A program made the translations under genes and the position numbers. Of a stretch of DNA of 64,000 nucleotides, positions 1 through 64,000 are shown one piece after another. Under the pieces are notes generated by a model. The model made no database searches. It saw nothing but the letters and a program-made list of their open reading frames with translations, and was not told where the DNA came from. The first letter of the stretch is position 1. The number at the start of each line of letters is the position of its first letter. Origin of the DNA: Aquilaria yunnanensis (Eukaryota > Streptophyta > Magnoliopsida > Malvales > Thymelaeaceae); assembly GCA_039654915.1 (NCBI GenBank), contig CM077597.1, forward strand, positions 85,872,001 through 85,936,000. The letters run 5' to 3'.

Positions 1-170
1 ATCCGAACCGATACCTGGTCCTTAAGCTGTATGTGAGAGTGGGATGTCAGAGCATCTCCGTGAAGCTTTTGAGCTGTTTCGGAATATTCCATAGCTTCAG
101 GCTGAGTTTCGATTACAGTGTCATTCCATGATGCAGTAACAGCCGTGGGAAGATAATCGAGAATATCCAT
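1..170 (-). CDS. Unknown ORF in retrotransposon 5' region, C-terminus outside window
   Basis: On the minus strand an ATG at 170-168 opens a frame that stays open to the window edge, 56 complete codons starting MDILDYLPTAV. It is the first substantial frame after the roughly 600-nt leader of this Tat-like copy, where gag or a 5' accessory gene would be expected. I do not recognise the protein. The corresponding position of the related element (about 21200) has no comparable frame, so it may be cargo particular to this copy. It could also be the true N-terminus of this family's gag. Confidence 0.4.
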   Translation of the reverse strand, partial: MDILDYLPTAVTASWNDTVIETQPEAMEYSETAQKLHGDALTSHSHIQLKDQVSVR

Positions 171-773
171 GATAATGGTTCTTTCACCAAATATTTATCT
201 TTAATGATGAAATGTGTATGCCGGAAAAATAAGGAAAAACAGAGTTAGTAAAAAGGTAACACATAAGATCATACAAACATATAGATAAAACAAAACCTAT
301 GGAAATGGGAACCGAGGTATAGAAAATTCTTAATGGCTGGTTCTAAGGTAGAGTAAGGAATTCTATATGCAGAAGGTGGTTTATCAAAAAGGCAAGGGAT
401 AGTTCCCGAATCCCGTCACTAAATCATAGTGACGGCCCGATTCCTTACCCTCTAGGGTTTATGTAAGGAATGGATTAATTCGAGTCGTAGCTTTTCGTGG
501 GCCCATGCAGAGACTAACCGTCTCAGAAGGCAATACACTACTTTGCTACTTTGAAACCGGTGAAGGCTTGGAGACCGTGGCCTCACAAGGACAGCAACAC
601 CAATTCCGCTTAGAAAGAATCGTGTTTGATTTAAGGAAGCTCGGGTATAGAGCTTCATTTTGTGAATGCATTATGCATGTTTACTTAAGTAAATATAATA
701 TATAAATCCACATAATAGTAAAGCAAAGTAAATCAAAACAAATCAACTTTAAGCTCGACTCACTAATATTGAC
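171..773 (-). other. 5' leader of the truncated Tat-like element
   Basis: This untranslated-looking leader lies between the primer binding site and the first ORF. About 330-770 is closely similar to 21370-21798 of the second element. A 9-bp perfect stem, CCGTCACTA/TAGTGACGG with a 5-nt loop, lies at 413-435 and is kept in the second element. Short frames of 60-70 codons occur on both strands in both copies, but nothing marks them as genes. Confidence 0.6.
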
Positions 774-791
774 TCCCCAGTGGAGTCGCCA
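774..791 (-). promoter_or_regulatory. Primer binding site (tRNA PBS) of truncated Tat-like element
   Basis: Read on the minus strand the sequence is TGGCGACTCCACTGGGGA, three bases inside the LTR end. It begins with TGG, as expected for pairing with a tRNA CCA end. The identical 18-mer sits at 21799-21816 next to the other element's LTR. Tat/Ogre elements are known to use non-iMet primers, often tRNA-Arg; the exact tRNA was not verified. Confidence 0.75.
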
Positions 792-1060
792 AGCTGTGGC
801 AACGTCGGGTTTTCTGGAGTCGCCACCAATCTGTTTTTTTCTTAGGTCGATTGGATACCTAAAATATGGTCTGCGAGAGTTCGGGGATCGGGAGTACGGT
901 TACGTTAAAACAACTTTGTTAAAACGCCCAAAAATTGGCACCTTAGTTGATTTTAATTTTGTTTTACTTTGCTTTTAAAACTTTTCAGTTAATTTAGATA
1001 TTTTACCTGAATTAGTCGAAAATGTGGATTTTGGTAATTAATTCGGATAAAATTTTATAC

Positions 1061-1148
1061 TTCCGAACCATGGACTCTGCCGAGTCATTTGGACACGGAA
1101 GATTTTGATTCCGAACCATGGACTCTGCCGAGTCATTTGGACACGGAA
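1061..1148 (-). other. Two adjacent copies of the LTR hairpin motif
   Basis: Each 40-nt copy (1061-1100 and 1109-1148) folds with stems TTCCG/CGGAA, CCA/TGG and GACTC/GAGTC around a TGCC loop, with small internal loops. Variants elsewhere in the LTR change both strands of the stems together. Confidence 0.6.
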
Positions 1149-1237
1149 TTTGGTGAAATTTTAAACAATCAATCCATATCGTAAAAATATGGATTTTTAT
1201 CTTTTTATTTAATTTATTTATTTTAAAAGTTTGATAT

Positions 1238-1279
1238 TTTCCAAACCGTAGATCCTGCCGGATCATCCGGATATGGAAA
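1238..1279 (-). other. LTR hairpin motif, variant B
   Basis: It has the same architecture as the copies at 1061-1148, but the stems read TTTCCA/TGGAAA, CCG/CGG and GATCC/GGATC around a TGCC loop. Paired positions have changed together. Confidence 0.6.
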
Positions 1280-2054
1280 TTGATTTAATTTATCGTAATT
1301 ATTTAATTCTTATTATTAATTTTTAGTTTAATTACTAAATTTATCTTTATATTTTTACTTTTTCTTTCTTTCTTTTTCTTCTTATTTTTACTTTTTAATT
1401 TTCTTTTCTTTTCTTTCTTTTGTTTTCTTTTTCTTATCTTTCTTTTCTTTTTCTTATCTTTTCTTTTTTTGATTTTTTTCTTGTTTAATGAAGGATATTT
1501 ATTATTTAAAGAATTACTCAATTTATAAAAGAATTAAAAAAATTAATTTTTTTATTTAATAAGAAGTTAATTTAAAGGAATCAAAGAATTTAAAAAATAA
1601 AAATCTTTGTTCATGGTACGGGGCGTTGTTACTCAGCCAGACCCTCTTCACCAGGTGAAGCAGCTCAAAAGCGGGCACGAGACAGTTTCCAGCCAATATA
1701 CCATGAACTAAATTTTTTTTTTTTTTTTTTTTACTCAACAACATGGTTCAGATTTATTTTTCATATATATTTTTTATGGCTAATTTCTTTAAATGAAATG
1801 AGTTTATCCGTAAAATAAAAAATAACAATAAATAAAGTGGAGGTTTTCTTCTTTTTTTTATTAATTTTTTTTTTGAACATCCATTTAAGAAAATAAACGG
1901 TGCATAAATTAAATAACACATGCAAATAGATAATGGGAAAACACATAAAGTAAACAAAAGAATATCACAAGATGATATATAAATAAATAAAGTGGGGCTT
2001 TTTTTGGCCATCCACTTTTTTTTAAAGAAATGAATAGGAGGGATAACCTTCCAT

Positions 2055-2099
<45 letters not shown>

Positions 2100-2398
2100 T
2101 ATGTTTAATTATGCCTAAGCTTAATGTTAATTTCTAAACGAATTTATGCCTTTAATTTGCTGAACAAAACAAATCCATAAAAGGAAATAAATGCCAATAA
2201 ACCAATGGCCATATTACAAATTAGAACAACATAGGATCTCAATTAGACAAATCAAATAAATGCACGGGTAAAAATTAAAATTATGCTGAAATTATGGACT
2301 TTCATAACTGGGTCAATAACGAGCCGATTTGCGATCCGGGTTTCATTATTTGATTTTTAATTTTTGCTTTTTGTTTGCTTTAAATAATATCAATTAAC

Positions 2399-2439
2399 AT
2401 CCAAACCATGGATTCTAACCGAATCATCTGGATATGGAT
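2399..2439 (-). other. LTR hairpin motif, variant C
   Basis: The stems are ATCCA/TGGAT, CCA/TGG and GATTC/GAATC with a 5-nt loop. A second copy of this variant is at 3058-3098. Confidence 0.55.
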
Positions 2440-3057
2440 TTTTGATTTACTAGTTCTAAATTCATTCTTGAATTTTCATTAAAATCTGTTCAGAATTAAA
2501 TCTCGTAAATATGACCCCTTTTTTTTTTATACGTTATGTAAACATGAGTTTTAAATTTATGCTAACTATTAAAATTAAAATCAAATAAATAGGTAAAAAT
2601 CTGACCTAACCTAAAATTGCAATTTTATGTAATATTGATCACAGACTAATTCATGATTCTCGAAATAATAAACCAACAACAAAAAAAGAAATAAAAACAT
2701 AAAACAATACTGTCAGTGATGAATATGCAAAACAAGAGAACATTAATGACTTAAATGAATAAAAACAAAGAGAATCAAGGGCTAAATGAGAATTTTACCC
2801 AAAAATTTGATTGAGTCAAGAAACAAACGCGAGTCGCGACTGGCGGGCCTTTTTCTCCGGCATATAATCATTCTCGACAGTGAAGAATTTCCTGACGTAC
2901 TCGACGCTCTTGTTCTTGATCCTCTTGGCGATCGTTTGGTTGAGCAGCTCGAGAAGGTCCTTGATTTTGAGGTAGTTGGCGGTGCACGATTGGATTTTTT
3001 TGCTATTTAATTTAATTTTATTTTTATTTTTATTTTTTTTAGATAATTTCAATTAAT

Positions 3058-3098
3058 ATCCAAGCCATGGATTCTAACCGAATCATGTGGACATGGAT
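3058..3098 (-). other. LTR hairpin motif, variant C, second copy
   Basis: The stems ATCCA/TGGAT, CCA/TGG and GATTC/GAATC match those at 2399-2439. The unpaired bases differ slightly (AG for AA). Confidence 0.55.
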
Positions 3099-4405
3099 AG
3101 ATGATCCATCTTAGGACGGATTTCTAATAAATTTAAATATTAATTAACCAATAATTTGATACAGATTAATATATTACAAAAATAAAAATTAAACTATTCT
3201 AAAATCCAATAAATATACATGAATATACATATCAAATCAAAATCCTATATTATTTTCCATGTCGATTCAATGATCAAATTTTAATGAAAGGGAAGGCCAA
3301 TAATAACAAATAAAAACAAAGAAAAGAACATACAATAAAAAGGCTGTTGTCAGTGACTAATCTGCAAGATAAAATATGTTAGTGACTTAAATGAATAAAA
3401 AAAAGAAAGCTAAGGATTAAACAATGATTTTACCCAAAAAAAAAAAAAATCAAAAGTTTGACTTGGTGAATAGTTTAAAAACGAAACGCGTCTTCTTCGC
3501 AGCAGAGGAGCACAGCAGCAGGGGATGCGAGGTGCGATGGATTCGACGACTACGCGGCGTGGAGGGGGCGCGGCCAGCAGGGGATGGACCAGGCATGGAG
3601 GGGCTCGGAGCGAGCACGGCAACAGGGGCGAACGGAGGGGCTGGGACTCAGTGGTGGCATCGGCTGGAGTGGAGGCGCGCGGAAGCGTCGGGCAGCAGGG
3701 AGGCGACCAAGGGAGATGCGGCGAACGGCGGAGGGGCAGTAGGGAGGCGACCAAGGGAGACGCGGCGAACGGCGGAGGGGCAGCAGCAGAGGGAGACGCG
3801 TGCGCGCACAAGGCAGGGAGACGGGCCGACGGCGCGAGGAGGGCGGAGTAGGAGTGCTGTGCGCGTGACGGTGGAAGGGTTGGCAGTGGGGCGAGGAAAT
3901 GGTTATGGCGGAGAAAGTGGGAAGAGAAGAAGAAGGAGGAGCTGAGAGAAAATTTCGTTCGAGGGAGAGAGAGAGAGCTCCAGCTGAGCGTCAGAGAGGG
4001 AAGAGAGCCAGAGCTCTGTGAGAGAGAAGAGAGAAATTTTTTTTTCGAAGAGAGCCCCTGTGAGAGGGAGAGAAGATAAGATTTTCTCTCCAATGATAGA
4101 GGCCTAGAGCCTTCTAAAAATATCCCAGCCTTTCCCCAGGAAGGCTCAGCTGGGGAAGGAATTTTCTGTTTTTAATTTTAATTTTTTTTTAATTTTTTTA
4201 ATTAATTAATAATTAATTAATATTTCTAATACACACATACAGATATATATGTATACCTATATATATATTTTAACTAACACCATATGACAAAAATGTCCCC
4301 CACTAAACTAATAATATATTATTTTTGTTAAATTAATTTTTTTAGTTAATAATTTTTAATTAATTAATTTTTTTTTTAATAGTCGGACGAAATTGGGTGT
4401 CAACA

Positions 4406-4925
4406 GGTAGTGCTTGGCTTGCTCCAAGAACATCAGCTTTATGGAAAGCTGAGTAAATGTAAATTCTGGACTCAAGAAATTGGATTTTTGGGTCACATAA
4501 TAAATGATCAAGGATTGGCTATAGATCCTGAATAGGTAAGATCAATCCTTGGTTGGAAGCAGCCCCAGAGTGTAAGGGAAGTCAGGAGCTTCCTGGGGTT
4601 AGCTAGCTACTACAGAAGATTTGTGCCAAAATTTTCTATTCTAGCAGCTCCTATGACTCAATTGACCAGAAAGAATCAGGAGTTTGTCTGGGAACCCAAG
4701 TGTGAAGAAAGCTTTCAAGAGCTAAAAAGGAGATTGACTACAGCTCCTGTATTAGTCCTACCTGACCCTGAAAAGGAGTATGAGGTGTTTACAGATGCCT
4801 CTCATGTAGGACTAGGCTGTGTTTTGATGCAAGAAAAGCAAGCCATTGCTTTTGGGTTTAGATAGTTGAGACCACATGAAAAGAAGTATCTAGTGCATGA
4901 CCTGGAACTAGCAGCAGTAGTGAAG
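4406..4925 (+). pseudogene. Ty3-type reverse transcriptase/RNase H fragment
   Basis: Plus-strand translation gives the end of a Ty3 RT (LLQEHQLYGKLSKCKFW, then FLGHI), the connection segment ([19 protein letters not shown]) and the start of RNase H ([18 protein letters not shown], later [11 protein letters not shown]). In-frame stops (TAG near 4534 and near 4864) break it, and the frame is lost after about 4925. Only this middle piece remains here. The Tat-like element at 1-4405 is inserted directly at its left end, so an upstream half may exist beyond the window. It is an old, unrelated Ty3 element on the opposite strand from the others in the window. Confidence 0.8.
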
Positions 4926-5474
4926 AGATCAAATAAGAGAAAGCTTATAAACTAGGAAAAAAAGTAAAATAGAGTACGATTTTCACAACATTACAAAGAG
5001 TTTCCTACCAGCTATTACCAAGACCAGAAAGTGTTAAACACAAGACATAACATGATGCTAAAAATCATAGACAAGCAATATATTTATCATCTATGACCAT
5101 GAAATACAAATCACTCATTTTCTAAGAATTTTAACTCATTTCCTTTCAATATTCGACTCAAGACACATTGGACATTTTAAAACATTGGTTTCGTTATGTT
5201 GCCTGATAGATAAGATAATGTACAAGTTGGGGGAATATATAGTTAGGAGATGAATCAGAGAAGAGAGTTAAGCTTCAAAGCAAAAGAAAAAAGAAATATA
5301 TGACATGAATTCAAGATGGAATAGAAGGTTGAGAATCTACCTTAAAAACTGTGATGCTAAATTTTAAGCTTTTTATATGTCCTACATGTATCTCTAGCAA
5401 TTCATTCTGGTCTGTTGTAAAGTAGGAGTAACAAAAGAAACTAACTAGTTTGTTGTTGCTGTGTGTGTATGCAG
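4926..5474. other. No gene recognised
   Basis: This is AT-rich sequence with no frame or repeat I can assign. Its right end, a pyrimidine-rich stretch ending in TATGCAG, looks like the 3' end of an intron joined to the BAP31-like exon. Confidence 0.5.
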
Positions 5475-5815
5475 GGTTTGTGTTATTCCTGGCATTAATG
5501 ATTAATAGACTACACCATTATATAAGAGAGCTAAATTACAGAAGAAGACTATGGAAGCTGTAAAGAAATAAAACAGGGGTTTTAAGGACGGGAGGAACAT
5601 TTAACTGGGAGAGCGTAAAGGAAGAGATTGCTACACTGAAGTCACAAATCAAGGATTTAGAATCTGAATGCAACATGCGAGCAAATGCAGTGAAAAATGC
5701 ATAGGCTGAGACTGAGGCATTAAAGAAACAATCTGAGGGCTTCTTAATGGACTATGATCTCTAGCTTGAGGAAATTCAGAACCTTGAGAGTCAGTTGGAG
5801 TTTATCAGCCAAACT
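5475..5815 (+). pseudogene. BAP31-like (B-cell receptor-associated protein 31-like) gene fragment
   Basis: Just after an intron-acceptor-like TATGCAG the plus strand reads GFVLFLALMINRLHHYIREL, the last membrane segment of plant BAP31-like ER proteins. It continues after breaks as EEIATLKSQIKDLESEC and ALKKQSEGF, then QNLESQLEFI, the cytosolic coiled coil. BAP31 proteins are ER membrane chaperone or sorting factors. Several stops (near 5568, 5702 and 5762) and a rearranged linker show that the copy is dead. Keeping the intron border argues for a genomic fragment rather than a processed copy. No other exons were found nearby. Confidence 0.6.
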
Positions 5816-6899
5816 TCATTTGAATTTGATGGGGTGAAGACCATGTGAAAAACTGTACTTAGTTACAAGTATATAAGGTTTTCTCAATTGAATAAGTTTT
5901 ACTAACTCGTATTCTTTCAATAGAACTAAGCTTTTGCATTCTACAGAAACCAAAGGGTACACATGATCATTATTTTCAACCAAAGAAGTCATGCATCCTA
6001 TCTTCTCTACATATACAGCAAAGGTCATTGCCAGAGCCAAGTGTAGTATTTAAACTACAAAAATTAGTTTTACGCATAAAAGATAGAACAAGAAACAAGA
6101 AACAAACATGATTTTACACATAAAAGCTAGAACAAGAAACAAGAAATAAGAAATAAGATACAAACACTGAACAACAATCAGTTTTACACATATACAAATA
6201 GGAGACACGTGATCAATTGATGTAATCACTACGACAAAAAACAAGAAACAAACACTCACAGGCATTGATTTGAATTCTTCTATCGATTGCCTTGTTCAAA
6301 TGAACCATTGTATTCTCTATAGATTTCGTCCCTATCTCCACTTTTTGTACTGTGATTGTAGCATGAAATCCATTTATTCTTTGTCTCTTTTTGAAATTTT
6401 TATGGGTATAATTGACAATGTTGCTACCAAACACTGGAACTATAGGTTAAACGCTGGGGGTGGGGAGCTTTCTATGTTTATAGGTCCGATCTTTTCAGCG
6501 GTGAAAGTTTAGTGTTTCCTGGTTTTTCGTTTGAGTGGAAACCAAACACCGAAACTCTTGCCTTTCAACGTTGAACGAGCATTTTGCAAGGGAAACGCAT
6601 TTCCCAAATATGCATAATGATCACTTTTCCCTTAGTAAACCTAGTGTCATAAACCACTTGGAACTAACTAACCATTGTATAGCTTTCTTGATTTTTCTAA
6701 TTCACCTTTAATTAATTAAGGTATTTAAGTTAGGGATTTATGAACTTACCTTACTCACCAAGCTTTTTACTAGGAGGTCTCTAATAGCAGATCTTAGCCT
6801 GGGCTTAGGTTGTTGAACAAGAAGAACACGTTAATCAAGAAGCAAAATAATCGGAAGGAACAAAAAGTTCAAAAAAGCTATATAGTCAAATTTTGGCAG
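5816..6899. other. Intergenic stretch with minor repeats, no gene
   Basis: A small tandem repeat built on 'agaacaagaaacaagaaa' occupies about 6060-6190. A short inverted sequence, GGGAAACGCATTTCCC, lies near 6590. No coding sequence is recognised. Confidence 0.4.
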
Positions 6900-7897
6900 A
6901 TAATTGAAGACTGGATAATAGATTAAAGTTGCAATTCATCCCAAAGCAAAGTAATGAGGAACCAGTGGAAATTGAAACCAAAGATATTGAGGATGAGATC
7001 AAACGACAAGAGAATAACCTAGTGGGATATACTATAGGCGGTCCTACAAGTTTCACCCAAGTAAGAAAATTTGCAAATGAGACCTAGGCTTCAGTGGAAA
7101 TTGTCAAGCTAGAAATCTTCTCTCATCCTTCTAATTGGTACATATTTCGCTTCTCTCACCTAGTAGATTATGACAATGTTCTAAGCAAAGTGTCTGGTAT
7201 ATGGGAGTTCAACCATTGGTTCTAAAGTAGTGGGCTATTGATTTCATTTTTCATACATAAGATGCATCTAATGTGCCTATTTGGGTCCAAGTTAAGTGCC
7301 CATTTGTATTGTGGAACTCAAAGGCTTTGAGTAAGATTGTTAGCCGAGTTGGAAAGTCGGTGGCCGCTAATAAGCATATTGCTACGAAGGATCGTATTAG
7401 TTGAGGTTGATCTAGCCAAACCAATTGTGTGAGAAACTCTGGTAAAGTTGCCTACTGGTGCCTAGGTAGAAGTTCGGTTTATGTATGAGAAATTACCCAA
7501 GTTTTGTTTTGAATGCACAATGGTTGGTTAAAACATGGTGAATTGCAAAAAGAAGAATGAGGGGCAAAATTTGAGGAGCCCAAGCAAATATGGATTCCGA
7601 AACCACAAGAAAAGACCATCGAGAGGCAAAGCCTCTGAAGAGCTATAATCTAGTCATACTATAGCTCAGGAAGTTGGGGCTCTACACATAGGGTACTCCT
7701 TAGAGTGCTCCTCGGATCATGTTGAACAAGCTGGAAATAGACAAGGCCATGTTGAATCTTGCAAATAGATTTCAAGCATTAGGAAGAAAGACTTTTAACA
7801 AAGCATCTGAACAAAAGAACACAAAAGCTCCTTCAAAAAATACCCCTGTGAAAAAGGTAATGATAGACAAAGGTGGAACCCCATTCATTTTTAAATC
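6900..7897 (+). pseudogene. LINE ORF1 remnant (DUF4283/zinc-knuckle type)
   Basis: Plus-strand pieces such as NLVGYTIGGPTSFTQVRKFA and the later YEKLPKFCFEC match the first ORF of plant L1-type LINEs, which has a DUF4283-like RNA-binding region followed by a Cys-rich knuckle. Stops and frameshifts interrupt it throughout. It lies just before the endonuclease ORF at 7898, which is the normal LINE order. The start is uncertain. Confidence 0.6.
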
Positions 7898-8737
7898 ATG
7901 AAAGTGGTAGCTTGGAATTTGAGAGGTTATAATAAGCCTTGGAAGCTTTTTGAAATTTTGAAGTCTGCAAATGTAAATAAAATACATATTTTTGCTCTTT
8001 TAAACAGTAGAATTAATGAATCAAGGCTTGTGGAACTGGTTAAGTGTTGGCAAAGGGATTGGAATTTCATAACAAATCATACTTTCCACTTAAATGATAG
8101 AGTTGTTTTTATTTGAAAACATGACCTGCTACTGCATATTGTTGAAGCTAGTGCTCAATGGGTTACAACTATGATTCAAATAAATCCTTCTATTATACCT
8201 ACCTAACCTTTATGTATGGTTTTAATTCTGAGAAGGAGAGGAGAGCCTTATGGAGGGAATTAAACCAGCATCACATAAAGGGGCTATGGATCCTTATGGG
8301 TGATTTTAATATATGGTTTGAAGGAAATCAGAAAGAGATAGCTCCCACCCCATTTTAAAGGTTGAAATTGTTGATATTAATAGGTGTTTTAATGACTTAA
8401 GCCTTAAAGGCTTACCATATGTAGGCAATTTCTTTGCTTGGTATAATCATAAGAAGGCATACCATGTAGTGTGGAACAAGTTGGACCTTGTCATTGCTAA
8501 TGTAGAATGGTTACAATCTACCCATCCACTCAGGTGAAATTCTTGACTCCTTCCTTATTCGGTTATTCACCAATGTTTGTGTCTATTCATGAGGAGATTG
8601 TTGGAAAATAAGGCATTTCAAATTTTTAAATATGTGGTTGGAAGACCCCAGTCCCATCACTGTATTAATTTGGAGAGGATTAAGTTGGAGCCGGAAAAGC
8701 TACAGAGGTGAGACTTGCAAACATCCAAGTAAAGGTG
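7898..8737 (+). pseudogene. LINE ORF2 remnant, endonuclease domain (left half of split LINE)
   Basis: The frame opens MKVVAWNLRGYNKPWKLFEI, the usual start of the plant LINE apurinic-type endonuclease, and contains the later ILMGDFNIWFEGNQKE segment (DFN motif). It is broken by stops, the first near 8115. At 8737 it is interrupted by the 15.3-kb LTR element and continues at 24061 with the reverse transcriptase region. Confidence 0.75.
8733..8737. repeat. Target-site duplication AGGTG (left)
   Basis: AGGTG directly precedes the LTR end at 8738 and is repeated perfectly at 24056-24060. This 5-bp duplication marks integrase-mediated insertion into the LINE. Confidence 0.9.
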
Positions 8738-11020
8738 TGTGGCAACGTGCGGGTCTTTTTTTGGGAGTCGCCACCAATCAGTTTTCGCTCAGGTCGATTG
8801 GATACCTTAAAATATGGTCTGCGAGAGTTCGGGGATCGGGAGTACGGTTACGCTAAAACAATATTGTTATAGCGCCCAAAATTGGCACCTTAGTTGATTT
8901 TAATTTTGTCTTACTTTGCTTTTAAAAATTTTCAGTTAATTTAGATATTTTAACTGAATTAGTCGAAAATGTTGATTTTTGGTAATTAATTCGGGTAAAA
9001 ATTTTATACTTCCGAACCATGGACTCTGCCGAGTCATTTGGACACGGAAGATTTTGATTCCGAACCATGGACTCTGCCGAGTCATTTGGACACGGAATTT
9101 GGTGAAATTTTAAATAATTTAATCCATATCGTAAAATATGAATTTTTATCTTTTGTATTTATTTAATTTATTTAATTAAAAAAAATTGATATTTTCCAAA
9201 CCGTAGATCCTGCCGGATCATCCGGATATGGAAATTATTTTTTATTAATTGTTTATTTAATGAATTTTAGTCATAATTTTTATTTTATTATTTTATTATT
9301 TTTCTTGAATTTTTAATTATTATTACTTTTAAAAAATATATTTAAAAAAAACAGAATTGATTTTTTGTTGTATTTTTAGAATTATTCAATTATAATTTTT
9401 TAATAATTTTAATAAAAGGTTAATGAAAAAAAATAAAAATTGATGTTTCAAAATAATGAAGATTTGAAATAACGACGGATGGGGATTTTTGTTTGAAAAA
9501 TATTTTTTTTGATAGCCTTAAAAATGAAGAAAGTTAATTATTCACATAAAACTTCTTTTTTTTTTAATTAATTATTATTTACTTATTGATTTTATTTATT
9601 ATTAAATAAGTGAAATAAATTTTATCATAAAGTAAAATTTTGGCATAAAAGGAAAATTAAATAAAGTAAAGTAAAGGGGATTTTTTTTTTTAGTTTAGAC
9701 ATCCATAAAAAAATGCATAAAATAACACATGTAAATAAATAAAGGGAAAACATATAAAGTAAATAAAGGAATATTAAAGAATAAATAAATAAAGTGGGGC
9801 TTTTTGACCTTCTACTTTTTTAAAAATTAAATAACATATTCAAATAAATAAATAAACAAATAAAAAGTACATAAAGTAAATAAAGGAAAGTTAAAGATCA
9901 ATAAATAGTAAGCAAATAAATAAAGTGGGGCTTTTTTGGCCATCCACTAAAAATAAATAAATAGGAGGTATAACCTTCCATGAATTATTATAATAATAAT
10001 AATCATAAAGATAATAAAAGTTAGTTGTTAGAATTAGTTGTTAATAACAATAATAATAACAATAATAAAAGTTAGTAAAGTTAGTTGGGTTAGTTGTTAA
10101 CAATAATAACAATAAAAGTTAGTAAAGTTAGTAAATTAGTAAGTTAATAATAATAATAACAACAATAATTAAAGGTTAGTAATAATAACAATAATAAACA
10201 AATAAAATGTAAAAGAGAGTTAGTAATTAGTTAATTCTGCAGAAATAAATAAAAGGTTAGTGACTAAAATGAATAAATATGAGAAGATGAAGGATAAAAA
10301 ATGAGGTTGTACCTTTTGAAAATGAATTTTGAATTCCGGAGCAGAGGTGCGCGCGCGGGGGTGAAAAAAAAAAAAAAACAGTTAGAGAAGGTTTAGGTTT
10401 TCTGGAGAGGAAGAGAAGAGGGCCAGGGACCTAGGCTAATTTTTTCCTTTTTTTCAAAACGAAGCTCTAAGTTTTTTTTTCTCATTTTCTCTGTGTTCAG
10501 CACAAAATTTGGGGGGCTATTTATAGAGGAAGTTTGGCTGAACTGTTGATGGATAAATTAATAAAAAATTTCAAACTTATCTTTTAAATTGGTAAAATGA
10601 CAATTTTAGTCCTTTACGTCTCTCAGCCTCTGGATAAGTTCCTGAAGCTTCTGATTTTGACAATTTTGTCGTTTTCTGTCAATTTGCGCCAGAAACGTCG
10701 GCAGGCCCAAAATTTTATGTGACAAACTACCAAATGCTCCTGGAACTTTCAGAATTTGTCAATTTTTCCCGAAACTTCTTAATGTTGTCATTTTTACCTC
10801 AAACTTTTAAATTTTGCCATTTTTTGGAGTTTTCTTTTTTTCTTTCAAATACACACATATATCATTTTAAATCAAATCTTCACAAAAAAAATGTATTTTA
10901 AACTAATTAAAATTTTTAGTAATAATAATAAGAATAAAAATAATAATTTTTTTTTATTTAATTTCTTTTATTTAATTTCTTTTAAAATTTTTTATGGTCG
11001 GACGAAATTAGGTGTCAACA
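8738..11020 (-). repeat. 3' LTR of central Tat-like element
   Basis: It is bounded by TGTTGACACC and GTTGCCACA on the minus strand and is 2283 bp long. It holds two copies of the GACTC/GAGTC hairpin (9010-9049 and 9058-9097) and one GATCC/GGATC hairpin (9193-9234), where the 5' LTR has only one of the first type. A TATA box, CTATAAATAG on the minus strand, lies near 10510-10520. Confidence 0.92.
9010..9234 (-). other. Three LTR hairpin motifs
   Basis: Copies lie at 9010-9049, 9058-9097 (stems TTCCG/CGGAA, CCA/TGG, GACTC/GAGTC) and 9193-9234 (TTTCCA/TGGAAA, CCG/CGG, GATCC/GGATC). They fall in the R/U5 part of the LTR, downstream of the TATA box, so they are likely present in the RNA. Confidence 0.6.
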
Positions 11021-11035
11021 GCTGCCCCCCTTTGC
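11021..11035 (-). promoter_or_regulatory. Polypurine tract
   Basis: The minus strand reads GCAAAGGGGGGCAGC directly before the 3' LTR. This purine run is the expected plus-strand primer and confirms the orientation. Confidence 0.8.
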
Positions 11036-11109
11036 ATGCTTCATGAGACATGATGTATGCAAAGTCGTTACCAAATTTCGTCCGGCTTAGCTAGGCATTG
11101 AAAACCTTT

Positions 11110-12450
11110 TCGCCGCCTAAATCCTGAGGTTAAGGAACTCTCCTTAGAACCCCGGCGATAGGAGCTCTCCTATCGTTGAAGGAAAATTGATTGTTTCTGA
11201 GGCAAAGGTTCCATCCTTAAAACCTCGGATTGATTGATTGATTTCGAAGCAAAGGTTCCATCCTTAAAACCTCGAATTGATTGATTGATTTCGAGGCAAA
11301 GGTTCCATCCTTAAAACCTTGAATTGATTGATTGATCTCGAGGCAAAGATTTCATCCTTAAAACCTCTGATTGATTGATTGATTTCGAGGTAAAGGTTCC
11401 ATCCTTAAAACCTCAGATTGATTGGTTGATTTCGAGGCAAAGGTTCCATCCTTAAAACCTCGGATTGATTGATTGATGTCGAGGTAAAGGTTCCATCCTT
11501 AAAGCCTCGAATTGATTGATTGATGTCGAGACAAAGGTTCCATCCTTAAAACCTCGGATTGATTGATTGATGTCGAGGTAAAGGTTCCATCCTTAAAACC
11601 TTGAATTGATTGATTGATCCCGAGGCAAAGGTTCGATCCTTAAAACCTCGGATTGATTGATTGATTTCGAGGCAAAGGTTCCATCCTTAAAACCTCGGAT
11701 TGATTGATTGATGTCGAGGTAAAGGTTCCATCCTTAAAACCTCGAATTGATTGATTGATCTCGAGGCAAAGGTTCCATCCTTAAAACCTCGGATTGATGA
11801 AAATTGATTATTTTCGAGGCAAAGGTTCCATCCTTAAAACCCCGATGATGAAAATTGATTATTTTCGAGACAAAGGTTCCATCCTTAAAATCCCGACGAT
11901 GAAAATTGATTGTTCTTCGAGGCAAAGGTTCCATCCTTAAAACCCCGATGATGAAAATTGATTGTTCTTCGAGGCAAAGGTTCCATCCTTAAAACCTCGA
12001 TGAAAATTGATTGTTTTCGAGGCAAAGGTTCCATCCTTAAAACCCTGATGATGAAAATTAATTAATTTCGAGACAAAGGTTCCATCCTTAAAATCCCGAC
12101 GATGAAAATTGATTGTTCTTCGAGGCAAAGGTTCCATCCTTAAAACCCCGATGATGAAAATTGATTGTTCTTCGAGGCAAAGGTTCCATCCTTAAAACCC
12201 CGATGAAAATTGATTGTTTTCGAGGCAAAGGTTCAATCCTTAAAACCCCGATGATGAAAATTGATTATTTTCGAGGCAAAGGTTCCATCCTTAAAACCCC
12301 GATGATGAAAATTGAATGTTTTCGAGGCAAAGGTTCCATCCTTAAAACCCCGATGATGAAAATTGATTCTTTTCTAGGCAAAGGTTCCATCCTTAAAACC
12401 CTGATGATGAAAATTGATTTTGAGGCTAAGGAGCTTTCCTTAGGACCTCG
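11110..12450. repeat. Minisatellite array, about 46-bp unit, in the element's 3' UTR
   Basis: About 27 imperfect units share the core 'aaaggttccatccttaaaac'. Left units have 'gattgattgattgatt' spacers and right units have 'gatgatgaaaattgatt' spacers, so two subarrays are visible with a switch near 11800. Long frames across it on both strands are by-products of the repeat. Tandem arrays just upstream of the PPT are known in Tat-lineage elements and are described as a source of satellite DNA. Confidence 0.9.
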
Positions 12451-12966
12451 AGCGAAATTTATATGAAAGCAATTGAAATTGGAATAATTTTCTTCGAAAG
12501 TGTGAATTTTCATAATAGGCGAGCGCAAAGAATTAGGCTTCGATAAAACGAGTGAATCTTGATGATGACAATAACACTGACAAATTATGTAAAGGGAACA
12601 GATGTTTGGAATCAATATTCAAGGTTCATATAATATTTTCTTCAGTAAATATAGATTCCCTTGTGAGATATGTCATCCGAATAAGGTTAAAGCTTAACTA
12701 CCCCAAAATGTTATGCCTAGTAGACCTAATAGGATGCGTCTCAAGAGTAACAAAAATTACTCTTTACTCAGCCATTCCAACCTAAAGGCATTGTCCTATG
12801 GTTTTAATATCAGCCTGGACGAAACTATATTATAAAAAAAAGAAATTCCCTAAAAGGAAAAACTGAAACGCGAAAGAAAATGCTGATAATAAAACTAAAG
12901 GACAAGAAAAACGGATCAGATCGCTTCTTTCTTCCACAATACTTCAACAGGGTGAGTAGAGGACCA
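12451..12966. other. LOG 3' flank, no gene
   Basis: This sequence lies between the LOG-like stop codon and the minisatellite. No frame, repeat or clear polyadenylation cluster can be assigned. Confidence 0.4.
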
Positions 12967-13596
12967 TTATGGGAGTGAACTGGTCGGGAAAGACTGTCGT
13001 GTCCAGTCTATCTGAATCATTGCTGGATCTGGTTCAGGAACAAAAGCTTGTATTTTATCTAGCAATTCTTCAGCAGTTGTTGCGGATATTATGATTCGCC
13101 GTGCCACTCTTGATATGAAATTCTTCTGCATAGCATAATCCATAAAAGCTATCAGACCTGTAAAGAAATTGTTAACATTTAAAAGCCCAATGAGTTTCTT
13201 ATGCAAATTAAGTTGGGCCATGGAAGCAATTTGAAAGACTTCTCCCAATGTGCCAAAACCACCTGGTAAAGCGATAAAAGCATCAGCATTTAAAAGCATT
13301 TGTAACACACGCTCTTGCAAATTTTTAACCACTAATTCTTCTCCAATCGTGCCCCCAGAAATAAATTTCAGAGGTCCAGGGATAATGCCCAGAACTTGAC
13401 TTCCTCCTAGAGATGCTGCTGATGCTACACCTCCCATTAATCCGACACTACCTCCTCCATAAACTAAATGTATTTTTCGCTCAGCTAATACTCTACCCAA
13501 ATGGTTGGCTGCTTTTAAATACTCTTCATCTTTTCCAGGAAAAGCCCCAGAAAATACACAAATACTTCGGGATTTCCGAGTTGGGGTTTTCTCCAT
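12967..13596 (-). CDS. LOG-like cytokinin riboside 5'-monophosphate phosphoribohydrolase, captured, intronless
   Basis: The protein has 209 residues. It starts at the ATG at 13596, where MEKTPTRKSRSICVFSGAFP matches the usual LOG start; an in-frame ATG 29 codons upstream adds an unrelated tail. LOG enzymes release free active cytokinin from its nucleotide by cleaving ribose 5'-phosphate. The Rossmann-like LVYGGGSVGLMG, the arginine before the motif (QERVLQM), and PGGFGTLGEVF, fitting PGGxGTxxE with its last Glu, are all present. Plants commonly have TLEE where this has TLGE. Length is normal and there is no stop or frameshift. Host LOG genes contain introns and this copy has none, which suggests capture through RNA. 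It lies on the sense strand of the retrotransposon, downstream of the three NABP-like frames, with a TATA box at 13627-13637. Activity is not proven. Confidence 0.88.
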   Translation of the reverse strand: MEKTPTRKSRSICVFSGAFPGKDEEYLKAANHLGRVLAERKIHLVYGGGSVGLMGGVASAASLGGSQVLGIIPGPLKFISGGTIGEELVVKNLQERVLQMLLNADAFIALPGGFGTLGEVFQIASMAQLNLHKKLIGLLNVNNFFTGLIAFMDYAMQKNFISRVARRIIISATTAEELLDKIQAFVPEPDPAMIQIDWTRQSFPTSSLP

Positions 13597-13626
13597 TCCT
13601 ATCCTTACCCTTATGAGAAAAGAGGA

Positions 13627-13637
13627 TATATTTATAG
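13627..13637 (-). promoter_or_regulatory. TATA box upstream of LOG-like gene
   Basis: The minus strand reads CTATAAATATA about 31 nt before the ATG, which would leave a very short 5' UTR. The preceding TTATCTCTTCATCT resembles the sequence before the TATA boxes of two NABP-like copies. Confidence 0.5.
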
Positions 13638-13679
13638 AGATGAAGAGATAAGGCAATAATTTTATTTTCAAGAATGGAT

Positions 13680-14090
13680 ACATTATTGCCAGCTATTCAC
13701 AGTAGTCACGAGTATGACTCTGGTCAGGTATGGGTACATTATCGTTAAAAGAGGAGGAAAATTTTCAAAATAGCTGCTAGCATGTACAGTAGTCACTACT
13801 GTAGCTTACGTCAGGAGTGGGTACGTGATTGTTGGAAGAGAAGGAAAATTTTAAAAAGTGGCAGCTATATACAGTAATCATAACTGTATCTCATGTCAGG
13901 AGTGGGTACATTATTGGGAGGATAATTTCAAAAGCGACAGCTAGCATGTACAGTAATCGTGACTTTGGTTCACCTCAGGAGTGAATACATTATTACCAAA
14001 AGGGGAGGAAATTTTCAAAAGCGACAGCTAGCACGTACAGTAATCGTGACTTTGATCCTCGTCTTCCACAGGCTTTGCGTCCAGTAATGG
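13680..14090. repeat. Tandem repeat, about 100-bp unit, upstream of LOG-like gene
   Basis: Four to five imperfect units each contain 'cagcta', 'gtacagta', 'tcaggagtgggtac' and 'ggaaaattttcaaaa'. A perfect palindrome, TACAGTAGT-C-ACTACTGTA, lies at 13785-13803. The unit also occurs once in each spacer between the NABP-like copies (near 14810 and 15645), so it belongs to the promoter/intergenic module of the cargo genes. Confidence 0.75.
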
Positions 14091-14102
14091 CTTCAATGCT
14101 TT

Positions 14103-14651
14103 CTATGAATCGGTGATTTGCATTTCATCTAGCTTTCTCACAAACTGGCAAACAGGGTCGTTTAGGGTCAAATTCCCAAGACTGTAACGATCTCGTTCTT
14201 TTTGGAAAATTATCCATAATCCAACAACCTCAAATTGCACTATTCCGCAAGAATGCGCTTCAAGAACCTCTCGAATATCTTCTAGAGATTCCTTACGCAA
14301 GCCATTCTTAATGAATCTTATTCTATCATTACGATTTCTGGTGATCACTCCTGGAGAACGACATTTATTGCCGCAAATCCACCATCCACAATTATGACAA
14401 ACGCCTAGCCTCTTTGCTCTTCTTTTTTTGGCATAAGCGCTTTTACCAAAGCCGGGCATACGGGGAAAGAACGCTTCTGGAACTTCACCAGCTGAACGAA
14501 CCTTAGCTTCGATTAGCCACCGCACATTATCAGGAATGCCTTTGTGCATAAATACTCTGAATCATTCACATCTAGCTTGATAAATCTTTTTAAGAACATT
14601 TATTGGGAAGGAAGGAAAATACTTTCGTAGGGCGGAAAGAGAAGACTCCAT
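14103..14651 (-). pseudogene. NABP-like Cys-finger protein, copy 3 (premature stop)
   Basis: This 549-bp frame is collinear and equal in length with the intact copy at 14876-15424. It starts at the ATG at 14651-14649 and has a premature TGA at 14564-14562 (codon 30). An internal ATG at 14549, five codons after the stop, could give a 148-residue product that keeps the basic block (YAKKRRAKRLG) and the Cys finger (CHNCGWWICGNKC). The long C-terminal domain ends NDPVCQFVRKLD as in the other copies. It is the copy nearest to the LOG-like gene. Confidence 0.7.
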
Positions 14652-14714
14652 TGATGAAGGAGGTATTTAAGAGAAGAAAGAAATTAATGATTGTAGGAAA
14701 CGGAAATAACTAAC

Positions 14715-14743
14715 ATATATTTATAGTGATGAAAGGGATAATG
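14715..14743 (-). promoter_or_regulatory. TATA module upstream of NABP-like copy 3
   Basis: The minus strand contains TTATCCCTTTCATCA followed directly by CTATAAATATAT, about 65 nt before the ATG. Almost the same block precedes the intact copy at 15545-15570. Confidence 0.5.
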
Positions 14744-14875
14744 CGTTAATTACACTTGCAGAAGCAAGTACATTATTGTCAAAAGAAAAGACAAATGACA
14801 GCTTATATGTACAGCAATCATGACTGTGGCTCTCATCTTCCCCTGATTTATGTCCAGTAATGGCTTTAATGCCTT

Positions 14876-15424
14876 CTATAAGTCGGGGATTTGCTTCCCA
14901 TCCAGTTTTCTTACAAACTGACAAACAGGATCGTTTAAAGTCACATTCCCAAGACTGTAACGGTTTCGTTCTTTATGGTAAGTCCTCCATAAACTGATAA
15001 TTTCACCTTGCACTTTTCCACAAGAATGTGTTTCAAGAGTCTCTCGGATATCTTCCAGAGATTCCTTACGCAGGCCATTCTTAATGAATTTTCTTTTATC
15101 TTCACGATTTATGGAGATGTATCCTAAAGAGCGACATTTAGTAATGCAATTACATCGCCCACATTTATAACACACGCCTAGTCTCTTTGCTCTTCGCCTT
15201 TTGGCATAACGGCTTTTACCTAAACCGGGCATACGGGGCATAAATGCATCTGGAACTTCACCTGCCAAACGGACCTTAGCTTCAATTATCCACTGCACAT
15301 TATCGGGAATGCCTTTGCGTGTAAAAACTCTGATTCTTTCACATCTAGCAAGGTAGATCTTTTTAAGGACTTTTATTGGAAGGGAAGGAAAGTATTTTCG
15401 CAGTGCAGAAAGAGTAGAATCCAT
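14876..15424 (-). CDS. Viral-type nucleic-acid-binding-protein-like (NABP-like) protein, intact copy
   Basis: The frame is intact at 182 residues. In order it has an N-terminal helical segment (MDSTLSALRKYFPSLP, then KIYLARCERI); a basic block at residues 70-83 (GKSRYAKRRRAKRLG); a Cys cluster at 85, 88, 91, 93 and 97 (CYKCGRCNCITKC); a segment containing DKRKFIKNG; and a C-terminal domain of about 60 residues ending NDPVCQFVRKLDGKQ. A Gly-Lys-Ser/basic block followed by a short Cys finger and a Phe-Ile-x-x-Gly segment is the layout I associate with the small 3'-proximal nucleic-acid-binding proteins of carlaviruses and vitiviruses, some of which suppress RNA silencing. The C-terminal extension is not part of that family as I know it. 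The assignment is by pattern and unverified; an unrelated plant zinc-finger protein is the alternative. Confidence 0.65.
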   Translation of the reverse strand: MDSTLSALRKYFPSLPIKVLKKIYLARCERIRVFTRKGIPDNVQWIIEAKVRLAGEVPDAFMPRMPGLGKSRYAKRRRAKRLGVCYKCGRCNCITKCRSLGYISINREDKRKFIKNGLRKESLEDIRETLETHSCGKVQGEIISLWRTYHKERNRYSLGNVTLNDPVCQFVRKLDGKQIPDL

Positions 15425-15544
15425 TGATGAGAGAAGAATTTGAGAGAAGAGGGAAATGAATCAGTTATTGTAGGAGACTGGAATAACCGACTTTAGAAGT
15501 CACGAGGTATCTTATCCGCTGCTTAATCAGAAGGAAGAACACGC

Positions 15545-15570
15545 ATTTATAGTGATGAAAAGGGATAACG
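15545..15570 (-). promoter_or_regulatory. TATA module upstream of the intact NABP-like gene
   Basis: The minus strand reads TTATCCCTTTT followed by CATCACTATAAAT, about 120 nt before the ATG. The block matches that before copy 3 and partly that before the LOG-like gene. A TGAGTCA (bZIP/AP-1-like) site lies further upstream near 15670. Confidence 0.5.
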
Positions 15571-15713
15571 TGTCGATTACACTTAGGGGAGCATGTACAT
15601 CTGTCAAAAGAAAATGCAAACTTTTCCAAATATAACAAACTGTATGTACAGTAATTGTGACTGTGACTCACATCTTCCACTGGCTTTACATCTAGTAACG
15701 GCATTAACGGCTT

Positions 15714-16262
15714 CTATGAGTCGAGGATTTGCTTCCCATCCAGTTTTCTTACAAGCTGGCAAACAGGGTCATTTACAGTCAGATTCCCGAGACTGTAACG
15801 GTTTCGTTCTTCATGAAAAATGCTCCATAAACCAAGAAGTTCACGTTGCACGGATCCACAAGAATGCGTCTCAAGAGTCAATTGGATATCATCCAATGAG
15901 TCCTTACTCAGGCCATTCTTAATAAATCGTATTTTATCTTCTCGATTATCAGAGATCATCCCTAAAGAACGACATTTAGTATTACAAGTCCACCGTCCAC
16001 ATTTATGGCAGACTTGTAACCTTTTCGCTCTTCACTTTTTGGCATAAGAGCTTTTGCCTATACCAGGCATGTGAGACACAAATGTCTCTGGGATTTCACC
16101 TGCCAGACGAACCTTGGCTTCGATTAACCACCGCACATCTTCAGGGATTCCTTTGTGCATCAGAACTCTTAATCGTTCACAGCGAACTTGGTAGATCTTT
16201 TTGAGAATGTTCATTGGGAGAGAAGGGAAATACTTTCGCAAGGCGGAAAAAGTAGGATCCAT
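15714..16262 (-). pseudogene. NABP-like Cys-finger protein, copy 1 (premature stop)
   Basis: This is a 549-bp frame collinear with the intact copy, starting at the ATG at 16262. A premature TGA at 16034-16032 (codon 77) falls inside the basic block, right after GKSSYAKK. The frame then stays open to the normal end (NDPVCQLVRKLDGKQ), so it is one nonsense change and not a degraded copy. The starts of the three copies are 838 and 773 bp apart, and the spacers are similar too, so the gene and its upstream region were duplicated as one unit. Confidence 0.7.
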
Positions 16263-16402
16263 TTTCTAGGAGGAAGTAAAAGAAAGAAGGGGTGAAGGAA
16301 TCAGTTATTATGGGCAACTGAGAGAACCGACTTGAGAGTCACGGAGTACCGTATCCGCCGTTTAACCGGAAAAGTGGATCCTACTTCATTTTGATGTGAT
16401 AG

Positions 16403-16418
16403 ATATTTTTTATATTCC
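16403..16418 (-). promoter_or_regulatory. Possible TATA region upstream of NABP-like copy 1
   Basis: The minus strand reads GGAATATAAAAAATATC followed by ATCACATCAAAATGAAG. It is weaker than, and not the same as, the module before the other two copies. Confidence 0.25.
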
Positions 16419-16419
16419 A

Positions 16420-16775
16420 TCGAGCTGACGTCGATCCAGTCCTCGATTATTGAATCCATTGTCCGCTTTTGACAAATTTTCAACGACAATATTTCTTGAT
16501 GTCTGCCTTATCTTTGACTATCTCTTATCTTGGATGCTGCTAAGCTGGCATCAATCCTGTCCTTCCAGGTGTAGCCTCGATTATTGAATCAATTGCCAGG
16601 CTTTTGACAATATTGTCTATTTTATATATTTTTTTTGATATCTGCCTTATCCTTGGCTATAGCTATCTCTTATCTTGGATACTACTAGCTGGCGTCAATC
16701 CGATCCTTCCAGATGTAGTCTCGATTATTGAATCGGTAGCCAAGCTTTTGACAATATTGTCTACTTTATTCTTGA
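16420..16775. repeat. Tandem repeat, about 145-165-bp unit
   Basis: Two and a half units share 'tgccttatcttggctatctcttatcttggat', 'ctggcgtcaatcc', 'gtctcgattattgaatc' and 'cttttgacaatattgtct'. The array lies inside the retrotransposon, just upstream (sense) of the NABP-like triplication. Confidence 0.7.
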
Positions 16776-17734
16776 ATTCCTGATGCGGGTTGGTCCCGCA
16801 TATTAGCTGTGTATCCAGTGATAGATTGGTAAGAGCTGATGACATTGAGATCTCAGCTTATATTGCTGTAGCTGTGCCGTAGATGTGCTTCCCGTTTGGT
16901 CCTTGTTATGTAAAGGCTATGTATGCATGATATGAAATGCATGAATGCAGAGCATGTGTAACTAATGGCTTTTTTTTTTTTTTTTATGGATCTAGTTCTT
17001 TATGTCTTTGTTTTACTGGATCCTTTTTGTGATGGCCTTCTTGGACTATCATTGAATCTTTTTATGCCTTCCAGCTTTTATTCGCTGCCTCAAAAGCCCA
17101 ACTCTTTTCAAAATCCTCTTTCTTTGACTTGTTCTTTGAATTTTGGCCTCAATTTCTTTAAAGTTGGCCCGCCTCATAATTTATATCTCTTTCGGGTACT
17201 CATCCATTGTCATGGATTTGATACCATCAAATGCTTTACTTTCAATGTCTGCTTTGCCCCTTTTCTTGTGACCGTGCCGACACTTACTTATTCCCATGTT
17301 ATAATCTGAATGATTGCTCTTCCTTGAACTCATGTTTTGATCCATAAGACTTGCCCCCTTGTCTATTGAACTTCTTTGTTGGCGGTACTCCTCTTATGCT
17401 TCGTAGAGACTACTTTGCCCCCCTGAATATGGTGTTTATGTGGAAAGAGATATCATCTCGCCTTTGATTTAACAGAAGGTCGAGCATTTCTAGACCTTTG
17501 TGATGGCACTTGATCGTAAATTTCTCTTACAAGAACCACATCTTATTAAAGAAAGACTCAAGCTATGTCCTCACTTTTAAGTCTACATACATTAATGAAT
17601 AATGGTTTGGCCTTAAAGAAAAACTTTCATCAATTTGCAAAGCTTGACAAAGTAATTTACGGTCTTTGTTTTTAATTAAAATATCCTGCCATTCTTCCCT
17701 TTCCAACTCGAAGACATAAACTGTGCAAGGCAAT
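16776..17734. other. Internal region of Tat-like element, no gene recognised
   Basis: The sequence is of mixed composition, with a T tract at 16969-16985 and G-runs on the minus strand near 17350 and 17416. One plus-strand frame (16965-17309) begins in the T tract and looks like chance. No pol motif was found on either strand. Confidence 0.5.
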
Positions 17735-18450
17735 AAGGTAGAAACATGATTTACAATAATAGCCTTTTAACTGACAGAGGATGATATCGAGAGGTAAATG
17801 TTAGGTGTGAGGAAAGTTAAGTTTGAATGTTTTTTTTTTGTGGCAGTCTTTTAGCTGAATGAGAATAATATTAAGAGGTAAATATTAGGTCTAAGTAAAG
17901 TTAAGTTTGAGTGGTGTGAAAAAAAGGGTCTTTTAATACTATTCGTGAGCAGCATTAAATAAGGTAGAAACATGATTCACAATGATAGTCTTTTGACTGA
18001 ATGAGGATGTTAGGTCTGAGGAAAGTTAAGTTTAAGTGGTGTGAAAGAATGGTCTTTTAATACTACTCGTGAGCAGTATTAAATAAGGTAGAAACATGTT
18101 TCACAATGATAGTCTTTTAGCTGAATGAGGATGATAAGTCTGAGGAAAGTTAAGTTTAAGTGGTTTGAAAGAAGGGTCTTTTAATACTACTCGTGAGCAG
18201 TATTAAATAAGGTAGAAACATAATTCACAATGATAGTCTTTTAGCTGAATGAGGATATTAAGTCTGAAGGAAGTTAAGTTTTAATGGTGTGAAAGAAGGG
18301 TCTTTTAATACTACTCGTGAGCAGTATTAAATAAGGTAGAAACATAATTCACAATGATAGTCTTTTAGCTGAATGAGGATATTAAGTCTGAAGGAAGTTA
18401 AGTTTTAATGGTGTGAAAGAAGGGTCTTTTAATACTACTCGTGAGCAGAT
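17735..18450. repeat. Tandem repeat, about 120-bp unit, six copies
   Basis: Each unit contains 'aaggtagaaacat', 'cacaatgatagtctttt', 'gaatgaggat', 'gaaagttaagttt' and 'actactcgtgagcag'. The last two units (about 18200-18450) are almost identical, which suggests recent expansion. The array is inside the retrotransposon, between gag and the cargo genes. Confidence 0.85.
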
Positions 18451-18639
18451 TTGATTATGGTGAAAAACTCAATAGTGATGACTTCAAACTTGCCACCTTT
18501 TCCAGAAAGTTTGATCTCATCTGTTGCCCCCCAACTATCGTAATCTTTATGTACACTTGGTTTGAGGGTTACTTTTGTTTTCTAAACCGCCTTTGCAGGT
18601 TTTCAGTCTAGAATCCATAGCTCACTTTTTCTATCTTTT

Positions 18640-18795
18640 TTCTTTTGCTCTAGTTTGAGCCCTTTTTTTCCTTTCTCTTTTTTTGTTTTTGTTTTTGTTT
18701 CCCTTTTTTTTTTTGTTTTGTTTTGTTTTTTTTTTTGTTTTGTTTTTTTTTATATATTTTTTTTGTTCCTTTTTTTTTTGTGTGAGCTATGGTGA
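18640..18795. repeat. T-rich/TTTTG low-complexity tract
   Basis: Long T runs are broken by 'ttttg' and 'ttttc'; on the sense strand this is an A-rich region. It has no coding content. Confidence 0.8.
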
Positions 18796-19275
18796 TGACA
18801 TATTTGATAACTTTCTTGAAGTGAGATGACTCAAGTGGCCTTACTTGCTCGTGCTTGTTCTCAGTTCTTTTTGGTTTTGAATTTTCCCTTGTTGGCTTTT
18901 TGATGGAAGGGATGAACTTTTTCCTTTTCGGAGTTTTTGTTACAGAGAACCGAGATCATAGCCTTCTTGAAATGAGATGATTCAAGTGGCCTTACTTGCT
19001 TGTATTTGCTCTCAGTCTCTCTTTTTTTTTTTGGTTTTGAATTTTCCCTTGTTGGCTTTTTGATGGAAGGGATGAACTTTTTCCCCTTTTTTTTTTTGGA
19101 GTTTGTGTTATGAAGAACCGAGATCGTAGCCTTCTTGAAGTGAGATGACTCAAGTGGCTTTATTTGCTTCTCAGTCTCTTTTTTTTTTTTGGATTTTCCC
19201 TTTAATGGCTTTTTGATGGAAGGGATGAACTTTTTCTTTTCGGAGTTTGTGTTGCGGAAAACTGAAAACCTTTTT
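18796..19275. repeat. Tandem repeat, about 160-bp unit, three copies
   Basis: Units share 'tagccttcttgaagtgagatgactcaagtggc', 'ttcccttgttggctttttgatgg', 'aagggatgaactttttc' and 'cggagtttgtgtta', each with its own T tract of variable length. The flanks resemble one another, so the array grew by unit duplication. Confidence 0.8.
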
Positions 19276-19852
19276 TTTTTTTTTTGAGCATTTATGAGAA
19301 TTGGAAAGCCACTGAAGTCATTTAATATGAGAGCTACCTTGTTTGGAAACTAACCCCAAACTTCTTGCAAGGATGTTGATAACCACTGTGAATTCTTTTT
19401 TAGGGTTGAGGTGCAACATATGAAATCCTTCTTACTAGATTTGGCAGCACTTTCAAGATCATTACTATCAAATTTCCCTTAACTTTTTATTTTCACCCAC
19501 GAGTAGTATCATTTAGAAAGCAAAGTATGATAGCAATAATGGATAGTATAATGGAAAGAGTGTAAAAATGGAAAGTAGTAGAATGCACGCATCACATCTT
19601 TTTGTTGTACCAGAAAAAGAATAGCAGGTGTCCATTTAACAAAGACTACACCCTAGATTCTGGACTAAATCTAGGAGATTTTTACTATTAGATTACTTTT
19701 GCAAGCTTTCAAAGATACAAGTTTATTCAAAGGATTCCCTGTCATTCGAAAATGTATGCGGACTGTTAGGTCAGATCTGACTTGGAGGCCTTCCAAAGTC
19801 AATGTAATTCTAGCTCGAAATCTTCACTTTTCAATTATCAATCACATCGGGC
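19276..19852. other. Sequence downstream of gag, no gene recognised
   Basis: Protease would be expected here in an autonomous Tat element. I see no retropepsin or RT motif in any frame, and only short frames are present. Confidence 0.5.
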
Positions 19853-20749
19853 CTAGCAACTTGGACTTGGTTTTGCTTGATGAGGCGGCAATGGATTGTG
19901 GGTGACATTTGGCTCATCGGAAAAGTCCAACCACTTTGACTCGATTAATTGTTGAACTATGCGCTTCAATGCCATGTAGTTTTCCAAGCCATGGCCTGGA
20001 ACACCATCATGATATGGGCAGGTAATGTTAGGGTCATACCACCTTGGATATGGGGGTTTGAATGGCTTTGTAGGAATTGGACGGATAAATTGTCTTTCGA
20101 TGAGTTTTGGGTATAACTCAGTATAAGTCATGGAAATTGGTGTGAAAACTTCTCTTGGTCTTGGTGCAGGTACTGGAGGAGTAGGAGCAGGTGGCCATGA
20201 CTGATTAGGTCTGTTAAAAGGATAATTGTTGGGCCTATTGGAAGGATAATCATTGGGCCTATTTGGAGGATAATTATTGGGCCTATTCAGAGGATAATCA
20301 TTGGGCCTATTTGGAAGGTAATTATCGGGCCCATTGGCAAAATAGGATAGGCGAGGTCCGATAGCCACAGTATCCACGAGGGGAATCCTTCTTCCGTGTC
20401 CTATTTGTTGTACTTCGTCATCTTTTCTTCTGGATGGTCCTCCTCTTTTCATAGGATTATTAAAGGATTCAGCAATATTCCCAGTCCTAATCTCATGCTC
20501 GATTCTTTCTCCAGACATGACAATGTTAGAAAAATTAGTTACCGAATTGCCAATGAGTTCGTCATAATATAGGTACTTCAGTGTCTGGACAAACAAAGTG
20601 ACCATTTCTCTTTCTGTCATGGGTGGCTGAACTTGTGCTTCTTGAATTGCTTTCGCCTTGATTAGCTCGATCAATTTTCTCATTTGTTCGGCCATACTTT
20701 CTATCTTGGACTCTATCTTTATGAGACGTCCTTCGATTTGTTCTGCCAT
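19853..20749 (-). CDS. Tat/Ogre-type Gag, shortened, core region missing
   Basis: The 298 residues begin MAEQIEGRLIKIESKIESMA, a coiled-coil-like start. They then run straight into the Tat Gag segment VQPPMTEREMVTLFVQTL and TNFSNIVMSGERIEHEIRTG. A PNRPNDYP-type repeat (about residues 140-175), a Pro-rich linker, FTPISMTYTELYPKLIE and the segment PPYPRWYDPNITCPYHDGVP follow. In known Tat Gag proteins the capsid-like core lies before the QPPM segment; here it is absent, so an internal deletion is likely. The CxYHxGxxGHxxEx(C) knuckle has Tyr for the last Cys (GLENYMALK). The frame also stays open upstream of this ATG, so the start is uncertain. Confidence 0.75.
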   Translation of the reverse strand: MAEQIEGRLIKIESKIESMAEQMRKLIELIKAKAIQEAQVQPPMTEREMVTLFVQTLKYLYYDELIGNSVTNFSNIVMSGERIEHEIRTGNIAESFNNPMKRGGPSRRKDDEVQQIGHGRRIPLVDTVAIGPRLSYFANGPDNYLPNRPNDYPLNRPNNYPPNRPNDYPSNRPNNYPFNRPNQSWPPAPTPPVPAPRPREVFTPISMTYTELYPKLIERQFIRPIPTKPFKPPYPRWYDPNITCPYHDGVPGHGLENYMALKRIVQQLIESKWLDFSDEPNVTHNPLPPHQAKPSPSC

Positions 20750-20824
20750 TAATCTTATTTGGAGCCGAGTTGAATATCGGTGTCGAGGTCCAATTTTATC
20801 CCTTTTAAAAGTAAGGTATATTTT

Positions 20825-21070
20825 ATTAGATCCTATGTGTATGTGATTGATGCAATGGATGCATGTAGGAAAAATGAGATTATGTTTTTATCAGACTTTG
20901 TATACACGTGATTAATGTAATGGATGTATGCAATGAGATTATGTTTTTATCAGACTTTATATGCACGTGATTAATGTAAGTGATTAATGTAATGGATGTA
21001 TGCAATGAGATTATGTTTTTATCAGACTTTATATGCACGTGATTAATGTAATGGATGTATGCGATGAGTG
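20825..21070. repeat. Tandem repeat, about 60-bp unit, in leader
   Basis: Three to four units contain 'gattatgtttttatcagactt' and 'cacgtgattaatgtaatgg' followed by 'atgtatgc'. They lie between the PBS-side leader and gag and carry a repeated G-box-like CACGTG. Confidence 0.8.
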
Positions 21071-21436
21071 AATTTGATTATCCACTATCGTGGAACTTCA
21101 AGACTTTTAGTTGTTATTAAAAAGACCAAAAAGTTAGCATAGTTTGATGCGTGGTTTTGATGCATGAAGAATATTTGCACAAAACAGAAGTATAACAAAA
21201 GAAAGATAAGTTTATTAATAACTCAAATAGCAATTAACAACTCATGAACTATTATGGAAAAATGAGTTAAAACCATAAATACGAAAATAAAAGTGTAGAG
21301 CAACAACACAGCATAACAAGGATATGCTTATGGCGTTGGTAAATGGGAGGAATACTATGGTCAGTTCTATGGTTAAGTGGGGAGTTCTATATGCATAAGG
21401 TGGCTTATTAAAAAGGCAAGGGATAGTTCCCGAATC

Positions 21437-21459
21437 CCGTCACTAAATTATAGTGACGG
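21437..21459 (-). other. Conserved leader hairpin
   Basis: A 9-bp perfect stem CCGTCACTA/TAGTGACGG with a 5-nt loop is kept from 413-435 of the other Tat-like copy, with only a loop base changed. It lies about 340 nt downstream of the PBS on the sense strand, where dimerisation or packaging signals are expected. Confidence 0.5.
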
Positions 21460-21798
21460 CCCGATTCCTTACCCTCTAGGGTTTATGTAAGGAATGGATT
21501 AATTCGAGTCGTAGCTTTTCGTGGGCCCATGCAGAGACTAACCGTCTCAGGAGGCAATACACTACTTTGCTACTTTGAAACCGGTGAAGGCTTAGAGACC
21601 ATGGCCTCACAAGGACAACAACACCAATTCCGCTTAGAAAAAACGTGTTCGATTTCGAGGAAGCTCGGGTATAGAGCTTCATGTCGTGAATGCATAATGC
21701 ATGTTTTCGCTAAGTAAATATAGCATATAAAAATCCACATAAAAAGAAGCAAAGCAAAACAAAACAAATCAAGTTTTAGGCTCGACTCACTAACCGTG

Positions 21799-21816
21799 TC
21801 CCCAGTGGAGTCGCCA
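21799..21816 (-). promoter_or_regulatory. Primer binding site of central Tat-like element
   Basis: The minus strand reads TGGCGACTCCACTGGGGA, separated from the LTR by GCT. It is identical to the site at 774-791. Confidence 0.8.
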
Positions 21817-21819
21817 AGC

Positions 21820-24055
21820 TGTGGCAACGTGCGGGTCTTTTTTTGGGAGTCGCCACCAATCAGTTTTCGCTCAGGTCGATTGGATACCTTAAAATATGGT
21901 CTGCGAGAGTTCGGGGATCGGGAGTACGGTTACGCTAAAACAATATTGTTATAGCGCCCAAAATTGGCACCTTAGTTGATTTTAATTTTGTCTTACTTTG
22001 CTTTTAAAAATTTTCAGTTAATTTAGATATTTTAACTGAATTAGTCGAAAATGTTGATTTTTGGTAATTAATTCGGGTAAAAATTTTATACTTCCGAACC
22101 ATGGACTCTGCCGAGTCATTTGGACACGGAATTTGGTGAAATTTTAAATAATTTAATCCATATCGTAAAATATGAATTTTTATCTTTTGTATTTATTTAA
22201 TTTATTTAATTAAAAAAAATTGATATTTTCCAAACCGTAGATCCTACCGGATCATCCGGATATGGAAATTATTTTTTATTAATTGTTTATTTAATGAATT
22301 TTAGTCATAATTTTTATTTTATTATTTTATTATTTTTCTTGAATTTTTAATTATTATTACTTTTAAAAAATATATTTAAAAAAAACAGAATTGATTTTTT
22401 GTTGTATTTTTAGAATTATTCAATTATAATTTTTTAATAATTTTAATAAAAGGTTAATGAAAAAAAATAAAAATTGATGTTTCAAAATAATGAAGATTTG
22501 AAATAATGACGGATGGGGATTTTTGTTTGAAAAATATTTTTTTTGATAGCCTTAAAAATGAAGAAAGTTAATTATTCACATAAAACTTCTTTTTTTTTTA
22601 ATTAATTATTATTTACTTATTGATTTTATTTATTATTAAATAAGTGAAATAAATTTTATCATAAAGTAAAATTTTGGCATAAAAGGAAAATTAAATAAAG
22701 TAAAGTAAAGGGGATTTTTTTTTTAGTTTAGACATCCATAAAAAAATGCATAAAATAACACATGTAAATAAATAAAGGGAAAACATATAAAGTAAATAAA
22801 GGAATATTAAAGAATAAATAAATAAAGTGGGGCTTTTTGACCTTCTACTTTTTTAAAAATTAAATAACATATTCAAATAAATAAATAAACAAATAAAAAG
22901 CACATAAAGTAAATAAAGGAAAGTTAAAGATCAATAAATAGTAAGCAAATAAATAAAGTGGGGCTTTTTTGGCCATCCACTAAAAATAAATAAATAGGAG
23001 GTATAACCTTCCATGAATTATAATAATAATAATAATAATAAAGATAATAAAAGTTAGTTGTTAGAATTAGTTGTTAATAACAATAATAATAACAATAATA
23101 AAAGTTAGTAAAGTTAGTTGGGTTAGTTGTTAACAATAATAACAATAAAAGTTAGTAAAGTTAGTAAATTGGTAAGTTAATAATAATAATAACAACAATA
23201 ATTAAAGGTTAGTAATAATAACAATAATAAACAAATAAAATGTAAAAGAGAGTTAGTAATTAGTTAATTCTGCAGAAATAAATAAAAGGTTAGTGACTAA
23301 AATGAATAAATATGAGAAGATGAAGGATAAAAAATGAGGTTGTACCTTTTGAAAATGAATTTTGAATTCCGGAGCAGAGGTGCGCGCGCGGGGGTGAAAA
23401 AAAAAAAAAAACAGTCAGAGAAGGTTTAGGTTTTCTGGAGAGGAAGAGAAGAGGGCCAGGGACCTAGGCTAATTTTTTCCTTTTTTTCAAAACGAAGCTC
23501 TAAGTTTTTTTTTCTTATTTTCTCTGTGTTCAGCACAAAATTTGGGGGGCTATTTATAGAGAAAATTTGGCTGAACTGTTGATGGATAAATTAATAAAAA
23601 ATTTCAAACTTATCTTTTAAATTGGTAAAATGACAATTTTAGTCCTTTACGTCTCTCAGCCTCTGGATAAGTTCCTGAAGCTTCTGATTTTGACAATTTT
23701 GTCGTTTTCTGTCAATTTGCGCCATAAACGTCGGCAGGCCCAAAATTTTATGTAACAAACTACCAAATGCTCCTGGAACTTTCAGAATTTGTCAATTTTT
23801 CCCGAAACTTCTTAATGTTGTCATTTTTACCTCAAACTTTTAAATTTTGCCATTTTTTGGAGTTTTCTTTTTTTCTTTCAAATACACACATATATCATTT
23901 TAAATCAAATCTTCACAAAAAAAATGTATTTTAAACTAATTTAAATTTTTAGTAATAATAATAAGAATAAAAATAATAATTTTTTTTTTATTTAATTTCT
24001 TTTATTTAATTTCTTTTAAAATTTTTTTATGGTCGGACGAAATTGGGTGTCAACA
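21820..24055 (-). repeat. 5' LTR of central Tat-like element
   Basis: The 2236-bp LTR is bounded as the 3' LTR is and followed by AGGTG at 24056-24060. Hairpins lie at 22092-22131 and 22227-22268 (in the latter one loop base differs from the 3' LTR). The second copy of the first hairpin type present in the 3' LTR is absent here. Confidence 0.92.
23550..23559 (-). promoter_or_regulatory. TATA box of the 5' LTR promoter
   Basis: The minus strand reads CTATAAATAG, followed by CCCCCCAAATTTTGTGCTG. Transcription would start near 23525, giving a U3 of about 530 bp and a long R/U5 of about 1.7 kb that includes the hairpins. Confidence 0.6.
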
Positions 24056-24060
24056 AGGTG
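24056..24060. repeat. Target-site duplication AGGTG (right)
   Basis: It is a perfect partner of 8733-8737. Confidence 0.9.
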
Positions 24061-25800
24061 AAAGAGGCCTTAGATCATTTGAGTGAGCTACAAAATAAAC
24101 TGTAGTAGGACAGAGGAAATCAAGGGCTGATTCTTGTTGAAAGAAAAGCTCATTTGTCATACTGGAAGCTCCTTAAAGTAGGGAAAAGTTAGTACAAGCA
24201 GAAATCTAAACTAAATTAGATGCACGAAGCTGATGCAAACACTAAATTTTTCCATGCCATGGCGCTTCAGTGAAGAACAAAGTCTAGAATATGGAATGTG
24301 GAGGATGTTTCAGGCAATTCCAGACTAGGCCATGAGCAAGTAGTGGCAGCTTTTATTGATTATTACCAGAAGTTATTGGGCTGGTTCTAATACCTAAGAA
24401 GAGTGATACTCAAAAGAGTCTCAGATTTCAGACCTATTATGTGTTGCAATGTAATATATAAATGTCTCACTAAAATTTTGCTTAATCGAATGAAACATAT
24501 CTGGGACCTAATTATTAACCCAGTTCAAGTAGCCATTATTCCTGGCAGGTCCATAATTGAGAATATTTTGCTGGGGATGAACTTTTGAATCATTATTTGA
24601 GAAAAATATTTCTCGAACATGTATGATCCAATTGGATATTAGCAAAGCCTATTATTCTATACATTGGCAGTTTCTTGAAGACTCTTTTCTTGCCCTTCAA
24701 TTTCCTAAAAAATTTTTGGATTTGGTTATGACATGTGTTACTACTCCCATGTTCTCCCTTTGTATTAATGGTTCTGTGGAAGGTTCCTTTAAAGGCAGAA
24801 AAGGCCTCTGCCAGGGAGACCCACTATCCCCCTACTTATTTGTGATTTGTATTTAAATGTTCTCTCAGTATCTGAAAACCATTCATAGAAAGGAAGGGAC
24901 TTTCATCCAAATGTCATCAGTGATCTCCTCTTGATGTGTAAAGGTGAACTTAGTTCTGTTAATGTCCTGTGGAATTATGTGTTGTAGTTTGTAGATATCT
25001 CTGGCCTTCGACCGAGTTAATAGAAGACTAAGAAATATTTCGGTGGTATGGATCAACATTTGAAAGATGAGATCTTGAGTAGGCTCAAATTTCTAGGAGG
25101 GTCAGATTCCTTTTAAATATTTGGGAGTCCCCATTAGTTCCTTCCGCCTTAAAGCCAATGAGCACGATGGTCTAATTGATAAAATAACTTCCAGAATTGA
25201 TGTTTATGGAGCAAAACATCTCTCTTATATAGGAAGATGGCAGTTGATCCAGTCTGTTCTATACAGTTTAATGGTGTACTATTTGTTAGTGTTTATTTTG
25301 CCGAATGGAGTTATTGAGAAAAGTGGAGGCTAAATGTAGGCTTTTTTTGTTTTTTGGTGTGGTGCACCTAATATTAAATCTAGGCTTGCACTAGCCTCGA
25401 GCAAAATTGTTGTACCTAAAAAAGAAAGTGGTCTGGGAGCTAAACAACTTCATGTGTGGAACCAATCTCTTCTGTTATGTATGCTTTAGGCGATATATAA
25501 AAGAAAGGATGTCTCATGGGTCCAATGGGTACATAGTTACCACTTAAAAGGCAAGGATCTTTGGGAAAAATAGAAGATTTCTATTGTTTCTTTTGTGGCA
25601 AAACCTTTTGAAAGTTAGAAATGCCTTCTGTCTAAAGTTGGGGTCAATGACCGCTGCTATGGCTAGCATGGATGTAGCTGCTAGTCCTAGTCATCTACAA
25701 ACACATGGATATGAGCTGCTGAGAATGAAATTGCCTTCTCAAGGTTGGTACAGGTTGTGCTGCGACTCGGTTTAGAAATAGCCTGCCTATAATAATCTTA
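24061..25800 (+). pseudogene. LINE ORF2 remnant, reverse transcriptase region (right half of split LINE)
   Basis: The sequence continues the LINE from 8737. Recognisable parts include ADANTKFFHAMAL, SDFRPIMCCNVIYKCLTKIL, then NPVQVAIIPGRSIIENIL, RT motif A (IQLDISKAYYSIHWQFLE) and motif B (GLCQGDPLSPYLFVICI). A C-terminal stretch from SRIDVYGAKHLSYIGRWQLI follows. The catalytic ADD box after motif B is missing, and many frameshifts and stops occur. The right end is not sharply defined; similarity fades near 25800. Confidence 0.75.
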
Positions 25801-26134
25801 CAAATCCAGACAAGATCACCTTTTGAAATTATCTCTATAGAAAGAACTAAACATAATAGTCTCTGGACAAGAAAGCTTAGCTCCCCAAATTTGCTTATTT
25901 ATGTGCTACTACCAGTTGTCTTCAGCCTTTCAGAGCACAAGCAAGATTTTTACGCCAATTTGACCAAGACAAAAGAATCTTTGAAGACCTATGCTAAATC
26001 CAAAAGGAAAGAATAACTTTGAACCTGGAACAAGATTTCGGCTGATCTGAATTGCTTGCCTTCAAAAACCAATTTATTTCGATGGATTTTTTTTCTATCT
26101 AAAGAGAATTGTAACACATGTTCTAAATTATATA
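25801..26134. other. No gene recognised
   Basis: This is AT-rich sequence between the LINE remnant and a MITE. It might include the decayed LINE tail. Confidence 0.4.
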
Positions 26135-26368
26135 CTCACTTTGTTTTATATTAATTGACCCATTTATCTTTTTTGACTAAAATTTGACTTGAACATGTTC
26201 ATATTAATGTGTATTGAAAAAAATTTCTTAAAAATGATATTTAGAAACTTTAATATTTAAAGTTTCATTTTCATATAAAATATTTATATTTTTATAACAA
26301 ATTTAAAAAAAAATTATAAATTAATTGCTGTGAATAGTAAAATAGTCAGATTTTGTAAAACAAAGAAG
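26135..26368. mobile_element. Stowaway/mariner-like MITE
   Basis: The 234-bp element has inverted ends (CTCACTTTG and CAAAGAAG) and TA on both sides. Inner parts ('gactaaaatttgacttgaa', 'atttagaaac', 'aaattataaattaatt') recur in the MITE at 40182-40392. Confidence 0.6.
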
Positions 26369-26459
26369 TATATAGTTTGAGATATAACCCATAAACTTTG
26401 ATTGCTTAAAATAATGGGTCTTCCATCAGGGTAAACAACTATTTTTGTAATCTCAATAT

Positions 26460-26815
26460 GTAATACCCTCATATCCCACATTGATGAATTGTGAAGGATA
26501 AGTGCTAGGGCCATGTAGGATATGGGGGTGAAACTCCCCCCTTATGTATCTAAGGTACTTGTATAGCCCCTGGCTAAGTAGCCTTTCAAATGCATATACA
26601 CACCCACCATGCTACACCATTGTGGTATCGGGTTGACTCTGATAACATCTATAACGACCCAAGTCCAGAATCGGCTAACAGAACATCTGCCAACATCACA
26701 TAGACTATCATTTATGAAAAGGATACACACTAAGTGTTTATATTCTGGAATTAGAGTCTATATATCCATAGAAGACTTCCCATAATTCACCTATATAGAA
26801 TATGGGGATGTTACA
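26460..26815 (-). mobile_element. Rearranged TRIM retroelement remnant
   Basis: On the minus strand a 166-bp LTR (26815-26650, TGTAACATCCCC to GGGTCGTTATA) is followed by a PBS-like GATGTTATCAGAGTCAAC and, at 26546-26533, the polypurine AAGGGGGGAGTTT. It is related to the TRIM at 31764-32293. Beyond the PPT the expected second LTR is replaced by a short head-to-head piece in which an LTR start appears on both strands, so this copy is rearranged. Confidence 0.6.
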
Positions 26816-26954
26816 CAATACATACACACACATATATATAGAACTAACTTTAACCCCTTTATTTTAAAAATTAGGATACATGCACTTTTACAACTAACTT
26901 AAGGCTAACTGGTGCTAAAGATGCTTTTGGGTTGAAGGGGCAGGTAATTTTGTT

Positions 26955-27290
26955 TGACAAAATACTAGAACGTGGAAATCGATTTTAATCTTGAGTGATC
27001 GAATTTGTCTTATCCAAGGCGTGAGGCATGAAACCGTTCGTCGTTGGGTGAGCGGCAACCGACTATTGCCTTCCAAGGGTCGTGCGTCACGGTTTCGTTT
27101 GTCTTTTGGGCAGCCAAACAAGGCTACATAAATGACCATGCAAACGTTGGATTTAACCAATTGTTTTGTCGTGAGTAGGCGACTAAATGGTTTATCCGTT
27201 AGTATCGATTAATTTATTGGTCGGTTTTTGCGACCGACGTACTGACAAGAGAGTTCGTATAAAACATTGGTTGCTTCAACCTATAACACA
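26955..27290. repeat. Unclassified dispersed repeat, longest copy
   Basis: The sequence beginning 'actagaacgtggaaatcgatt' and running through 'ggcgtgaggca', 'acggtttcgtttgtc', 'aaggctacataaa', 'ccaattgttttg' and 'ataaaacattggttgctt' recurs in parts at 30905-31115, 33990-34085 and 63930-64000. No terminal structure is visible. Confidence 0.6.
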
Positions 27291-27802
27291 ATTATGAGGA
27301 GAATATCTCTCTTATAACCATTCTCTTCTAAATTTTCAAGTATAAAAAAAATACAATCATTTAAATAAAAATTTTTTGAGTTAATTCTTAATAGTATATA
27401 TATAAATAAATATTACTTTGAGTAACCTTTAGTTTTAATTTGAGATAAGCTATCAAACTTTATTAATTTCCAAAATAAAGCATTTCTATAGTTACTAAAT
27501 ATGTACACTTTTTATTTAACTTTTGATTGAATAATTCTTTAAAACTATTTAAAAACTTCAAAAATGAATTTTGAAAGAGAAATATTACTATTACTTTTTC
27601 GGGTAAAATATAAAGATATTTAGTTAATTTTTTTGGAAAAAAAAAACTAAAGGGTTGTCTCCACTTTTCATGGTCGATTGCCTAGAAATATACTAATTCT
27701 AGTTTTTTTAGAATAAGATAATCAAAAGATATCAGAGTTCATAATTTAACATTTCAAACAAATAGAAAAAAAAGCATATTTTATTATGAAATTGACAATT
27801 AT
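27291..27802. other. AT-rich, no gene
   Basis: Nothing recognisable is present; it is the flank of the CACTA element. Confidence 0.5.
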
Positions 27803-29536
27803 CACTACTAAAAAGTCAACATTTATCAACGGGTGTTATCAATGGCCACTTGTTGGTATTGACTCGTTGGTAATCAATGCATTGGAAAGTTTTTACCAAT
27901 GACTTAAAACAAAGATGTTAGTAATTTCTAAGATGTAGCCGTTGGAAAATAGGCCGATGGTAATTGCCAACGGTCCAAGATCATATCTTTTTCACCAACT
28001 ATTTAACTTTTACCAATGGCTTAAACCATTGGTACTTACCAACGGTTTAAACCATTGGTATTTACTGATGGCTTTAGCTGTTCGTAAATTTACCTTGAAA
28101 TTTTTTTAAAAAAGGTAAAGCACTTTCCAATAAGTAGCCGTTAGAAACTATCATTTTAAGAAAAATAAAAAAATTAAAATACTTAATATTTAAATTATAC
28201 ATTATATTCACTAAAAATTATATTTAGTAAAATTATATAACTAAGATTTTACTATTAAATAAAAATTTAAAAAATATAGTAAAAATTAAAAAATATATAA
28301 TTTTACAAAAATAACTAAAAATTCGTAAAATTCAAAAAAATTATCTGAAATTCATAAAAACTTACCAAATTGAAAAGAAATTTAAAATTCACAAAAAAAT
28401 TGAAAAATTCATAATAAATTCAAAAATTAAAAAACTAAAAATACCAAAAAAATGAACTGAAAATTTTTCAAAATTTAAAAAATTAATGGAATTCATAAAA
28501 TTTTCCATGAAATTAATAAAAATTTCAAAATTCAAAAAATTTTCAGAAGTTACAAGAAATTCAAAAATCAAACACAAAATTAGCTAAACATTAAAAAAAT
28601 GAAAATGAAATAAAAAATCAAACACCTAGATCTACAAATTCAAACACCCAAATTTACAAAATCAACAAAAAATGAAAACTGAAATTAGTAAAGAGGCGAG
28701 GAGTCAGGGTGGTGAGGCGAGGCGCGGAGGTGAGGCTGTGAGGCGAGGCGTGGAGGGGAGAAGTCAAGGCGAGGCGAGGTGAGTTGGACGAAAGTCAGGC
28801 GACAGACCAAATGAGACACGAACTGAGGAGGACGGTGGATGGAGGGGAATGCAAACTGGGGAGATAGCAAGAAGGACGGCAGACAAAGGAGGGAGAAGAA
28901 CAGAGGACGGAAGAGACGGCGACAAGAATAAAAGGCGGAGGAGGGAGGAGAATGGCAGACGAAGGAGGGAGAATGCGAACGGAGAAGGGAGAACGGTGGA
29001 CGGAGAACCGTGAGGCTATGAAGGGATATGTATTATATATTTGTATATGGCATATAAATATATGATATATGCATTATATATTTGTATACAATATATATGT
29101 AATTATTATTATTATTATTATTATTATTATTGGTTCAAAATATACATATATATAATTATTAATATTATACATTATAATATATATGATACATAGATTACAA
29201 TATGATACATACATTACGAAAAACATGATACATCATATTTATAATTATATGATATATATATATATAATACATCATATATTGTTGTTGTTGTTATTATTAT
29301 TATTATACGTTAATATATATCATACATTAATATATTATTGTCATTATCATACATTTATGTGTATGATAATATATGTTTTAAATTTTAATTATTATTTATA
29401 AAAAATGTTTTAAAAATATTACTTTACTTTCTAAAATTTTAAAACTTTACTTTGTAAAATATATAATTTTATATATGATTATTAGCATTATACATTATAA
29501 TATTTATGATATATTTTAAATATATATTATATATTT

Positions 29537-29572
<36 letters not shown>

Positions 29573-29791
29573 GTATGATATATAACTGTTTCTAACGATC
29601 TGACGCGTTAATAATTTGTCCATTGAAAAATAGTTGATTTACCAACGCGTTGGATCGTTAGTAAATTACCAACATATTTGACTGTTGATAAATTGCAATT
29701 TTTTTTTACCACTAGTCTAATACATTGGTAATTACCAACAGTCAGACCATTGAAAGTTTGTCCACTAGAAAAACTAGTTTTTTTAGTAGTG
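27803..29791. mobile_element. Non-autonomous CACTA (En/Spm-type) transposon
   Basis: The ends are CACTACTAAAAA and its inverse (TTTTTTTAGTAGTG), flanked by the 3-bp duplication TAT (27800-27802 and 29792-29794). Subterminal repeats built on 'ccaatggtttaaaccattgg'-like units fill both ends, as in CACTA elements. The interior has AT-rich 'aaattcataaaa' stretches, a GA-rich block at about 28690-29010 and TTA/ATA microsatellites. No transposase frame is present. Confidence 0.85.
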
Positions 29792-29794
29792 TAT

Positions 29795-30016
29795 ATTAGG
29801 AACTAACATGGCTTATTTGAAACATTTGAGCTTATATTGGTTTATGAAGTTCAATAACTAAAATAGCCTTAGTCATAACTTGAGGACTAACTATGCTAAT
29901 TAAGTAAAATTGAAGAGTTAATATTGCATTTAAGCCAAGGTTTTAGGATACAAAAAAGAATGAGAAAAAAATAATTTGTGACGAGTGACTCATATTTTTA
30001 TTTCATGAAGATATTA
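29795..30016. other. AT-rich, no gene
   Basis: No feature was recognised in this short interval. Confidence 0.5.
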
Positions 30017-30313
30017 TTATATTTGCTTTTTTGCTAGATTTTTTAGTAGAACAGTTGCATCAATTAGGGGAGAATTATGCACATGATCCCCATTCCCTTG
30101 AATGCATGCTTCACTGCCCCCCATTTTTATAATCTTCCACCATATCTGAGGGGCGTTCACAGTCGACCCCAAGCTTCTGACAAATGACCAAACTAGTACC
30201 CCATTCCTATGCATTTTCAACATTTCCAAGGGTGACAGTACCCCCCACATAGTTCTGCCATTGTTCGTTTGCAAAGGCAGATCCACGTGGTAATTATGGG
30301 AGTCCATTTTCAA
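30017..30313 (-). CDS. Hypothetical 98-residue ORF, origin unknown
   Basis: This minus-strand frame starts at ATG 30313 and includes GRTMWGVLSPLEMLKMHRNG, VWSFVRSLGS and WWKIIKMGGSEACIQGNGDH. Its base composition is less AT-rich than its surroundings. I do not recognise a family. It may be a short exon or a remnant of a mobile-element protein. No promoter or splice evidence is visible. Confidence 0.25.
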   Translation of the reverse strand: MKMDSHNYHVDLPLQTNNGRTMWGVLSPLEMLKMHRNGVLVWSFVRSLGSTVNAPQIWWKIIKMGGSEACIQGNGDHVHNSPLIDATVLLKNLAKKQI

Positions 30314-30602
30314 AAGAAAAATATTAATAACATATATATAATTAAGTAATTAGACTCTTTAAATTTTTAATGGACCCCTATAATTTTTATAATATCTACT
30401 AGAAAAAAAATAGTAGTTCTCTTTTGCTTTAACAAATATAGAAAATAAATCAGTCTCTTATTTTCACTAACAATTAAGATAATGAAAAAAGTTCTACATT
30501 GGTTCTTCAACTTTCATTCATTTTCCTATCTAGGCCTAGAACTTCTTTCCCACTACTTGTCTTTAATTCAAAAGAAAAATTGTGAAACTAATTTGATAAA
30601 AG

Positions 30603-30649
<47 letters not shown>

Positions 30650-30904
30650 TAAAGTTATAAGGGTAAGAAAATTTTTATCTCTTAAATTATATATAACATA
30701 AATATTTCACCCATCTTCTTCATAGTTTATATATTTTTTTAGTAGTTCGACCAATGACAGAAAAAAAAATGATAAATTAGAGCTTTTTTCATATTTTCTT
30801 CTAATTTTGTTCATCTTTACATTATAGTATATGCGAACTTATAAGTTTCATTATTTAATATTTGAGTTTAATAATTATATATGTACTCGAACCCCTCTTT
30901 ATAA
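30314..30904. other. AT-rich intergenic with microsatellites
   Basis: An AT run followed by about seven 'atgt' units lies at about 30606-30650. No gene was found. Confidence 0.6.
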
Positions 30905-31115
30905 AAATCCCGGGTCCACCACTGTTCGTTTGTCGTTTCGGTGACAAGACAAGGCTACATAAACGACCATGATACTTTGGATTTCCCATAACCAATTGTT
31001 TTGTGTTAAGTAAGCACCTACATTGTTTCTCTATTAGTGCCGATCAATTTATTGGTCTGTTTTTAGTGATCCGCGCGCTGACAGAGAGTTTCATATAAAA
31101 CATTGGTTGCTTAGG
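30905..31115. repeat. Dispersed repeat, partial copy
   Basis: It matches the right half of 26955-27290 ('aaggctacataaa', 'ccaattgttttg', 'gatcaatttattggtc', 'cataaaacattggttgctt'). Confidence 0.6.
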
Positions 31116-31184
31116 TGAGTTGCTTATAAATGACTTGAAATTTATCTATCAACTAGTGAACAATGCTTTCTACTCCATTCTTCA

Positions 31185-31570
31185 TGTTAAAACATCTAAC
31201 CTAAATTTTATTATTGTGGAAAGGTCTTATCAATATATAAAGCTTTCACTAACTCATTTTCTTGGTTCTATGTGATTTTCTTACTTAATGCGTCACCTCA
31301 AATGTAGGCCACTTCAACTCTGTCATATGAGTTATTTTCACACCCATCACGTATAGGTCATCTTGGCTCTATCACGTAAGTTAATTTTAGCAATGGTTGG
31401 GTAGTTTTGAACCTTAGGCTTTGATGACACATTAAAGCATCCAACTCAAAACTAATTGGTAATAATTATGTAAAGTCTTTACTAACCTTTTTTGTAGGCC
31501 ATAAGTGGTTCTCCCTCTTAACAATAACCACCAATTTAACAACCAATATGAGGATCACTTTAAATAGACC
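31185..31570. repeat. Imperfect direct repeat, possible decayed LTR-like unit
   Basis: The segments at about 31185-31275 and 31421-31510 share 'taaaacatctaacctaaa'/'taaagcatccaactcaaaa', then 'attggtaataatta'-like and 'aaagctttcactaac'-like parts. They are too diverged to classify. Confidence 0.3.
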
Positions 31571-31758
31571 CTAATGTAGGGATTCTAATATCTTATTTTT
31601 TGTTGCTAACTATAAAGATCATATGCAAAATAGTAATTCACATGGTGCTTCGGTACATATGCACATAATAAGAGAAAAAACAAACAAGTCTCTCCAGGAC
31701 TAAATACTAGTGTGAGATACGACGACGTTTGTCTCTATCGTTACATGGGTGGTTGGTA

Positions 31759-31763
31759 GCCAG
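31759..31763. repeat. Target-site duplication GCCAG (left) of TRIM
   Basis: It is repeated exactly at 32294-32298. Confidence 0.8.
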
Positions 31764-32293
31764 TGTAACACCCTCATATCCCACATGGGTGAATTGTGGG
31801 AAGCCTTATGTGGATATATAGGCTCTAATTCCATAACATAAACACCTAGCGCTTATTCTTTTCCAAAGGATAACCCATGTGGTGTGGGCAGGTGTTTCGT
31901 TGACCGGTTCTGGACTTGGGTTGTTACAGATGGTATCAGAGCCAACCCGGGACCACGATGGTGTGGCATAGTGGGTATGTACATGCATCGTCTACCGGGA
32001 TTGATCCTGGATTCGAGAGGCTACTTGGCCAGGGGCTAAGTAGTCCGATTAGAGAAGTTACGTGGTCCGGTGAACCAAGTAATCCAATTGACCCCAACGG
32101 GGACGTTGGGTACATAAGGGGGGGAGTTTGTAACACCCCCATATCCCACATGGGTGAATTGTAGGAAGCCTTATGTGGATATATAGGCTCCAATTCCATA
32201 ACGTAAACACTTAGCGCTTATTCTTTTCCAAAGGATAGCCCATGTGGTGTGGACGGGTGTTCCGTTGACCGGTTCTGGACTTGGGTCGTTACT
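31764..32293 (+). mobile_element. Complete TRIM (terminal-repeat retrotransposon in miniature)
   Basis: Two 165-bp LTRs (31764-31928 and 32129-32293, TGTAACACCC to GTTACA/GTTACT) flank a 200-bp interior. The PBS is TGGTATCAGAGC (31931-31942), complementary to tRNA-iMet, and the PPT is AAGGGGGGGAGTTT (about 32116-32128). GCCAG is duplicated on both sides. It encodes no protein, as is normal for TRIMs, and relies on other elements. I looked for the 5S-like segment of Cassandra TRIMs in the LTRs and did not see it. Confidence 0.9.
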
Positions 32294-33060
32294 GCCAGTT
32301 ATTACCAAAGTGTTAAATACTGTTACCACTAAATATACCGCACCCCAAATTTTTAAAATATATCTATGGTATATCACGCCGCATATCCGTTACTATTTTT
32401 ACGAAAAATAAATAAATGTTAGAATATTATTTTAAAATGAAATAAATTCAATAATTTTTTTACACATTTTATATGTATTCTAATTTTTCTCATCATAATT
32501 TGTCAAATATAAATAAAATATATATGATAGAAGATATTTTTTAATAAAAAAGTATAAAAAAATATTATATATATATAGAGAGAGAGAAAAATAAATAATA
32601 CTAAAAAAGAAACTAATCTATTGATATAAGAGAAAAAAATAATATTTTAATAATAACAATACATTTTCTAATATCACATTAAGTTTCTAAGTGGATAAAA
32701 GTAACCATTAAATTTTTATGTTAACTAAGAAAAATAACTAGAATAATAAAAGTAAATATTTATTTTGTGATATGTGTATTAATTATATTTTAATTTTTTA
32801 TATATTTATGATATTTTGATGTAAAATGTCAAAAAAAAATATCCACACGCACCTATGAAAAATAAAATACCGTTATATATACCTCACGGTATTTATGGTA
32901 TACTGTAATTTTTAGACAAATATATACAAAAAGTAAGCGATATGCAAAAAATTATGAAATAATAAGTAATAAAATGATAAAATATGAAAATATTTGTACC
33001 GCACCACTTACCCAAATAAACAGTATACCGCAGTATTTAATCACCAAGAACATGAATGGC
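32294..33060. mobile_element. Possible MITE with weak inverted ends
   Basis: 'gtgttaaatactg' near 32313 is matched in inverse by 'cagtatttaatcac' near 33030, and 'accgcacc' near both ends also appears. The interior is very AT-rich. The target duplication is unclear, so this is tentative. Confidence 0.3.
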
Positions 33061-33989
33061 AACCTTTGTCGTTTGGCAAGAGGCCGAGGCGGTTTTTTTT
33101 TTTTTAATTTTTTGAGAAAAAAATCATTTATATGTTATTATGGTGATAAATGGACAGGCTACAGTAGTTCACAAAAAAAAAATGGACAGGCTACAACTTC
33201 ATTGTCTTTTAATTTTTTGTCGCACTTTTTGATTTCAAACATTTATATCACTTTATTTCACTCTGACAACTTATTTCGAATTTTGTCCTTCTCCTTAAGT
33301 ATCTCATATATGTTAATGTTCTTCTCAGATATGAAAGGAAACATGCAAATTTAAACTGGATTTCAAGTTTCTAAGTTGATTAAAATTATTTGCTTATGAG
33401 GTATGCATTACGAGATATAGTTTTGGATAATTATTGCGATCTGAAGTTTGAATTTCCATAATAACTTAAAAATAATTGTGTTATTTGTGAACGATAATTT
33501 TGAAAAAGTATATATGATATATTTACATATTCCAATTATATTTATAAAAAAAGTGAAAAGCGATAAACCTTCTGGGAGGGATAGAGTATAAGATAGAGGG
33601 AGGAAAAAGTAAAATACACAGATATTCTTGTGAAAATGTGATTAACGTCAACAAACAACGTCATCCCAGGTATTTTTCCACAATGGTCAGTAGCATAGAG
33701 AGCTCATCATCATCATCATTATTATTATTATTATTATTATTTGATATAGAGTGAAGGATCTATTGTAAATTTTATTTAAAAAGAAGGGTTCATTAATTTT
33801 ACAAATTTTATTTTATTGTAAGTCCTATATACTCCTGTTGTCTCATGGAAGTTTGAGACTTTTTATCAAGTTTGTCGAGCTTACAATAAAATACAAAATA
33901 ATTCATTTGTCTGACTTTATCAAATTTGTCTAACTTTATCAAATTAATTATTTTGTCTGACTTACATTAAAGTCTGACTTATAATTAAT
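33061..33989. other. AT-rich intergenic, no gene
   Basis: It contains a CAT/TTA microsatellite at about 33704-33741 and several 'tttgtctgactt' repeats at 33910-33990. Confidence 0.5.
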
Positions 33990-34085
33990 TTGTCTGACCC
34001 CAGGCCGGAGGCACGGAACCGTCTGTCGTCGGGAGACCGGTAACCGGTGGCGCACGGTTTCGTTTGTCGTTTGGGTGGGCAAAAA
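33990..34085. repeat. Dispersed repeat, partial copy
   Basis: The stretch from 'gtctgaccccagg' through 'ggaggcacggaaccgtc' to 'cacggtttcgtttgtcgttt' matches the centre of 26955-27290. Confidence 0.6.
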
Positions 34086-34179
34086 ATTAAGGTTGACGTC
34101 TCTGAGGAAGAAGCAAGCGCAAATCAAGATTTATAAACACGAAAAATAGCACTTATCTTATCCTCTCTTATAAAAAGTG

Positions 34180-35290
34180 ATAGGTGAACCAAATGTTGAA
34201 TAATTTTTTAACCCTTACATTATAAATTGTTATATTCTTTTAATGAAACCCAGTTTTGTTATTATCTATTTAATTAGAATTATACTAGCATTAGAACACT
34301 AAAAGAGACTTTTAAGTTACCACTAAATTTTATTTTTTTGTTACAAATTTACCTACTTTTTATTCTATATTACAGAATCAAATATTATATATAAATTGAT
34401 AAATGCAATGCCACAGAAACTAGAAAAGTTGCATATAGACATAGCCACACAGGGAGATCCATTTCTAAATGAATTTGTATTACTATAAAAAATCTTCTCT
34501 ACAACAATAGCTCTCGAGTCTATGATATTGCTAGAGTGCTGTTTGATAACTGAAAAAGAGGTAAGACTAAATATTGTATTTGAAAATAAAATTTAAATAT
34601 ATGGCTAGACTCATGCTAAAGTTGTACTACTATAAAAATTATCTTCACATTAATTTTTTGTCAATTAATTTTTTCCACAATTTGGATGAGTATATAATAA
34701 TCTGTTATTGGTAAAACTCATACTAAAGTTTTAAATGAAAATATATAACAATTGTATATTAAAAAATAATGTTAGGTATAAAAACCATGTACTACAAATT
34801 TATGTAAGTGAATACTTTATAATAGTTCACCTAACATTTTTCTTTTACCCTAAAATTATAAGTTCTTTTAATCTTTTAATGATATACAAATTTTATGTTA
34901 TTTGATTAATTAAAGTTATGTTAATATGATGACCCTAAAAAGAGGGAAAGAAATATAATAAGATAGAGAAAAATGCAGACTAAGATGTGTTTAGTCTTTA
35001 GTCTTTTGAAAATTTACTATTTTGACTACTAAACTCACGTTAGCCACTAAACTTAGTTAATTTTAACAAGTATGACTTAAGTTTGTTCTATTATAAAAAA
35101 ATTGTCCATATCATATATAGTTTGTTAACTAATTTTTTTTTTGTCCAACCTGGATGAATATATACTGCAAAAGCTTACATATCTGGTTCATCTTAGAGCA
35201 ATCATATAATCCAAGTATGACTCAAGCACCTATTATGAAAAAATAAAAAAAAAATAATTATTGTAGCAAAGGTAAAAAAATTCCTTGGCA
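34180..35290. repeat. AT-rich dispersed repeat, diverged copy
   Basis: Blocks such as 'tgttattatctatttaatt', 'acactaaaa' and 'gcttacatatctggttcatctta' recur in the same order at 39115-39835 and 39836-40720. No coding sequence is recognised. Confidence 0.5.
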
Positions 35291-35563
35291 ATAAGGGGAC
35301 TTTTAGCAACATTTTTTTTTAACATTTTGCTTTTCCTTTATGGTCATCCCCTTTAGTATTGTAAGTTAAATTTGGCTAAATTAAATGATATGTCGTTAAA
35401 CTATACCCAACTTCACATATCTACTCATGAACTATTGAACATTGCAAACATAGTATTAAAGTAATGTCTTTGTAGCAAAATTGTCCCTTTGTCTGTCAAT
35501 GTTGATAAAATTTCAATAGTAGATTTAAAATGAGCCTCTGAACTCTAGGGCTATGGACACAAC
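35291..35563. other. AT-rich, no gene
   Basis: No feature was recognised. Confidence 0.5.
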
Positions 35564-37014
35564 CACTACTAAAAAATTGCCGATTTTCAATGGCCATTTC
35601 CAACAAGCTTCCTACTGGAAAGTTTGAATTTCCAATGCGAAACCATTGGAAACTAACATGTTGGAAATTTTCCAACTGCAAAAGAATTGACCGTTGCTAT
35701 TTCCAATGGCCTAACCATTGGAATATGAGCTGTTAAAATTTCCAATGACCTAACTTTAGGTAATAACTTTTATCAGTTGTTGGTTGATGGGTTTTGAAGT
35801 TGGAAAATCATTAACGGCTGAAGCCAATAGAAATTTCCAATAGCCTGGCCATTGGAAATTATTTTTAAAATAATAAAAAAATTTAAATAAAACCACAAAA
35901 TATATTTATATATTACTAAAATTATATATTTACTTAAATATTTTATACTTTATATTTTACTAAAAAATTTAAATAACTCCCAAATATTTTGTATTTTATA
36001 GTTACAAACAACTTAATTTTTACTAAAATTCTCAAAAATATTTTCACAATCTTAAATTAAAAAAAATAACCAAAATATTCACAAAAATTTAAAATATTCA
36101 CAAATCCAAAAATCACAAATTCAAAAATTTGAAAAATTCACAAATTCATCTAAATTCATCAAATTCACAAATTGAAAAATCACAAAAATTCATAAAAATT
36201 AAAAATTAAAAATTTCAAAATATTCATAAATTCATCGTAGATTCACAAATATTCACTAGAAATTCATATCAGAAATTCAAAAAACACAACAATAATCATT
36301 AGATCTACACAAAACAAAACTTTCAAAAATCAGCTCTGAAATAAAGAGATCAAGGATATCAGCCAGCCTGCAACAGGATGAGAATGTGAGCAAGTGGACG
36401 AATGGGCGATGGTGAAGAATGCAGTGAAACCGAAGAATTGCAAAATCAAAGCCCTTGGACCTCAATTCCACTGGGCTTTTCCATAGCCAAAGTGACTGAG
36501 GCCAAGATCTACTTGCCTTGGTTGATGTAGGTATGGTGATCGCTTCTTTTGCCAGTGGAAAATGAGGGAGAATTAACGGCAGGTGACGAGTGAGGACATT
36601 GGTCGCCGAGAAGCCAGAAGACCAATACGAACTGAGGCAGACTGAGGCAGGCCGTGAAGGGCTTGAAATGGCTAGGAAGCGAGGCTAAATGGCAAGGGAC
36701 TGCAAAGGGACAATGAGATGAGGTGAGACAAAAAGGGCTGAAAAATGAGGGAGGTGAGATAGAGAAGGCTAAAAGATGAGAGAAGCGATAGTGGTGAGAG
36801 AGATGAGAGATTTTGGCTGAAATTAGAGAGGTGAAGGAGGCTGAGAGATAGAGAAGGCTAGGGTTTGGTTGAAAGATGAGAGAGATGAAGGAGGGAAGAG
36901 ATAGGGAAGGCATATCATGCATATACAGGCTAGGTTATCATATATAAATATGGGACAATGAGGTCATGCCAAATACACACACACACACATAGATATTAAT
37001 AATAATAATAATGA

Positions 37015-37061
<47 letters not shown>

Positions 37062-37471
37062 GTTATCATAAAATATTTACAAAATACTACTTTACTTTAT
37101 AAAATAAACAAAAGCTTTAAAGGCCTGAATACCTTCAAACTGATGGAATTTTGACCCAAAAAATATGGCAGGAGAGTAAAGCTCTAATGGCACTTGTAGA
37201 GCACAAAATTCCGTTCGAAATGACATATTATGATAGTCATTATGATAATCATAGTAAAAGTTATATATTTTGGAAACCAAGGTTCATGTGCGACCTATGT
37301 TCATGATTTCTTCTTTGGTTTCGCTTGCTTAACCCGCCCCATGAACTCATCCACTAGACGCCCCACATCAAATTCTTTTCCCTTTGTTCCAATGGTTGTT
37401 TGTGTTGGAATTTTCCAACAATTTGGCTATTGAAAATTTGGCCATTAGAAAAAGGCCTGTTTTTAGTAGTG
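35564..37471. mobile_element. Second non-autonomous CACTA transposon
   Basis: The ends are CACTACTAAAAA and TTTTTAGTAGTG. Flanking bases are AAC and AAG, so the 3-bp duplication is imperfect. Subterminal units based on 'tttccaatggcc' and 'aaccattggaaa' line both ends. The interior order (AT-rich 'aaattcacaaa' region, purine-rich block at 36340-36930, TTA microsatellite at 36990-37060) parallels 27803-29791, so the two are related. No transposase is present. Confidence 0.75.
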
Positions 37472-39114
37472 AAGGCCCATTAAATATAAACTCGTGACAT
37501 ATAATCCTTCAAATAGCAAAAAATAATTGAAAAATAGAATAAAAAAATAAAAAATACCACAAATTTTATATGCACATTCCAAATTAAAGCATCTGACACA
37601 ATAAAGATCATCATATGTTACTTATAATTATCTTTGATGATGTTTTATTTCGAGCACCAACCTTAAAATGTCAGCACTGATAGACAGAATAGTAGTTTTG
37701 CTACAAAACATTACTTTGATCCTACTTTTGCAATAATCAATAATTCAATGGTAAATATGTGAAATATGGATACTTTAAGGGCAGATCATATAATTTAGCC
37801 GACAAAATTTGATTCTTAGCAATTAACTCTTTCTTATACTAAATAATATAAAGATTTGGAGTAATTTTTTTGTTGAATATTATATTTTATGTTAGGGCTT
37901 ATAGTGTTAAAGTAGTTTTGGAGTTGTTAAAAGATGACGTTAACAATTTTATGTTGTGATAGCAAGTTTAAAATGTTTTTTTTAATGAGACCAAAATTCA
38001 GTAATTTTATATCTATCATAGGTATAATTAGCACTATCATGACTCTAAAAGGCAAAGGGAAAAAAAAATTGGAAGTCCCTCGTGTACTTTCTAAAAAAAT
38101 AGACAAAAAGAAATTCACATGTTGACTCTATTTTTTAGCTTTAGTATATTTACTTAAAGTTATATAATAAGCATAGCTTTTAATAGAGAAAAAAATCTTA
38201 AATTGCCGTGAAAAGCTAAACTTGCAACCAATATGTCCTTAATTGATTAATATAGATTTTTGCAAATGTCCTTAAACACAAATTGTCAATTTTTCATATT
38301 TTTAAACTTGAATAAAGTACTCTAATTAGAACTTAAAAGTTTCAAAACACTTATAACTATTTCTATTTGAAATCAACGATTTACATCTAATAGAACTCAT
38401 AAAAAATACAAGTACATAAAAATGTTAGATGACCTTTTTATCCTTAAGTTATATTTTATTTTCCTCTTTCAAAGAGAATCAACTTTTTCATTCCCTATCA
38501 CTAAAATTATGAAAATAAAAAAAATTAGTGATTATTTTATATATTTTCTATAATTCTTTTTCCTACCGTTGACTTATTATATTGTAAGAATAATAAGTAA
38601 GACCAGATTTTTAAATCTCAGTAATGTGAGCATAATTTCAAAATCAATAGATAGGTATTAATTGTCCACAAAGATAAAAAAAATTATACAAGACTTGACC
38701 ACTATCTTTTGAACAATTACATTAACTCATTTCTAAGATAGAGAGTAGGTATAGATTTTGAAACCTCGGGTTCGAGTGTATTTGCTTTTATTAAAAATCA
38801 AGAGTAGAGTAATTAAGTTTTTTAGTAATGTATAATTACTTATGGTTACATGTCTTTGAAAAAACTCAATGTTTATTTACCAAGTCTATACATTGATATG
38901 ATGGCCCATGTTTGTGTCATACTTATTGAAATAAAATATTTTTTACTTGATTTTTTTATTGAATGTTCCACTTGTGAACTTACCTTGTGTCTTTTTTCTT
39001 TTGTTTCAGATAAAAGCTCAAAATATTTATTCAAAACTTATGCCTTATTCATTTTAATTTAAGTCAACTTCAAAATGGCTTATTTTTATTTTTTTACAAC
39101 CTTTTTACCTGGAA
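37472..39114. other. AT-rich intergenic, no gene
   Basis: Part of it (about 37760-37980, 'gtagttttggagttgttaaaagat') is repeated at about 40810-41050. No coding sequence was seen. Confidence 0.5.
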
Positions 39115-39835
39115 CCAAACAAATGTTGAACAACCTTTTTAGCCTTTATATTATAAGTTATTTTATTCTTTTAATGAAACCTAATTTTGTTATTATCTAT
39201 TTAATTGAAGTTCTATTAGCACTAGAATACTAAAATGAACCTTTAAGTTATCACTAAATTTTATTTTTTACTACAAACTTGCTCGTACTTGATTCTAAGT
39301 TACAGAATCAAGCATTGTATACAATTTTCTTTTGCGTTAATCTTACCTTTCATGGCTAAAACTCCTAGATTGCCGCTAAAGTTTTTTTTTTTTTTGGCCT
39401 CAATCATGTTGTCCTTGGTTCCATATTACTGTCAAATAATATTTCAAGTACAATAAATATCTTATAAAACTTAAAATTTAAGCCTAACAAGTATGGCCTA
39501 TGTTTATTTTACTATAAAAAATGACTTTAAATATAAAATTTGTTAATTAATTTTTTCTTCAACTAAGATGAATATATACTATATAAAAGCTTACATATTT
39601 GGTTCATCTTAGGGTAACAATATAATTCAAGTATAGCTAAGCACCTATTATGAAAAAAATAAAAAATTATCATATTAGCAAAAATCATTGGGAAAAATTT
39701 TAGGAAAAAAAATTTCTTTGCTGTTAAAATTAGTTATTTATATTATATGAAGAAGACTTTTTACAGTAATTGTATTTTTATATTTTCTTAATGTTTTAAA
39801 ATATTGGAAAGATTAGAAGAATTATTTTTTTTTTC
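39115..39835. repeat. AT-rich repeat, copy 1 of a near-tandem pair
   Basis: It begins with 'gttgaacaacctttttagcc' and includes 'cttaccttt' and 'catggctaaaactcctaga'. It is followed at once by a second copy with the same order of blocks. Confidence 0.6.
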
Positions 39836-40720
39836 ACATGGACATCCCTTACATTATAAATATTTTATTATTTTGAATGAAACACAATTTTTTCAACTAT
39901 CTATTTAATTGAAGTTATATTAGCATTAAAACACTAAAACAGATCCTTAAGTTGTGACTAAATTTTTTTTTTACTACAAACTTGCCCACACTTGATTCTA
40001 AATTACATAATCAAGTATTATATATAATTTCTTTTTGTGTTAATCTTATCCTTCATGGCCAAAACTCCTATATTTGCCACTAAAGTTTTTTTTCCCTTTT
40101 TTTTTGTTTTTTTTTTCATCAACACATGCTCCCTTGGTTCCATATTGCTATCAAATACAACCCCCATCCTACTTTTTTTTACTCCATTTGACTTTTTGGA
40201 TTAGTTTGACTTGAATTTATGCATATGATTTTTTGTTAGATAAATTTAAAAAATATATATTTAGAAACTATAGGTCTTGATTTATCATTCATATATAAAA
40301 CTACTTCATTTATAAACTAAAGTGTTAAAAATAAAAAATTATAGATTAATTACTAAAAAATGAATGGTGCAAAGAACTTGAAACAAATGGAGTAATATTT
40401 TGAGTACAATAAATATTTTATAAAAATTGAATTGCAACTTAAAAAGTATTGCCTAAGTTTGTTCCACTACATAAATGTCTTTGAATATAACATTTTTGTC
40501 AATTAATTTTTTCTAAAACTTGGATAAATATAAACTATATGATAGTTTACATATTTGGTCTATCTTAGAGCAATAACCTAATTCAAGTATGACTAAAGCA
40601 CCTATTACAAAAAAAAAAAAAAGAAACTATCATTGTAGCAAAGGTTGTTAGGAAAAATTTTACGGAATAAAATTCTTTGCTATTAGAATTAGTTGCTTTT
40701 ATTATAATAAGGGAAATTTC
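39836..40720. repeat. AT-rich repeat, copy 2, carrying a MITE insertion
   Basis: It parallels 39115-39835 and is interrupted by the MITE at 40182-40392. Confidence 0.6.
40182..40392. mobile_element. Stowaway/mariner-like MITE
   Basis: The 211-bp element has perfect 9-bp inverted ends (CTCCATTTG/CAAATGGAG) and TA on both sides. Its interior resembles the MITE at 26135-26368. Confidence 0.7.
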
Positions 40721-41063
40721 AACAACACCTATTTTTTACATTTTTCAATTTTCTAAAATTTTGGAAAAATCAGAAGAATAATTTTTTTGCATGCTAATCC
40801 TTGTTAATATTGCAACACAAATTTTTATTCTTGGTGACTAACTCTTTTTCTATACTAAATAATATGAGAATATTTTTTTCTTTTTAATTCTTTTTTATAA
40901 CCAATCAAATCTTACAAGTTGTATCAAACTAGAAGCAATTTTTATTTGAATATTATAGTTCATGGTTGAGGCCTGTAGCTTGGAAGTAGTTTTAGAGTTG
41001 TTAAAAGATAAAGTTAATAATTTTATATTGTGATTACAAAATTTTATTTTATCTGAAATAAAA

Positions 41064-43125
41064 TATTTGTCTTATTAGCCCTAAACATGATACTAGTGGG
41101 TTTATTCAAGTAGTCCTAACTTACTTATAACTTAATTCTTGCTACAAACGGTCCTAGTATGATACAGGTGCCAAACATACATCATATATCACAACATTAG
41201 AACCAAGCAACCAACCAACAAAATTACATCCTAGTGGAAGATAACTAAAATAAAATAAAACAAAACAAAATTTCTAGAAGAACTAAATAATTACCCTACC
41301 TATGTTTCCCATGCATTTAAAGATTTTATTTAGCCCAATTGTTTATTTAAAATTTATTATTTGAATTGATGCTTATTCTGGGCCTAAGAGGGCCCACAAG
41401 AACTAACTCATTCTTTCTCCTTACCTAGTATAGAATAACACAGCGAAACAAGGCAGTTTCCTAGAACGGTCATATAAAATGTTAGTAAGGTGAAAAATTA
41501 GAAAATATGCTAAACTTTGAAATTTTCCCAAATGGTACTTGGAAAGTTCACATTCTTGATATCTAGGCCGAAAATTTACCTAGTGGGAAAAAAGGGCCTT
41601 TAAGTGTCTTCGGTGGCCTTGTGCCTATTCAGGATCGTATTGGGTGCTTTCTTGATACTGATCCTAAAATTATAGTGGCTAACACATTGAGTTATATGCT
41701 CAATTAATGGCTGTAAAAATTGAACTTGGAAGAGAAAAATTTTATTTTGATTACCAATGAGTTTTGGGGATGTTTAGCACTTTAGGAGTCCAAAGAAGCA
41801 TTAAACATTTTAGTAAGGATTTCCTAGGCCACCATAACAACTTGGAAAACAAAGATAATGGACCTAACAAGGTTGTAAGGTTCAAAATCTTCAGCCAAAA
41901 ATAATTCAAAAAATGTTACAGTGGCTTACTAAGGCTCGAGTGCAAGTAGGGGTTCGATCGCATTGGGAATGAGTGTGCAAGCTTAGAATTTTGAATAATG
42001 AAATCCTAGAAATGAAATATAGAACAAAAATAAGGTATTTAGGTGCTGGAAACAAAAATAAAAGAGTGATTCTGAATCGTTTAGACTTACACAATTGAAT
42101 TCGCAATCGCTAGTGCACATAAGATTGCTTTTGGTGTTTGGATGCAGTTTCCTTTCAACTAAAAGAACCTAGGCAATAATAGGGAATTAAATAACATTCA
42201 AAATTACTTTCATGATGGAGAAATTAAGCCCAAAGGGCTAGACTTACACTGGTTCAAAAAAGAATGTGATCAAATTGAAAACGGAGCGGAGAGTGCAATG
42301 ATGATCTTTTGGTGTGATGTCTTCTTCTCCACTTTAATGAGCAAGACTAGGAACAATGGAGGAATGTTGAGGCTATCTAATTGGAAAAAAATAGGAGAGC
42401 AATATGTAGCCAAGGCTAGAACAAATTGGCAAGTATGGCAAGTTAGAGATTGGAGGCTAAGTTTTGTTGTTGTGGCGGCTATGCGAAGGAAAAGAATTAG
42501 AGAAGAGAAGGAATTGGCTTGGGCCTAGTTCCTACATAAATTCGGGCTCTTGGCTACATAGGAACATGGGGAGAAAAATGAAAAGGAGCAAGATAATATT
42601 CAATGTGATTTAATTAAAGAAAATAGAGATAAGGAGATGCTAAATTAAAATTTCAATTTCAATATTCTTAAGGTGTTGCGGCTATGTGTTTTGTAAATTA
42701 GAGATTAGGGTTAGTTGAGAAATTATTCTGTGCTACAAGAGCACGAACTTGGTTTAAATCGTACACGTGCGCAGGCTAAATTATTATAACCCTAAGCAAA
42801 CAAATTCAGAATGTAGTGAGACAAATTTCTTTTCACTTATTTTCGTGAGAAGAATCCAATAGTACTCTCAAATTTTCCATTCAATGCTCAATTGGGAAAA
42901 GGACAAAAATATCCTTAGCTTAAAGAAAATGACTTTGAGCTTCCGTCTTAGAATTTAATTTAATAACCACTAAAGGAATTATCTAAGAATCAAGATTCAT
43001 AGTTTTACATTAATTTTCTGAACTAATAGGTAAAATTACAAAAATACCTTTGAGGGCATAATGGTAATTTTAACATTTAAGGTAATTTGGTAATTTTCTT
43101 TTCCTTAATTTCTAGGGTTATTACA
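41064..43125 (-). repeat. Element B 3' LTR, truncated
   Basis: It aligns along its full length with 61332-63404 and with the right part of element C's LTRs. The inner end is TGTAATAACCC on the minus strand. Short frames inside it are not genes. Confidence 0.8.
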
Positions 43126-43184
43126 GTCTCTTTTCCTTAAAAGAAATTTGTAGTCAAATTTGAAAGAAGGTGCTAAGAAGTACC

Positions 43185-46100
43185 TCAAAGCTGTGGACAC
43201 TTCTTCCAAAGCTCATCCTTAACTTCTTAGGTTACCTCTTGCTCTCCATGATTATTCCAAATAACCTTTAGCAACTCGATGAATTCATGGTGTACAACCT
43301 TTTCTTTACGATCCATAATGGCCAAAGGCTCATCCATATAAGTCAAATCCTAATATAACTGTAATGGCTCCCTTGGAATAACATGCGTTGGGTCTGGCTA
43401 ATACTTATAAATATTACTCACATGAAGCACACTATGAATTCTAGCCAAATGAGGTGGTAAAGACTCGATATGCCATTACTCCAACCCATTCTAATACTTC
43501 AAAAAGTCCACTAGGGCATGTCCACAAAGCGCGGGGCTAGCTTCCCTTTCACTTGGAAACGTTGAACTCCCTTAGTTAGTGACACCTTTAGAAATACATG
43601 ATCACCAATGGCAAACTCCAAAGGACGATGTCTCTAGTTTGCATAACTCCACTACTTATCTTGAGTTGTTACTAATCATTGTTTGATTATTTTGACCTTG
43701 TATGAAGTTTGTTGTGCAAAATCTAGTCTAAATAAAGGTTGTTGCACACTTCTTCCCAACACACCAGAGTATGACAGCTACGACCATACAAAGCCTTATA
43801 TTTGGCCATCTAAATGCTATAGTGATAGCTATTATTATAAGCAAATTCTGCTAGGGCAGGTCATTGTCTCAAAAGTTCTTGTGATCTAGAGCAAAAGTTC
43901 TAAGCATATGCTCAATAGCTTGTATATTCTTTTCGGATTGCCCATTTTTCTGTGGATGATAGGTAGTGCTCATTAATGTCATAGTACTCAATTGTTCTTG
44001 TAAAGCCTGCCAAAACTGTGAGGTGAATTGTGGATCCCTATCAAAAACAATGCTCCTTGGTATTCCATGAAGTTGAACTATCTCAGATATGTACAATTCA
44101 GCTAGTTTGGCTAGAGGCCAAGTCTTTTGGACTGCAAAAAAGTTGGTTGACTTGGTTAATTGATCAACTATCACCTAGATTGCATCATGTCAATGATGAG
44201 TAGCAGGTCATCCCACTTTCATTTAGGAATCTTCAATGGCTGTAGTAGTCCTTTAGGTCTTTGATGTTCTACTTTGACCTTTTGACATGTTAGACATCTA
44301 GATACAAACTCTGCAATATCCTTCTTCATGCCACTCCACCAAAAGCTTTTCTTCAAATCATGGTACATCTTGGTGCTCCCAAGGTGGATGGTCAACCAAG
44401 ATGCATATGTCGTCGATAAAACATCATACTTCACCTCATTTCCTTGGGGAACAACTAATTGATTTTAAAATTTTAGGGTACCATCCACATCAACACTTAA
44501 TCCTTTATGCCCTAGAACTAATCATTCTTGGCATTATGGATGCTCTTTTTGAGCCTTTTTAACCTTTGTCACAAGTGTAGGCTTCATATGCAAACTAGTC
44601 ATAAGAACCTGAGGCCCTTCCACTTGTGCACCTAAGCTCATGTGACTAAACTTCTCTAGTAGTTTCCACTCAAAAACCACCAAAGTATTTAGTTTAGCAC
44701 CTGCTTTTCTACTCAAAGCATCAGCCACCAAGTTAGCCTTACCTAGGTGATGCTAATTAGTACAATTATAATCAGAGAGATACTTAACCTAATGACGCTG
44801 TCGATTATTGAGTTCCCTCTGTGACAATAAATACTGTAAGCCTTTTTGGTCAGTGAAGACCTCAAACTCTTTTCTATACAAATAATGTTGCCAAAGTTTT
44901 AACACATGTATGATAGCTACCAATTCTAGATTATGAGTTCGGTAATTTAGCTCATGAAGCTTCAATTGCCTAGATCCAAAAGCAATCACCTTCCCTGCCA
45001 GCATTAATACATAGCCCAAGCCCCTAATGTGATGCGTCTGTATAAACTACAAAGCGACTTCACCCATTAAGGAGAGTAAGAACAAGTGTAAAGACTAAAC
45101 ACTTCCTTAACTTTTGGAAACTATATTTGTGCTACTCGGTCTACTAGAATGGTTGATCCTTCTTAATCAGTTGGGTCAAGGGGCATGTTAGCTTCGAATA
45201 ACCTTCCACAAAATGTCTATAATAACCAGCCAAGCCTAAGAAACTCCAAGTCTTAGACATGGTCTTCAGTTGTTGCCAGTTTACAACCCCTTCAACCTTG
45301 CTAGGATCCATTAAAATTTCTTCCTTAGTTACCAAATGGCATAAAAGGTGACACTGTCCAACCAAAACTCACACTTGCTTAGCTTTGCATACAACTTATG
45401 TTCCTTTAACATTTGAAGTGCAATCCCCAAATGTTCTCTATGGCTTTCAACATCTGATGAGTAAATCAAAATATCATCTATGAAAATGATAATAAATTGA
45501 TATAAATATGGTTGGAACACCCTATTCATTAGGCCTATGAATGTTGTAGGTGCATTTGTTAACCCAAAGGGCATCACTAGAAACTCATAATTCCCATAAC
45601 GGATCCTAAATGTCATCTTTAGCATATTTTCCTCTTTGATTTTCAGTTGATAGTACCTTGACCTTAAATCGATCATAAAGAACACTGATGATCCCTTTAG
45701 CTAATCAAACAAGTTATCAATTCGAGGTAAAAGGTACTTGTTCTTTATCATCACCAAATTCAGCTGTTGATAATTAATGTACATCCTCACACTGCCATAT
45801 TTCTTCTTCATGAATAAAACAGGAGCATCCCAAGATGAAGTACTTGGACATATGAACCTCTTTCCAAGCAGCTTCTGTAATTGACATTGTAGTTTCACCA
45901 TTTTTAATGGAGCCATACGATGCGTGCATGAGAGATAGGATACATTCTTGGCAATAAATTGATGGTGAAATCAATATCTTGGCTAGGTGGCATTCCAAGC
46001 AACCCCTCTGGAAACACTTTTGGAAATTCTTCCATAATGGGGATACCCACTACTAATTTAGGCTTATATAACTCTATATGAATATAGCTAAATAACCAAC

Positions 46101-47849
46101 ACAGCCCTGATGGAGATATTTGTCATCTTGTAAACAAAATATTAAGATTGGAGTAGAGCTCTTTTTATCCCCCAACAAACTGTGTTTCTGACCCATCAGG
46201 CAAGGATAAGGTAAATAGCTTCTAGTAACAATTCACCTTAGCATGATGCTGATCTAGCCAATCCATGCCCAACATACAATCAAATTTAGATATCCCAAGC
46301 ACAAAAGGGTCAATGTCTAAAGCACGTCCTCTGACAAAAATCAAGCAAGATTGAAGTACATGAATTGAATTCATACTAGTGTCTGATGGGGTAGAAACCA
46401 TTAGTATGAGAGGAAGCTCTTTGATAGGCACGCCTAACTACTCAGCTAGTTTAAGACATATAAAAGAATGTTTAGATCTCGAGTCTATAAGAACTTTAAC
46501 AGGAAACCCAGAAATAGAAATAGTACCTATGATCAATTCAAACAATTACTAACCTAATCATGTCACTACTGTGAACTTGAAATTAAAGGCTATAATTATC
46601 AATATACCTTGCACTATTCCTGGGGCATCCTCTGCCTCCTCGACTATCACTGCATAAACACGTCCTGCCACACAAGGTTTCTTTGTTGGTGGTCCTACTG
46701 ATGTTGTTGGTGGAGCGTGTGCTACTAGTAGAGCATCCCTTTTAGGACATTGCTTGGATAGATGTCCCACCTTTTTGTAGTAGAAGTAAGTCACACACCG
46801 TTTTTCTATTGGGTAAAAAAAACAAGTCTGGTATTTAGGGTTTCCCTGGCCCTAGACAACTGGTCTCATTCTAGGTTTTCCTACCCCATTAAGTTGTGGT
46901 CTAGTAGCTCTACTGTTGATTGGCTATCATCGGCCAAGTTGTCCTCACCCCTGAACAAGTATCGGTCACACTATAAGGTAAAAACTGCTTGCATGTGTAG
47001 GTAATGATGGTATACGACCATGGCTCAAGTCAATAAGTCTAGCTAATTGTTTGTTTTTCATCCTTGCCTTGCCCCTTTGAGCTAAGGATACCGCTTTCTC
47101 GAAGGTATCAATCTCCTGTATAATTAGCTTATCTACCAACTTATCACACAAACCATTAACATACCTCTTGATTTTCCTTGGTTCATGTGTCATAATGTGC
47201 GTAGCATAGAGGGCTAAGACATTAAATTTAGTTATGTACTGTTCTACTGTCATGCTCCCCTATACTAGTGCAAGAAACTCCCATTCCTTCCCATCCCTCA
47301 TGGCCTCAAACAAATATTGACCAAAGAAAGTTTGCATGAAAGTCTCCTAAGTGATATATCTACCCTCAGTCCTCAGAGCCCCTAGTCGAGTGGCCTCCCA
47401 CCATGTCTGTGCCTCCCCAATTAAGCTAAAGGTAGCTAAATCCACATTTTCCTCATCTGGAATTCTCAAATCTAAAAGTGTCCTATTTGAAGCCTTGATC
47501 CACTCCTTAGCTTTAGTAGGGCTAACCCCACTAGCATACTTATGAGTTAGCCTTTTGAACCGCTCAAGAAGATTAGCCTTGTGTTGACATTTGGCTAGGG
47601 CATGAGGTTGCTACTCCCTCTCATTCAAATTCTGAAAGTATTAGCCTAAAACAATAACTGTTTGGCACAATGGATCATTAATGGCCTGCTAACCAAAATT
47701 CTAGGCTTGTTGCGCATGATTTAGCATGTCCTGTCCATGCACTTAAGCATGCTGACCTTAACCCCATGGAGGTCATATTCGACCACGAGCTTGCGACTCA
47801 TCCTGTGCAATTTGTCCAAAACCCAAGGCAGCATACTCATGTAGGCTAT
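43185..47849 (-). pseudogene. Element B gag-pol polyprotein, decayed
   Basis: In sense order I can read a gag piece (TKFNVLALYATHIMTHEPRK, 47253-46966) and a damaged zinc knuckle (YFYYKKVGHLSKQCPKRD, first two Cys are Tyr). A protease end (FDCMLGMDWLDQHHAKVNCY), RT with an intact FIDDILIYS box (45685-45329) and RNase H (45019-44789) follow. Integrase comes last (44434-43869, [11 protein letters not shown] and IVDQLTKSTNFF). The expected start ATG at 47849 is ATA. Stops and frameshifts are frequent. It is collinear with element C's gag-pol. Confidence 0.8.
46527..46607 (-). other. Intron-like insert at the gag-protease junction of element B
   Basis: The minus strand reads GTGCAAG then GTATATTG, and 81 nt later ends TTGATCATAG before GTACTATTTC. 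It has GT and AG borders, contains in-frame stops, and matches the insert in element C at 56323-56416. Confidence 0.5.
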
Positions 47850-48144
47850 GACCTAAAAAAGGAAAGGTTTAGCCTAGAGCAGTTAAACAACTTTGGAAGT
47901 AACTTTTAACTTATAGCGCTAAGTGAGGCTCTAGCTAGCTCTTATCTCATTTTAGACGTTAAACTAATTGGTATGTTGTTTTACAAGTGCTCTTATTGAA
48001 AGCCAAGTTGTTAACTTTTGTTTCTAACATTGCTAACACATTATGCTTAATTATGGAAAACTTTTCACAACCTACCAAAGGTCTTTAATTAAGGCAAATA
48101 AACAAGAAGCATACTTATTGAGTGAGGTCACTGCCTTCCTCGAA

Positions 48145-48160
48145 TTTGGCTCTGATACCA
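48145..48160 (-). promoter_or_regulatory. Element B primer binding site
   Basis: TGGTATCAGAGCCAAA on the minus strand is the common plant iMet-type PBS, three bases from the LTR. Confidence 0.85.
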
Positions 48161-48163
48161 AAC

Positions 48164-49541
48164 TGTAACACCCATAGTTTTAGAAATCTTAATTTTGGAA
48201 AATATCTTAATTTCCTAGAGTTATTAAGCAATAAATTAAAAGTAATTTAAGAAATATGAAGTAAAACATTTTCTTTTAATATATTTTCCAAATAATGAAA
48301 AACTAAATCAGAGTAATTAAATGAAAATCCCAAGAAACCTAACATACAAATAATGTGCTCATTTAAACAAACAATATGTTTTTTTATAAATAAAATAACA
48401 TAAAGTAGAAATCTTGTCCTAGCCAGTATTTCAAGGCTACAGCATACCTTCACTTAGTTTGTTCTACATCCTGAATCTCATCAAATGGTTTAGTATACTC
48501 CGTCTCCTCAAAGTACTCACCTAAGGAAACATGTTAGAAAAAGGGTTGAGCACTACTCGCTCAGTAAGGGGGAAGCATCAGGCTAATCACGTGGGTCTAA
48601 ATATTCCCTCTATAAGTAACAAACAAATAATAAACTTCAAGTTATAGTAATTTAACCAAAGAATAATTTAATACATGTCAAGGCAACAACATTAAAGTCC
48701 TACTAGGACGCTTGAACTAATATGCATCTGCATAATTCCTTTTACCGATTAAATCATATCTTATTGATCAATCATCTAATCTAATACTTGAATGTCATTA
48801 GGCGAACCTAGGGTGCTGAGTGTGTACATCACCCACTCTCGGGATAACTCTTAAGCAGTGCCACTAGGGATGTCACCAAGTTAGAGCCTATCAGGATACC
48901 TACGCCAAGGTAGAGTCTCTTGTGATACCACTCATAAGCATGGTCCCCTGCCAGCTATGGTTTGACAGTGTGCAACTCATATCTACATACTCCATATCAA
49001 TATCGAGTCACGACTAAGGATGGTCCACTGCCACCATAACATGCCTCTAGGGTTCAAATAATCCATTTTAAACCTTTCTTCTAAATTTATGACTCGTCAG
49101 GTCATGCAGATATGGTCCGTCGCCAACTTTGCATGCCTCGTGTTTTATCTTACTTTTCAAATCTTTTACTTAATGCAATCTTATGTATGATAAACATCAA
49201 TCATATGCAATAGCCAATTGATGCATGACCAAAGCTCATTTTATTTTAACCATTTTCAGTGGAGTGCCATGATTCTAGTGTATCCTATTTCTTTTATCTT
49301 GTTATCTTAGCTTGGTGTTACATGATAATATGACAATCAATGATATCTTTTTAAGTGTGTTTATGATAAATGTTCTTTTCATCTCTCATGAGCATTTATG
49401 CTCTTGATCCTTTATTTACTGGCTTACAGTAATTTATTACGGCTCTAACATGCCACTAACGATTGCTCTCAATCTCATCATATTGCTAATGAGCTTGTCA
49501 ACCCTAAACATGGTACTAGAGGTATTTGTCTTATTAGCACT
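48164..49541 (-). repeat. Element B 5' LTR, left piece
   Basis: It starts TGTAACACCCATAG and is collinear with, but clearly diverged from, the start of element C's LTRs. It is cut at 49541 by the insertion of element C and continues at 61337. Confidence 0.85.
49537..49541. repeat. Target-site duplication GCACT (left) of element C
   Basis: It is repeated exactly at 61332-61336. Confidence 0.9.
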
Positions 49542-52500
49542 TGTCACGCCCCCAATTTTAAAAATCTTAATTTAGAAAAATATCAAAATTGCCCAGATTT
49601 ATTAATAATAAAATAAAATGATTTAAGAAATATGAGGTAAAATATTTTATTTTAAATTATATTCTAAACAATAAGAGTATTAAACGGAATCAGAGTAGTT
49701 AAGTGACAATCCCAGGAAAACTAATATGCGGATAAGGTGCCAATTTAAACAAACCATATGTTTCTTTAGAAATCAAATAACACAAAGTTAAAACCCAGTC
49801 CCAGCCAGTTCTACTTTCGAGGGGCTACAGCGTACTCTCACTCAGTCTGCTCCACACCTTGAACCTCGTTATATGGTTCAGTGTACTCTGTCTCCTCATA
49901 GTACTCACATAGAAAAACATGTTAAGAGGAGGGATGAGCACAACTTGCTCAGTAAGAGGGAAGTATCAGGCCCATCACGTGGGTCCTAATATTCCGTAAC
50001 AAACAACAACGAATAATAAACTTTAAGCTGTAGCAATTTACTTAAAGAACAATTCCATACAACATCATAACAACAAAATCAAAATCCTACTAGCATGCTT
50101 GAACTACCATGCATATGCATAATTCTTTTTACCGAATAAATAATATCTTCTTGATCGATCACTTAATCCAATACTTAATTGCCGTCGGACGAACCTAGGG
50201 TGGTGAGTGTGTACATCACCCACTCTCGGGATAACTTCTAGGCAGTGCCACTAGGGATGCCACCAAGCTAGAGCCTCTCGGGATACCTACGCCGAGGTAG
50301 AGCCTCTCGTGATAACAGCCATAAGCATGGTCCTTCGCCAGCTATGGTCTGACAGCGCACAAATCATATCTCCATACTCCGTGTCAATATCGGGTCATGA
50401 CTAGGGATGGTCCGCCGCCACCCTAACATGCCTCTCGGGTTCGAATCGTCCGTTCCGAACCTCTCGTCTAAATTTACGGCTTGTTAGGTCATGTAGATAT
50501 GGTTCATCACCAACCATGCATGCCTCGTATTTTATCTTACTCTTTAAATCTTTTACTTAATGCAATCTTGTGTATGACAAACATCAATCATATGCAACAA
50601 CCAATTGATGCATGACTATAGCTCATTTTATTTTAGCTTTTTTTAGTATAATGCCATGATTCTAGTGCATCCTATTTCTTTTATTATGTTATCTTAGTTT
50701 AGTGTTACATGATGTCATGACAATCAATGATATCTTTTAAGTGTATTTGTGATAAATGTTCATCTCATTTCTCGTGAATTCTTTCTAAATTGGTCATTTA
50801 GTATTTACGCTCCTAATCCTTTATCTATCGGCTTATAATAATTTATTACGGCCCTAACATGCCACTAACGGTTCCTTCCAATCTTATCATGTTGCTAATG
50901 AGCTTGTCGGCTCTAAACATGGTATTAGCGGTGTTTGTCTCACCGGCCCTAAACATGGTACTAGCGGTGTTTGTCTCGCCGGCCCTAAACATGCAACTAG
51001 CGGTGTTTATTTAGGCGGTCCTAACATATTTCTAATTTAATTCTTGTTATAAGCGGTCCTAATATGATACTAGCGCCAAACATACATCATACATCACATC
51101 ATTACAGCCATACAACCAACCAACCAACCAAAATTTCATCTCAATGGAAGAGAAATAAAATAAAATAAAATAAAATTCTAGAAAACTAATTAATTACCCT
51201 ACCCATGTTGCCCACGCATTTAAAGATTTTATTTAGGCCAATTGTTTACTTAAAATTTATTATTCGGGTTTATGCTTATTTTGGGCCTAAGAGGGCCCAC
51301 GAGAACTAACCCGCTCTTCCCCCTTACCTAGTTCGGAATAATACAGCGAAAGATGGCGATTTCCTATGACGTTCCTACAAAATCTTAGTAAGGTAGAAAA
51401 TTAGAAAAATATACTAAAAATTGGAAATTTCCTAAATGGTACTTGGAAGTATCATGTTCTTGGCATCTAGGCCAAAATTTTACCTAGTGGGCAAAAAGGG
51501 TCTCGGGGTGTCTCCGGTGGCCTTGTGCCTATTCAGGATCGTGTCGGGAGCCTTCTTGATATTGATCCTAAAAATTACAGCAGCCATACACTAACTTATA
51601 AGCTTATTTAATGGCTGTAGAAACTGATCTTGGAAGGAAAAAATTTTATTTCGGTTACCGATGTGTTTTCGGGATCTCTGACGCTCCGGGAGTCCAAAGA
51701 AATACCAAACCTTCAAGTAAGGATTTTCTAACCTTTTGTAACAACATGGACAGCAAGGAAAAAGAATTATTAGGGCTGTAATATTCGAAATTGGCAGCCA
51801 AGATAATTTTTAAAAGAGGCTACGGTGGCTTACCGGGCTTAGAATCAAGTATGGACAAGATTGCACCGGAAACGAGTGGAAAAACCCAAAACTTGGATTA
51901 ATGGTAATCTACCAAGAATTTACAGCAACAATATAAGGTATTTAGGTGCTGGAAGAAAAGAAAAAAAAAATTAAAAGAGTAATACCGAAGAACTTTTGCT
52001 CACACGAAGCAAATCGGGATCGTCGGTACTCGTAGGATTGGTTTTGGTGTCTGGATGGGGTTTCCCTTCAACTTAAAGAATCTAGGAAAAAAAAAACAGA
52101 ATGAAATTAATATTCTAATACTTTGGAAGAGCCAAGAATCAAAGCTTAGATGGCTAAACTTACGCAGTTTGATGAAGCACTAAGTGGAGGCAAACAACCG
52201 GCGCGAAAGGATGAAGAATTGTGGACAATCTTCAGAAAATCCAATTTTATGGCTTAGGCGGTTGTTGATGGGGAAGAAGAAGAAGCTGAAATGTTGAACA
52301 GGGAAAGGTTCTGTGGGGCGAATTAAGCTCCATGCCAATTAGAAGCGTAGGGTAAAATAAATAATAATATAATAATATGGTAATTAATTAGGATAACTAG
52401 ATTGGCAAGTTTTTGTTTTTGTTTTTTGTTTTTATCTAAAGTTTCAAAAAATCCTGTAGGCGCTTTATGGCTGGAAAGTTTTAGAAGAAAGAAATTAGGG

Positions 52501-52901
52501 TTAGGGGAAAAAAATTAATAATAATAATCCTATGTAGCGGTAGCACAAACCGGGTTTAAACCCCACACGCGCGTTGGTTAAATTTTAGAAAACCTAAGCA
52601 AACGAATTCAGAATTAAATGAGGTAATTTTCTCTTGACTCATTTTTTCGAGAAGAATCCAATGGTGCTCCCAGATTTTCCATCCGATGCTCAGTTGTAAA
52701 TGACAAAAATGCCCCTAGCCTAAAGAAAATGACTTTGAGCTTCCGGTTTGGAATTTGACTTAATAACCAATAAAGGAATCATCTAAGAATCAAGATTCTT
52801 AATTTTATATTTTATTATTATTATTATTTTATTATTTTATTTATTTAATTAATTAGGATAATTTGGTGATTTTATTTTACTTAATTTCTAGGGTTATTAC
52901 A
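49542..52901 (-). repeat. Element C 3' LTR
   Basis: It begins TGTCACGCCC on the plus strand, with one base changed from TGTAACGCCC in the 5' LTR, and ends GGGTTATTACA. It includes three tandem 'ggccctaaacatggtactagcgg'-type units at about 50910-51005. Confidence 0.92.
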
Positions 52902-52918
52902 GCATCCTCCCCTTAAAA
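52902..52918 (-). promoter_or_regulatory. Element C polypurine tract
   Basis: TTTTAAGGGGAGGATGC on the minus strand lies directly before the 3' LTR. Confidence 0.75.
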
Positions 52919-52961
52919 GAAATTTGTCCCCAAATTTGAAAGAGGGTGTTGAAAGGTACCT

Positions 52962-55900
52962 TAAAGCTGTGGATACTTCTTTCGAAGCTCATCCTCAACT
53001 TCCCAGGTTGCTTCTTGCTCTCCATGATTATTCCAAATGACCTTGACCAGTTGAATGACTTTGCTGCGCAGAACCTTTTCTCTACGATCCACAATGGCCA
53101 AAGGCTCCTCGACGTAAGTCAAATCCTCGCGTAACTGCAACGGCTCCCACGGAATAACATGTGCTGGATCTGGCTGATACTTTCAAATATTACTCACATG
53201 GAACACGTTATGAATTCTAGCCAAGTTAGGTGGTAAGGCTACTCTATAAGCCACCTCTCCAACCCGTTCTAAAACTTCAAAAGGTCCAACAAAGCGCGGG
53301 GCTAACTTTCCTCTCACTCCAAAGCGTTGAACTCCCTTGGTCGGTGACACCTTTAGGAACACATGATCACCAACAGAAAACTCCAAGGGACAACGCCTCT
53401 GGTTTGCATAACTCCGCTGCCTATCTTGAGCCGCTACCAATCGTTGTTTGATTATTTTCACCTTATCTGAAGTTTGTTGTACCAAATCTGGTCCTAATAA
53501 AGGCCTGTCGCCCATTTCTTCCCAACACACCAGAGTACGACAACTACGTCCATACAAAGCCTCATATGGGGCCATCTGAATGCTGGAGTGATAGCTATTA
53601 TTATAAGCAAACTCCACTAGTGGCAGGTCATTATCCCAGGAGTTCTTGTAATCCAGTGCACAAGCTCTAAGCATATCCTCAATAGTTTGTATAGTCCTCT
53701 CCGACTGCCCATCTGTCTTTGGATGATAAGCGGTGCTCATTAATGTCACAGTGCCCAACTGTTCTTGTAAAGCCTGCCAAAACTGTGATGTGAATCGTGG
53801 ATCCCTATCAGAAACAATGCTCCTCGGTACTCCATGAAGACGAACTATCTCAGATATGTATAATTCAGCTAATCTAGCTACAGGCCAAGTCTTTTGGATT
53901 GCCAAAAAGTGGGCTGACTTGGTTAACCGATCGACTATAACCCATATTGCATCATGTCGACGACGAGTGGCAGGTAGCCCAACTATGAAATCCATTGCAA
54001 TGTCATCCTACTTCCATTGAGGAATCTCTAATGGCTGTAGCAGTCCTCCAGGTCTCTGGTGTTCTACTTTGACCTTCTGACAAGTCAGACATCTAGATAC
54101 AAACTCTGCAATATCCTTCTTCATGCCACTCCACCAAAAGCTTTTCTTCAAATCATGGTACATCTTGGTGCCCCCCGGGTGGATGGTCAATCGAGATGCA
54201 TGTGCCGCCGATAAAACATCATACTTCACCTCACTACCTTGAGGAACAACAATTCTATTTTGAAATTTTAGGGTACCATCCACATCCACACTGAATCCTT
54301 TTTGACATAGAACTGACCATTCTCGGCATTGTGGATCCTCCTTTTGCGCCTCCTTGACCCTTGCCACAAGTGTAGGCTCCATATACAAACTGGCCATGAG
54401 AACCTGGGGTCCCTTCACTTGAACACCTAAGCTCATATGACTAAACTCCTCTAGTAGTTTCCACTCAGAAACCACCATAGCATTCAGTTTAGCACCCGTT
54501 TTTCTACTCAAAGCATCAGCCACTAGGTTGGCTTTACTTGGGTGATACTGAATAGTGCAATTATAATCGGAGAGATATTCAACCCAACGACGCTGTCGAT
54601 TATTGAGTTCCCTCTGTGACAATAGATACTGTAGGCTTTTGTGATCAATGAAGACCTCAAACTCTTCTTCATATAAATAATGTCTCCAAAGCTTTAACGC
54701 ATGTATGACAGCTGCTAACTCCAAATCATGAGTTGGGTAATTAAGCTCATGAGGCTTCAACTGCCTAGACCCATAAGCGATCACCTTTCCCGCCTGCATC
54801 AATACACAGCCAAGCCCCTGATGTGATGCATCTGTATAAACTGCAAAACGACTCCGCCCATCAGGAAGAGTAAGAATAGGTGCAGAGACTAACCGCTTCT
54901 TTAACTCCTGAAAATTATTTTCGCACTGCTCGGTCCACTGGAATGGTTGATCCTTCTTAGTCAGTTGGGTCAAAGGGCGTGCCAGCTTTGAATAACCTTC
55001 CACAAAACGTCTATAATACCCCGCCAAGCCCAAGAAACTCCGAATCTCAGACACAGTCTTCGGTTGTTGCCAGTTCACCACAGCTTCAACCTTACTAGGA
55101 TCCACTAAAATTCCTTCCTTAGTTACCACATGGCCTAAAAAGGTGACACTGTCCAACCAAAACTCGCACTTGCTCAGCTTTGCATACAGCTTATGCTCCT
55201 TCAACGTCTGAAGTGCAATCCTCAAATGTTCTCTATGGCTTTCAGCATCTGGTGAGTAGATCAGAATATCATCTATGAAAACAATGACAAACTGATCTAG
55301 GTATGGTTGGAACACCCTATTCATTAGGCCCATGAAAGCTGCGGGTGCATTTGTTAACCCGAAAGGCATCATTAAAAACTCATAATGCCCATAACGAGTC
55401 CTGAATGCTGTCTTTGACACATCTCCCTCTTTGATTTTCAGTTGATAGTACCCAGACCTCAAATCGATCTTGGAGAACACTGATGACCCCCTTAGCTGAT
55501 CAAACAGGTCATCAATCCGAGGTAAAAGGTACCTATTCTTTATCGTCACCAAATTCAGCTGTCGATAATCGATGCACATCCTCAAGCTACCATCCTTCTT
55601 CTTCACGAATAAAACAGGAGCACCCCAAGGTGAGGTACTTGGACGTATGAACCCCTTTTCGAGAAGCTCCTGTAATTGACTTTTTAGTTCCGCCATTTCT
55701 GAGGGAGCCATTCGATAAGGTGCTTGAGAGATAGGAGCCGTTCCTGGCAATAAATCAATGGTGAAGTCAACATCCCGGCTAGGTGGCATTCCAGGTAACT
55801 CCTCTAGAAACACTTCTGGAAATTCTTCCACAATGGGAATACCAGCTACTGATTCAGGCTTCTCTGACTCTGTCTGCACATAAGCCAAATAGCCAACACC

Positions 55901-56322
55901 ACCTTGACGAAGATATCTATTAGCTTGCAAGCTAGAAATTAAGATTGGAGTGAAGCTCTTTTTATCCCCAACAAATTACACTTCTGACCCATCAGGTAAG
56001 GAGAAGGTAACTAGCTTCTGATAGCAATCCACTTTAGCATGGTGGCGATGTAGCCAATCCATGCCCAAAATACAATCAAATTCAGATATCCCAAGCACAA
56101 AGAGGTCAGAGTCTAAATTGCGTCCTCCAACAGAAATCGAGCAAGATTGAAGTACACGAGTAGAACTCATACTAGTGTCTGATGGTGTAGAAACCACTAG
56201 TATGAAAGGAAGCTCTTTAGTAGGCATGCCTAACTGATTTGCTAATCTAGGAGATATGAAAGAATGTATGGACCCCGAGTCTATAAGAACTCTAGCAGGG
56301 AACCCAGAAATAGAAAGAGTAC
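52962..56322 (-). pseudogene. Element C pol: protease, RT, RNase H, integrase, chromodomain-like end
   Basis: One frame runs through the whole region with few breaks. Protease (56320-55976) has VLIDSGSIHSFIS and later LGMDWLHRHHA. A TAA at 55975-55973 separates it from RT/RNase H (55930-54008), which has [31 protein letters not shown] and VADALSRK. Its end holds the integrase HHCC-type finger ([26 protein letters not shown]). A TAG near 54008 precedes the integrase core ([31 protein letters not shown], the catalytic-Glu region [14 protein letters not shown]). A TGA at 53183 precedes the end, IQLVKVIWNNHGEQEATWEL, which is chromodomain-like as in the Tekay/Del clade. Breaks aside, the domain set is complete and the RT catalytic box is intact. 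Confidence 0.9.
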
Positions 56323-56416
56323 CTACCATCAATTCAAACAATCACTAACCTAAGCATGCCACTACCATGAGCTTAAAATTAAAGGCTATAATTAAAAACT
56401 ATAAATAACAGAGTAC
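56323..56416 (-). other. Intron-like insert at the gag-protease junction of element C
   Basis: The insert is 94 nt with GT at 56416-56415 and AG at 56324-56323. Upstream the frame reads through VVQ into it and meets stops. Joining 56417 to 56322 continues the frame as G-TLSISGFPARVLIDSG, straight into the protease. A TTAGGTTAGTAATTG-like branch region is present in element B's copy. Confidence 0.55.
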
Positions 56417-57663
56417 CTTGCACCACACCTGGAGCATCCTCTGCCTCCTCGGCTGTCACTGCGTAGACACGTCCTGCCACACGAGGTTTCTTTGTTGGTG
56501 GTCCTGCCGGTGCTGCTGGCGGAACGTGTGCTACTAGTGGAGCATCCCTCTTAGGACATTGCCTGGATAGATACCCTATCTCCTGGCAATAGAAACAGGT
56601 CACACACCGTCCCTCCAATTGGGTGAAAGAAATGACAAGTCTGACACCTAGGCCCTCTCTGGCCCTGAAAAACCGGTTGCACTGTAGGCCCTCCTGTCCC
56701 ATTAAGCTGTAGTCGGGTAGCTCTGCTATCGATTGGCTGACCTCTGCCAAAATGTCCTCGCCCCTGTGCAGGCATCGGTCGTGGTATAGGACAGGAACTG
56801 CCTGCATGTGTAGGTCGTGATGGCATACGACTCCGACTCATGTCAAACGGTCCAGATAGTTGCTTATCTCGTATCCTTGCCTCACCCCGTTGAGCTAAGG
56901 ATACTGCATTCTCAAAGGTATCAATCTCTTACATAATCAGCCTATCTGCCAGCTCATCACGCAAACCATTAACGTACCTCTTGATTTTCCTTGGTTCATG
57001 TGCCACAATGTGCTCAGCATAGCGGGCCAAGGCATTAAATCTAGCTGTGTACTGATCTACTGTCATGCTCCCCTGTACCAGTGCAAGAAACTCCTGCTCT
57101 TTTCTGTCCCTCATGGCCTCAGAGAAGTATCGTCCATAGAAAGTTTGCACGAATGTCTCCCAAGTGATATATCCACCCTCAGTTCTCGGAACCCCTGGTC
57201 GAGTGGCCTCCCACCATGTTTGGGCCTCCTCAACCAAGCTAAAGGTAGCTAAGTCCACCTTGTCCTCTTCTGGAATTCTCAAAGCTGTAAGTGTCCTCTC
57301 CGAAGCCCTGATCCACTCCTCAGCTTTGGTAGGGTTAACCCCACCAGTATACTCACCAGTTAGCCTCTTGAAGCGCTCAAGTAGGTCGGCCCTATGCTGA
57401 CTTCTGGCTGGGGCATGAGGCTGCTGCTCCCGCTCATTCAAATTCTGAAAGTACTGGCCTAAGGTAATAACTGTCTGATGCAATGGATCATCATTGGCCT
57501 GCTGACCAAGATTCTGGGCTTGTTGCCCATGATTTAGCATGTCCTGTCCAGGCACTTGAGCATTCTGACCTTGACCTCGTGGGGGTCGTCCTCGACCACG
57601 AGTTGGCGGCTCATCCTGTGCGCCTCATCCAAGACCCAAGGCAGGGTACTCATGTGGATCCAT
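56417..57663 (-). pseudogene. Element C gag, broken
   Basis: Retrotransposon-type Gag: the ATG at 57663-57661 is followed about 12 codons later by a TGA. The frame is then open through PTKAEEWIRASERTLTALRI, FSLVEEAQTWWEATRPG and WETFVQTFYGRYF to a TAA near 56928, and on through a Gly/Arg-rich linker. A frameshift near 56610 moves it to the zinc knuckle CFYCQEIGYLSRQC, where the usual His is Tyr. An ATG at 57555 could restart translation after the first stop. The exon end at 56417 lies at the intron-like insert. Confidence 0.85.
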
Positions 57664-57956
57664 GACCTAAAAAGGAAAAGGTTTAGTCCAACGTAGTTAA
57701 ACAACTTTGGGAGTAACTTTTAACTTATAACACTAGGTGAGGCTCTAGGTAACTCCTATATCTTTTTAGACGTTAAATTAATTGGTATATTATTTTACGA
57801 GTCCCCTTATTGAAAGCCAAGTTGTTAACTTTTGTTTATAAACTTGCTAATATATTATGCTCAATTATGGAAAATTTTCGAAACCTATCCAAGGTCTCTA
57901 ACTTAGCAAACAAACAAGAAGCATACTTACTGAGTGAGGTCGCTGCCTTCCTCGAA
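57664..57956 (-). other. Element C leader between PBS and gag
   Basis: This is an untranslated leader of about 290 nt. It is collinear with 47850-48144 of element B. Confidence 0.7.
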
Positions 57957-57972
57957 TTTGGCTCTGATACCA
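57957..57972 (-). promoter_or_regulatory. Element C primer binding site (tRNA-iMet type)
   Basis: TGGTATCAGAGCCAAA on the minus strand lies three bases inside the 5' LTR. Confidence 0.9.
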
Positions 57973-57975
57973 AAC

Positions 57976-60900
57976 TGTAACGCCCCCAATTTTATAAATA
58001 TTAATTTACAAAAATATTAAAATTGCCCAGATTTATTAATAATAAAATAAAATGATTTAAGAAATATGAGGTAAAATATTTTATTTTAAATTATATTCTA
58101 AACAATAAGAGTATTAAACGAAATCAGAGTAGTTAAGTGACAATCCCAGGAAAACTAATATGCGGATAAGGTGCCAATTTAAACAAACCATATGTTTCTT
58201 TAGAAATCAAATAACACAAAGTTAAAACCCAGTCCCAGCCAGTTCTACTTTCGAGGGGCTACAGCGTACTCTCACTCAGTCTGCTCCATACCTTGAACCT
58301 CGTTATATGGTTCAGTGTACTCTGTCTCCTCATAGTACTCACCTAGAAAAACATGTTAAGAGGAGGGATGAGCACAACTTGCTCAGTAAGAGGGAAGTAT
58401 CAGGCCCATCACGTGGGTCCTAATATTCCGTAACAAACAACAACGAATAATAAACTTTAAGCTGTAGCAATTTACTTAAAGAACAATTCCATACAACATC
58501 ATAACAACAAAATCAAAATCCTACTAGCATGCTTGAACTACCATGCATATGCATAATTCTTTTTACCGAATAAATAATATCTTCTTGATCGATCACTTAA
58601 TCCAATACTTAATTGCCGTCGGACGAACCTAGGGTGGTGAGTGTGTACATCACCCACTCTCGGGATAACTTCTAGGCAGTGCCACTAGGGATGCCACCAA
58701 GCTAGAGCCTCTCAGGATACCTACGCCGAGGTAGAGCCTCTCGTGATAACAGCCATAAGCATGGTCCCTCGCCAGCTATGGTCTGACAGCGCACAAATCA
58801 TATCTCCATACTCTGTGTCAATATCGGGTCATGACTAGGGACGGTCCGCCGCCACCCTAACATGCCTCTCGGGTTCGAATCGTCCGTTCCGAACCTCTCG
58901 TCTAAATTTACGGCTTGTTAGGTCATGTAGATATGGTTCGTCACCAACCTTGCATGCCTCGTATTTTATCTTACTCTTTAAATCTTTTACTTAATGCAAT
59001 CTTGTGTATGACAAACATCAATCATATGCAACAACCAATTGATGCGTGACTATAGCTCATTTTATTTTAGCTCTTTTTAGTATAATGCCATGATTCTAGT
59101 GCATCCTATTTCTTTTATTATGTTATCTTAGTTTAGTGTTACATGATGTCATGACAATCAATGATATCTTTTAAGTGTATTTGTGATAAATGTTCATCTC
59201 ATTTCTCGTGAATTCTTTCTAAATTGGTCATTTAGTATTTACGCTCCTAATCCTTTATCTATCGGCTTATAATAATTTATTACGGCCCTAACATGCCACT
59301 AACGGTTCCTTCCAATCTTATCATGTTGCTAATGAGCTTGTCGGCTCTAAACATGGTACTAGCGGTGTTTGTCTCACCGGCCCTAAACATAGTACTAGCG
59401 GTGTTTGTCTCACCGGCCCTAAACATGCTACTAGCGGTGTTTATTTAGGCGGTCCTAACATATTTCTAATTTAATTCTTGTTATAAGCGGTCCTAATATG
59501 ATACTAGCGCCAAACATACATCATACGTCACAGCATTACAACCATACAACCAACCAACCAAAATTTCATCTCAATGGAAGAGAAATAAAATAAAATAAAA
59601 TAAAATTCTAGAAAACTAATTAATTACCCTACCCATGTTGCCCACGCATTTAAAGATTTTATTTAGCCCAATTGTTTACTTAAAATTTATTATTCGGGTT
59701 TATGCTTATTTTGGGCCTAAGAGGGCCCACGAGAACTAACCCGCTCTTCCCTCTTACCTAGTTCGGAATAATACAGCGAAAGATGGCGATTTCCTATGAC
59801 GGTCCTACAAAATGTTAGTAAGGTAGAAAATTAGAAAAATATACTAAAAATTGGAAATTTCCTAAATGGTACTTGGAAGTATCATGTTCTTGGCATCTAG
59901 GCCGAAATTTTACCTAGTGGGCAAAAAAGGTCTCGGGGTGTCTCCGGTGGCCTTGTGCCTATTCAGGATCGTGTCGGGAGCCTTCTTGATATTGATCCTA
60001 AAAATTACAGCAGCCATACACTAACTTATAAGCTTATTTAATGGCTGTAAAAACTGATCTTGGAAGGAAAAAATTTTGTTTCGGTTACCGATGTGTTTTC
60101 GGGATCTCTGACGCTCCGGGAGTCCAAAGAAATACCAAACCTTCAAGTAAGGATTTTCTAACCTTTTGTAACAACATGGACAGCAAGGAAAAAGAATTAT
60201 TAGGGCTGTAATATTCGAAATTGGCAGCCAAGATAATTTTTAAAAGAGGCTACGGTGGCTTACCGGGCTTAGAATCAAGTATGGACAAGATTGCACCGGA
60301 AACGAGTGGAAAAACCCAAAACTTGGATTAATGGTAATCTACCAAGAATTTACAGCAACAATATAAGGTATTTAGGAGCTGGAAGAAAAGAAAAAAAAAA
60401 TTAAAAGCGTAATACCGAAGAACTTTTGCTCACACGAAGCAAATCGGGATCGTCGGTACTCGTAGGATTGGTTTTGGTGTCCGGATGGGGTTTCCCTTCA
60501 ACTTAAAGAATCTAGGAAAAAAAAAACAGAATTAAATTAATATTCTAATACTTTGGAAGAGCCAAGAATCAAAGCTTAGATGGCTAAACTTACACAGTTT
60601 GATGAAGCACTAAGTGGAGGCAAACAACCGGCGCGAAAGGATGAAGAATTGTGGACGATCTTCAGAAAATCCAATTTTATGGCTTAGGCGGCTGTTGATG
60701 GGGAAGAAGAAGAAGCTGAAATGTTGAACAGGGAAAGGTTCTGTGGGGCGAATTAAGCTCCATGCCAATTAGAAGCGTAGGGTAAAATAAATAATAATAT
60801 AATAATATGGTAATTAATTAGGATAACTAGATTGGCAAGTTTTTGTTTTTGTTTTTTGTTTTTATCTAAAGCTTCAAAAAATCCTGTAGGCGCTTTGCGG

Positions 60901-61331
60901 CTGGAAAGTTTTAGAAGAAAGAAATTAGGGTTAAGGGAAAAAAATTAATAATAATAATCCTATGTAGCGGTAGCACGAACCGGGTTTAAACCCCACACAC
61001 GCGTTGGTTAAATTTTAGAAAACCTTAGCAAATGAATTCAGAATTAAGTGAGGTAAATTTCTCTTGACTCATTTTTTCGAGAAGAATCCAATGGTGCTCC
61101 CAGATTTTCCATCCGATGCTCAGTTGTAAATGACAAAAATGCCCCTAGCCTAAAGAAAATGACTTTGAGCTTCCGGTTTGGAATTTGACTTAATAACCAA
61201 TAAAGGAATCATCTAAGAATCAAGATTCTTAATTTTATATTTTATTATTATTATTATTTTATTATTTTATTTATTTAATTAATTAGGATAATTTGGTGAT
61301 TTTATTTTACTTAATTTCTAGGGTTATTACA
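57976..61331 (-). repeat. Element C 5' LTR
   Basis: The ends are TGTAACGCCC and GGGTTATTACA (plus strand). Apart from scattered changes, most densely in the first 50 bp, it is the same as 49542-52901. Confidence 0.92.
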
Positions 61332-61336
61332 GCACT
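61332..61336. repeat. Target-site duplication GCACT (right) of element C
   Basis: It is a perfect partner of 49537-49541. Confidence 0.9.
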
Positions 61337-63404
61337 AAACATGGTACTAGCGGGTTTACTCAAATGGTCCTAACATACTGCTAACTTAATTCTTGTTACG
61401 AAAGGTCTTAGCATGATACTAGTGCCAAACATACATCATATATCACATCATTACAACCATGCAACCAACCAACCAACCAAAATTACATCTCAATATAAGA
61501 GAACAAAAATAAAATAAAATTTCTAGAAGAACTAATTAATTACCCTACCCATGTTTCCCATGCATTTAAATATTCTAGTTTACCCAATTGTTTATATAAA
61601 ATTTATTGTTTGAATTGATACTTATTTTAGGCCTACGAGGGCCATGAGAACTAACCTGTTATTTCTCCTCACCTAGTACGAAATAACATGACAAAATGGG
61701 GTGGTTTCCTAGAACGGTCCTACAAAATGTTAATAAGGTGAAAAATTAGATAATATGCTAAAATTTGAAAATTTGTTGAATGGCATTTGGAAGGGTCACA
61801 TTCTTGACATCTAGGCCGAAATTTTACCTAGTGGGAAAAAAGAGCTTCTGGGTGTCTTTGGTGGCCTCGTGCCTATTCAGGATCGTGTCGGGTGTCTTTT
61901 TTATATTGATCCTAAAATTACAGCAGCTAATACACTGAGTTATATGCGCAATTAATGGTTGTAAAAATTGAACTTGGAAGGGAAAAATTTTCTTTTGATT
62001 ACCAATATATTTTCAGGATTTTTAGCGCTCCGGGAGTCCAAAGAAGTGATAAACCTTTTAGTAAGGATTTCCTAGCCTACTATAATAACTTGGAAAACAA
62101 AGAAAAAATACTTAACAAGGCTGTGAGATCCGAAATCTTCAACAAAAAATAATTCCAAAAAATGTTATCGCAGCTTACCAAGGCTCAGGTGTAAGTAGGG
62201 GTCTAATCGCATCAGGAACGGGTGCACAAGCCTAGAATTTTGAATAAGAAAAACCTAGCAACGAAATATGGAACAAAAATAAGGTATTTAGGTGCTGGAA
62301 ACAAAAATAAAAGTGTGACTTCAAATAGTTTAGACTCACACAAATAAATTTGGAAACACAGGTACGCGTAGGATCGCTTTTGATGTCTGGATGTGGTTTC
62401 ATCAACTAAATAAACCTAGGCAAGAATAGGGAATTAAATGACATTCATAATTGCTTGGATGATGGAGAAATAAAGCCCAAAGGGTTGGAGTTACAACAGT
62501 TCAAAAAAAAACACGATCAAGTCGGTAACAAAGCAGAGACTGCGATGACGATCTATTGGTGTGATATCTTCTTGTCCACTTTAATGAGCAAGGCCATGAA
62601 CAATAGAGGAACGGTGAGGCTATCTAATTAAAAAAAAAAAAAAAGAATAGGAGAGCAAAATGTGGCCATGGCTAGAAGAAAGTGGCAAGTATGGCAAATT
62701 GAAAAATAGCAACCATGACTATAAGTTTTGTTGTTGTGGCGGCAATGTGAAGGAAAAGAATTAGAGAAGAGAAGGAATTAGCCTAGGTCTAGTTCCTACA
62801 TAAATTTGGGCTCTTGGCTACGTAGGAACATGGGGAAAAATGAAAAGGAAAGAAAATGAATAAGGGCAAGATAATATTCAATGTGATTTAATTAAAGAAA
62901 ATAGAGACAAGGAGATAATAAATTAATTTTTCAATTTCAATATTCTTGAGGTGTTGTGTTTGTGTGCTTTGTAAATTAGAGATTAGAGTTAGTTGAGAAA
63001 TTATTCTATACAACAAAAGCACGAACCTAATTTAAACTGTGCACACATAGGCCAAATTATTAGAACCTAAGCAAATGAATTTAGAATTGAGTGAGACAGA
63101 TTTCTTTTGATTTATTTTCATAAGAAAAATCCAATAGCACTCTCAGATTTTTCATTCGATACTCAGTTGGAAAAGGACAAAAATACCATTAGCTTAAAGA
63201 AGATGACTTTAAGCTTCTAGTTTGGAATTTAACTTAAAAACCACTAAAGGAATTATCTAAGAATCATGATTCTTAATTAGTATTACATTGATTTTTTAAA
63301 TTAACAAGTAAAATTACAAAAAATAACCTTGAGGGTAAAATGGTAATTTTTACATTTAGGGTAATTCGCTAATTTTATTTTTCTTAATTTCTAGGGTTAT
63401 TACA
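61337..63404 (-). repeat. Element B 5' LTR, right piece
   Basis: It continues the LTR from 49541 and ends GGGTTATTACA at 63404. A short frame at 61955-62152 is the translated LTR and not a gene. Confidence 0.85.
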
Positions 63405-63640
63405 TTTCTAAATGCATATTATTATTATGTCAATTAAACTAAGATCTTTTCTTAATAAGTTGCATACTATTAAATTTAAATTTCACACAGAGGAGAAAAT
63501 TTGAAATTTTTGATAAGATATTAAAAGTGCAAAGAAGAATTTTTATAAGTACTCTACTATCATAAATGAAAAAAATTCTATTATTTTCTTTTGCAACCAG
63601 TATTACTTGTAGTCTATTCTGCATTGTATTATTATTATTA

Positions 63641-63672
<32 letters not shown>

Positions 63673-63929
63673 TATAATAAATAAAAATCAAATACAACAA
63701 GGAATCTTTTGAAGTGGATGGCAAACATGAGAATAGTTCTAAAGAAATATTATAATTAAAAACTATATAAAAATATAAAAGTGAAACTAATAAGAAATAT
63801 ATTATTTATTTTAAAAAAGATAATTAGAATTATAGTTATTTGAATAAAAATCAAATACAATAAGCATTTACTAGTTTTTATATATTCATCACTGACTTAA
63901 ACCCTTTATTATACTGTGACTAAAAGAAA
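63405..63929. other. AT-rich flank with ATT microsatellite
   Basis: An ATT repeat occupies about 63627-63671. No gene was seen. Confidence 0.6.
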
Positions 63930-64000
63930 ACTAGAACGTGGAAATCGATTTAAGGAAGCTTGAAAGGTCCTAATTTGTCTGACTCCAGGCGTGAGGCACG
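63930..64000. repeat. Dispersed repeat, truncated by window end
   Basis: 'actagaacgtggaaatcgatt' to 'ggcgtgaggcacg' matches the start of the repeat at 26955. Confidence 0.6.

Follow-up and report, generated by a model that had tools for sequence, protein, structure and literature searches.

Why would a plant LTR retrotransposon carry genes for a hormone-activation-type enzyme and for virus-type proteins, and do these genes belong to the element at all? The question is raised by a 64-kb window of Aquilaria yunnanensis (contig CM077597.1; the window is the whole stretch of DNA analysed), in which positions 8738-24055 on the minus strand are an LTR retrotransposon that reads from right to left. 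Copies of the target-site duplication AGGTG flank it at 8733-8737 and 24056-24060. The 5' LTR (21820-24055, minus strand, 2,236 bp) and the 3' LTR (8738-11020, minus strand, 2,283 bp) have TG...CA ends and diverge by 0.63% (14 mismatches over 2,234 aligned positions, plus 51 gap columns). The primer binding site GCTTGGCGACTCCACTGGGGAC (21798-21819, minus strand) has the same first 21 bases in three closely read copies; in the Tat lineage this site is typically of the tRNA-Arg type. The polypurine tract AAAGGGGGGCAGC (11021-11033, minus strand) adjoins the 3' LTR; the internal regions of copies C6 and C8 share the same terminal GGGGGGCAGC, which is shifted by one base in C7. A gag remnant (19853-20887, minus strand) is followed by 124-bp tandem repeats (17796-18540), then by the cargo, and finally by an array of 25.5 copies of a 47-bp tandem repeat (11186-12431) that has matches in all ten other copies that we fetched from the genome.

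The gag core of the window copy is considered missing because the gag frame aligns only to residues 2-58 and 263-511 of the gag-protease of a pol-bearing relative, and comparison with the gag-protease and pol of this relative revealed no gag core, protease or pol in the window copy. The latter is a derivative without pol and with a partly deleted gag, and does not have the intact gag, protease, RT, RNase H and integrase of an autonomous element. A preliminary description of this locus had presented it as a complete Tat-like element with clean LTRs, primer binding site, polypurine tract and target duplication. All these parts are indeed present and the Tat affiliation holds through the relative, but completeness does not.

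The gene nearest to the 3' LTR is of LOG type (12967-13596, minus strand). It is intact and encodes 209 aa from its ATG, within a stop-to-stop frame (12967-13692) that matches PF03641 with an E-value of 1.9e-28. The protein has the PGGxGTxxE motif of type I LOG (here PGGFGTLGE) with an upstream arginine, and we take R96 and E119 to be the catalytic residues. The motif was found in 107 of the 120 relatives among the matches listed. The predicted structure has the LOG fold and is nearest to an AMP-bound LOG, other structures being tied within one Z unit. In a tree, P0121 is the sister of the window LOG, the two sharing a long branch within a large set that is apart from two Arabidopsis LOGs; given the uneven internal support, the unsettled bootstrap, the few host LOG genes and the dropping of 5 of the 120 listed relatives (those over 260 aa), we draw no origin of LOG from this tree.

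Upstream of LOG are repeats of about 85-87 bp with copies of a 19-bp motif (13687-14054, minus strand), and then three NABP copies, all on the minus strand: A (14103-14651, with an in-frame stop), B (14876-15424, intact, 182 aa) and C (15714-16262, with an in-frame stop, past which the frame 15714-16031 remains). The cargo is thus in the same sense as gag, as had been proposed, and LOG is intact, whereas the three tandem NABP frames of that proposal include two broken by a stop. The profile search suggested in the preliminary description gave matches to PF03641, PF05515 and PF01623 over their curated cut-offs, the latter two in the frames of A (14103-14561; E-values of 4.3e-6 and 4e-5) and B (14876-15460; 1.3e-6 and 3.6e-5), and the frame of C was under the PF05515 cut-off (E-value of 0.16). 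The identity of both gene types is therefore upheld by the Pfam profiles, and for LOG also by the motif and the modelled fold. The matches of NABP to the viral models are weak, at 24-29 bits, and span only a core with the basic stretch and four-cysteine zinc finger typical of viral NABP and Carla_C4 proteins, as judged by pattern and not by viral spacing. Cysteines 85, 88, 93 and 97 are nearly invariant in 59 aligned rows, the finger pattern C-x2-C-x4-C-x3-C is present in 104 of 120 relatives, and the basic run in 103. The C-terminal part matched no Pfam model in the profile scan, and the structure model of NABP is poor (pLDDT of 61.9).

Relatives of NABP occur in Populus, Acer, Xanthoceras, Rhamnella, Parasponia, Orobanche and Striga, and are about 182 aa long in several eudicots. 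In P0081, whose database name is reverse transcriptase domain protein, and in P0108, NABP is fused to other pieces, which by their sequence signatures are presumably Athila; Pfam detects the NABP part alone. We also searched, at E-values up to 10, with an 82-residue core of six sequences, short enough for smaller viral proteins to be retrieved. PF01623 was present in all 120 listed of the 625 matches, and there was no virus name among these 120, most of which are nameless; viral kin may yet figure among the lower-ranked matches. IMG/VR was scanned twice, and of the 19 pattern matches in one scan and 15 in the other, none was confirmed as an NABP relative.

Is this cargo part of the element? 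Genome-wide, we found 2,058 NABP and 2,148 LOG motif sites, and the ten other fetched copies all have the same NABP-LOG order between their own LTR pairs, so that the combination is not restricted to one element and the cargo is integral to it. An assembly join or a later insertion was rejected, given the order and LTR pairs of these ten copies, three of them with target duplications read. Only one of the ten, on another contig, is a relative that retains pol: it encodes a gag-protease, a pol of 1,144 aa, four intact NABPs and LOG in this order. Its cargo is placed after pol and before the 3' LTR, which contradicts the earlier view that the cargo had replaced pol; the window copy is simply without pol. 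The pol domains (L012) are RVT_1 (165-323), RT_RNaseH (415-517), RVT_3 (582-692) and rve (858-955). The Tat signature given in the available text of PMC10508981 is RT, native RNase H, additional RNase H and integrase. Our lineage assignment rests on the dual RNase H of this relative, since the window copy itself is without pol. Four closely read elements retain the primer binding site, TG...CA LTR ends and 5-bp target duplications (AGGTG, GTTTC, CTTAT and CCCTC) that are expected of Tat/Ty3-gypsy elements.

The genes of the cassette are conserved, with the reservation that copies, paralogs and promoters are related and are not independent samples. Each element compared has three or four NABP copies. 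NABP A is full-length (182 aa) in 8, and C in 7, of the 11 copies compared, window included. Among the 150 best-scored genome places, the other 149 have NABP B frames that are 99% identical and free of stops, and the LOG domain is stop-free at 145 of its 150 best-scored places. The statistics of NABP_B in the fetched copies are biased, as these were selected by NABP_B identity (C3b additionally for an adjoining LOG place). The pooled dN/dS of LOG is 0.11, and the comparison of copies shows LOG to be under apparent purifying selection. The values for NABP are low too, with the exception of NABP D (pooled 0.427, four copies). The cargo is mostly more similar between copies than the LTRs are. The similarity of gag equals that of the cargo in some copies (98.4-98.8% in C5 and C55), and LOG identity is just 90.5% in C3b and 95.4% in C3a. 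Partners were absent from the lists for 4 of the 15 NABP_B sites and for 7 of the 18 LOG sites in the C1 stretch.

We identified a TATA box before LOG, 40 bp upstream of its ATG, and before NABPs A, B and D; none was found in the 9 starts of NABP C scanned. The 19-bp motif AGTCAYGATTACTGTACAT is repeated between the genes of the cassette. Since these recurrences stem partly from tandem duplication of the NABP unit, they are not independent. Together, TATA boxes and motif would allow the cassette to be transcribed apart from the LTR, in which case pol-less copies such as that of the window could still express it, and could move in trans with the help of pol-bearing relatives. In cells expressing the element, the LOG enzyme would convert cytokinin nucleotides into the active hormone. 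The NABPs, if they behave as those of carlaviruses, would go to the nucleus and bind nucleic acid there or elsewhere, with effects on growth genes or RNA silencing. That dividing cells would experience both cytokinin activation and silencing suppression is a plausible reading, and it fits the published account of carlavirus-type proteins, as far as the available text of PMC12172455 goes. We give a probability of about one half to the reading that this is a young family of Tat-lineage LTR retrotransposons with conserved accessory genes, and that the cassette favours the element by stimulating host cell proliferation and weakening the cells' capacity to silence it. A broader version, in which the NABP and LOG cassette with its own promoters would be a eudicot-wide, transposon-borne growth-reprogramming module, the NABPs binding and regulating it through the 19-bp motif, Tat and Athila elements exchanging the cassette, and host division leading to germ-line insertions, is more speculative and, we think, rather doubtful.

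The genes could also serve the element without any effect on hormones or host, NABP being its own RNA/DNA chaperone or packaging protein and LOG tuning nucleotide pools during reverse transcription. The retention of finger and basic run among NABP relatives and the closeness of the LOG model to an AMP-bound form, ties notwithstanding, are in line with this, and the presence of several NABPs per element suggests that dosage matters. However, the gag-protease of the pol-bearing relative already has two zinc-knuckle-like CxxH...H...C stretches, as read by eye, and separate TATA boxes are easier to reconcile with regulated accessory genes than with structural ones. We regard this alternative as tentative, yet deserving attention. 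The cargo might also be a neutral passenger, captured once and hitch-hiking with a successful element. Gene capture by plant LTR elements has been described (PMC7264820, available text), and stops interrupt two of the window's three NABP copies, but neutrality fits poorly with the low dN/dS of both gene types, the stop-free LOG domains, a cargo mostly more similar than the LTRs, and NABP relatives of similar length in several eudicots. We therefore disfavour it as unlikely.

The very numerous intact LOG frames may alternatively reflect a benefit to the host, for instance as a reservoir of LOG genes for which the element is the vehicle. Yet the near-alike sites, which number hundreds to thousands, and the intact pol frames have a selfish look, the four elements read closely retain primer binding sites, LTR ends and target duplications, and we find such a benefit quite improbable. 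Least probable of all is that an integrated RNA virus left the cassette behind, an idea that draws on the plant-virus names of the two Pfam models matched by NABP. Flexivirus NABPs are encoded by the viral genome, whereas those described here sit inside LTR elements with target duplications; the IMG/VR scans confirmed no viral relative, none of the listed core matches bears a virus name, and the window frames of at least 80 aa gave no sign, by eye, of a replicase or coat gene.

How do these elements compare with known systems? Carlavirus-type cysteine-rich proteins, such as p12 of Chrysanthemum virus B, share with copies A and B the basic stretch and zinc-finger core of PF05515 and PF01623, but here the proteins are in retrotransposons, have added N- and C-terminal parts (182 aa), and come in three or four per element. 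The fas locus of Rhodococcus fascians includes a LOG-type cytokinin gene on a bacterial plasmid. In both cases a LOG family gene is borne by a parasite and thought to raise host cytokinin, the carrier being here a genomic transposon. Steinbauerova et al. (2011) reportedly found two Athila-like elements with similarity to LOGL4. Gypsy elements from Citrus and Populus have been published with an extra LOG-family domain, YgdH (PMC9289625), and with no NABP partner described in the available text, in whose main part "NABP" and "nucleic acid binding" occur zero times; our family differs in the Tat-type dual RNase H of the relative, the several NABP genes before LOG, and the TATA boxes. The same source describes Phalaenopsis gypsy elements with an AlkB RNA demethylase, likewise a case in which a gypsy lineage keeps an accessory domain that RNA viruses also have, although as one enzyme with measured activity, in contrast to a two-type multi-gene cassette known from sequence. 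Retand and other Tat elements with antisense TRP28 frames (PMC11963269) resemble ours in their lineage, long region from pol to the 3' LTR, tandem repeats, post-pol frames and non-autonomous members, whereas the extra genes here are sense and encode NABP and LOG, neither of which a term search of the available text there finds. Our literature search, mainly of open-access articles and far from exhaustive, returned no NABP in any retrotransposon. The preliminary description knew of no described element with such a combination; our search brought up nothing to the contrary for NABP, but LOG in gypsy elements had been reported, so that the finding is only partly new.

These results show a single family with two recognisable types of cargo, one a hormone-activation-type enzyme and the other a zinc-finger protein of viral type; both are conserved and found at about 2,000 sites, and pol is intact in relatives. 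Extra genes are common in plant Tat elements, and their purpose is mostly obscure. Retrotransposons in several eudicots are now linked to a protein family known from flexiviruses, a connection relevant to the origin of the viral proteins, and LOG-like annotations in plant genomes should be treated with caution as they may be transposon genes. If the growth-reprogramming module were true, retrotransposons would have their own equivalent of the growth genes found in gall-forming bacteria. The cassette family offers a direct way to ask if transposons manipulate host growth or silencing for their own multiplication.

The window contains a single LTR retrotransposon on the minus strand (8738-24055), with AGGTG on either side as target duplication. 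From its 5' LTR, the element comprises a PBS, a gag remnant lacking the core, repeats, three genes for virus-type zinc-finger proteins (NABP C, B, and A), a gene of the cytokinin-activating enzyme family (LOG), a 47-bp repeat array, a PPT, and the 3' LTR; pol was not found in this copy. The coordinates and directions that the preliminary description assigned to the NABP-LOG cassette are correct. Aligned over 2,234 positions, the LTRs, of 2,283 and 2,236 bp, show 14 differences, and a further 51 columns hold gaps. At a substitution rate of around 1.3e-8 per site per year, the insertion would date from some 0.2-0.3 million years ago. Part of a second related element occupies 340-4405: positions 340-1100 match 21364-22131 (91%), 795-1371 match the beginning of the LTR at 8738 (88%), and 4396-4405 carry an LTR-type end, GGTGTCAACA. 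This has the appearance of a longer 5' LTR, with the internal part beyond the left edge of the window. Another LTR-type element (49542-61334) has direct repeats at 49542-52904 and 57976-61334 that share 98.5% identity across 3,363 bp, and between them two minus-strand frames (53183-54007 and 54008-55975) that by eye resemble integrase and reverse transcriptase.

The cargo would not belong to the element if no other LTR copy shared it, or if it were an assembly join or a separate later insertion with its own duplication. We fetched ten other places in the genome, chosen for a 99% identical NABP_B (and, for copy C3b, also for the adjoining LOG place). All ten keep NABP C, B, A, and LOG in unchanged order, with a fourth NABP (D) in four of them. 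Each has a pair of LTRs that are 97-100% identical where they align (for several copies, the stretch fetched includes just part of an LTR), and each of the three copies read closely has its own 5-bp duplication. Hence, neither alternative holds and the cargo belongs to the element, as initially proposed. A motif search of the 842 Mb genome (345 contigs, at most 2 mismatches in 33 bases) revealed 2,148 LOG, 2,058 NABP_B, and 897 RT sites, and zero matches to the reversed patterns. Judging by its LTR elements and homologs, this genome is probably that of a eudicot. In the first 4.26 Mb of contig C1, 11 of the 15 exact NABP_B sites (10 of 14 plus one edge pair) are followed on their own strand, 1.9-2.2 kb downstream, by a LOG site with no more than 1 mismatch; 18 LOG sites are listed in this stretch, and 7 of them lack such a NABP_B partner. 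Among the best-scored places, LOG domains are free of stops in 145 of 150 and Carla_C4 candidates pass in 134 of 150, six of the latter with an internal stop.

The earlier suggestion that the cargo replaces pol does not hold. In the copy on contig C8 (L012), four NABPs of 182 aa and then LOG come after a 1,144-aa pol frame, which encodes RT, two RNase H domains in succession, and integrase. Its gag-protease frame is open over at least 1,125 codons, with Retrotrans_gag and G-patch. Dual RNase H is described as the mark of Tat (PMC10508981). Although L012 is the only one of the ten fetched copies with pol, in what is a small sample, an exact RT motif lies 4.7-5.4 kb upstream of 20 of the 38 NABP_B places listed on C1 (random expectation 0.06), showing that pol-bearing members are common. 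The whole pol frame lacks stops in 40 of 40 scored places, these being the best-scored ones. The loci with 5' sides (L012, L016, L018, and others) form a graded series of loss: L012 has pol, two copies match most of gag-protease and lack pol, and the rest have shorter pieces of gag; the cassette is present in every one of them.

LOG is full-length in 10 of 11 copies, and its pooled dN/dS is 0.106 (45 pairs from ten equal-length copies including that of the window, leaving out the truncated C3b). The values for NABP are 0.188 for C (7 copies), 0.217 for A (8 copies), 0.427 for D (4 copies), and 0.19-0.39 between paralogs inside the C8 copy; that of B, 0.053 (11 copies), is biased by how the copies were chosen. 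Relative to the window copy, identity is 80-93% (nine copies; C7 unmatched) and 85-99% at the LTR ends, 82-99% in gag, 90.5-99.4% in LOG, and 96.7-99.1%, 93.3-97.8%, and 98.9-99.3% in NABP A, C, and B. The cargo is thus mostly, but not always, the best-kept part of the element, the exceptions being gag in C5 and C55 (98.4-98.8%) and LOG in C3b (just 90.5%) and C3a (95.4%). Given that synonymous distances in LOG average only 0.06, we infer that, in addition to selection, the cassette was probably passed between LTR subfamilies by recombination.

The cassette genes have predicted promoters. TATAAA[TA] occurs within 150 bp of 11 of 11 LOG starts, where it precedes the ATG by 40 or 48 bp; 26 of 35 NABP starts also have it within this distance (9-12% by chance). 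These 26 are every A, B, and D start scanned; the nine others are all C starts, and two more C starts were missed by the search pattern. Within the window, a 19-bp motif, AGTCAYGATTACTGTACAT, is found at five places with at most 3 mismatches (0.02 expected), every one inside the cassette and in gene sense: one after each NABP and two in repeats ahead of LOG (13867-14051, 14807-14825, and 15644-15662). At up to 5 mismatches, the cassette stretch of each of the ten copies contains 4-8 matches, and the initial 7 kb of each 5' stretch contains none. Ahead of LOG the motif is amplified as 85-87-bp repeats, and the match count varies between copies. Because of the common descent of the copies and the duplication of the NABP unit, the recurrences of TATA and motif represent few independent events. 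We suggest that the motif is a putative control element, possibly one to which NABP would bind.

NABP relatives amount to 141 proteins, and the best 120, which were listed, include sources named as Xanthoceras, Acer, Rhamnella, and Orobanche; a separate protein search adds Populus, Parasponia, and Striga among the matches listed. One Rhamnella protein (P0083) contains both NABP and LOG by alignment and by a precomputed domain listing, and a rescan at E 0.01 recovered LOG alone. Three contig sizes above 2 kb (8723, 4511, and 2128) appear in the NABP list as well as in the LOG list (P = 0.0002 by jittering), an indication of shared contigs. In two proteins, P0081 and P0108, NABP is joined to other pieces, which we recognize as probable Athila-type integrase and protease, so that the cassette may live in both the Tat and Athila lineages. 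The Reevesia pubescens proteins within P0129-P0240 include dozens that are LOG-like, closely related to one another, and spread over many chromosomes; they are probably transposon copies annotated as genes.

A 2011 study reportedly agrees with the presence of YgdH, the LOG-type domain, in gypsy elements of Citrus and Populus. This domain is reported in the consensus sequences of gypsy elements from two species of Citrus and, without filtering, also from Populus (PMC9289625), and TRP28 frames are described in antisense in Retand elements (PMC11963269). We found no NABP inside any retrotransposon in the literature searched. Hence, what is new here is the NABP part, its pairing with LOG, the predicted promoters, and the scale.

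LOG enzymes activate cytokinin. As for NABP, Chrysanthemum virus B p12 is described as suppressing silencing weakly and as inducing hyperplasia in its role as a transcription factor, and silencing suppression is reported for the NABP of sweet potato chlorotic fleck virus (PMC12172455). The main rival to a role of the cargo in the host cell is that NABP would act as a chaperone for nucleic acid of the element itself, with LOG working on nucleotides. Under the host-directed role that we infer, cytokinin activation by LOG and the silencing suppression and growth effects of NABP would both favor an element whose expression and copying have to take place in dividing cells.
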